Source of the DNA: a virus | Direction: 5' to 3' (one strand) | Length of the DNA stretch: 37,403 nucleotides | Virus record (IMG/VR): IMGVR_UViG_3300032286_001388 | Location: 1 to 37,403 of that record | Shown: positions 1-37,403 of the stretch, piece after piece | Layout: each line of letters starts with the position of its first letter | Position numbering within the stretch: position 1 is the stretch's first letter | The notes under the pieces: model-generated | The model's database searches: none | Told to the model about the DNA's origin: nothing | The model's input: the letters and a program-made list of their open reading frames with translations, nothing else | Program-made: the position numbers and the translations under genes

Positions 1-95
1 GACTTTTCTACCACGATATCGTGGAAAAGTTCTTTGGCTTTCGCCTCTTCGTCGTTGATCACGTATTCGATCAACTGTTCAAATTTCGATGTCAT
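1..95 (-). CDS. Prohead core/scaffold-like protein, N-terminal fragment
   Basis: Only the first 31 codons are inside the window; the gene runs off the left edge. The start is ATG at 93-95, preceded by a good Shine-Dalgarno (GGAG at 101-104, six bases before the ATG). The visible part begins MTSKFEQLIEYVINDEEAKA and continues to a segment ending FHDIVVEKS, an acidic helical sequence. I associate this pattern with the small prohead core proteins (gp67/gp68 type) that sit between portal and prohead protease genes in T4-like phages. The position downstream of gp20 on the same strand fits. Assignment is by resemblance and context only; the fragment is too short for certainty. Confidence 0.5.
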   Translation of the reverse strand, partial: MTSKFEQLIEYVINDEEAKAKELFHDIVVEK

Positions 96-126
96 ATTAT
101 CTCCTTCGTAGGTTATGGCTCGTGAT

Positions 127-135
127 AATATTTAC
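127..135 (-). promoter_or_regulatory. Late-promoter-like box upstream of the prohead-core-like gene
   Basis: On the minus strand this reads GTAAATATT, matching the core of the T4 late promoter (TATAAATA) except at its first bases. It lies about 31 bases before the ATG, with the GGAG ribosome site in between, so a transcript starting just downstream would carry a short conventional leader. The rest of the 100-base gap (96-195) shows no gene. Confidence 0.5.
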
Positions 136-195
136 ATATTATCGCAAATATTGGTGTATTTGAGGCCAAAAACTGGAGGTTTTATTACGGAGATA

Positions 196-417
196 TTACA
201 AGGCAGGTGGTGCCGCTGGGGGTGCGTATTGTTTTTTGACTTGCTTGAGTTTTTCTTTGTATTCGTAGGTTCTTACATCGTTCATCTGACGCAGTTTGTT
301 GATCTGGCGCAGGGTCAGGCGGGTCTTGCGCAGATTGCCCAGCTGGGGTTGGCTGTTGTCTTGGCTAACGTCTTGATAGGCTTCAGGACTGCGCTGGTAG
401 ATTTCGTTGAGTATCAT
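196..417 (-). CDS. Small portal-adjacent protein of the head module, function unknown
   Basis: A 73-residue protein starting MILNEIYQRSPEAYQDV, with a basic central helix containing RKTRLTLRQINKLRQMND and a proline/alanine tail (PPAAPPAL). It follows gp20 on the same strand with 11 bases between the gp20 stop and its ATG, so it is probably translated from the same late transcript or from its own. I recall similar short proteins directly downstream of portal genes in marine T4-like phages but know no function for them. There is no Shine-Dalgarno; a late-promoter-like box overlaps the end of gp20 and ends three bases before the ATG. The basic, proline-tailed composition would suit a head or core binding peptide, but that is inference. 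Confidence 0.7.
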   Translation of the reverse strand: MILNEIYQRSPEAYQDVSQDNSQPQLGNLRKTRLTLRQINKLRQMNDVRTYEYKEKLKQVKKQYAPPAAPPAL

Positions 418-420
418 GCC

Positions 421-429
421 AGTATTTAT
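421..429 (-). promoter_or_regulatory. Late-promoter-like box abutting the 73-residue gene
   Basis: The minus strand reads ATAAATACT, an almost exact T4 late box (TATAAATA). The A of the downstream ATG (417) is about six bases after the final A of TAAATA, which is where T4-type late transcription normally begins. No ribosome site can fit between them, so a leaderless mRNA is predicted. The box overlaps the gp20 stop region. Confidence 0.6.
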
Positions 430-2234
430 TAAAGACCTGGTACACCAGCTGGTGCTGGTGACGTATTTACACCGCCGGCTGTGGGTTGACCTGGCATGGC
501 CTGTTCTGAGCCAGGCAGACCGGCTTCCCCGCCTAGTTGTCCCATTTCTTGTCCCATGGTTATATCGCTTTCAAGTCCAGCTGGGGTAACTCCAATGGCA
601 CGCAAATCTTGCCCTTGTGTGGTAGAAAGTTCTGGTTGATCTCGCTCTTCCAGCCACAAGTTTTGATTTTCCACGATCTCTTCTTCGGTCAAGCCCAGGA
701 ATCGTTGCATCATAAAACGCTTGCTCATGTAGGGCAACTGTTCTAACTGCATAAAGCTGCCAATACGACCGGTGTCTAACTCGCTTTGACGATAGCTGGC
801 AAAGTTTTGTGGTTGAGTAAGAGTGATATTGAATAAACCGGAATCAATGTTGAAACCCCGCCAGCGCAGGAACATCTTGAATTCGTCGTCTAGTTTCTGC
901 ATGACCAAGCGTTGTAGACGCATGCAGTACTGATTGAATCTGTATTCTTGTATGAGTGCTGTGCCTACTCGGCCATCGTTCATGGCACGATCCGAATCGT
1001 CTGGGCCAGTAGGCAAGTAGCTGGACGGCACACGCAGACCGCGGGCCATCTTGTTGTTGAAGTATTTTAAGTCGTCGATTTCGCCTAGATTGGCACCGCC
1101 GGGCAGGGGTTCTACACTGCTGCCGCGGCCGTTTTCACCGTTGAACGGAAAGAAAAAGTCTTCGTTGATGCTGAGTGGATTGTAACTGGCATCCATCATG
1201 TTGGCGCCACCACCGGACACTGTGGGGATTCTACGCTGATGCATTTCGTTCTTCACACGCTCAACAAACTGCATGGCCATGTGGCTGGGCATGTTGCCCA
1301 CGTCAATCTTGAATACCCTGCGTTCCGGAGCCCGTTGCACTCGATAGATCAACACAGCATCTTCCAACAGTTCTTTTTGTTTGTAAACTTTGAATATGTT
1401 TTCCAGGATACTCTGTCCAAATGGCCAGAAAAAATCCAGGCCTTCGTTGAGACTCAAATGTATGATGTGCTTGGCGTCCAGGCAGGATTCATTCATGGCC
1501 TGGGTGAATCGGCTGTTGCCCGTGCCGCCCGACCCGGCTGCATATCCACCTGCACCGCCGGCTCCTGTGCCAGCATTGCCTTGTCCCAGGCTGCCGGTGG
1601 GGCGACTCACGTAGTAATCCTGTGTGGTCTTGGGGGCCATGCTCATGTTTTGGAAATTAGGGTTGATATCACGTATCACATACTGCTCGGGACGTTTGCC
1701 TTCGCTTTCGTTGACGATCACACGGCTGACCTTGGTCATGTCTACCCAGTACAGCTCAAAGGTTTCTGGATCACGCACAAACACCTGATCGCCATACTTG
1801 ATGGTGTTGCGGAACAGCTTGAACATTCTTTGATCCAGCTTGTTGAGTTTGGTCCACTGTTGCAGTTGCTTTTTGATGATTTCCACTTCGTGATCTGTGG
1901 GCTTGTCCACAAACTGTATGTCAAACGGTGTTTCGTTGTCCTGATTCATCTGTGTTGAAAACTCAGCTATGATATCCAGGCAAGCATTGATTTCTGAATC
2001 CATGTCCATGTTTTCGTACTGATTGTAGCGTTCAACACGATTGGGATGTCCTGAGTAAACTTCTGGCAGGCGTGACGCATAGTTACGAAAGGCAAAATCG
2101 TTGCCGGTGGCATAGGCGTCGGCGCCCATGCCTTGTTGCCGTGGATATCCGGGCAAGCCAAACTGATTTTTACCGGATATGGGACTGAGCTGGCCGCTGA
2201 CATCGGCCACTTTGAAATATTTTTTCCAGGACAT
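429..2234 (-). CDS. gp20: Portal vertex protein, T4 gp20 family
   Basis: This 601-residue protein forms the dodecameric portal ring through which DNA enters and leaves the capsid and where the terminase and the neck dock. Recognisable gp20 segments are MDSEINACLDIIAEFSTQ near residue 78, the central NEGLDFFWPFGQSILENIFK stretch, and a C-terminal region with RGLRVPSSYLPTGPDDSDRA. Length is slightly above T4 gp20 (524 residues). A glycine/alanine/serine-rich low-complexity insert lies at roughly residues 211-240 and is probably a surface loop. It lies between the tape-measure-like gene upstream (18 bases) and the small head protein downstream. The ATG has no Shine-Dalgarno and is preceded immediately by a late-promoter-like box. 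The family assignment is secure. Confidence 0.96.
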   Translation of the reverse strand: MSWKKYFKVADVSGQLSPISGKNQFGLPGYPRQQGMGADAYATGNDFAFRNYASRLPEVYSGHPNRVERYNQYENMDMDSEINACLDIIAEFSTQMNQDNETPFDIQFVDKPTDHEVEIIKKQLQQWTKLNKLDQRMFKLFRNTIKYGDQVFVRDPETFELYWVDMTKVSRVIVNESEGKRPEQYVIRDINPNFQNMSMAPKTTQDYYVSRPTGSLGQGNAGTGAGGAGGYAAGSGGTGNSRFTQAMNESCLDAKHIIHLSLNEGLDFFWPFGQSILENIFKVYKQKELLEDAVLIYRVQRAPERRVFKIDVGNMPSHMAMQFVERVKNEMHQRRIPTVSGGGANMMDASYNPLSINEDFFFPFNGENGRGSSVEPLPGGANLGEIDDLKYFNNKMARGLRVPSSYLPTGPDDSDRAMNDGRVGTALIQEYRFNQYCMRLQRLVMQKLDDEFKMFLRWRGFNIDSGLFNITLTQPQNFASYRQSELDTGRIGSFMQLEQLPYMSKRFMMQRFLGLTEEEIVENQNLWLEERDQPELSTTQGQDLRAIGVTPAGLESDITMGQEMGQLGGEAGLPGSEQAMPGQPTAGGVNTSPAPAGVPGL

Positions 2235-2239
2235 AGTTT

Positions 2240-2248
2240 AGTATTTAG
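2240..2248 (-). promoter_or_regulatory. Late-promoter-like box abutting portal gp20
   Basis: The minus strand reads CTAAATACT and is followed by AAACT and then the gp20 ATG. The A of the ATG is about eight bases past the last A of TAAATA, so initiation would fall at or within a base or two of the start codon. No ribosome site is present. It occupies most of the 18-base gap between the tape-measure stop and gp20. Confidence 0.6.
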
Positions 2249-2252
2249 CGGA

Positions 2253-4490
2253 TTAGCTGGTACGTTGCAATATCTTGTGGCTGAGTCCCACTTGGTTTTG
2301 CATGACCCGCACCAGCTCGTCCAGTTTTATCAGTTGCTGGGTCATGATGCCGGTTTGATCTGCTAGAGAAGTATTGAATCCTGGCATGTTTACTGGAATC
2401 GTTTTGCCATCGGGCAAGGGCACCACAGCTTCGGTGCCGTGTAACATGGTTTGGTAACCGGTTTTTGGTCCTGTGGCTATGCCGCCATAGGCGTATCCTC
2501 CGTCCTCGGGCGGACCGCCCCGCGGCGAAAAATGCACCGGATCATTGGGCATGACCGTCTGGAACAATCCAGCACTGTTCAGGGCAGATATGGCCATCCT
2601 GTCGCCTTTGCCTTGCTCGATGTCTACGGCTCGACCCGACTCGTGCAAGCTGGACCCGGGTGGCGCCACTGGCATGCCTGTCTTGCCACGCTTTATATAC
2701 TCGTCGTAGAGTTCCTGTTGTTTTTCTCGACTGCGCCGTGCGCTGTTGAGTGTGAGTTTTTTGCCAGTTTGTTCAAAGTACTGACTGGCTGCACCCATCA
2801 GGGCTCGTTGTATGTCTGGTTGCAAATCGTCAAAGGCCTGCCTGTTGCCGCTGGCTGTGGTAAATTGGATAAGGTCTTCGGGTTTTTTTCCGGTTCCGCC
2901 GGCTTTTTCGTAGCCCAGAAAGCCTAGGCCTCCACCGACCACAGCACCAACCACAGTGCCCAGCCCCGGTACCACGCTACCAGCCGCGGCACCAGCGGCA
3001 GCACCAGCTGCTGTTGCTTTGAGACTGCCACCTAGTGTGCCTGTGCCGCTTTTACCATAGCCCCGTTGGTCCATGCCTTTGCCGGGTCGCGACTTGCCGC
3101 CAAAAAAGCTGGTGATACCTTCTATCATGTCGGCCAGTCCGCTGAGAGCATTGGTCACAGGAACAATACCTAGTTGGATCATGTCCTGCAAAAAATCTCT
3201 AGTGTTTCGTTGTGCCTGTGCCAGGTCTACCATGTTGCCAGTGGTTTTGTCAGTGACCTCTGCTTGTTTGTCTGCCTGTTCCATTGCTGCCCGGACGTTT
3301 TTTTGGCCGCCTATCTTTATTATTTCTGCCTGATCCGCAAATGCATCGCCGGCGCGGCCGGCCATGCCCAGTGTTGCAGTGAGCTTGCTGGTCATTTGGG
3401 CATTGTCGGTAACGGCTTGTGCTATCTCGGCAGGATCTGCGCCTTCGCGTATCAATCGAGCTGCATCAGGAAAACTTCTATAAAACTTCTGTGCATCCTT
3501 GCTGTTCAAGAATCCAGTGGTAAAATCTCTAAATCCCTTGGCAACGCCTGGGCCTGCATTCTTGCGCAGATAGATATTCATGTTTTCACGAGCATCGGCT
3601 TCTTTGGCCAAGGCGTCGTTGCCTTCTTCTACTGCCCTGCGCCGTAGCTGGGCCTGAGATGCTGCAAATCTTTCTTCGCTGAGAGCTTCTTCTCGTATGC
3701 GTTGCTGTTCATCGGCACTGGCCCCGGTCAGCTTGGTCAGTCTATCTTGTTGTAGAATGTAGTCCTCAGCACCAACACGTAATTGATCGCTGGTCTTGAG
3801 TTGTTGCTGACCGGTAATGGTTATGATACGTAGATAGTTGGCAATGCCTTTGTTTTGCTGGTCGATGCTGATGCCCATCTTTTCAAACTTGGTACCGATA
3901 TCGCTGGTCCTGATCTGTTGAGAAAAATTGGCAAACTGTTGTGTGCCCTCAAACACTGTACCGCCCAGCAGGGCCAAGTTGTTGCTATTTTCTTGTAGGA
4001 TACCGGCCAAGTTGCCCAGTTCGGCTATGCCATATCCAAACTTCTGCATGGTGCCATAAAGTTCAGTCATGCCACCAGCAGCAGTGGCTCCGCTTCGGCT
4101 GATTTCGTTGTAGCTCTTGAACAGGCTGTCGGCCTGCTTGGCCACCGCACCCACATACATAGTGGCGCCCTTGACCAACAAGGCTCCGGCCTTGCCCCAT
4201 GGTCCTCCGGAGCTAAACCAAGTGCTTAGATAATCTCCGCCCTTGCTCAGGGCATCGGTATATTGGCCAGCGCCCTTGGCACCGTCTAGCATGCTTGAGG
4301 TCAGCTCGCCTAGGCTGCGTTTGAAACTGAGACTGCTGGCCCGGAGTTCGCTGGTCCAGTGCTTGATGCCCTTGGATGCATCGGCCATCTGTTCGGCCAG
4401 TTCGCGACTTATGGGTGTGCCAGATTTAACAGCGTTGTTGTACGCTTCAAAGATCTCAGCAATTTCTTGCGGGGTATACACATCGGCCAT
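2253..4490 (-). CDS. Tape-measure-like tail protein with C-terminal M15-type zinc peptidase domain
   Basis: A 745-residue, largely helical protein rich in Ala, Gln and Gly. Residues from about 50 to 450 resemble the extended core of tail tape-measure proteins. An Ala/Gly-rich segment (AAAGAAAGAAAGSVVPGLGT) near residue 500 looks membrane-active. A peptidase M15-like domain follows: H616 and D623 in SSLHESGRAVDI, and H653 in NDPVHF, giving the H-x6-D...D-x2-H zinc/catalytic signature of D,D- or L,D-endopeptidases that cut peptidoglycan. The tail end, YGGIATGPKTGYQTMLHGTE plus AVVPLP, is typical of tape-measure C termini. I infer a tail-length ruler that is released on infection and helps the tube cross the cell wall. 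The T4 functional counterpart would be gp29, although sequence homology to gp29 is not evident. The ATG has no Shine-Dalgarno but a late box immediately before it. Confidence 0.82.
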   Translation of the reverse strand: MADVYTPQEIAEIFEAYNNAVKSGTPISRELAEQMADASKGIKHWTSELRASSLSFKRSLGELTSSMLDGAKGAGQYTDALSKGGDYLSTWFSSGGPWGKAGALLVKGATMYVGAVAKQADSLFKSYNEISRSGATAAGGMTELYGTMQKFGYGIAELGNLAGILQENSNNLALLGGTVFEGTQQFANFSQQIRTSDIGTKFEKMGISIDQQNKGIANYLRIITITGQQQLKTSDQLRVGAEDYILQQDRLTKLTGASADEQQRIREEALSEERFAASQAQLRRRAVEEGNDALAKEADARENMNIYLRKNAGPGVAKGFRDFTTGFLNSKDAQKFYRSFPDAARLIREGADPAEIAQAVTDNAQMTSKLTATLGMAGRAGDAFADQAEIIKIGGQKNVRAAMEQADKQAEVTDKTTGNMVDLAQAQRNTRDFLQDMIQLGIVPVTNALSGLADMIEGITSFFGGKSRPGKGMDQRGYGKSGTGTLGGSLKATAAGAAAGAAAGSVVPGLGTVVGAVVGGGLGFLGYEKAGGTGKKPEDLIQFTTASGNRQAFDDLQPDIQRALMGAASQYFEQTGKKLTLNSARRSREKQQELYDEYIKRGKTGMPVAPPGSSLHESGRAVDIEQGKGDRMAISALNSAGLFQTVMPNDPVHFSPRGGPPEDGGYAYGGIATGPKTGYQTMLHGTEAVVPLPDGKTIPVNMPGFNTSLADQTGIMTQQLIKLDELVRVMQNQVGLSHKILQRTS

Positions 4491-4494
4491 AATT

Positions 4495-4503
4495 ATATTT
4501 ATC
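4495..4503 (-). promoter_or_regulatory. Late-promoter-like box in the 26-base divergent gap
   Basis: The minus strand reads GATAAATAT followed by AATT and the tape-measure ATG at 4490. The A of the ATG is six bases after TAAATA, again predicting leaderless transcription. On the plus strand the same gap provides an AGGA ribosome site for the gp26-like gene (start 4517), so 26 bases serve two divergent genes. Confidence 0.58.
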
Positions 4504-4516
4504 GAGGAAAAAAATC

Positions 4517-5353
4517 ATGTCAAACAACCCATTACAGCAGTATTTTAGGCAACCTGCCATCTATATCAAACTACCCAGCCAGGGACGGTTTTATCCACCC
4601 AACAGCCTAGAACCCACGGTCAACGGAGAATATCCGGTGTTTCCCATGACAGCCATAGATGAAATAACCTATCGCACACCCGATGCCCTGTTCAATGGAG
4701 CAGCCGTGGTCAGTGTGATACAGAGTTGCATGCCCAATATAAAAAACGCCTGGGATATACCCAGCACAGATATCGACACTATCTTGGTGGCCATACGCAT
4801 AGCCAGCTATGGTCACAACATGGAGTTTTCGTCCGCTTGCCCGGCCTGCAACGAGATGGTTGATCGCGATCTTGACCTGCGTTCGGTACTGGATCGCATA
4901 GGCGCACCCAACTATGACACTCCTGTCCAGTCCGGAGACATGGAAATCTACTTCAAACCCCTGACCTACAAGAATCTCAATGACAACAATCAGTTGCAGT
5001 TTGAAGAACAAAAGATACTACAGATGTTGCCCGACACCGGAATAGAAAACACAGAAAAAATACGCTTGCTCAATGAAGCACTCAAAAAGCTGACCAATGT
5101 GACCATACAGGCCCTGAGCCAGGGCATCGGCGCTATCAAAACGCCACAATCCTTGGTGACCGAGCAAGAATACATCTATGAGTTCCTACAAAACTGTGAA
5201 CGTACCTTGTTTAATCGTATAAGGGACTTTGTGATTGATGTCAAAGGTCAAGCCGAAATGCAACCAGTGAGCCTGATCTGCGATAAATGTCAGCACCAAT
5301 ACGAACAGTCGCTGACCTTGGACATGTCCAGTTTTTTCGTAGCCGCCTCCTAG
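4517..5353 (+). CDS. gp26: Baseplate hub assembly protein, T4 gp26/gp51 family
   Basis: A 278-residue protein matching the T4 baseplate protein family that contains gp26. It begins MSNNPLQQYFRQPAIYIKLP and continues with SQGRFYPPNS, a hallmark N terminus. Two CxxC pairs, C108/C111 (ACPAC) and C255/C258 (CDKC), probably form one split zinc ribbon. The protein is needed to assemble the central hub of the baseplate rather than being a known enzyme. It starts with ATG after AGGAAAAAAATC, a reasonable ribosome site. The gp51-like gene follows directly, reproducing the T4 order 26-51. This two-gene block is on the plus strand while its neighbours on both sides are on the minus strand. It is somewhat longer than T4 gp26 (208 residues). 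Family assignment is strong; which of gp26/gp51 it matches best would need an alignment. Confidence 0.85.
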   Translation: MSNNPLQQYFRQPAIYIKLPSQGRFYPPNSLEPTVNGEYPVFPMTAIDEITYRTPDALFNGAAVVSVIQSCMPNIKNAWDIPSTDIDTILVAIRIASYGHNMEFSSACPACNEMVDRDLDLRSVLDRIGAPNYDTPVQSGDMEIYFKPLTYKNLNDNNQLQFEEQKILQMLPDTGIENTEKIRLLNEALKKLTNVTIQALSQGIGAIKTPQSLVTEQEYIYEFLQNCERTLFNRIRDFVIDVKGQAEMQPVSLICDKCQHQYEQSLTLDMSSFFVAAS

Positions 5354-5355
5354 TC

Positions 5356-5568
5356 TTGGACTCAGACCAGATAGTCAAACTGGTCGAGAACATGGAAAAA
5401 GAATCAAACGATATCAGACAGGAGGCGTTAAAAATGTCCTGGTACATGCGCGGAGGACTTGCCTACGATCAGGCTCTGCAACTCAGTACTGCTGAACGCA
5501 AACTAATCAGCAGCATGATCAAAGAAAATTTAGAAACTACCAAAAAGACTGGATTGCCATTCTTCTAG
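5356..5568 (+). CDS. gp51: Small baseplate hub protein, gp51-like position
   Basis: A short helical protein containing MEKESNDIRQEALKMSWYMR and ending KKTGLPFF, a conserved-looking pair of segments in the small gene after gp26 in marine T4-like phages. The frame is also open from an ATG at 5287, but that would overlap gp26 by 67 bases. I prefer TTG at 5356, two bases after the gp26 stop, giving about 70 residues (DSDQIVKLVENMEKES...). ATG at 5392 is a further alternative that keeps the conserved block. No convincing ribosome site is visible, so translation is probably coupled to gp26. It is far shorter than T4 gp51 (249 residues), so equivalence is by order and general character. Its 3' end overlaps a possible small minus-strand ORF. 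Confidence 0.72.
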   Translation: MDSDQIVKLVENMEKESNDIRQEALKMSWYMRGGLAYDQALQLSTAERKLISSMIKENLETTKKTGLPFF

Positions 5569-5613
5569 CAGTTCAAGATCTCTTAGGAGATCTATTGATT
5601 CGCTGTCGCTCAT
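5530..5613 (-). CDS. Possible 27-codon ORF with a clamp-binding-like C terminus
   Basis: On the minus strand an ATG at 5611-5613 opens a 27-codon frame, MSDSESIDLLRDLELLEEWQ followed by SSLFGSF. The composition is acidic and helical, ending in a hydrophobic S-L-F-x-x-F tail. That tail resembles the sliding-clamp-binding peptides at the C termini of T4-family DNA polymerase, gp33 and gp55. The frame is open without an ATG for about 32 further codons upstream. Against it: the last 13 codons lie antisense and codon-aligned to the gp51-like gene, there is no ribosome site, and the segment overlaps two hairpins of the proposed RNA. I list it as a weak candidate. Confidence 0.25.
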   Translation of the reverse strand: MSDSESIDLLRDLELLEEWQSSLFGSF

Positions 5614-5953
5614 CAATGTTTTGCTTTTCCGTATTATCCAGATTAAGTGGTCACAATTCACCCGTTGCCGGGTGAAAAGTTCTGCATTATCCGAGTCGGA
5701 GCAGTCACTTCATTCCAATGAGATTGTAGTTTCCTACACGGAGGCGGTTGACCGGTACCCCCTACTCAAGCTTCACATATCAACGGAACCCTAGTGACCC
5801 GAGAAGAACCAAGTCCTATGAGCATGAGTTGTGTCTTTTTCACAGAGCTCAAACCATTTGTTGCCTTAAGTTAGCAATTGCCTTGCACACGCAAGCTAAT
5901 CCAGACCGGGTATCTCACCGTTCTTCCTTGCGAGTCGAGCTGCCTCGACCAAA
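5569..5953 (-). ncRNA. Candidate structured RNA, hairpin-rich 385-base gene-free region
   Basis: No convincing long gene covers this stretch, which directly follows the GIY-YIG stop codon. The minus strand forms a series of hairpins, given as plus coordinates: 5934-5949 (GTCGAG stem, GCAG loop), 5882-5895 (CTTGC stem, GTGT loop), 5725-5738 (TGTAG stem, GAAA loop), 5682-5704 (CTGC/GCAG closing TCC/GGA), 5657-5676 (eight-base-pair stem, GCAA loop), 5594-5617 (ATTGAT/ATCAAT) and 5576-5593 (AGATCTC stem). Two have GNRA tetraloops only when read on the minus strand, which points to a minus-strand transcript. It could be a stand-alone RNA, a 3' UTR element of the radical SAM/GIY-YIG operon, or the remains of a group I intron mobilised by the adjacent nuclease. 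I could not recognise a known RNA family. Confidence 0.45.
5576..5593. other. Perfect inverted repeat at a convergent gene junction
   Basis: AGATCTC-TTAG-GAGATCT is a seven-base-pair stem with a four-base loop, eight bases after the gp51-like stop codon. Its position between converging transcription units suggests a bidirectional transcript end, but neither side has a T run, so it is not a canonical intrinsic terminator. Confidence 0.45.
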
Positions 5954-6385
5954 CTAGGTGCTTAATTTGCGGATATGGCTACCATGCACACGCACTTGAA
6001 TGTGTCCATTGTACCAGTCATCCGACTCTAATACACGTCTTGAGAATTGTTCGCGAGCTTCTATGTAACTACATTCAGCCTTGGACCTACAGTAGTATAA
6101 GATTTCGCGAGTGAAGTTGCCTGCGCCTAAGCGTTCTACGTCTTTGTTGAGTTGTTCGTTGCTGCCGTAGTATGTCTGCCAATCTGATTCGATTTTGCCA
6201 CGTATCTTCTTGCGTTTCTTTTTGCCGTTCTTGAGTTTCACTGTCTTGTATGTGGTTCTACTAAATTTTGCTAATTTTTTTCCAATATACTTCCTGCCGG
6301 TTAAGTTATTTGTGATCAAATAAACAAAACCCACGCAGTCTTCGGGTAACACTTCAATAGTTTTGCTTTCGAATAGCCATGACAT
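5954..6385 (-). CDS. GIY-YIG-type endonuclease, free-standing
   Basis: A 143-residue protein whose first half carries a GIY-YIG-like fold: VYL at 21-23 and YIG at 33-35 within GFVYLITNNLTGRKYIGKKL, then a lysine-rich insertion (KLKNGKKKRKKIRGK), SDWQTYYGSN, and EAREQF, which includes a candidate catalytic Glu. It would cut one or both DNA strands as a homing or restriction-like nuclease. Near-identical architecture is common as a free-standing ORF in marine T4-like phages. It is the last gene of the minus-strand operon, 21 bases after radical SAM 1, with a weak ribosome site. The proposed structured RNA follows its stop. It may be a homing enzyme (Seg-like) or part of an intron; a role in recombination or phage exclusion is possible but unproven. 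Confidence 0.8.
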   Translation of the reverse strand: MSWLFESKTIEVLPEDCVGFVYLITNNLTGRKYIGKKLAKFSRTTYKTVKLKNGKKKRKKIRGKIESDWQTYYGSNEQLNKDVERLGAGNFTREILYYCRSKAECSYIEAREQFSRRVLESDDWYNGHIQVRVHGSHIRKLST

Positions 6386-6406
6386 GAGCTTGTAATTATC
6401 ATGTGA

Positions 6407-7282
6407 TCATGCCGCCGGAAATAATTCTATTTCTCTCTGCCACTGATCCAAAAACGCAGTTTTGTTCCGAGTCGTGGCACAGGCACTGGCGCACACCGGA
6501 TTGGGTTGATCAGTGCGCCAGGTCAATCTAACGGTTTTTAAATCATCGGTGACATGATCTCGTTGACGACTGCCCAGCCAACAACAGGCACTGACCCGTC
6601 CCTGAGCATCCATGTACATGCTTCGTTCTTGTTGGGCCTGGCACTGTATCTTGGTTGTTGTGGCCTGCGGCAGTTGCCATCCTATGGGAGCTTGTAGTCT
6701 GTCAGTGAATCCACGCTTGCTGACCTTGGCACGGAACCACCCAAAACCCATGTCACGGGCCAGTTGTTCGCAAGCATCCACTTGATGTTGATTGTGTTTG
6801 TAGACCAGCATGTCCCAGTGGGCATGCCCCCCGGCAGCAATGAATGCCTCTGCATTGGCCATGAGTTTTTTCCAATCAACATTTTTTCTGTACACAGAGT
6901 TGGTGTCTTCAAGTCCGTCTATGCTGAACACACAGTAGTCTTGGGCTTGATTCAACAGGCCACCCAAAGCATGCCAAAAAAACGTGCTCTGCACACCACC
7001 ATTGGTGTTCATGCCCAGCACGATGTCAGGATTGATCTTCCTGAAATATCGGTAAATGTCCATGGTGTAGTAACCCGCAGCTGGATCACCGTAGTTGCCG
7101 CACATGAACATCTTGTCCAAGTTGCCAATCACACGATCGCTAAAGTGTTGTTGTATGTGTTCCACACGCAGGTGATGCTTGAGATCCTTCCTGAAGTCCG
7201 GATCTGTTTCTCTGGCACACATGGCACACGCAGCCTGACAAACGTCTGTGGGTTCAATGTGTAAGACTCGGATTCTACGCAA
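6407..7282 (-). CDS. Radical SAM enzyme with C-terminal SPASM-like cysteine domain (radical SAM 1)
   Basis: This 291-residue enzyme should bind a [4Fe-4S] cluster and S-adenosylmethionine through C15, C19 and C22 (VCQAACAMC) and make the 5'-deoxyadenosyl radical. The core continues with CGNYGDP near 61-67, the counterpart of the GGE motif, and SIDG at 120-123. C214, C233, C234, C264 and C268 near the C terminus form a C, CC, C-x3-C set typical of SPASM/twitch auxiliary clusters, which often mark enzymes acting on peptides or proteins. The start is a TTG overlapping the gp46 stop by eight bases; no ATG occurs before the catalytic cysteines, so TTG is favoured and translation is probably coupled. 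The substrate is unknown, and I see no obvious precursor peptide nearby. Confidence 0.88.
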   Translation of the reverse strand: MRRIRVLHIEPTDVCQAACAMCARETDPDFRKDLKHHLRVEHIQQHFSDRVIGNLDKMFMCGNYGDPAAGYYTMDIYRYFRKINPDIVLGMNTNGGVQSTFFWHALGGLLNQAQDYCVFSIDGLEDTNSVYRKNVDWKKLMANAEAFIAAGGHAHWDMLVYKHNQHQVDACEQLARDMGFGWFRAKVSKRGFTDRLQAPIGWQLPQATTTKIQCQAQQERSMYMDAQGRVSACCWLGSRQRDHVTDDLKTVRLTWRTDQPNPVCASACATTRNKTAFLDQWQREIELFPAA

Positions 7283-9041
7283 TTTCTATGTCCGTGTTGT
7301 AGCTGGTAAAGCCGCCTTCCTTGACCACTCGGAGTATGTTCTCCACACGTCCACTGAGTTCATCTCTGTGACTGACCAACCATATACTCTTGTGGCGTTC
7401 GCGGCTCATGTGTTTGAGCAAGGCCAGGCTGTTTTCTACACCCTGTGTGTCCAGACCCGAGTCAATCATCTCGTCTATGAACAGGACATTGATGGGCTGA
7501 TATAGACTTTCAAACACGTCGCGGAAGGCCCAACTCATGCTCAGGATCAACCTGTTGCGTTCACCTCGCGAAAGATTGTCAAAGTCCAGTTCTCGACCCA
7601 GCTCTTCAATCGAAACTGTGAGATCATTCTGGAACACCACAGTGTGTGGCAAGCCAATCCTGTCTAGATAGTGTGTGAGTCGGGCGTTGAGATAACTCAA
7701 GTTCTGTTCTATGATCTTCTTGCGTATGAATGAATCTTTGCTGGTCAATAGCTTGAGCAAGAAGTCTTGATGTTCTTGCAATCGTGTAAGTTCGTTCAGC
7801 GTGTCATACGTGACCACTTGCAGAGCTTGCCCTTGCATGTCCGCTATCTGCTCACCGTAGGGATCGGTCTCTGCGGTCTTGTCTGCCAACTGTTTTTCTA
7901 ATGCCGACAGGCTGCTCCTATGATCAATGGCATCCTCTTCCGCATCATAGAACATGGTCGGGGGTCGACCTAGCGTGCCCAAGGCTGTGTGGGCAATCTC
8001 AAGTTCTGATAAGAGCTGTGTATGTTCCTGGCACGCTTCTCGCGCTCGCTCCAGATCAGTCTGCTTACCCGCCAGGACCTGTTGGTGCTTATGGTCGTGG
8101 AAAGCCTGCCCGCAGGTGTGACATGTGTGACTTTCAAGAGTCGCAATCTCCTTGCCAAGCTTCTCAATGCTTTTGTTCTCGCGGTCCTTATCAAGCTTCG
8201 TGCGGGAGATCTGTCCAGCCAGGTCGTTAAGGTCCTTGCGTTTCTGATCCCATACTTTGTGTGCCTTGTGGGCCTGTATCTCGGCTTCAATGTCAATCTT
8301 CTTGAGCTCTTCGAGCGCGGTTTCAAGTTTTTTAATCTCTTCTTCATGCTTGGTCGTCCATAATGTTTGCCTGCGTCGCAGGGCTTCAATCTGTTCTTCT
8401 ATGCGTTTGTTGGCTTCTTGCACAGCACGTATGCGGAATTCTTCCTGCTGTATGGCTTCTTTGGTTTGTCTGTTGTGTTCTTTGATACGATCGGCACGCT
8501 CGCTCAGCATGGTTATGCCCAAGAGCTGTTCGATGATTGTGCGTTGATCATTGGCCTTCAAACTCAAGAATGGTTCTGTATAGGTGTTGAGCGCCAGGAT
8601 GTGTTTGAACATGTCATGGCTGAGTCCCAGCACCGATTCTATGGCATCCTGTGTTTCTCTCGAATCGCCTTGTGCTTCGTCGGTGATTTCCTGTTCTTTG
8701 TTGTTGACATAAAACTTGAGCACATTGGGCTTACGTCCACGTTCGATCTTGTACTCCTGTGATCCTACTATGAACTCCAGGCTGACCAGCATGTTTTTGC
8801 CATTGGTCTTGTTGACCAAGTTGTCTTTGCGTATGTTTGAAAGTGCCAGACCGTACAAGGCATAACTGAGTGCATTGATGATTGTGGTCTTGCCGGTGCC
8901 GTTGCGGCTGCCGTCACCGCCCAAATCAAGATTTTCTCCCAGGACCAAAGTGAGATCTCTGCGATCAAAATCAACTGCCTGTGTGGCGTTGCCCACACTC
9001 ATAAAATTTTTCACAGTTAAAGTTTTTACAACAATACTCAA
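7275..9041 (-). CDS. gp46: Recombination endonuclease large subunit, T4 gp46 (Rad50/SbcC-like)
   Basis: The 588-residue protein has the SMC/Rad50 layout. An N-terminal ATPase half has a Walker A motif in SRNGTGKTT (about 45-53), followed by coiled coil (about 180-300). A zinc hook CHTC at 307-310 sits at the apex, a return coil follows, and a C-terminal half holds the signature LSRGERNRL (490-498) and Walker B VLFIDE (519-524). With gp47 it forms the nuclease that resects DNA ends for recombination-dependent replication and host DNA breakdown. The start is TTG at 9039-9041, chosen because AAGGA (minus strand, 9049-9053) sits seven bases upstream and MSIVVKTLTVKNFMSVG is the expected N terminus. 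In T4 gene 47 and gene 46 are close neighbours; here a radical SAM gene separates them. Confidence 0.95.
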   Translation of the reverse strand: MSIVVKTLTVKNFMSVGNATQAVDFDRRDLTLVLGENLDLGGDGSRNGTGKTTIINALSYALYGLALSNIRKDNLVNKTNGKNMLVSLEFIVGSQEYKIERGRKPNVLKFYVNNKEQEITDEAQGDSRETQDAIESVLGLSHDMFKHILALNTYTEPFLSLKANDQRTIIEQLLGITMLSERADRIKEHNRQTKEAIQQEEFRIRAVQEANKRIEEQIEALRRRQTLWTTKHEEEIKKLETALEELKKIDIEAEIQAHKAHKVWDQKRKDLNDLAGQISRTKLDKDRENKSIEKLGKEIATLESHTCHTCGQAFHDHKHQQVLAGKQTDLERAREACQEHTQLLSELEIAHTALGTLGRPPTMFYDAEEDAIDHRSSLSALEKQLADKTAETDPYGEQIADMQGQALQVVTYDTLNELTRLQEHQDFLLKLLTSKDSFIRKKIIEQNLSYLNARLTHYLDRIGLPHTVVFQNDLTVSIEELGRELDFDNLSRGERNRLILSMSWAFRDVFESLYQPINVLFIDEMIDSGLDTQGVENSLALLKHMSRERHKSIWLVSHRDELSGRVENILRVVKEGGFTSYNTDIEIA

Positions 9042-9048
9042 TTTATGT

Positions 9049-9053
9049 TCCTT
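9049..9053 (-). promoter_or_regulatory. Ribosome binding site fixing the gp46 TTG start
   Basis: AAGGA on the minus strand, seven bases before TTG at 9041. There is no ATG until residue 14 of the frame, which would remove the first beta strand of the ATPase, so this site supports the TTG start. Confidence 0.6.
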
Positions 9054-9065
9054 GTTGACTTGTTA

Positions 9066-10583
9066 TTATACTACAACGTTTCTGTATTTGTCTAGTACAG
9101 GCACGTGATCAATCAGTTTCATATTGCGCGAATGATCCAAACGATCATTGGTTTCAAAAAATTGCTTCAGTGACATTGGATCTGGCCCAGCATGAGTGGA
9201 AAAGTATTCCAACAAAGTATTGATACGATCACGGAATATTTTTCCTGCATTTTTGTAACACTTGGTCTCTACCACTCGTTCCAATGAATCAACAACCGAT
9301 TGCGCATCTGGAAATACAAATGGACTCATGTGCTTGGGATTTTCCACGAAATCCCAGTCGGCTATGACTCCCGGAAAATGCTGGTCCATGAATTCAAAAA
9401 TAGTGTGCAAGGCATGAACATTGTAGATGGAAATGGTTGTGTGAGTACTGAACAATATTTTTTGGGCTTTTAGATACTTCATGTTTTCCACAATGCTGGG
9501 CCAATGACTCGGATATCTGATGTAGTGATTGAGGTGGCCGATGCCGTCTATGCTGATGATAAAGTTAACATTGGAAAAATGCTGTAGTAAACTTTTGAAT
9601 TTGTCGCTGAATCGGTTGGCATTTGATGTGATGCTGATTTCAAAATCTGTGCGTGCTAGGTTTATGCAACGCTGTAAAAATTCATAAAATTCAATCATGA
9701 TGGAAGGCTCGCCGCCGGCCACCGACAGTTTTTGCACAGTGTCAAGATCTACCACATCAAATCCAACATAGTGTTTGGGAGCCCCCATGAGTCGGGCTCC
9801 GGTCCATTCGATGCCCAGTTGTTGATATTCTTTGTCGATGAGATGGCTGTCATCTGGATTGCACATGCGGCACTGTAGATTACAGCGATTGCTAGGACGT
9901 ATGTCATAGTAAGCTGGTTGTTTTAGATTGATCAGATCTTGCACAGTTTGAATGTCCAGTCGTTGGGCCCACTCGGTGATTTCGGTCTGGCGCGGACTCA
10001 TCATACCAGCAGCTTCCTGTCGATAACAAAATCCACAGTGTTCTGGAACACGCACACCATCCAACATTTTTTGTCTGAGATCTTGATAGTTTTTGTCAGA
10101 ATGCCAGTCCTGATAGTCTTTGATTTTGGTTATGACCCGAGAGCTCCTACAACACGTGGCGGTGCCGTCTGAAAATGTATACAACTGCACAAACGGAAAC
10201 ACACAGAAACTAGGATTTTCACGAACCAGATTTTCAAACATGGTGTGGATCTTGATCAGTTCAGGGTCAACGAAATGCCCACGGTTTCCAGCAGATTTGA
10301 CTGCGGCAATGGTGTTGTTGAAAGCATAGGGATGTGACCATTCTTTTTTGGGTTGATCTAGCATGATCACACGATCAAACTGTTGCAACAGATCGGTCAA
10401 TCTACCCGGTTCCAGATCATACACCGTGGTATGATAAAAGCCTGGTTGAGAATAATGATAGTCTTCCAACACATCTTCTAGTTCGCTCAACAGGCCATGA
10501 CACGGCAGGCCATAAGACAGGGCCAATTCTCGTGTTTTTGTATCTGTATCCTCGGTGTTGTTACCGAGACAAAGTATCTTCAT
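9066..10583 (-). CDS. Radical SAM protein with N-terminal twitch-like cysteine domain (radical SAM 2)
   Basis: A 505-residue protein. The catalytic [4Fe-4S] motif is C234, C238, C241 (RCNLQCRMC), followed by AGGEPS (GGEP at 290-293), ITSNANR and SIDG, giving a complete radical SAM core over about 225-450. Ahead of it, C127, C144, C145, C183 and C186 form a C, CC, C-x2-C set resembling a twitch/SPASM auxiliary cluster domain but placed before the core. Residues 1-110 have no recognised fold. Proteins of this architecture (twitch-domain radical SAM) recur in marine T4-like phages without known function. The ATG directly abuts the gp47 stop (TAAATG), so the two are almost certainly co-translated; gp46 follows after 24 bases. 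The substrate is probably a peptide or protein by analogy with SPASM enzymes, which is inference. Confidence 0.88.
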   Translation of the reverse strand: MKILCLGNNTEDTDTKTRELALSYGLPCHGLLSELEDVLEDYHYSQPGFYHTTVYDLEPGRLTDLLQQFDRVIMLDQPKKEWSHPYAFNNTIAAVKSAGNRGHFVDPELIKIHTMFENLVRENPSFCVFPFVQLYTFSDGTATCCRSSRVITKIKDYQDWHSDKNYQDLRQKMLDGVRVPEHCGFCYRQEAAGMMSPRQTEITEWAQRLDIQTVQDLINLKQPAYYDIRPSNRCNLQCRMCNPDDSHLIDKEYQQLGIEWTGARLMGAPKHYVGFDVVDLDTVQKLSVAGGEPSIMIEFYEFLQRCINLARTDFEISITSNANRFSDKFKSLLQHFSNVNFIISIDGIGHLNHYIRYPSHWPSIVENMKYLKAQKILFSTHTTISIYNVHALHTIFEFMDQHFPGVIADWDFVENPKHMSPFVFPDAQSVVDSLERVVETKCYKNAGKIFRDRINTLLEYFSTHAGPDPMSLKQFFETNDRLDHSRNMKLIDHVPVLDKYRNVVV

Positions 10584-11600
10584 TTACAGTGTTTGATAAA
10601 TTTTCAACAACAGCTTGGGATCGTAGAATTCGCTTTCAATATTGGTGAGTTGATCAGTGACGATTTGATCCACGCTCTCAAACTTGATTTCGCCTGGAGC
10701 CATGTCTGCATCCACCGAATTGTTTTTCACTGGTATCAGGGCCATTTCTCGCAGGCTATAATCTTTGACAAAAGTGTCCTTGATAAATCCAGCCTCTTCG
10801 TAGCTGATGTCAATGTCCAGTTCCACACGCACATGCATGTTCTTACGGAAAACTGTTTTTCCATGGTCTATGGCTTCGCTGAGTTTCATTACTCTATACA
10901 AAGGTTGCCCGGGCCAGGCATGGTATTCTGGATCCTGACCCCATTCCAGTATCATCATGCCTCGTTTGTCATCGCCGGCATCGGCAAAGTTGTGAGGAAA
11001 GCAGTTACCAATGTAATTGATATTTTTCTTTTGCTGTCGCAGGTGGAAGTGTCCAGAAAACACACTTTCAAATCCACCAAAGTTGTCGACCTGTATCTCG
11101 CCGTGATCGGGCATTTCTACCATGGCATTCATCTTGAAATGCGGCAGTTCAAAGTGCCCAAACATGTACTTGGCCGACATGCGTTGTATCTTTTTGTGAT
11201 CGTCGCCGACCAGCCATGGCGCAATGATCACATCGCCCGACTGGAACCAGTCGTTGCACACATGTATGTTGGGCAAGTGTTGTGCCCATTCTGCACCGTG
11301 TATGTCACGTTTGTCTCTGTAGTAGAGATCGTGATTGCCGGGAATAAAATAGAAATTGTCAAAGGCCGCACTCAGCCTTTCCAAACTGCGAAGGCTGAAG
11401 TGCAAGGTCTGTAAGTTGATGGCCGCACGCTGATGATGCCAATCGCCCAGAAACATACCGGTCTCGCAACCATGCTCTTTTGCAGTGGCAATGAACCAGT
11501 CGATGAAATCCGAACAGTCTTGATTGTGCATGAGACTGTTTGATTTCAGTCCAAAATGTATGTCTGTGCAGACTGCAGTCTTGCGGAATAGATTAGTCAT
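10584..11600 (-). CDS. gp47: Recombination endonuclease small subunit, T4 gp47 (Mre11/SbcD-like)
   Basis: A metallophosphatase-fold nuclease, the catalytic partner of gp46. Numbered from the preferred start MTNLFRKTAV, metal-binding motifs are D13/H15 (TDIHFG), D53 (GDWHH), GNHD at 88-91, a GHFE motif, and a GHFH motif further on. The frame is open six codons further to an ATG at 11618, which would overlap radical SAM 3 by 11 bases. I prefer ATG at 11598-11600 because the family normally starts only a few residues before the first beta strand. Neither start has a clear Shine-Dalgarno, consistent with coupling to the gene above. It acts in the cytoplasm on double-stranded DNA ends. The assignment is secure. 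Confidence 0.94.
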   Translation of the reverse strand: MTNLFRKTAVCTDIHFGLKSNSLMHNQDCSDFIDWFIATAKEHGCETGMFLGDWHHQRAAINLQTLHFSLRSLERLSAAFDNFYFIPGNHDLYYRDKRDIHGAEWAQHLPNIHVCNDWFQSGDVIIAPWLVGDDHKKIQRMSAKYMFGHFELPHFKMNAMVEMPDHGEIQVDNFGGFESVFSGHFHLRQQKKNINYIGNCFPHNFADAGDDKRGMMILEWGQDPEYHAWPGQPLYRVMKLSEAIDHGKTVFRKNMHVRVELDIDISYEEAGFIKDTFVKDYSLREMALIPVKNNSVDADMAPGEIKFESVDQIVTDQLTNIESEFYDPKLLLKIYQTL

Positions 11601-11607
11601 TGAATGA

Positions 11608-13152
11608 TTATAACACAAAGCCCATGGCTTGTGCGATCTCTTTGTGAGTCAAAACAAAACTTTGGCCGCGAACCGTGTCTAACTCCTGCATGCGGCGGCA
11701 GAATTCCTGTCCATCACCGGTGCGTGCTTGTTGAACCTGCTGGATAACATAGGCCAATCTGTCTGGATCTGGCACAATGGCCCGGGTCAATCTACCCAAA
11801 ACCAGCTGTTGCGCCTGTGCAGTGAGTTGATCTATGCTGAGATAGTCAGGATCATGCAACAGATTGAAGTAGTAATGATCTATACCTTGTTGATCCAACC
11901 AGATCAACAGCTCCGGCAAATACAACACATTCTGGATGTTGACAGTGATACACACCCCAATGTGTAGATTTTTTGATCGATCGCGAGCGGCCAAAAATCT
12001 GGACAAGTTAGTGGTCACAGTAGACCATCGTGCGCCGGCACGTTGTAACTCAAATCTAGAACCCATGTCATCTATGCTGATGGTCACGGTCAATCTCTGG
12101 AAACAGTCAGCCCGATCAAAAATCTCGGGATACTGTGTGCCGTTGGTAACAAATTCAAATATGGCTCGAGAACTATTGCCCGAATCTATCAGCCACTGCA
12201 TGAAGTCTAGATTTTCCTGCAACAACAACGGCTCTCCGCCCAAGAACTCAAAGTTACAGACTGTGTGGGCTTGCTCACGTAGATTTTTCCAAAACAGTTC
12301 ACTGTTGCCGTGCCAGCGGTTGTCTGACAACAAGGCATAGTTGACATGGGTCCTGGCAGGATCGTGGATATTTTTTAGTTGTTCGGCAGCTATGCTGCTG
12401 CTAAACACAGGACTGCAAATCCTGCAACGCAGATTGCAAAGATTACCCAAATGGCCGCCCACAAATTGAACTGGCGGAGAATCAGATTCCCAATCTATGC
12501 CGGCATAGATATTTTTTAATTTATAAGGTGCCAGATGTTGTTTGCTTTCTCCGCCGGCCTTGTGTGCTCGGGCACAGGTCTGGCACCCCGGAGGCCACAG
12601 ACCTTGTCTAAACTGATCTCTCAAGCTCTTCATATGGTCGCTGGTCAGTATTTGTTCCATGCTGTGAGTGCGAATGTTGGTTGCTGGTACAGTGTCGTGA
12701 TATTCGCAACAAGGACCCACAGCACCACTGGGCCACACATGTAATCCAGCCCAGGCATGAGCGCACATGGTATTTTTGCCATTGAACACAGGAGTGGTGC
12801 GACGTATGGGCAAAAAGTGCGCCACACCATAACCTACCTGTTGGACTGTGACCGGGTTGGGCTGGGTTGTGAACCACTCGGCAGTGCGAGTCTGGTTGGT
12901 TACTACCAATACAAATGCCGGGCTGATGTCTAGATAATCAATCAACCAAGTCACATGTTCCAGTATTGGTTGTTCCACTGGTCTAAAGTTCAACAACACA
13001 AATCTCTGATCAGACAAATATTCTGTGGATAGATGTGGTTGCCAGCGGCGATACAATGTGCCGCTGGCTTGACATTCTAAATCTTCCAACCATGTCAAAC
13101 AAGTCACACTGTGGGTTTGTTCTAGTGTGTGTCTAAGTTCAACAAACTGCAT
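11608..13152 (-). CDS. Radical SAM protein with N-terminal twitch-like cysteine domain (radical SAM 3)
   Basis: A 514-residue protein. The radical SAM motif is C239, C243, C246 (LCNLRCRIC), with LGGEPL (GGEP 305-308), VTNGTQ and SIDD downstream. The auxiliary cysteines C130, C148, C149, C190 and C193 precede the core with spacings 17, 0, 40 and 2, close to those of radical SAM 2 (16, 0, 37, 2), so the two look like diverged paralogues. The first 110 residues are unlike those of radical SAM 2 and unrecognised. The ATG overlaps the gp55 stop by one base (TAATG) and gp47 follows, so it is embedded between late-transcription and recombination genes. Probably a peptide- or protein-modifying enzyme; a nucleotide or lipid substrate cannot be excluded. 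Confidence 0.88.
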   Translation of the reverse strand: MQFVELRHTLEQTHSVTCLTWLEDLECQASGTLYRRWQPHLSTEYLSDQRFVLLNFRPVEQPILEHVTWLIDYLDISPAFVLVVTNQTRTAEWFTTQPNPVTVQQVGYGVAHFLPIRRTTPVFNGKNTMCAHAWAGLHVWPSGAVGPCCEYHDTVPATNIRTHSMEQILTSDHMKSLRDQFRQGLWPPGCQTCARAHKAGGESKQHLAPYKLKNIYAGIDWESDSPPVQFVGGHLGNLCNLRCRICSPVFSSSIAAEQLKNIHDPARTHVNYALLSDNRWHGNSELFWKNLREQAHTVCNFEFLGGEPLLLQENLDFMQWLIDSGNSSRAIFEFVTNGTQYPEIFDRADCFQRLTVTISIDDMGSRFELQRAGARWSTVTTNLSRFLAARDRSKNLHIGVCITVNIQNVLYLPELLIWLDQQGIDHYYFNLLHDPDYLSIDQLTAQAQQLVLGRLTRAIVPDPDRLAYVIQQVQQARTGDGQEFCRRMQELDTVRGQSFVLTHKEIAQAMGFVL

Positions 13153-14069
13153 TAATCTTCTAGTATTATGGTGACTTCACCAGGTGCTTGTGCCAGATTC
13201 TTGCGCCCGGCATTTTGTCGAGTCCATGACGGATTCAGTCCGGCCTGTTCCAGCATGTCGTCTCTGATGTTTTGATTTTTCTTTTCTAGATTGAGAATCC
13301 TGGTAAACGAATTGGTAATGGCCGCTGTGTAGTAGGCAAAAGGATTTTGACTCTTTGACTCATCAAACTGCAGACCAATCTGACTCAACTGTAGTAGAGC
13401 TTGTCCACGCATTTCTTCATTGTAGGTATAGCCACGCCAGTTAGAGCGTGTGGCATAGCGTTCGCACAGTTTCATAAACATGGTGGCCAACTTGCGTGTC
13501 ATGGTGCCGTGATCCTTGCTGAACTCACCGTGTTCGAGATCGCCCTGCCAGTGACTTTTGCCCACAAGGAATGGTTGTCGGTTGGCATCTATGCGATAGT
13601 GATAAAACGGCGGAAAGTTCAAACGTATGTGTTTGGGATCCAGCACAGGTACCTCCAACAATTCGGCCAAGGGATCATCTTCTTCATCCAATAATTCAAA
13701 TTCAAAAATATCTTTGATTTTTTTCTTTTTGTTAGTGACCTTGGAAACTTTTTTGGGCGCCATGGGTATGTGTTCCCAGCAGGTTATGCGGAACACTAGA
13801 TCAGTGTTGGGTATCTTTTTTGGATCCACTATGACACCTTCGCGTTTGAACCGGTCCGCACGATTCCTGCGTGCTTCAGCTATGGTGCGTTGATTGATTT
13901 TTAACAACGTGGGCAGGATGATATCGTACTGATGATCCTGCACAGGATCACGATAGACGCAGTAGGTATTTTTGCTGAGGTGTATTTCTTTCAAGATATC
14001 TCTGTTGTTGAGATAGTTCACACGTGGTGCTGTTTTTGGTATTGCTGATATAGAGGCAGTGACTGACAC
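13152..14069 (-). CDS. gp55: Late-transcription sigma factor, T4 gp55 family
   Basis: A 305-residue protein. The C-terminal part has a sigma region 2-like segment, SQNPFAYYTAAITNSFTRIL (240-259), followed by NLEKKNQNIRDDMLE, as in gp55, which directs host RNA polymerase to TATAAATA late promoters. It is longer than T4 gp55 (185 residues); the extra is an N-terminal part with a lysine-rich stretch (VSKVTNKKKKIKD, 108-120) followed by an acidic one. The C terminus (EVTIILED) is hydrophobic and acidic, as expected for a sliding-clamp contact. The start is GTG at 14067-14069, supported by AGGAG at 14080-14084; no ATG is available nearby. It heads the minus-strand operon and is preceded by its own late-type box, suggesting autoregulation late in infection. 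Confidence 0.9.
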   Translation of the reverse strand: MSVTASISAIPKTAPRVNYLNNRDILKEIHLSKNTYCVYRDPVQDHQYDIILPTLLKINQRTIAEARRNRADRFKREGVIVDPKKIPNTDLVFRITCWEHIPMAPKKVSKVTNKKKKIKDIFEFELLDEEDDPLAELLEVPVLDPKHIRLNFPPFYHYRIDANRQPFLVGKSHWQGDLEHGEFSKDHGTMTRKLATMFMKLCERYATRSNWRGYTYNEEMRGQALLQLSQIGLQFDESKSQNPFAYYTAAITNSFTRILNLEKKNQNIRDDMLEQAGLNPSWTRQNAGRKNLAQAPGEVTIILED

Positions 14070-14088
14070 TTATGTAGATCTCCTAATA

Positions 14089-14099
14089 GTGTATTTATT
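14089..14099 (-). promoter_or_regulatory. Late-promoter-like box upstream of gp55
   Basis: Minus strand AATAAATACAC, containing ATAAATA. The AGGAG ribosome site and GTG start follow within 30 bases, so this would give a short-leader transcript for the gp55-to-GIY-YIG operon. An early promoter for this operon is expected but not recognisable. Confidence 0.6.
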
Positions 14100-14114
14100 T
14101 TAACACAAAACCAA

Positions 14115-14127
14115 CGGTTGTCAACCG
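14115..14127. other. Short palindrome between divergent late promoters
   Basis: CGGTTGTCAACCG is a perfect 13-base inverted repeat (six-base arms around one T) in the 113-base divergent gap between gp55 and the baseplate operon. It could be a protein-binding site for co-regulation of the two operons, or chance. It is unlikely to be a terminator, since no T run follows on either strand. Confidence 0.3.
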
Positions 14128-14158
14128 GAGATCATTATGTAAGCCGATTATTTTAACG

Positions 14159-14167
14159 GTAAATACT
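14159..14167 (+). promoter_or_regulatory. Late-promoter-like box of the baseplate operon
   Basis: GTAAATACT, followed by ACACAGGAAAATAAT and the ATG at 14183. The AGGA ribosome site lies between box and start, so the transcript would have a short conventional leader. It probably drives the run of closely spaced genes from 14183 to at least 23181. Confidence 0.6.
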
Positions 14168-14182
14168 ACACAGGAAAATAAT

Positions 14183-16099
14183 ATGTCACAAGGATATAGC
14201 GCGGCCAAGGCTGCTTTGTTTAACAAACTGATACAGGACGGACTCAGTGAAGACGCAGCACTGGCACAGGCTGGTATATCGGGGGCCGATGTTGGCAACT
14301 ATGAATTGAATCAAGAAGGGCAACTGGGGCCAATTGTGATTGGTTTTGGGCAACAGCCCGGCGTGAACAATGTAACCAACAATGCTCAAGCCCAGGCATC
14401 TATAAGTTCATTCAATGATGCCGGTCCGGTAAATTTCAACGATTCTGGCCCGGCAAATTTCAACGATACCGAGGTGTCGGCATCATCAGTGCGGTCTACC
14501 AACAGCACAACCACCAGCACCAACGGCGGTGGAGTCACGGTAAGAGTTGCCAACGAAGGCACCCCAACTCCAGAAAGTATTGCTTTTCAGACACAACAAG
14601 ATCGCACCTACAGTGACATAAAGTCTATTAGCAGACAACTAGGTGCGCCACAGTTTGGCGGCAATCCTAATTTGACACAGGAACAAAGAAATGTACTTGT
14701 AGCTCAACGTGCAGCTCTTTATCAACAATACAATCAGGAAGGTGTTGCTTCAACCAATGCACTGGCTCCCAGTGCGCCGGCAGGATCGGTCACGGTTCCA
14801 AACACAACGACCGATACCGAGACAACAGAATTTACAACTGCTTCGTCCAATAATCCTATCAGTGGTGCCGACGACGAGCAACTGCAACAACAGGAAATTG
14901 CCAGCACGCAGGCGCCTGTGCCCGAATCTGAGTTGGTTCTAGAACCGACTGCGGTCGGCGAAGACGATCTGGTATTGCTCAACACTGGAGAAAATCTAGG
15001 TGCGGCCGACGCAGCAGGATTCGTCCAAGACCCTGCCACCGGACTCAATGTCCTGCCCGAAGACGTACCGGCGGAAGCGGACAACCAGTTGGTAAATCTC
15101 AACACTGGAGAAAGTCTCACGGTTGACCAGTTTGGATTCACTGAAAGCAGCACCGGGCTCAACGTCCTGCCCGAGGATCAACCCGCAGGCGAAATCGATG
15201 GTTATTTGACTGAATTAACGCCCGAGGGCGATCAGGTGTTCAATCCCGAAGAGGCCAGCATAGCACAAGAACAAGCGTCAGCCGAATTCAATGCACGCCA
15301 GCGTGCTCGACAACAACAAAGCATTGCCAGCCAGCGTAGGCAGGTCAACAATGGCGACTGGCGTGTGCGTCTGCGCCTGGCGCCAGATTGCAAATACCTG
15401 TACAAAGCGCCGCAACCTGGCATCTTACAACCATTGGATGTGACCGATGGAGTGATATTTCCTTATACTCCAACCATAACCACCAACTACCGTGCCAACT
15501 ACACACCTTATGATCTTACTCACAGCAACTACAAGGGTTACTGGTATAGTAGTAGCGCAGTGGAACCCATAACCATCACAGGCATGTTTACTGCACAGGA
15601 CACCGCTGAAGCCAACTATCTCTTGGCCGTCATACACTTTTTTAGATCAGCCACCAAGATGTTCTATGGTCAAGATGCCGAACGCGGCGCACCACCCCCG
15701 GTGTGTTATCTAAGCGGACACGGAGAATACCAGTTCAACGAACACAGTTGTTTGATACAGAATTTTGCCTACACCCTGCCAGCCGATGTTGATTATATAC
15801 GAGCCGGCAGCCCCGGCAACACCGGGGTCAATCTTACCGCACGACGTGACAGGCAAACTGTGGCCACCAACGGAATCTTTGGTAGTCTCAATCGTTTGGC
15901 CGCTGCATTTTTGACCAAAGGAGCCATTCCAGGACCACCAGCACCACCTACCTTGGGGTTAAACCGCCCGACCTATGTGCCCACCAAGATGGAAATAACC
16001 ATACAACTGTTGCCTATACAAAGCCGTCAACAGGTCAGCACGCAGTTCAGCGTCAAAGAATTTGCCAATGGCAACTTGTTACGTGGAGGATTCTGGTAA
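14183..16099 (+). CDS. gp48: Baseplate tail-tube cap-like protein (gp48-like) with long disordered N-terminal half
   Basis: A 638-residue protein of two parts. Residues 1-390 are low-complexity, rich in Asn, Gln, Thr, Ala and Glu, with a 24-base repeat (FNDAGP/FNDSGP) and a duplicated block ending TGLNVLPED. Residues about 393-638 form a compact domain starting DWRVRLRLAP, with THSNYKGYW, a FTAQDTAEANYLLAVIHFFR helix and a C-terminal strand ending LLRGGFW. This layout (pre-tape-measure domain, late helix, final hydrophobic strand) recalls T4 gp48/gp54, which cap the baseplate and start the tail tube. The neighbour gp53 and the baseplate context support this. It starts at ATG after AGGA. T4 gp48 has 364 residues, so the N-terminal half is extra. 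The gp48 identity is a likely but not certain match. Confidence 0.6.
   Translation: MSQGYSAAKAALFNKLIQDGLSEDAALAQAGISGADVGNYELNQEGQLGPIVIGFGQQPGVNNVTNNAQAQASISSFNDAGPVNFNDSGPANFNDTEVSASSVRSTNSTTTSTNGGGVTVRVANEGTPTPESIAFQTQQDRTYSDIKSISRQLGAPQFGGNPNLTQEQRNVLVAQRAALYQQYNQEGVASTNALAPSAPAGSVTVPNTTTDTETTEFTTASSNNPISGADDEQLQQQEIASTQAPVPESELVLEPTAVGEDDLVLLNTGENLGAADAAGFVQDPATGLNVLPEDVPAEADNQLVNLNTGESLTVDQFGFTESSTGLNVLPEDQPAGEIDGYLTELTPEGDQVFNPEEASIAQEQASAEFNARQRARQQQSIASQRRQVNNGDWRVRLRLAPDCKYLYKAPQPGILQPLDVTDGVIFPYTPTITTNYRANYTPYDLTHSNYKGYWYSSSAVEPITITGMFTAQDTAEANYLLAVIHFFRSATKMFYGQDAERGAPPPVCYLSGHGEYQFNEHSCLIQNFAYTLPADVDYIRAGSPGNTGVNLTARRDRQTVATNGIFGSLNRLAAAFLTKGAIPGPPAPPTLGLNRPTYVPTKMEITIQLLPIQSRQQVSTQFSVKEFANGNLLRGGFW
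14411..14470 (+). repeat. 24-base in-frame tandem repeat, about 2.5 copies
   Basis: Units at 14411-14434 and 14435-14458, with a partial third copy at 14459-14470. They encode FNDAGPVN, FNDSGPAN and FNDT in the disordered part of the gp48-like protein. Copies differ at several bases, so this is an older duplication. Confidence 0.8.
14958..15190 (+). repeat. Imperfect duplication of a 38-residue block ending TGLNVLPED
   Basis: Two successive blocks each contain LNTGENL or LNTGESL, then GF, then TGLNVLPED (15038-15064 and 15152-15178), 114 bases apart. A third copy of the last motif occurs in the next-but-one gene (16694-16720). The DNA of the motif copies is similar but with synonymous changes, so the peptide appears to be conserved. 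Confidence 0.75.
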
Positions 16100-16398
16100 T
16101 GGCCACTTACGATTCAACCAGTCCATATTTTTTAACTGGCTACAGTCAGTTCTTTCTTGATGTCATGACCAACAGGCCCATACCTCAACAGTCAGATGAT
16201 CGCTTGTTCCAGATCAACAGTACCTACCAATACAGACCGGATCTCTTGGCCTTTGACTTGTATGACAACGCCAATCTATGGTGGGTGTTTTATCAACGCA
16301 ACCCCAATACCTTGCAGAAACCACCCTTGGATTTCAAAACCGACACCTTGATATACCTGCCCAAGATTACCACCTTGCGCAACGTGCTGGGATTCTAA
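16099..16398 (+). CDS. gp53: Baseplate wedge protein, T4 gp53-like
   Basis: A 99-residue protein with segments characteristic of the gp53 N-terminal domain: FLDVMTNRPIP, then YRPDLLAFDLYDNANLWWVF, RNPNT, and a final IYLPKITTL. gp53 joins neighbouring wedges into the hexagonal baseplate. T4 gp53 is 196 residues; the short form without the C-terminal half is what I expect in marine T4-like phages. The ATG overlaps the stop of the previous gene (TAATG), so translation is coupled, and the next gene starts one base after its stop. Confidence 0.88.
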   Translation: MATYDSTSPYFLTGYSQFFLDVMTNRPIPQQSDDRLFQINSTYQYRPDLLAFDLYDNANLWWVFYQRNPNTLQKPPLDFKTDTLIYLPKITTLRNVLGF

Positions 16399-16399
16399 C

Positions 16400-17842
16400 A
16401 TGTCAGAAGTTGCGCTAATTGAAAGTCAAATTCGTAGCATCGAAACTTCAATTTCTGTGGCCAACCAACAATTGGCACAGGCCCGGGCAGAAGGTGACAC
16501 CCAACGAGTGGCTGAACTCAATGCTTACATAGCTGAACTCAATCAAAGTCTGGCGCAGGCCAACGCCAATCTACAAGCAGCTCAGTCTGCAGCACCTGTT
16601 AGTGCTGGTCAAGTCGTGGCCCAGGAACAACAGGCCAGATCCGAAGGCAGCATATCACAGAATCCTCCTGATTCTCCATTCCAGCAAAGCAGCACCGGAC
16701 TCAATGTCCTGCCTGAAGATGAACTTGAGTTTGGCACCAACGGCCGCATAAGACCTTTGAGCGAAACACAGGCCACCCCACCGGCGCCCCCACAGCCATT
16801 TGCGTCTCCAGGTGACGAAGATGCAGTACAAGCTCCTTTTCAGACTACACAACAAGGAGTTGGTGCGCCCAGTGAGGACAGCTCCAGCCGCAGCACTGCT
16901 TCGGTACAACAAATCATCAATGCTAATTTCAGTCAACGCATAGATCCCAGGCCCAACATCTTGGATCAGTTTGTGAGCTATACCTACAGCTTGACTTGGT
17001 ACCTGCTGACCCCGGCCCAATTCAGGACCATGAGTCTGCAACAGAAAAAAAATATCAGCACCTGGCAGATCTTGATGCAAAGTGCTGGAGCTCCTATCAC
17101 GCCCGGCAATGGCACTCCAGGACGCAACCAATTTTTTACCAGTGATTACTACATGGATAACTTGGTCATAGACCAAGCCTTGGCCGGCAAAGGCACTGGT
17201 GCTGCACAAAACAGCATGGAGTTACAGTTCACAGTGACCGAACCCAATGGCTTTACCTTGGTAGAAAATCTATATCGAGCTGTCAGCACTTACTACAAAC
17301 AAAACAACCTTAATGCCCAGGGCCCAGTCTATCTCAATGCACAGTATGTGATGTGTATAAGGTTTTATGGCTACAATGAATCTGGAGAGTTGGTGCGGGT
17401 CGGTAAGAGGACCAATCCCGGCGGCGGTACACCGGGTCCTGCCATCAGCACCGATGTCAATGCTGTGGTAGAAAAATTTTTGCCGTTTATCATAACCCAA
17501 GTCGATACCAGACTGGTAAATCGCCAAGTGGAATATCAGGTCAAAGGAGTAGGAATACCATATATCACGGCCTTTAGCAGCCAGCGCGGAACCATACCGT
17601 TTGACTATGAATTGGTTGGCACCACCGTGGGCGAAGTGCTCAATGGTCGGCCGGTGGGCACCAAATACACCAGAACCGAGGGCAGGACAGACACTGGACA
17701 ACCTCCCAGTGTCAATCCAACTGCACCATTGGATCCCAGCCCCACTGGGGCCTCTGTCAATGACACCAGGGTCAATGCCGGGGTGGATCAGTTTGGAAAC
17801 TTCACTGGTGAGACACAGAACCCATTTGCGGTGGGGGCATAA
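16400..17842 (+). CDS. Baseplate/hub structural protein with N-terminal coiled coil, function unknown
   Basis: A 480-residue protein. Residues 5-65 are a strongly predicted coiled coil (ESQIRSIETSISVANQQLAQ onward). Residues 65-165 are a disordered Pro/Gln/Ser-rich linker containing the STGLNVLPED motif (TGLNVLPED at 99-107), also present in the gp48-like protein. Residues about 175-430 look like a globular, beta-rich domain (FVSYTYSLTWYLL, ELQFTVTEPNGFTLVENLYR), and the last 50 residues are again low-complexity. It lies in the gp53-gp5 interval, where hub components occur in related phages, so it may be an analogue of a hub protein such as gp27. I cannot assign that from sequence. It is tightly packed, two bases before the next gene. 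Confidence 0.75.
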   Translation: MSEVALIESQIRSIETSISVANQQLAQARAEGDTQRVAELNAYIAELNQSLAQANANLQAAQSAAPVSAGQVVAQEQQARSEGSISQNPPDSPFQQSSTGLNVLPEDELEFGTNGRIRPLSETQATPPAPPQPFASPGDEDAVQAPFQTTQQGVGAPSEDSSSRSTASVQQIINANFSQRIDPRPNILDQFVSYTYSLTWYLLTPAQFRTMSLQQKKNISTWQILMQSAGAPITPGNGTPGRNQFFTSDYYMDNLVIDQALAGKGTGAAQNSMELQFTVTEPNGFTLVENLYRAVSTYYKQNNLNAQGPVYLNAQYVMCIRFYGYNESGELVRVGKRTNPGGGTPGPAISTDVNAVVEKFLPFIITQVDTRLVNRQVEYQVKGVGIPYITAFSSQRGTIPFDYELVGTTVGEVLNGRPVGTKYTRTEGRTDTGQPPSVNPTAPLDPSPTGASVNDTRVNAGVDQFGNFTGETQNPFAVGA

Positions 17843-17844
17843 TC

Positions 17845-19719
17845 ATGGGACGCGGAATAAGACTGCCCAACAGGCCCACGGAAGACAATGCCGGAGTGCG
17901 GGGCAATAGTCTGTCAGCCGAGTTTGGAGGTATAGACGCAGTTAATTCTGCAGCCGGCGTTGCAGGCAATGTTGCAACGGTGCCCACAGTCAACGGAGTG
18001 CCGAATCCACCTCCCAAAGCCTCGGCTGCGCCCAAAGGTGACAGCAAGTTTTTGTTCACTGGTTTGTGTGAAGCACTCAACAACTGGCAACTAGGGTTGG
18101 TCAAAGACGGCACTTACGAAATAGCCGATCAGTATGAAATACAGTTTGTTCCGGCCAGCATGGCCAATGCTCGGAACAAAAAACCCGGAAATGTTGATCA
18201 GAGTCACACTCCCTTGCAACAAGCAAACACAGCCAAGACTACTTTGGATCCGGCCACTAACACAGTCAGTGTCACTGGGAGAGCCATGCCAGTCAGAGCC
18301 GGAACACAGATAATCCAGTATATTAATCAGGTCCTGCTTGGCAGCACCTATGTCAGTGAACAACAGCTCTATCAGAACAACGAGCTCACACAAAAGACCG
18401 AAAAAAATCCATCTGGCAACGACAAGCCCACGGCCTGGTACAAGATCTCGGCTCAGGTAACATCCTTGGGGGTGGATAGACAACGCAATGACCATGCCTA
18501 TAAAATAGTTTACATAGTGTCACCCTACGGAATCAATGAAACACGCAGTCAATACTTCCCTCAAACTTCCTTTAGAGGAGTACACAAAAACTACAATTAT
18601 TGGTTCACTGGGGAAAACACGTCGATCTTGAATTATGAACAACTTCTGAACAATCTATATTTTGCAGTGATCAGTGAAAGTCTAAATGATCGTCGTCAGC
18701 AAGCAACCAATCGTGATGACCTGTATGATTTATCTTGGGGTCCAGGTAAAAAAAGCTGGCAAACACGCAGCAATCAAAGTGATCAATATGCTTCGGGCAA
18801 TACCAATGAACCTGCTGCCAATCTCGCAGATTTTTTATATACGCCAGATGATTTTACCTCGATAAGTTTGAAAATAGTAGGAGATCCTGCTTGGATACCT
18901 CAGGGAGAAACCTCTGGTGGAATCACAGAAAATAATTTTAGTTTTGCTGCATTTAACAGCGACGATGGCATCAATTTTGATGCACAAGAAGTGGCCTTTA
19001 GTGTGGTCTTCAATCAGCCCGAAGATTATAACTTAGACACCGGACTCATGGAAGTGGCCAGCAACTTCAAAAAAAACAACGGTGAGTTTGGGCGTAACTA
19101 TCCTCCACAACAACAGGTTTATAAGACTGCTACCATACGTCATTCTTTTAGTCGTGGGTCTTTTACTCAAAATCTAGAAGGACTGCTGTATCTGGATATA
19201 TTAAAGAAACGCAACACCAGCAAAGAAACAGCAGACACCCGACCCATTACACCGCAACCAACCGCCAGCCGTCAGGCCGATCCTGACATAGTCTCCGGTG
19301 GTGATGGCCTGGCCAAATTTCCAGGGTCGATTACAAACAGTTCCGAGCCACCGGGCAACAGTACAGTTCCGCCCGATCAAAATCTTGACACAAACACACA
19401 ACCTTTACAACAAACAAATCCGACCAGTTCTGGAGATATCGCATCAATTGGCGTCGGCGACGAGGATGCTCAGCAGGTGGCATTTACACCACCACCGGTT
19501 CCTGCCACGGCCGACCAGTTGGCAGCAGTGTCCAATGGAGTAAGACCAACAGCTCAAGAAATCCAAGCAAGAAACGCCTACATTGCTGCTGGATCTCCTA
19601 GCTCGGGGCCCTTGCGTGAATCTTATGTTGATGCGCAAACTGCATTCAACAACAGGGTCACTACGTCTGGACCAACAACGTCGGCGCAACCACCACAATA
19701 CGGAAATAGGGAAGCATAA
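17845..19719 (+). CDS. Baseplate/hub structural protein, function unknown
   Basis: A 624-residue protein. Residues 1-60 are low-complexity. Residues about 65-455 form an ordered region (FLFTGLCEALNNWQLGLVKD; YKIVYIVSPYGINETRSQYF; later FNQPEDYNLDTGLMEVASNF). Residues 465-624 are a Pro/Thr/Gln-rich tail without recognisable motifs. The ordered part has the feel of a hub or tube-adaptor protein, and it is directly upstream of gp5, the hub needle. It may partner with the preceding protein, with which it is almost certainly co-translated. The stop overlaps the gp5 ATG by one base. I do not recognise a named family. Confidence 0.75.
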   Translation: MGRGIRLPNRPTEDNAGVRGNSLSAEFGGIDAVNSAAGVAGNVATVPTVNGVPNPPPKASAAPKGDSKFLFTGLCEALNNWQLGLVKDGTYEIADQYEIQFVPASMANARNKKPGNVDQSHTPLQQANTAKTTLDPATNTVSVTGRAMPVRAGTQIIQYINQVLLGSTYVSEQQLYQNNELTQKTEKNPSGNDKPTAWYKISAQVTSLGVDRQRNDHAYKIVYIVSPYGINETRSQYFPQTSFRGVHKNYNYWFTGENTSILNYEQLLNNLYFAVISESLNDRRQQATNRDDLYDLSWGPGKKSWQTRSNQSDQYASGNTNEPAANLADFLYTPDDFTSISLKIVGDPAWIPQGETSGGITENNFSFAAFNSDDGINFDAQEVAFSVVFNQPEDYNLDTGLMEVASNFKKNNGEFGRNYPPQQQVYKTATIRHSFSRGSFTQNLEGLLYLDILKKRNTSKETADTRPITPQPTASRQADPDIVSGGDGLAKFPGSITNSSEPPGNSTVPPDQNLDTNTQPLQQTNPTSSGDIASIGVGDEDAQQVAFTPPPVPATADQLAAVSNGVRPTAQEIQARNAYIAAGSPSSGPLRESYVDAQTAFNNRVTTSGPTTSAQPPQYGNREA

Positions 19720-21224
19720 TGGCAGAAAATGTACAACGCAATACCGGCAGACCCGCCGGATACAAGTTTGATCGTGGGGGCATGCCCACCGACTTTGGTC
19801 CTTTCACAGGCCGAGTGATGAACAACATTGATCCCACACGACAAGGCCGCCTGCAGGTTTACATAGAGCAGTTTGCTGGCAATGACATGAATGATAAAAG
19901 TCTGTGGCGTACGGTCAGTTATTGTACTCCATTCTACGGAGCCACACCCAAGACAGGTACCAGTTCTGGTCCTGGAACCTATGCGCCTGGCAATCAACAA
20001 AGTTATGGCATGTGGTTTACACCTCCAGACCTGGGGGTCAATGTGCTGTGCTTTTTTGTAGCAGGAGATCCCAGCCAAGGTTATTATATTGGTTGCATAC
20101 CAGAACAAAGCATCAATCACATGATTCCGGCCATTGGCGCTGTGAGTGCCAGTCTGGCGCGAACTCAAAATGCCAACCAACAAACATATTTTGCTGGAGC
20201 TTCGTCTTTGCCTGTGACCGAAATAAACAATGCTCCTGAAAACACAGCCATTGCCGAAAATCCCAAGTTCTTTGACCAGGCCAAGCCAGTTCATAGTTAT
20301 GTGGCAGCCATATTGTTCCAACAAGGGCTGGCCAATGATCCTGTGCGTGGTCCTATTACATCCAGTAGCCAACGCGAAAGTCCCAGCAACTGCTATGGTA
20401 TCAGCACCCCTGGACGTGCTATCTATGACAACTTCTCCGATGAGAATGCACAGCAAGAACTAGAATCTAAAAGTTCCGCAGATGTGGCTGTGATTGGCCG
20501 CCGAGGTGGTCATACCTTGGTCATGGATGACGGCGATCTCGAAGGCCAGGATGCCTTGGTGCGTATACGTACAGCCAAAGGTCATCAAATAACCATGAGC
20601 GACGACGGCAACTGTTTTTATATCTGCCATGCCAACGGACAGACCTGGGTTGAACTAGGGCAAGAAGGCACAGTAGATATATTTTCCACCAACAGCGTAA
20701 ATGTGCGAACTCAAGGAACCATAAACTTACACGCAGATCAAGACATCAACCTGTATGCCGGCGGCAACTTCAATGTCAAATCAAAAAATAATTTGAATTT
20801 ACAGACTGATGCTGAATTCACTTTGGGCGCAAAAAAGGATTTTACTGTGTTTGCCAGTTCGGGCATTGGTATCAAAACCAACGGTACTCTGGCCTTGAAA
20901 AGCAAACAAGGTGGCTGGGATGCCGGCAGTGCAATGAGTCTGAAAGCATCAAAAATACATCTCAACGGCGGCCCCACTTACCCGGTCAACACCGTGCCAG
21001 GTTTGACCACATATCTTAATCCCGACGTAGAATTCAACAGTAGCACCGGCTGGCAGGTCAGTGCCACAGGCACAGAAAGTATTGTGACACGAGCACCCAC
21101 ACATGAACCTTATCCTTATCACAATCAAGGAGTGTCGGTGAGTGTTAATCTAGAGCAAGGCCAGACCACACCGCCCCCAGCGGCACCCGAAATACCCTCG
21201 GGGTGGAGGATAGCCAAGCAATGA
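19719..21224 (+). CDS. gp5: Baseplate central spike protein, T4 gp5-like without lysozyme
   Basis: A 501-residue protein. Residues about 25-130 match the gp5 OB-fold (FTGRVMNNIDPTRQGRLQVY, then MWFTPPDLGVNVLCFF). Residues about 255-420 form a repetitive beta-helix needle: RRGGHTLVMDDGD, then ITMSDDGNCFYICHANGQTW, then regular eight-residue-type repeats (VDIFSTNSVNVRTQGTINLH and on). The tail spike pierces the outer membrane on contraction. The lysozyme domain found in T4 gp5 (575 residues) between these parts is missing; here about 120 residues of other sequence occupy that place. The peptidase in the tape-measure protein could supply the cell-wall cutting instead. Downstream, the next gene starts within the gp5 stop (ATGA). 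Confidence 0.88.
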   Translation: MAENVQRNTGRPAGYKFDRGGMPTDFGPFTGRVMNNIDPTRQGRLQVYIEQFAGNDMNDKSLWRTVSYCTPFYGATPKTGTSSGPGTYAPGNQQSYGMWFTPPDLGVNVLCFFVAGDPSQGYYIGCIPEQSINHMIPAIGAVSASLARTQNANQQTYFAGASSLPVTEINNAPENTAIAENPKFFDQAKPVHSYVAAILFQQGLANDPVRGPITSSSQRESPSNCYGISTPGRAIYDNFSDENAQQELESKSSADVAVIGRRGGHTLVMDDGDLEGQDALVRIRTAKGHQITMSDDGNCFYICHANGQTWVELGQEGTVDIFSTNSVNVRTQGTINLHADQDINLYAGGNFNVKSKNNLNLQTDAEFTLGAKKDFTVFASSGIGIKTNGTLALKSKQGGWDAGSAMSLKASKIHLNGGPTYPVNTVPGLTTYLNPDVEFNSSTGWQVSATGTESIVTRAPTHEPYPYHNQGVSVSVNLEQGQTTPPPAAPEIPSGWRIAKQ

Positions 21225-22810
21225 GTCAGTTTGAATATATCTTACCTTCGGGATCTCGGTTCAAGGTAACCGGCCCAGCCGAAGCCACACAAGCACAGGC
21301 AGACCGTGTGTTTTATGAGCAGGTAGTTGCGGGCAGCCTGGTTGGTTATGAATCAGGACAGACACTGACCAGCTTGGCCAGCCGTGTGACCAAGTTTGAA
21401 CTAAGTCGCTTGGAGCGCGGCATCGCTGGAATTGACAGCCAGGCTGTATTGAGCATAGTACAAAATCTACCAGTGGTATCGGGCATACCAGAATTGGCCA
21501 ATGTGCCTATATTGAATCCTGTGGATCAGTCAGACATAGTATTGGCTCGTGGTGACGACCTGGGTCCATTGGCAGTGGGCCCCTTGACAGCCTTCCAGAC
21601 ACAGACATTGCAGGCACAACTGAGCAATCTGGTTGATCAAGACTACACAGAAATCACACAAGAAAAAGGCATCGGTAAATTTGGATTCAACTGTTCGCAA
21701 CTTGAACAAGCAGGGTATGTCAAACCCGGAACCTATTCTAGATGTCTGGCCAGCAGTCCTGAAGATTTTGTTGAGGTAATGAATAGTCCGGCCATATGGA
21801 CTGGCCTTGGTGGGGTAGATAGTCTGGATGACTTGTTGAACGATGTCAACACACAAAACAAAGTACAAAATCAGTTGATGGAGATAGGATATAACGCTCT
21901 TACAGCCACTGGAGTGATCAGCAATGTCCCACAGTCCAGTGTGTCGTTTAGTCAAGGAAAAGTATATACACCCAGTGGACTGCAGACTCTCAATGCCTTG
22001 AATACCTTGGGCGGAACTTCTGGTCTGATCACTAATCTGTTAGGGCAACCTGTTTCAAATCTCAGCACCATTGCTTCGGGGATTTTATCAAATAATGTAC
22101 TGGCACAAACAGCCACAAACATAGCAGGACGTATTACCGGAGATGTGGGAGCCTTGATCAACAACGCCAGCAAGTTTGGCAGCTTGGCTACCTCGGCCTG
22201 GGCCAAGAGCGGCGGAGTCCCTAGCGTCAGCACTCTGCTCACAGGAGTGGGGAATTTGCCATCTTTAGGATCTATCAACATCAATCAGTTGACTTCTGGA
22301 TTGTCCAACTTGTCGCCGGCCAACCTTGGCAACTTGACAGCTACCTTGAACAATCTTGGTAAATCCTCACAGTTTAGTATGAATTTTGCCAACCCATTGA
22401 GCAACCTAAGCAACATTAGTTTGGGCGGTCTACAAGGACAACTCACAGGAGCAGTTGGAAATTTACAAGGACAACTCACAGGAGCAGTTGGAAATTTACA
22501 AGGACAGTTGACCAGCAGTATTGGACGGTTGACCAACTTATTTTCTGGCAGCGGCGATCTAGTGTCTGGAACACAAGTGGCTGCAGGATTCAATAACACA
22601 GTGAATCGAGCCACTGTGGACGCTGCTGTTACCAGAATATTAGGCAACAGTAAAATACCTACCCCCGGATTTGAATATCCTTCACCAGCCTCGTTGGCAC
22701 AAAAACTGGATATAGCACAGGCACAGTCGGTGTTGCAAGGATTGAAACGACAGACTAGTGCAGTGTTTGGTCAAGCTGTGACACAATTTAATGCGGTAAA
22801 TATATCATGA
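21221..22810 (+). CDS. Virion structural protein of the gp5-gp25 interval, repeat-rich
   Basis: A protein of 529 residues from ATG at 21221 (MSQFEYILPSGSRFKVTGPA). The start is chosen because it overlaps the gp5 stop (ATGA) and GGAGG lies 11 bases upstream; an in-frame GTG at 21203 coincides with that ribosome site and is less likely. Residues about 150-230 (GKFGFNCSQLEQAGYVKPGT and SPAIWTGLGGVDSLDDLL) resemble a module I recall in structural proteins of T4-like cyanophages, with a peptidoglycan-binding flavour. The remainder is Asn/Leu/Ser/Gly-rich and helical, with an 11-residue tandem repeat (LQGQLTGAVGN) near 405-430. It is probably a hub- or tube-associated protein; function not known. 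Confidence 0.78.
   Translation: MSQFEYILPSGSRFKVTGPAEATQAQADRVFYEQVVAGSLVGYESGQTLTSLASRVTKFELSRLERGIAGIDSQAVLSIVQNLPVVSGIPELANVPILNPVDQSDIVLARGDDLGPLAVGPLTAFQTQTLQAQLSNLVDQDYTEITQEKGIGKFGFNCSQLEQAGYVKPGTYSRCLASSPEDFVEVMNSPAIWTGLGGVDSLDDLLNDVNTQNKVQNQLMEIGYNALTATGVISNVPQSSVSFSQGKVYTPSGLQTLNALNTLGGTSGLITNLLGQPVSNLSTIASGILSNNVLAQTATNIAGRITGDVGALINNASKFGSLATSAWAKSGGVPSVSTLLTGVGNLPSLGSININQLTSGLSNLSPANLGNLTATLNNLGKSSQFSMNFANPLSNLSNISLGGLQGQLTGAVGNLQGQLTGAVGNLQGQLTSSIGRLTNLFSGSGDLVSGTQVAAGFNNTVNRATVDAAVTRILGNSKIPTPGFEYPSPASLAQKLDIAQAQSVLQGLKRQTSAVFGQAVTQFNAVNIS
22431..22513 (+). repeat. 33-base in-frame tandem repeat, about 2.5 copies
   Basis: Two identical 33-base units (22431-22463 and 22464-22496), then a diverging partial copy from 22497. 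Each unit encodes LQGQLTGAVGN read in the frame of the surrounding gene. Identity of the two full copies implies a recent duplication or ongoing slippage, so copy number may vary between related phages. Confidence 0.92.
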
Positions 22811-23181
22811 CCACATTCATTGGATTCAATACCATAAATCAAAATAAAAAATTTACCTTGGTTGATTTTGAATTAATCAAGCGTGATCTGCTCAATGCCT
22901 TTAATATCAGACAAGGAGAATTGGTAGGCCGTCCTGCATATGGCAGTTCTATCTACGATTTTTTGTTTGAAAATCAGTTACAACAAACCGAGCGCGGCTT
23001 ATTGGCTGAAGTACAGCGTGTGGCCGGTGGTGATCCTAGGATCTATGTCAACAACATAGACCTGTTCCCACAGGATCACGGCATATTGTTACAGTTAGAA
23101 ATCACAGTGGTGCCCAGCACCACTGCCGAACGATTAAGCATATTTTTTGATCAAGAAACACGAACAGCCAGTTACGTTTAA
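22807..23181 (+). CDS. gp25: Baseplate wedge subunit, T4 gp25 family
   Basis: A 124-residue protein of the gp25 family (T4 gp25 is 132 residues), which seeds sheath assembly on the baseplate wedge. The start MTTFIGFNTINQNKKFTLVD, the central NIRQGELVGRPAYGSSIYDF with the family's G-x-P-x-G-S turn, and DPRIYVNNIDL are typical. The ATG overlaps the upstream stop (ATGA). A 45-base gap with a late-type box follows before gp6, so gp25 is probably the last gene of this tightly coupled block. Confidence 0.93.
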   Translation: MTTFIGFNTINQNKKFTLVDFELIKRDLLNAFNIRQGELVGRPAYGSSIYDFLFENQLQQTERGLLAEVQRVAGGDPRIYVNNIDLFPQDHGILLQLEITVVPSTTAERLSIFFDQETRTASYV

Positions 23182-23201
23182 CTACGCCGTTTATATAGAA
23201 A

Positions 23202-23210
23202 ATAAATAAT
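23202..23210 (+). promoter_or_regulatory. Late-promoter-like box upstream of gp6
   Basis: ATAAATAAT in the 45-base gap between gp25 and gp6, 17 bases before the gp6 ATG. A weak CTGGA-type ribosome site lies between. It would give gp6 and the giant gene their own late transcript. Confidence 0.55.
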
Positions 23211-23226
23211 ACAACCTGGAACAAAA

Positions 23227-26200
23227 ATGGCTCGAACCACAAGACAAACCGCGATATTTGGTGTAGAAGATTGGAAGCGAATCTATCAAACTTACAGAGA
23301 AGCTGACTTCCAAAGTTACGATTTCGAAACCTTACGCAAGAGTTTTGTGGATTATTTGCGCCTGTACTATCCAGAAACCTTTAATGATTACATAGAAAGT
23401 TCAGAGTTTATAGCGTTATTGGATGTCATGGCCTTTATGGGCCAGAGTCTGGCTTTCCGCACAGATCTCAACACCAGAGAAAACTATATTGACACTGCTG
23501 AACGCAGAGACAGCGTGGTCAAACTGGCCAACCTGGTTTCTTACACACCCAAACGCAACACCTGTGCGTCGGGTTATCTCAAAGTATTTTCAGTCACCAC
23601 TTCAGAAAATGTCATAGACTACAACGGAGTCAACTTGGCCAATGTCACAGTCAACTGGGCCGATCCTACCAATTTTGATTGGCAAGAACAGTTTACAGCC
23701 ATTGTCAATGCCAGTTTGGTAGACACACAGCGAGTGGGTCGTCCTGGAGCCAGAAACACAGTATTGGGAATCCGCACAGATGAATACACAGTGAATCTGG
23801 TGCCCGGTTACTTGCCTGTGATACCGTATACCGCCACAGTGGACGGTGTCAACATGCCATTTGAAGCCGTCAACTCCAGCGTGGCTGTAGTGGATGCCAA
23901 CACCAAGTTTGTTTATGAACCCAGTCCGTTGCCCAATGCCAGATTCAATGTGTTATTCCGTAATGATGAATTGGGATTCGCTTCGGCCAACACAGGATAT
24001 TTTTTCTTGTTCAAGCAAGGGGTTTTACAAAATCAAGACTTCAACCTGCCAGAACGCATCAGCAATCGCGAAGTAAACATCAACATCGAAGGAATCAACA
24101 ACACCGACCGTTGGTTATATCAGTTGGATAACATAGGAAACGTTGCTGCCGAATGGCAATTTACCGACAGTGTATATGGAGCTGCGATAGAACAATTGAG
24201 TCCCAGTATTCGCAACTTGTATTCAGTCACATCAAGGACCAATGATCAGATCACCTTGAACTTTGGTGATGGTGTGTTCAGTGCCATTCCAGTTGGTCTG
24301 TTCCGTTGTTATGTGCGGGCCAGCAATGGCCTACAGTACATTATCAATCCTGAAGAAATGCAAAGCGTGGTCATTCCCATCAGTTATGTGAGTCGCACAG
24401 GTCAGATTGAAACTATCACATTCACCTGCGGTATCACAGAACCGGTGTCCAATGCCCAGGCGCGAGAAACCTTGAACGAAATCAAACAGCGTGCTCCGGC
24501 CCGGTACTACACACAAAACCGCATGGTCAATGGAGAAGACTATACCAACTTTCCATTTACACAATACAATAGCATAATCAAGAGTTCGGCACTAAATCGT
24601 GCCAGCATTGGCACCAGCAGATATCTCGATCTTGTGGATGGCACAGGCAAATACAGCTCGACCAACATTTTTTCCAGTGACGGGGCCTTGTATGAAGCCA
24701 ACAACCTGCCCAGCTTTAGTTTTTCCTGGCTCACAGAAAATGACATCACCGGGGTGATCAGCAATCAGATCGAGCCCAACTTGGTCAGATCTGGATCTTT
24801 GCAGTTCTATTACGCCAACTTCCCCAGACCAAACTTGATTCCTTTGGATTGTATCTGGCAGGAAAGCACCACCCTGGCCAATGAAACCACCGGATATTTT
24901 GCCAACTCCAGCGGCACACCTTTGTCACTTGGCACTTATGCCAGCAACAATACAAAGTACATCGTGGTTGGCAGTTTGGTCAAGTTTGTGCCACCGGCGG
25001 GATATTTTTTCAATGCCAGCAATCAACTGGTGGCCGGTGTACCAATCCGGGCCGAAGAAAAACTGGTGTTGTGGGCCAGTCCCGCTGCCATTTATCTCGA
25101 CGGCACCAACAACGGTCAAGGCAACTTCAACAACGGTCAAGGACCGGTGGTCCTCAACGATTACATACCCACTGGAGCCATAGCCACACAAGTCATACCG
25201 TTGTTTGTGACTGATTTAAACTCCACCATAAGACAAAGCATTGTTGATCAGGTTCGTTTGAACCGTAACTTTGGCCTGGGCTACAACAATCTCACTGCCA
25301 CCTGGTATGTGATTACCAGCACAAATCTTGACACAGACGCAACATTTAGTTTGACCAATGCGCAAAGCACTGCGGGCATCAACGACGATGCCAGCTGGTT
25401 GGTACAAGCTGTCACTGATGGTGAAAGATACACAGTAAGTAGCCGGAGCCTGGATTACTACTTTGGTAGTGTGCTAGAAACCAGATTTTTCTTTTATAGT
25501 GGACAACAAATCTACGACAGCAGGACCGGAACCACTGTTAGAGATTTTATCAACGTGCTTAAAACCAACAGCAGGCCTGACAGCAACATGCCCTTGCAAG
25601 GCGACACACGTCTGCGTATCATTGGTCAACCAGTGCAGAGCGATGGCTATGTGGATGACTTCCAGGTCTTGGTAGGGTTCGAGGACAGCGACGGCGACGG
25701 CGTACCTGACAACCCAGACTTTTTTGATGAGATTGTTGCTCCAGAGGTAGACTCCAATCTTAAACTGGTGTTCCTGCAAAGCACAGTGGACTTTGACAAC
25801 TTACAACGTTATCTCTTGGTCGAACCCGGAGTGGTTAATTCAGACTATGCCACCCTGGATGACATTGAATTGGTCAAACAAAGTTACGTGGATGGACAGG
25901 TATTCTATGCCTATGATCAGGCCAGTTTCTACAGCTTGACTGTAAATCTAAACACCGGCGTTCGCACCTTGGTAGCTAGATCAGATTTTATAGCACGTGT
26001 TGGTCGACAGAGCCTGTATTTCCAATACAGACACAACAGTCCGTTGACATCAAGACTGGATCCTGGATCCACCAACATCATTGATCTGTATGTGGTCACA
26101 TTGGAATATTACACAGCCTATCAAAACTGGATCAAAGATTCTACCGGCACTGTGCAAGAGCCTATACCTCCCAGTATCAATCAACTGACCACGGACTATG

Positions 26201-26646
26201 CTGGTCTTCAAACTTACAAGATGATCAGTGACAACGTGATAGTCAACAGCGTAGAATTTAAACCCTTGTTTGGCGCCCTGGCTGCCGAAGAACTGCGAGC
26301 CACCATCAAGGTCATACGTGCTGCCAACAGCACGGCCAGTATCAGCGAAATCAAGAACTTGGTAGTGGCCAACATGGATGCCTATTTCAGCATTGACAAA
26401 TGGAACTTTGGGGATACATTTTATTTTTCAGAGCTGGCTGCATATCTACATTCACAAATTGGCGACATAGTCAGTAGCGTGGTCTTGGTTCCGTTGAATC
26501 AACAAAAATTCTTTGGCGACCTATATGAAATAAGATCCGCACCCAACCAGATATTTGTCAATGCGGCCACGGTCAACAACATTGAAGTAATCCAGGCCCT
26601 GACCAGCACCAATCTACGCACAGCACCCGGTAGTGGAGTAATCTGA
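23227..26646 (+). CDS. gp6: Baseplate wedge protein, T4 gp6 family, enlarged
   Basis: A 1139-residue protein. The first 450 residues contain classic gp6 blocks: TLRKSFVDYLRLYYPETFND, SEFIALLDVMAFMGQSLAFR, NTRENYIDTAERRDSVVKLA and, near 415-435, NEIKQRAPARYYTQNRMVNG. gp6 forms the iris-like ring of the baseplate that opens during contraction. T4 gp6 has 660 residues, so roughly 480 are extra, mostly in the middle and C-terminal half. A DSDGDGVPDNPD loop near residues 819-830 looks like a thrombospondin type 3 calcium site. The C-terminal part (EELRATIKVIRAANSTASIS, then YFSELAAYLHSQIGDIVSSV) again matches the gp6 end, so the extra material is inserted rather than appended. The ATG follows a weak ribosome site. 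Confidence 0.93.
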   Translation: MARTTRQTAIFGVEDWKRIYQTYREADFQSYDFETLRKSFVDYLRLYYPETFNDYIESSEFIALLDVMAFMGQSLAFRTDLNTRENYIDTAERRDSVVKLANLVSYTPKRNTCASGYLKVFSVTTSENVIDYNGVNLANVTVNWADPTNFDWQEQFTAIVNASLVDTQRVGRPGARNTVLGIRTDEYTVNLVPGYLPVIPYTATVDGVNMPFEAVNSSVAVVDANTKFVYEPSPLPNARFNVLFRNDELGFASANTGYFFLFKQGVLQNQDFNLPERISNREVNINIEGINNTDRWLYQLDNIGNVAAEWQFTDSVYGAAIEQLSPSIRNLYSVTSRTNDQITLNFGDGVFSAIPVGLFRCYVRASNGLQYIINPEEMQSVVIPISYVSRTGQIETITFTCGITEPVSNAQARETLNEIKQRAPARYYTQNRMVNGEDYTNFPFTQYNSIIKSSALNRASIGTSRYLDLVDGTGKYSSTNIFSSDGALYEANNLPSFSFSWLTENDITGVISNQIEPNLVRSGSLQFYYANFPRPNLIPLDCIWQESTTLANETTGYFANSSGTPLSLGTYASNNTKYIVVGSLVKFVPPAGYFFNASNQLVAGVPIRAEEKLVLWASPAAIYLDGTNNGQGNFNNGQGPVVLNDYIPTGAIATQVIPLFVTDLNSTIRQSIVDQVRLNRNFGLGYNNLTATWYVITSTNLDTDATFSLTNAQSTAGINDDASWLVQAVTDGERYTVSSRSLDYYFGSVLETRFFFYSGQQIYDSRTGTTVRDFINVLKTNSRPDSNMPLQGDTRLRIIGQPVQSDGYVDDFQVLVGFEDSDGDGVPDNPDFFDEIVAPEVDSNLKLVFLQSTVDFDNLQRYLLVEPGVVNSDYATLDDIELVKQSYVDGQVFYAYDQASFYSLTVNLNTGVRTLVARSDFIARVGRQSLYFQYRHNSPLTSRLDPGSTNIIDLYVVTLEYYTAYQNWIKDSTGTVQEPIPPSINQLTTDYAGLQTYKMISDNVIVNSVEFKPLFGALAAEELRATIKVIRAANSTASISEIKNLVVANMDAYFSIDKWNFGDTFYFSELAAYLHSQIGDIVSSVVLVPLNQQKFFGDLYEIRSAPNQIFVNAATVNNIEVIQALTSTNLRTAPGSGVI

Positions 26647-29600
26647 TGGCCCGTGTCCGCTCGGTTGATTTTTTACCTGAAATATTCCAAACTCCAGTAA
26701 ACAAACAGTTTTTGGCAGCCACTCTGGATCAGCTGATCCAAGAGCCTGCTTTTCAAAAAACCCAAGGCTTTGTGGGACGCAGAGTTGGACCCGGAGTCAA
26801 TGCCAATGACAGGTATGTGATTGAGCCCACCAAATCTCGCAATGAATATCAGTTGGAACCGGGTGTCGTTGGCATCGAACCCGAAAGTACCAAAATACAA
26901 GATGTCATCACTTATCCAGGCATTGGAGATGCCTTGGCTCTGCAAGGGGCTTTCACAAACAATGCTGACAGATTATACACCAGCGAATACTATGCCTGGG
27001 ATCCTTTTGTTGACTTTGACAAGTTTGTAAACTATCAACAGTATTATTGGTTGCCCAATGGTCCTCTAGAAGTAGACGTATCTGCCACAGAAATTCCGCT
27101 CACTGACAACTATGTGGTGACCAGAGCCAATGGTGTTTACACCTTCAGTGGAGTGGCCGGAGACAATCCACAACTTACCTTGGCACGTGGTGGAACTTAT
27201 ACGTTCCAGGTAGCTCAAAATAACAAAGAAACAGTCAACTATCGTGTGACCAATGCAGGTATATCGGCCTATGTAATTGATTATGAAAACAATCCTACAC
27301 TTACCCTGGTGCGTGGTAACACATACATATTCAATCTTTCCTTGAATGGTATTTTTCCCTTTTATATAAAAACACAGGCCAGTCTAGGAAATGTCAACAC
27401 CTATGACACCGGAGTCACCAACAACGGCGCCACCGCAGGCACCGTCACATTTGTAGTGCCGCAAGATGCACCAAATGTGTTATATTACAGCTCATCCACG
27501 CAGTTCAACATGCGCGGTACTATCAACATCATAGATGCCGTTGCTGGTACTGGACCGGGTTTTTGGATACAGGCCAGCCCGGGTGTGAATGGTCGTTTGC
27601 CAGTTACTCCAAATATCAGTTCAAGAGATGTGCTGGGAGTAACCAACAATGGAGAAGACCTAGGCACTGTCACATTCAATGTGCCATCAAGCACAGCACA
27701 AGAATTTTATTACACACTGCCCGATCTAGGACCGGTGAGTTTGATTACCGATCTTGAATTTGATCAGATCAACGGGCAACCAGTCAGCACTTTTATCAAT
27801 ACCTACAACGGTATTGATGACATTTCCGATCTCAACGGTCGCACCTTGGTTTTTCAATACACCGCCAACGGATGGGGTGTAGTTCCCCCAGAAGATCGTT
27901 ACAACATATGGCGGATAACTTATGTCACAGTGCTGAACATTGAGTATATCCAGCTGGTAAATTTTACGCCAGTCAACAATCTTGAAAAATTTAAAATACA
28001 GTATGGTACGGTCTATGCCAGCACCAGTTGGTATAAAACAAACCAAGGAATTTTCCAACAGATACCGTTGCTGACAGCGGTACAAGATGTCCTGTACTAT
28101 CAAGATGCAACAGATCCAGAAATTTTTGGAATCATTAGATTGGTTGATCAACAAGCAGGCATTGAAGACAGCACTCTTGTTACGCAAACCAATCCGGTTC
28201 TCAACATAGATAGTATACTGGGCAAGAAAAATTATACCTCGCCAAATGGGGTAATATTCACCAATGGACTCAAGGTCATTTTCCGAGGTGTGGTAGAACC
28301 ATCCAGTTATACCAATAATGCTTATTATGTAGAAGGAGTGGGCATAGCCATCCAACTGTTGCCTGTGACAGATTTTGTCGTGCCGGAACCATATGTGGAC
28401 GAAGAATTTGTGTTGTTAAATTTTGAAGACAGCACTCTTGTTGCGCCACCCAAACCTGATTATATAACTATCAATCGTGCCAGTCCAGATCTAAATCCCT
28501 GGAGTCGAAGCAATCGATGGTTCCACGTAGATGTGATCAACTACAGCTATGAACAAAACAACACAGTGCCTGTACTGGATAATTTGTCGCGTGGTCGTCG
28601 CCCTATCTTGGAGTTCCAGGCCGGAACCAAGTTATATGATTTTGGCACACAGGGCAAGCAACCTATTAATATCATAGATTTTCAAATCACAGATGCTCTC
28701 AGCAACATCAATGGCACCATTGGATATGGTATAGATGGTTACAATTTTGTCCAAGGCACTCGAGTAATATTTGCCGCCGATACCAACCCAAACGTGAGAA
28801 ACAAAATCTATGAAGTAGAGTTCATAACTCCTGACACCATACCGCCCTTGATCACGCAACCCATTATTAATCTTGTGCCGGCTGCTGATGCCGACGTATT
28901 ATTGAATCAATCCACTGTGTGTTTGAGCGGTAACACCTTGCGTGGTGAGTCATTTTACTATGACGGTGTGACCTGGATACGGGCACAAGAAAAATACGCA
29001 GTCAATCAGGCACCGTTGTTTGATGTCTATGACGGTGCCGGAATCAGTTTTGGAAACAGGGCCAAATATCCCAGTTCAACATTTGTAGGCAGCAAGCTAT
29101 TGAGTTATGCCAACGGGTCCGGTGCTCCTGATCCGGTGTTGGGATATGCATTGAAATACCTTAATCTCAGCAACATCGGTGACATAGTTTTTGACAACAA
29201 TCTATACACAGACACTTTTATATATGTGACCAATAATGTCAGCACAACCAACCCGGTCAGCGACGGACACATCCGCCGGTATTCTAATCGTGTAGATTTT
29301 TCTAGAGAAATAGGTTGGCAAACTGCCGTGACTCCCAGTCTGGTACGACAACAGTTTAGATTCAGCTACGATGGTCTGCCGTTCAAACTCGACATAGCCG
29401 TGGCAACAAACAATGTTGTTCCTGCTGTGCAGATGTTTATCAACGATCAGTTTATCAGCATTGACAAATATACCGTGCAGGTCACAGGATCTGTTACCAC
29501 GGTCACTTTGGTAGACACTTATGTAATCGGAGACATCATTGAACTAGATGTGCTCAGTGATCAGGTATCTTCACAAGGTTTTTATGTGGTACCAATCAAT

Positions 29601-32600
29601 CTTGAAAACAATCCACTCAATGCCAACAGCCCGAACTTTACCTTGGGCACGGTGCGCAGCCATTACAACAGCATAGGAGAAAACCTCCTGGCCCTGCAAG
29701 GGCCCATCAATGGAGCCAACAACACCCGCGACCTTGGCAATATTGTGCCGTATGGTCTGCAGATCCTACAACAAAGCTCTCCACTGACACTGGCAGGATA
29801 TTTTGCAAGAAATCTTGAATATGATATCTATGGTGCCATCGAATACAACAGCAGAGAATATATCAAGTACAAGAATCTGTTGCTGCAAACAGTGATACAA
29901 AATGATTATACCAATCTTTCGGTGTCTGAAACACTGGACCGTGCCATATCCTACATCACGCAAGGTCGCACGGATATCAATCCATTCTATTGGAGCGATA
30001 TGTTGGCCAGCAATCCGATCTATACCCAGACCCTGACAGAAATCACACCCATCACAGTCAATGTGTTTGACACAGTGCAATCCTATGATTTTACCAGTGC
30101 CAATTTCAAAGCCTTGTTGGTCTATTTCACCCGGGGCGAAGACACAGTATTGCTGACACGCAACATTGATTACACAGTCAGCACCGAAGGACCTACTATC
30201 ACAGTGATACTACCTCTGCAGACTGGTGACATCATTGACATCAGAGAGTACAGCAACACAGCCGGAAACTTCTGCCCCAACACACCTACTAAAATGGGAT
30301 TGTATCCCAAATATCTGCCCCGAATATTTGTGGACACTGGCTATTTGACTCCAACCACGGTCATACAAGGGCATGATGGTAGTATCACGGTGGCCTTTGG
30401 TGACATAAGAGATCAGGTGTTGTTGGAGTTTGAAAAGCGCATCTACGACAATCTCAAAACCGATGACAACCCCATACCACTCACGGCCGAAGATGTCATA
30501 CCCGGAGCATTCAGAACCACTGACTATTCTCTCACTGAAATAACCACCATACTAGGCCAGAGCTTTTTGAGTTGGGTTGGGTGGAACAAGTTAGATTACA
30601 AAACACAGGATTACATAGCCGCCAACGCATTTACTTGGAACTACAGCAGCAGCGGCAGCAAGTTGACCAATGGGTCGATCAATAATCTGTCAGAAAGCAA
30701 TCTATTGGGTGCCTGGCGGGGTATCTATCGTTATTTCTATGATACCACTAGTCCAGATACTAGCCCCTGGGAAATGCTGGGATTTACCGAACAGCCGGCG
30801 TGGTGGGAAACCAGATACGGTCCTGCGCCTTATACCAGCGATAACTTGGTGCTGTGGGATGATCTTGAACTAGGACTGGTAGCAGATCCTGTAGCACCAT
30901 ACATACGTCCTAACTATGCACGTCCGGGCCTGACCAAAGTGATACCAGTGGGCACTGAAGGACAACTGTTGCCTCCATCACTGTCAGTGATGGGACAGAC
31001 CGATCCTACCAGCTATGTCAAGAGCTGGGTAGTGGGCGACGGCGGCCCAGTAGAATACAGTTGGTCCGCGTCAAGCAGTTATCCATTTGCGATCATGCGC
31101 TTGCTGGCACTCACACGTCCAGCAGAATTTTTCAGTTTGTTTGCCGACAGAGACCTTTACAAGTTTAACGCAGAGTATGGACAGTATCTATACAATGATC
31201 GTTATAGACTTGATGCCAGTGGTATACAGATCTACGGTAGCCTGGATACCAGAATCAGCAATAATGAAACCATTACAGGAGTTAGCAAAGCCAGCTATAT
31301 CAACTGGATCGTGGATTACAATCAACAACTGGGCAAAAACAGCACGATTGCGTTGACCGTTGCCTTGCAAAATCTAGATGTACGGCTTTGCTATAGAATG
31401 GCCAGTTTTACCAACAAACAATATTTAAAGATTTACACAGAAAAAAGCAGCCCCAACAGTCAAAATTCAAGTTTGTTGTTGCCAGATGAAAGTTACAATC
31501 TGTTGTTGTATAAAAATCAACCTTTTGCAGACATAACTTACAGTGCAGTCATTGTGGAACGTGTGTCCACAGGATATGCAGTGTATGGCTACAGCAATAG
31601 CCAACCTTATTTCAACATCTATGCCAGTGCCAGCAATGGGTTGCTGCAAACAGTCAGCGGTGGCGGAGCCTCGGTACGAGTGCCCGCACAATATACTTCC
31701 ACAGTGGTTCAGATTCCTTACGGATATGTGTTGACCAACACCGCCATGGTGGTTGATTTTATACTCAGTTATGGCGCATATCTGACCAGTCTTGGACTCA
31801 TATTCGATGATCGCTACAACGGATATGAGCTCAACTGGAACCAAATGGCCCAGGAGTTTTTGTATTTTAGCCAGCAGGGCTGGAACACCGGTACATTGAT
31901 CAATCTCAATCCCAGTGCCACCAAAATCACAGCTTATCGCGCAGGTGCAGTGGTTGATATCATCGAAAGCCTGACTCCTGAAAACATGTTGTTGGATCAA
32001 AATCGCACAACCTTTCCCACCAGGGATCTGATCATACAGCGTGAAGGCAACACATTCAGCGCCACCAGCACAAACAATCAGACCATAAGCTATCTCAAAC
32101 TGCGTTTCGTAAACTATGAACACATGGTGGTGCTAGACAATGTCAGTATATTTGCCGACCTACTGTATGATCCTGTGACCTCGGCCCGACAGTATCGTGT
32201 CAGAATCATTGGTGCCACCACCACCGATTGGAATGGGCAACTTGATGCACAAGGATTTATACTAAACAATGACAACGTGCAAGAATGGCAATCTAATCGC
32301 AAATATACCAAGGGCGACATAGTACTGTACAAGAACACTTACTGGTCGGCACAGACCATAGTACAACCCAAGCGCCTGTTTGACTACAATGACTGGGTCA
32401 AGTCAGACTATCAGCTCATACAACAAGGTCTGTTGCCCAACATAGCCAACAAGGCCGATCAGTTGGCCAACAGTTATAATACCTATGGTGCCAATCTTGA
32501 AAGAGACAATGACCTGCTCAGTTACGGTTTGATTGGATTCAGACCCAGACAGTACATGACTTCGTTGAATCTAGACGATGTCAGCCAGGTCAATATCTAT

Positions 32601-35600
32601 CAACAGTTCCTGGGCACCAAAGGTACCACCAGAGCTGCCGAACTCTTTACACGTGCCGATCTTGGCAAAGAAAGTGGCGAATATAAAATCTATGAAAACT
32701 GGGCAGTGCTGGCCGGCACCTACGGAGCCAATGCTAACCGTAGCTTTTTTGAACTCAGACTCAACGAAGATCGACTGCAAAGCAATCCCAGCACAATACA
32801 GCTAGTATTACCGCAACAACCCAGCGACGCTGACCAAACGTTTTTACTTTCCGACATCTGGAGAGAAAGTTACAAGATCACATCTACAGATGTGTTGCCT
32901 ACCACCAATGAATTCAATGGAGATGCAGCCCTGCCCAGTGCAGGTTATGTCAACATAAACGACATTGATATAACCGTGTTTAGTTTGGATGATCCGGCCA
33001 CCCTGGCACAAAACATAGAATCCATTGGTAGAGGTACCTTGATCTGGGTGGCCAAAGTCAACAGTTATGATTGGAACGTTTACAGATGTGAACGAGTCAC
33101 GGGCGTGATAACACAACTCACTGATAACCTCAATGAAACCAGTGTGGCCACGTTCAACGCTGCACACGGATTATCTGTGGGTGACCTAATAATCATTAGA
33201 TATTTCAACGATTCGATCAATGGCGTTTACCGAGTATTGTCAATACCGGGAATACAACAGATTGTCATAGCATTTAACTTTGGCAATACAAATCAAACTG
33301 TGATCACAGGCACGGGCCTGGCATTTTATCTGCAAACCGCTCGTGTGGTCCAAGCCAGCGATGTGGTAAATCTACCTTACAGCAAAGAATTAGTTCCCGG
33401 AGCCAAGGTCTGGGTCGATGACAACGGGCAGGGACAGTGGACTGTGTTGCAAAAACAAAATCCATTCACAATATTTGATAGACTGTTGACAGATCCATTG
33501 GTTCCAAACTCACGCTACGGTTACAGTATAACGCAAAGCAATGACAATTTTGCTGCTATAGTGGGTGCCCCGGATGTCAACAACGGTGCAGGCAGCCTGT
33601 ATGCCTATCGCAGAAACATCATCAACAACTATGAGTTCAACATCGAGTTGACCTTGGATGCCATTGATGTAGTAGGCCTGGGCAATGCCGTGGCATTTGG
33701 TAATTTGACTTGGAGTGTTGCAGGAGCCAGTGCCAGCAGATCCGGCACCGGATATGCCTTGGTATTGTATCTTGTGCCTGGTTCAAACGATTATATATAT
33801 TCTCAACTGTTGCTGGCGCCAGATCAGAATTTTGCACCCACTGGATTCGGCACTGACGTAGCTATAAGCACCAATGAACGTTGGATGTATATCAGTGCTC
33901 CGGGCGCAGATCGCGTGTATGCTTATGCCTTGATTGAGGTAGAAACACAGACCTCGGTTTATTTGACTGATGGTATTACCAATACTTTCAACTACAGCAA
34001 CAACATACAAATTGATCCTGCTTATCCAGAACAACTGACAGTGGCATTGGAAAATCTAATCAATGGTATCAATGTTGATTTGACCTTTGCTGTGAACTAC
34101 AGTATCACGGCTACAGATGTTGTACTCAACACCACACCATCGGCCGGCCTGAGATTGACCATAACCCGACGCAAGGCCGTTGCCTTAGACGACGAAACCT
34201 ACTATGGTGTATTTCCAAATCTCGCAACTGGATCGGGTTTGAATGCCGCCTTTACTGTGAACGTCAAACGTGGAGTGTATTTTCCTACCCTGTTGGTAGC
34301 CGGTGTTGGCTATAACATAGGAGACACACTGACCATATTCGGCACAGTGATAGGTGGACTAACTCCGGCCAATGATTTGGTAATCACTGTGACATCCACA
34401 AGTGGTTCCGGGGCTATAGTATCTTTCTCCCAAACAGGTTCTGGCATAGGAACACAGACAGATTTTAGCTTGACTCCATTTCTTTACACAGCCACCAACA
34501 TTGAATCTTTTACGGTCATAGTAAATGGACAACTACAAAGGCCCCACATTGATTATGAATTTAACAATGACAGCAACCTAATCACACAAGATCTTACATT
34601 TTTGACTGTGCCACCGGTGGGCGCTACTATCAGTGTGAGAGCCAGTGATTATTGGCAGTATGTTAGCACACTCACACCACCCGGATCGGTGGTCAATGCC
34701 GACTACGGAGCCAGTATAACCACCTCTACCGACGGTAGACAGATACTCATTGGAGCTCCCCGCGCCGATGCAGTCGGTGTCAGTCGTGCTGGCACGGTTT
34801 ATGCCTACGATCGAAGTGTATACAGGTTTCTGGTCACAGACACTTCGATACTGACCTATGTCATACCCGGAACATTTACCGAACCAGTTTTTGTCAGCCT
34901 TAACGATGTATTTTTAACCAATACCAATCAATATATAAATGGTCAGTTTTCTGTGGTGGGCAGTGATATCGTGTTGAGTTCTGCGGTGTCATTGACCGTG
35001 GGCGATGTGATAGAAATCGAAACCAATCAGTTCAATCTCATACAGACCATTTCTGCCCAAGAGCCCTTTGATGAATCTAGATTTGGCGCTGCCTTGCAAC
35101 TATGCAACACCGACTGCAGCCTGTATACTGGCAGTCCATTAGCCAGTGTGGATCATCCTCAAGAAGGTCTGGTGCAACGCAATGTAAATCAAAGCCGGGT
35201 GTATGGGGTCATTACCAGCACAATAGCCAATCCTGCTCTCACTGCTGGCAACACACTCAGGATCAACAATACATTGGTCACTGTACCTGTGTCTCCCAAC
35301 AATACCATAGCTGGTCTGGTCGATGCTATCAATACCGCGGCCATACCCAATGTCATAGCATCTTCCACACCCAACCTTGAACTGCCAGGCGATGGCATTA
35401 CCAAAATTTTTGATGTTGGTAGTATCTACAGTGCGGCAGAATCTTATACGGTGCTGGTCTACGTTGATGACACTGCGCAGGTAGAGAATGTCAACTATAC
35501 CTATAACAGCATCACACAACAAATTATTTTTATAGTGGCACCCGGATTTGGACAAGTGATTACAGTGGTATCCGGCAGGATGGTCTTGAACACAGTCAAT

Positions 35601-37403
35601 CTTGTTGCCAGCACCCCCGGAAACAGATTGACTGTGTATCCTGGCACGTCTGGCACTGCTTTCGCTGACATTGGATTTGAAACCTATGTTTACACACAGA
35701 CCATACGCAGTCCTAATCCCAGTGATTATGCTTATTTTGGATCGACTATCAGTGTAGACAGTTCGGCTGTGAATCTAGTGATTGGTGCTTACAATGGCAA
35801 CATTTATAGACCTGTCATATTCGACAGTGGCCAAACTTACTTTGATGACCGCAGCACGACTTTCTTCTCACCGGTGTTCAACAGTGGAGTGGCCTATACA
35901 TTTGATTTTCTACCCAGCGCCAATGGCAGCATAACTAATCCAGGCAAATTTGTATTCGGACAACAGATCTATGACAGTGAGGTGGTCAGCAACGACCAAT
36001 TCAGCCTGGGCATGAGCTATCGCAATGGTCGGCTGTTGGTTGGAGCACCCGGCAATGATTTTGGAGACAGCAGTTTGAATTATGGGCTGGTCAGCGTGTT
36101 CAATAATCCCGATAATTTGCCCAGCTGGAAGGTCATACATCTACAAACACCCGTGGTCAAAATTGATCAAATCAACAGCGTGTTCATGTATGATCGTTTG
36201 ACCAACAATGTTCAAACTTATTTTGATTTTATCAATCCTTTGCAAGGCAAGATTCTAGGAGTGGCACGCAGAAACATTGACTACATTGGTGCTGTGGATC
36301 CTGCTGAATACAATCAAGGGCCTATACACAACAACGGCAACAGCTGGGCACAAGAGCATGTGGGCGAAATCTGGTGGGACACTGACACAGTGAGATTTAT
36401 AGATCCCAATCAAGACAGCATAACCTATGCCAGCCGCAGATGGGGACAAGTATTTCCAGGATCTCGGATAGATATCTATCAGTGGGTGCGTAGTTCTGTT
36501 CTTCCTGTGAGTTACACAGGACCCGGTATCCCTCTAAGCACAGTCAGTTATACCATAACCAGCAAGCTGAATCAATACAACATATTTGAAACCATTTACT
36601 ATTTCTGGGTGCGTGGTATCACGACCATTGATATACCTGCTGGAAAAACTCTAAGCCCAGTGGGCATCGCTGGTTATATCGAAAACCCACGTGGCAGTGG
36701 AATACCTTATATAGCTCCTATCAATGGCAGCACAGTGGCCATCTACAATGCACTGGGAATAATCAGTGCTGCTGACACTATCTTGCACATTGAATTTGAT
36801 CAACAGTTGACATCGGCCAACATACATCAAGAATATCAGCTCATCGCTGATGGTCGTGCCGACAGTTTTCTTAATGATACCTTGTATCTCAAACTACTGG
36901 ACAGTTTCTGCGGCAGCAATCTGTCTGGCGCCAATGTTCCAGATCCCTTGTTGAGTCCACCGGAACAATATGGGGTGCAGTTCCGTCCCAGACAAAGCAT
37001 GTTTGTAGACAGATTTGGTGCGCTTGAAAACTATTTAGAACGTTGTAATAATATATTTAAACTGTATCCCATTGTTGAATCACGCAATCTCAGTCTGTTG
37101 AACAGCAGTGAACCAGAACCTGCAGCAGGTTCGGGTGCCTGGAACAAGCGTGTGGCCAACCTTGAAGAGCTTAGTTTCCAAAACTTATCAATCGTGCCCT
37201 TGGGCTACAAATATCTTGTGGTATCTGACAGCGGCCAAAATGGCCTGTGGACCATATATGAACTAGCGCAAGGTGAGACCCTGGCCATACGCATCTTAAA
37301 TCTGGTGCGGGTGCAAAATTACGATACCCGTAACTATTGGTACACCATAGATTGGTATCGTGCCGACTACAACAGCACCATAACTCCTGCGGCCGAAGTG
37401 ATC
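26646..37403 (+). CDS. Giant baseplate/tail structural protein, gp7-position, C terminus outside the window
   Basis: Open from ATG at 26646 to the window edge: at least 3586 codons. The start overlaps the gp6 stop (TGATG), and GGAG lies seven bases before it. The N terminus (RSVDFLPEIFQTPVNKQFLA) matches the very large virion proteins after gp6 in marine T4-like phages, the place of T4 gp7. Modules seen: two cupredoxin-like beta domains (about residues 180-300 and 300-370) with LTLVRGNTYIFNL and GTVTFVVPQDAP but without copper ligands; a W-x5-Y-x2-GD-x2-LYKNTYW segment near 1880-1920 resembling carbohydrate-binding family 5/12; and six FG-GAP-like repeats between about 2290 and 3155. The block GEIWWDTDTVRFIDPNQ near 3240 looks conserved. 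I infer a wedge or peripheral baseplate protein with adhesion functions. Frame continuity was spot-checked at several points, not at every codon. Confidence 0.88.
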   Translation, partial: MARVRSVDFLPEIFQTPVNKQFLAATLDQLIQEPAFQKTQGFVGRRVGPGVNANDRYVIEPTKSRNEYQLEPGVVGIEPESTKIQDVITYPGIGDALALQGAFTNNADRLYTSEYYAWDPFVDFDKFVNYQQYYWLPNGPLEVDVSATEIPLTDNYVVTRANGVYTFSGVAGDNPQLTLARGGTYTFQVAQNNKETVNYRVTNAGISAYVIDYENNPTLTLVRGNTYIFNLSLNGIFPFYIKTQASLGNVNTYDTGVTNNGATAGTVTFVVPQDAPNVLYYSSSTQFNMRGTINIIDAVAGTGPGFWIQASPGVNGRLPVTPNISSRDVLGVTNNGEDLGTVTFNVPSSTAQEFYYTLPDLGPVSLITDLEFDQINGQPVSTFINTYNGIDDISDLNGRTLVFQYTANGWGVVPPEDRYNIWRITYVTVLNIEYIQLVNFTPVNNLEKFKIQYGTVYASTSWYKTNQGIFQQIPLLTAVQDVLYYQDATDPEIFGIIRLVDQQAGIEDSTLVTQTNPVLNIDSILGKKNYTSPNGVIFTNGLKVIFRGVVEPSSYTNNAYYVEGVGIAIQLLPVTDFVVPEPYVDEEFVLLNFEDSTLVAPPKPDYITINRASPDLNPWSRSNRWFHVDVINYSYEQNNTVPVLDNLSRGRRPILEFQAGTKLYDFGTQGKQPINIIDFQITDALSNINGTIGYGIDGYNFVQGTRVIFAADTNPNVRNKIYEVEFITPDTIPPLITQPIINLVPAADADVLLNQSTVCLSGNTLRGESFYYDGVTWIRAQEKYAVNQAPLFDVYDGAGISFGNRAKYPSSTFVGSKLLSYANGSGAPDPVLGYALKYLNLSNIGDIVFDNNLYTDTFIYVTNNVSTTNPVSDGHIRRYSNRVDFSREIGWQTAVTPSLVRQQFRFSYDGLPFKLDIAVATNNVVPAVQMFINDQFISIDKYTVQVTGSVTTVTLVDTYVIGDIIELDVLSDQVSSQGFYVVPINLENNPLNANSPNFTLGTVRSHYNSIGENLLALQGPINGANNTRDLGNIVPYGLQILQQSSPLTLAGYFARNLEYDIYGAIEYNSREYIKYKNLLLQTVIQNDYTNLSVSETLDRAISYITQGRTDINPFYWSDMLASNPIYTQTLTEITPITVNVFDTVQSYDFTSANFKALLVYFTRGEDTVLLTRNIDYTVSTEGPTITVILPLQTGDIIDIREYSNTAGNFCPNTPTKMGLYPKYLPRIFVDTGYLTPTTVIQGHDGSITVAFGDIRDQVLLEFEKRIYDNLKTDDNPIPLTAEDVIPGAFRTTDYSLTEITTILGQSFLSWVGWNKLDYKTQDYIAANAFTWNYSSSGSKLTNGSINNLSESNLLGAWRGIYRYFYDTTSPDTSPWEMLGFTEQPAWWETRYGPAPYTSDNLVLWDDLELGLVADPVAPYIRPNYARPGLTKVIPVGTEGQLLPPSLSVMGQTDPTSYVKSWVVGDGGPVEYSWSASSSYPFAIMRLLALTRPAEFFSLFADRDLYKFNAEYGQYLYNDRYRLDASGIQIYGSLDTRISNNETITGVSKASYINWIVDYNQQLGKNSTIALTVALQNLDVRLCYRMASFTNKQYLKIYTEKSSPNSQNSSLLLPDESYNLLLYKNQPFADITYSAVIVERVSTGYAVYGYSNSQPYFNIYASASNGLLQTVSGGGASVRVPAQYTSTVVQIPYGYVLTNTAMVVDFILSYGAYLTSLGLIFDDRYNGYELNWNQMAQEFLYFSQQGWNTGTLINLNPSATKITAYRAGAVVDIIESLTPENMLLDQNRTTFPTRDLIIQREGNTFSATSTNNQTISYLKLRFVNYEHMVVLDNVSIFADLLYDPVTSARQYRVRIIGATTTDWNGQLDAQGFILNNDNVQEWQSNRKYTKGDIVLYKNTYWSAQTIVQPKRLFDYNDWVKSDYQLIQQGLLPNIANKADQLANSYNTYGANLERDNDLLSYGLIGFRPRQYMTSLNLDDVSQVNIYQQFLGTKGTTRAAELFTRADLGKESGEYKIYENWAVLAGTYGANANRSFFELRLNEDRLQSNPSTIQLVLPQQPSDADQTFLLSDIWRESYKITSTDVLPTTNEFNGDAALPSAGYVNINDIDITVFSLDDPATLAQNIESIGRGTLIWVAKVNSYDWNVYRCERVTGVITQLTDNLNETSVATFNAAHGLSVGDLIIIRYFNDSINGVYRVLSIPGIQQIVIAFNFGNTNQTVITGTGLAFYLQTARVVQASDVVNLPYSKELVPGAKVWVDDNGQGQWTVLQKQNPFTIFDRLLTDPLVPNSRYGYSITQSNDNFAAIVGAPDVNNGAGSLYAYRRNIINNYEFNIELTLDAIDVVGLGNAVAFGNLTWSVAGASASRSGTGYALVLYLVPGSNDYIYSQLLLAPDQNFAPTGFGTDVAISTNERWMYISAPGADRVYAYALIEVETQTSVYLTDGITNTFNYSNNIQIDPAYPEQLTVALENLINGINVDLTFAVNYSITATDVVLNTTPSAGLRLTITRRKAVALDDETYYGVFPNLATGSGLNAAFTVNVKRGVYFPTLLVAGVGYNIGDTLTIFGTVIGGLTPANDLVITVTSTSGSGAIVSFSQTGSGIGTQTDFSLTPFLYTATNIESFTVIVNGQLQRPHIDYEFNNDSNLITQDLTFLTVPPVGATISVRASDYWQYVSTLTPPGSVVNADYGASITTSTDGRQILIGAPRADAVGVSRAGTVYAYDRSVYRFLVTDTSILTYVIPGTFTEPVFVSLNDVFLTNTNQYINGQFSVVGSDIVLSSAVSLTVGDVIEIETNQFNLIQTISAQEPFDESRFGAALQLCNTDCSLYTGSPLASVDHPQEGLVQRNVNQSRVYGVITSTIANPALTAGNTLRINNTLVTVPVSPNNTIAGLVDAINTAAIPNVIASSTPNLELPGDGITKIFDVGSIYSAAESYTVLVYVDDTAQVENVNYTYNSITQQIIFIVAPGFGQVITVVSGRMVLNTVNLVASTPGNRLTVYPGTSGTAFADIGFETYVYTQTIRSPNPSDYAYFGSTISVDSSAVNLVIGAYNGNIYRPVIFDSGQTYFDDRSTTFFSPVFNSGVAYTFDFLPSANGSITNPGKFVFGQQIYDSEVVSNDQFSLGMSYRNGRLLVGAPGNDFGDSSLNYGLVSVFNNPDNLPSWKVIHLQTPVVKIDQINSVFMYDRLTNNVQTYFDFINPLQGKILGVARRNIDYIGAVDPAEYNQGPIHNNGNSWAQEHVGEIWWDTDTVRFIDPNQDSITYASRRWGQVFPGSRIDIYQWVRSSVLPVSYTGPGIPLSTVSYTITSKLNQYNIFETIYYFWVRGITTIDIPAGKTLSPVGIAGYIENPRGSGIPYIAPINGSTVAIYNALGIISAADTILHIEFDQQLTSANIHQEYQLIADGRADSFLNDTLYLKLLDSFCGSNLSGANVPDPLLSPPEQYGVQFRPRQSMFVDRFGALENYLERCNNIFKLYPIVESRNLSLLNSSEPEPAAGSGAWNKRVANLEELSFQNLSIVPLGYKYLVVSDSGQNGLWTIYELAQGETLAIRILNLVRVQNYDTRNYWYTIDWYRADYNSTITPAAEVI

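Follow-up and report, generated by a model that had tools for sequence, protein, structure and literature searches.

Radical SAM (rSAM) genes have been described in T4-like phages, where pelagimyophages carry them as gene cassettes in variable islands (PMC7029224). The T4-like environmental phage TARA_ERS488813_N000010 is reported to encode an A-type carrier alongside 12 radical SAM genes (PMC5332604). Among characterized radical SAM enzymes, BlsE, BtrN and SpeY act on sugar-like substrates, those of BlsE and BtrN being sugar-derived.

We analyzed a stretch of viral DNA of 37,403 nucleotides (positions 1 to 37,403 of IMG/VR record IMGVR_UViG_3300032286_001388; hereafter, the window), in which three radical SAM genes alternate with homologs of phage T4 genes on the minus strand, in the order gp55, rSAM3, gp47, rSAM2, gp46, rSAM1. 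The junctions are tight: TAATG between gp55 and rSAM3, 7 bases (TCATTCA) between rSAM3 and gp47, TAAATG between gp47 and rSAM2, 24 bases between rSAM2 and gp46, and an 8-base overlap, TTGCGTAG, between gp46 and rSAM1. The start of gp47 was taken as the ATG, while the ORF listing places a TTG further upstream, at 11618. Gene order and all five junctions are exactly those given by a sequence-only reading of the window.

Features of the locus in the window. A, B and C are the cargo slots described in the text.
Feature	Position	Strand	Evidence and role
Sigma-70-like promoter before gp55	14097..14124	-	TTGACA-16-TAAAAT, extended -10; 11/12 consensus bases
gp55-like late sigma factor	13152..14069	-	PHROG 12791, E 1.6e-72; backbone, left border of slot A
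rSAM3, N_Twi radical SAM enzyme	11608..13152	-	NF033640, 265.8 bits; slot A cargo
Possible extended -10 element before gp47	11607..11612	-	TTTGTGTTATAAT; weaker, best full match just 9/12
gp47-like SbcD nuclease subunit	10584..11600	-	PHROG 100, E 1.9e-56; backbone, between slots A and B
rSAM2, N_Twi radical SAM enzyme	9066..10583	-	NF033640, 277.4 bits; slot B cargo
Sigma-70-like promoter before gp46	9065..9094	-	TAGACA-18-TATAAT, at 3' end of rSAM2; 11/12 consensus bases
gp46-like SbcC ATPase subunit	7275..9041	-	PHROG 77, E 1.1e-102; backbone, between slots B and C
rSAM1, radical SAM enzyme, C-terminal twitch/SPASM-like cysteines	6407..7282	-	PF04055, 30.3 bits; slot C cargo
SegE-type GIY-YIG endonuclease-like gene	5954..6385	-	PF19835, 112.8 bits; right border of slot C

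The relatives of this virus are jumbo phages, mostly aquatic. Throughout the clade the row gp55-gp47-gp46-GIY-YIG is fixed, the position of gp55 being conserved across related loci and the GIY-YIG gene always standing beside slot C. The junctions gp55/gp47 (A), gp47/gp46 (B) and gp46/GIY-YIG (C) are three cargo slots, filled in 12/49, 43/65 and 57/76 loci, respectively, and four neighboring structural-gene junctions are filled in 0%. Cargo consists of whole, co-oriented genes that run flush from the stop of one backbone gene to the start, or the promoter, of the next. Empty sites are flush as well; where slot B is empty, gp47 and gp46 always overlap by 4 bases. Close relatives show how clean these insertions are: loci whose gp46 is 94.5% identical have or lack the slot A and slot B rSAM genes through gene-length insertions, the breakpoints lying no more than about 10 bases from the gene ends and the flanks being 86-97% identical. 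As in a T4-like hypervariable insertion region, the flanks are conserved and the content varies among relatives.

The triple alternation in the window corresponds to three filled slots side by side, an uncommon arrangement close to what independent filling predicts. Radical SAM genes occupy all three slots in 2/48 loci (0.63 expected, P = 0.11), plus one found later, and all three slots are empty in 7/48. Slot A holds a radical SAM gene only where slot B does (4/4; Fisher P 0.005, relatedness not corrected for), and filling thus departs from full independence. Relatives further away (PA5oct, Phosso, Atu_ph07 and some ten contigs) lack radical SAM genes at this locus; Phosso gp46, used as a query, retrieved three contigs and no more, all distant.

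We asked of the radical SAM proteins how faithful they are to these positions. Members of the rSAM1 family immediately follow gp46 in 88/91 cases, and a tree of 162 radical SAM tips required 19 changes of slot label, compared with 71 in shuffles; the close relatives of rSAM2 on this tree (5 tips, starred clade) all come from slot B. The lineages keep each to its own slot. Homologs are not scattered at random over related phages, and the proposed link to gp46, gp47 and gp55 holds as to position. An obligate link is not supported, given the empty loci and the other cargo found in the same slots.

It had also been proposed that the six genes form one operon, which is doubtful because sigma-70-like promoters precede gp55 and gp46 and a weaker extended -10 element precedes gp47. 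A promoter-like match of at least 10/12 stands before gp55 in 63/74 related loci (85%) and in 1% of control segments. Since this conserved promoter is sigma-70-like, a timing coupled to late transcription is doubtful too; no T4-type late promoter TATAAATA occurs in the window, although the late promoter of this clade could have another consensus. A sigma-70-like promoter precedes gp46 in 36% of loci with a filled slot B and in 5% of those with an empty one. A filled slot B thus often brings a separate gp46 promoter, which makes stoichiometric co-production doubtful.

All three proteins carry the CX3CX2C motif of the [4Fe-4S] cluster, in agreement with their initial assignment as radical SAM enzymes. 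On the N_Twi_rSAM profile (NF033640), rSAM2 and rSAM3 exceed the curated NCBIfam cut-off of 170 bits by a wide margin, with N-terminal twitch-type cysteines ahead of the radical SAM core; no established function was found for this family. rSAM1 reaches 32.6 bits on the same profile, below its cut-off, and passes the Pfam Radical_SAM threshold of 29.5 bits narrowly, so that it can be classed only in general terms, as a radical SAM protein. Across 59 homologs, C15, C19 and C22 of rSAM1 are invariant, as are C214, C233, C234, C264 and C268. Across 34 N_Twi homologs, the CX3CX2C motif (C239, C243, C246 in rSAM3), GGEP and five auxiliary-cluster cysteines are invariant, and rSAM3 matches SPASM (PF13186) at 32.6 bits (threshold 21.5). 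The median dN/dS of rSAM1, 0.065, indicates strong purifying selection on this family (the estimate covers rSAM1, with no usable pairs for rSAM2 and rSAM3).

AlphaFold models of rSAM1 (pLDDT 83) and rSAM3 (mean pLDDT 86) match radical SAM structures with a partial TIM-barrel core. The best PDB fold match of rSAM1 is BlsE (7vob; E 1e-11), SpeY (7wzx) was matched as well, and the N_Twi profile matches BlsE and the twitch region of BtrN (4m7s). The RiPP maturases SkfB and SuiB and the sulfatase maturase anSME are also among the fold and profile matches. By sequence, rSAM1 found no match in the PDB. Single-query searches of isolated phages gave nothing close: none for rSAM1, two Vibrio phages for rSAM3 and 38 for rSAM2, all at about 25% identity. 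Viral contigs scanned with a single rSAM2 or rSAM3 sequence likewise yielded few relatives.

Radical SAM genes make up 88/201 slot cargo genes. Short-chain dehydrogenases account for 10/148 cargo proteins, two rSAM-dehydrogenase fusions (L103 and L162) occur, and further cargo includes epimerase/GDP-mannose dehydratase types, 2OG-Fe oxygenase, sulfotransferase, methyltransferase, AMP-binding and Rieske enzymes. No glycosyltransferase family was recognized in the slots; a 380-aa non-rSAM cargo protein was considered as one, a by-eye likeness that no family or search supported. The same protein has an N-terminal region in common with slot-B rSAM proteins. Five near-complete relatives of 317-344 kb carry 12-22 radical SAM genes each, mostly outside the slots, and two A-type Fe-S carriers each. 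In one relative, a Nol-like carbamoyltransferase gene adjoins the main rSAM operon.

Taking the locus as a slot system, we consider it probable that its cargo is swapped and that the radical SAM proteins serve as accessory tailoring enzymes tied to gp46, gp47 and gp55 by position and not by function. Borders and patchiness suggest that cassettes pass between phages by homologous recombination within the conserved genes on either side; such exchange would explain why lineages stay in their slots, why presence is patchy and why borders are sharp, and it would leave essential genes intact and supply the cargo with a ready transcript. The proteins themselves would, somewhat less surely, be active enzymes combining SAM radical chemistry with an auxiliary Fe-S cluster. 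Their role may be to oxidize or epimerize small molecules or to modify them in some other way, with sugars or precursors of surface glycans the likeliest substrates, in cooperation with same-slot dehydrogenases, epimerases and transferases and with the remaining rSAM set of the phage, the two A-type carriers presumably delivering their Fe-S clusters. PHROGs and Pfam recognized no family for most non-rSAM cargo, and the small-molecule reading therefore rests on a minority of it. A wider proposal, which we advance tentatively, is that the clade runs an rSAM biosynthesis of its own (12-22 rSAM genes in each genome, five in a conserved tandem operon, with two Fe-S carriers and three slots swapping end-tailoring enzymes) and produces in infected cells a hitherto unknown family of modified sugars or of other metabolites.

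The sequence-only reading favored a functional module, with radical SAM enzymes produced in equal amounts with gp55, gp47 and gp46 and possibly modifying a phage or host protein at the onset of late transcription and recombination. Tight junctions, co-orientation and the constancy of the rSAM1 family behind gp46 agree with this, but the same backbone exists insert-free or with dehydrogenases, epimerases and other unrelated cargo, distant phages have it without radical SAM genes, the promoters are sigma-70-like and not late, and these genomes keep most of their radical SAM genes elsewhere. A target shared with gp46, gp47 and gp55 is not supported, and we regard the module as very unlikely. It is also very unlikely that the cargo is largely passive, with the adjoining GIY-YIG gene, a putative homing-type endonuclease, driving co-conversion: that gene does border slot C clade-wide, yet it is fixed and not mobile and lies about 2.7 to 7 kb from slots A and B in the window, and the purifying selection on rSAM1 and its invariant catalytic residues argue against this reading.

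Two further possibilities keep the enzymes active and change the substrate. The enzymes might instead mature a peptide or protein of host or phage, in the manner of RiPP or sulfatase maturases, which would fit the rSAM plus SPASM/twitch architecture and the matches to SkfB, SuiB and anSME; this is unlikely, if less so than the others, as the radical SAM genes fill the window slots to within about 24 bases, leaving no room there for a precursor peptide, although one may be encoded elsewhere, and dehydrogenases, sugar-type enzymes and rSAM-dehydrogenase fusions are atypical partners. Some phage base-modification pathways include radical SAM and carbamoyltransferase genes. The Nol-like carbamoyltransferase could accordingly point to modification of phage nucleotides or DNA bases against host defenses, which would lend meaning to the DNA-repair neighborhood, but no kinase, base-hydroxymethylating or glycosylating DNA-modification gene was recognized in the slots, and genes that only some relatives have at a fixed locus are probably dispensable; we find this rather unlikely. 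Tailoring enzymes in exchangeable slots remain the preferred reading.

For large phages, the locus illustrates where and how swappable enzymes can be stored: within an essential block of transcription and recombination genes, at junctions of single genes whose borders are precise to a few bases. Close relatives with naturally empty and filled alleles offer ready-made comparisons, and the conserved rSAM1 family, compact and well defined, is a suitable starting point in the search for a first substrate. BlsE, BtrN and SpeY are distant matches, with identity <20% and a TM-score of about 0.6 or lower, and need not share a substrate with the window enzymes, and rSAM2 and rSAM3 differ from the N_Twi_rSAM family by an additional N-terminal domain of ~120 residues. 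We found no paper on the slot system in the open-licence literature; the system and its scale look new, while rSAM cassettes in T4-like variable islands were already reported. In pelagimyophages, two related phages similarly differ in their variable region by added radical SAM cassettes, but there the cassettes sit among structural genes in a large island for host recognition, whereas here they sit at three single junctions with slot-specific lineages (PMC7029224). TARA_ERS488813_N000010 similarly combines many radical SAM genes with genes for Fe-S assembly (PMC5332604); the relatives analyzed here have 12-22 radical SAM genes and two A-type carriers each, and hold more radical SAM genes than any phage we found described.

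In this virus contig of 37,403 bases, gene order and all five junctions, read from the sequence, are exactly as the sequence-only reading had stated them, and family searches upheld the identities of gp55, gp47 and gp46. Two of the interleaved enzymes, rSAM2 (277 bits) and rSAM3 (266 bits), belong to NF033640 (NCBIfam, cut-off 170 bits; here N_Twi), a radical SAM family bearing an N-terminal twitch domain. rSAM1, classed only as a general radical SAM protein, scores barely over the Pfam cut-off, but its membership is firm because its cluster cysteines are invariant across 59 homologues; a SegE-type GIY-YIG gene comes after it. Elsewhere in the window, a single open frame, no shorter than 3,586 codons, continues past the window end, overlaps by 1 base the stop of the preceding 1,139-codon ORF, and probably encodes a giant structural or fibre protein.

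Across the related clade, gp55, gp47, gp46 and GIY-YIG form a fixed row. We scored its three junctions in 77 loci, near-identical contigs having first been removed, and cargo was assigned by longest-ORF tiling and a home-made radical SAM profile. Slot A (gp55/gp47) was occupied in 12 of 49 loci, slot B (gp47/gp46) in 43 of 65 and slot C (gp46/GIY-YIG) in 57 of 76; an empty slot B invariably shows a 4-base gp47-gp46 overlap. Of the 201 cargo genes with 100 codons or more, 200 point the same way as the backbone. No insertions were found in the scored loci at the neighbouring structural junctions g17845/g16400, g16400/g16099, g16099/g14183 and hub26/g4490, and other nearby gaps, such as GIY-YIG to hub26, also vary. 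We are highly confident of a slot architecture at these three junctions. In one locus, L127, the empty slot A is 45 bases long and has a hairpin resembling a terminator (GATGGGTCGCAAGACCCATC, then TTTA), after which promoter-like sequence precedes gp47.

The alternation proposed earlier is real as an arrangement, but it is incidental, a coincidence of filled slots. Among 48 loci with three readable slots, seven have all slots empty and two, the window and L013, carry radical SAM genes in all three, against 0.63 expected under independent slot shuffling (P = 0.11); a subsequent search added a third such locus, L276, from a contig of 344 kb. Slot A radical SAM genes occur only alongside slot B ones (4/4; P 0.005, relatedness ignored).

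Placement, however, is not random, and the scatter of homologues that would have made the association accidental was not seen. The rSAM1 family lies immediately after gp46 in 88 of 91 cases (one gene further on in two), with a median dN/dS of 0.065 (194 pairs), and the position labels (A, B, C or elsewhere) on a quickly built tree of 162 radical SAM cores, with some long branches, change 19 times versus 71 when shuffled. These proteins are therefore retained for function, and their lineages stay with their own slots. L013 and L127 share 94.5% gp46 nucleotide identity, yet radical SAM genes fill A and B of the former and neither of the latter, homology breaking off and restarting within about 10 bases of gene ends. 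Recombination within shared flanking genes would swap cassettes between phages, and slot-bound lineages are exactly what such exchange would produce; we consider this flank-driven exchange probable.

A single late operon is disfavoured. Sigma-70-like promoter matches, called on consensus alone, precede gp55 in 63 of 74 loci (85%) versus 1% of random segments, and gp46 in 36% of loci with slot B filled versus 5% with it empty; the window has both. This pattern suggests separate units, each with a radical SAM gene as 3' rider, that would be read by host-type RNA polymerase.

What the slot enzymes do was approached through cargo and fold. Most of the 148 non-radical SAM cargo proteins lack a family, those recognised including short-chain dehydrogenases (10), epimerase-type proteins (4), 2OG-Fe oxygenases, a sulfotransferase, and methyltransferase, AMP-binding and Rieske enzymes; two slot C proteins fuse radical SAM and short-chain dehydrogenase domains. 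The rSAM1 model (pLDDT 83) best matches BlsE in the PDB, then SuiB, SkfB and anSME; the rSAM3 model resembles anSME, the sactipeptide maturase 5wgg and BlsE, and the N_Twi profile hits SkfB, BlsE and BtrN. SuiB, SkfB, anSME and 5wgg would also fit peptide maturation, but a precursor peptide finds no space in the window's slots, and we regard this reading as unlikely. Cargo families, fusions and matches together favour small-molecule or glycan tailoring, which we put forward tentatively. A region of about 100 N-terminal residues is common to slot B radical SAM proteins and non-radical SAM cargo of 180-420 residues, and over this region the rSAM3 N-terminus aligns with the former, suggesting domain exchange.

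Coordinates of features discussed in the text
Feature	Locus	Position	Remark
rSAM3	window	11608-13152	
Long open frame	window	26646-37403 (+)	
Empty slot A	L127	936-980	
Radical SAM-dehydrogenase fusion	L103	9172-10866	
Radical SAM-dehydrogenase fusion	L162	6044-7810	
Slot B cargo, common N-terminal region	L011	8833-9990	
Slot A cargo	L135	6096-6878	weak Tox-ART-HYE1 (ADP-ribosyltransferase family) match, 19 bits, cut-off 25
Five-gene radical SAM operon	L163	5353-13091	equivalents in L169, L174, L175, L177

Near-complete related genomes (317-344 kb) G001, G002, G004, G013 and G014 carry 17, 14, 12, 13 and 22 radical SAM genes (N_Twi and Pfam searches, merged by hand), of which 3, 0, 0, 2 and 3 lie in slots, and two A-type Fe-S carriers each. 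A second conserved operon holds five tandem N_Twi genes with unrecognised partner proteins, followed in L163, the genome examined, by a Nol-like carbamoyltransferase. Bacterial N_Twi genes cluster too, 41 of 121 near neighbours being radical SAM genes.

We found neither the three-slot system nor a jumbo phage holding 12-22 radical SAM genes described in open-licence literature, and we judge both the slots and the scale of radical SAM content to be of moderate interest, the alternation being the most striking but incidental feature of a true observation. Window gp46 is 79-93% identical to homologues in viral contigs of up to 344 kb and about 53% to that of jumbo phage PA5oct, where gp55, gp47 and gp46 directly adjoin without intervening genes and no radical SAM match was found; in Phosso and Atu_ph07, with four such matches each, these gaps hold other genes, and none of about 10 contigs beyond the close clade has a radical SAM gene there. 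A T4-like phage described in 2017 carries 12 radical SAM genes together with an A-type carrier (PMC5332604), and pelagimyophages were reported in 2020 to differ in radical SAM cassettes of a variable island (PMC7029224).
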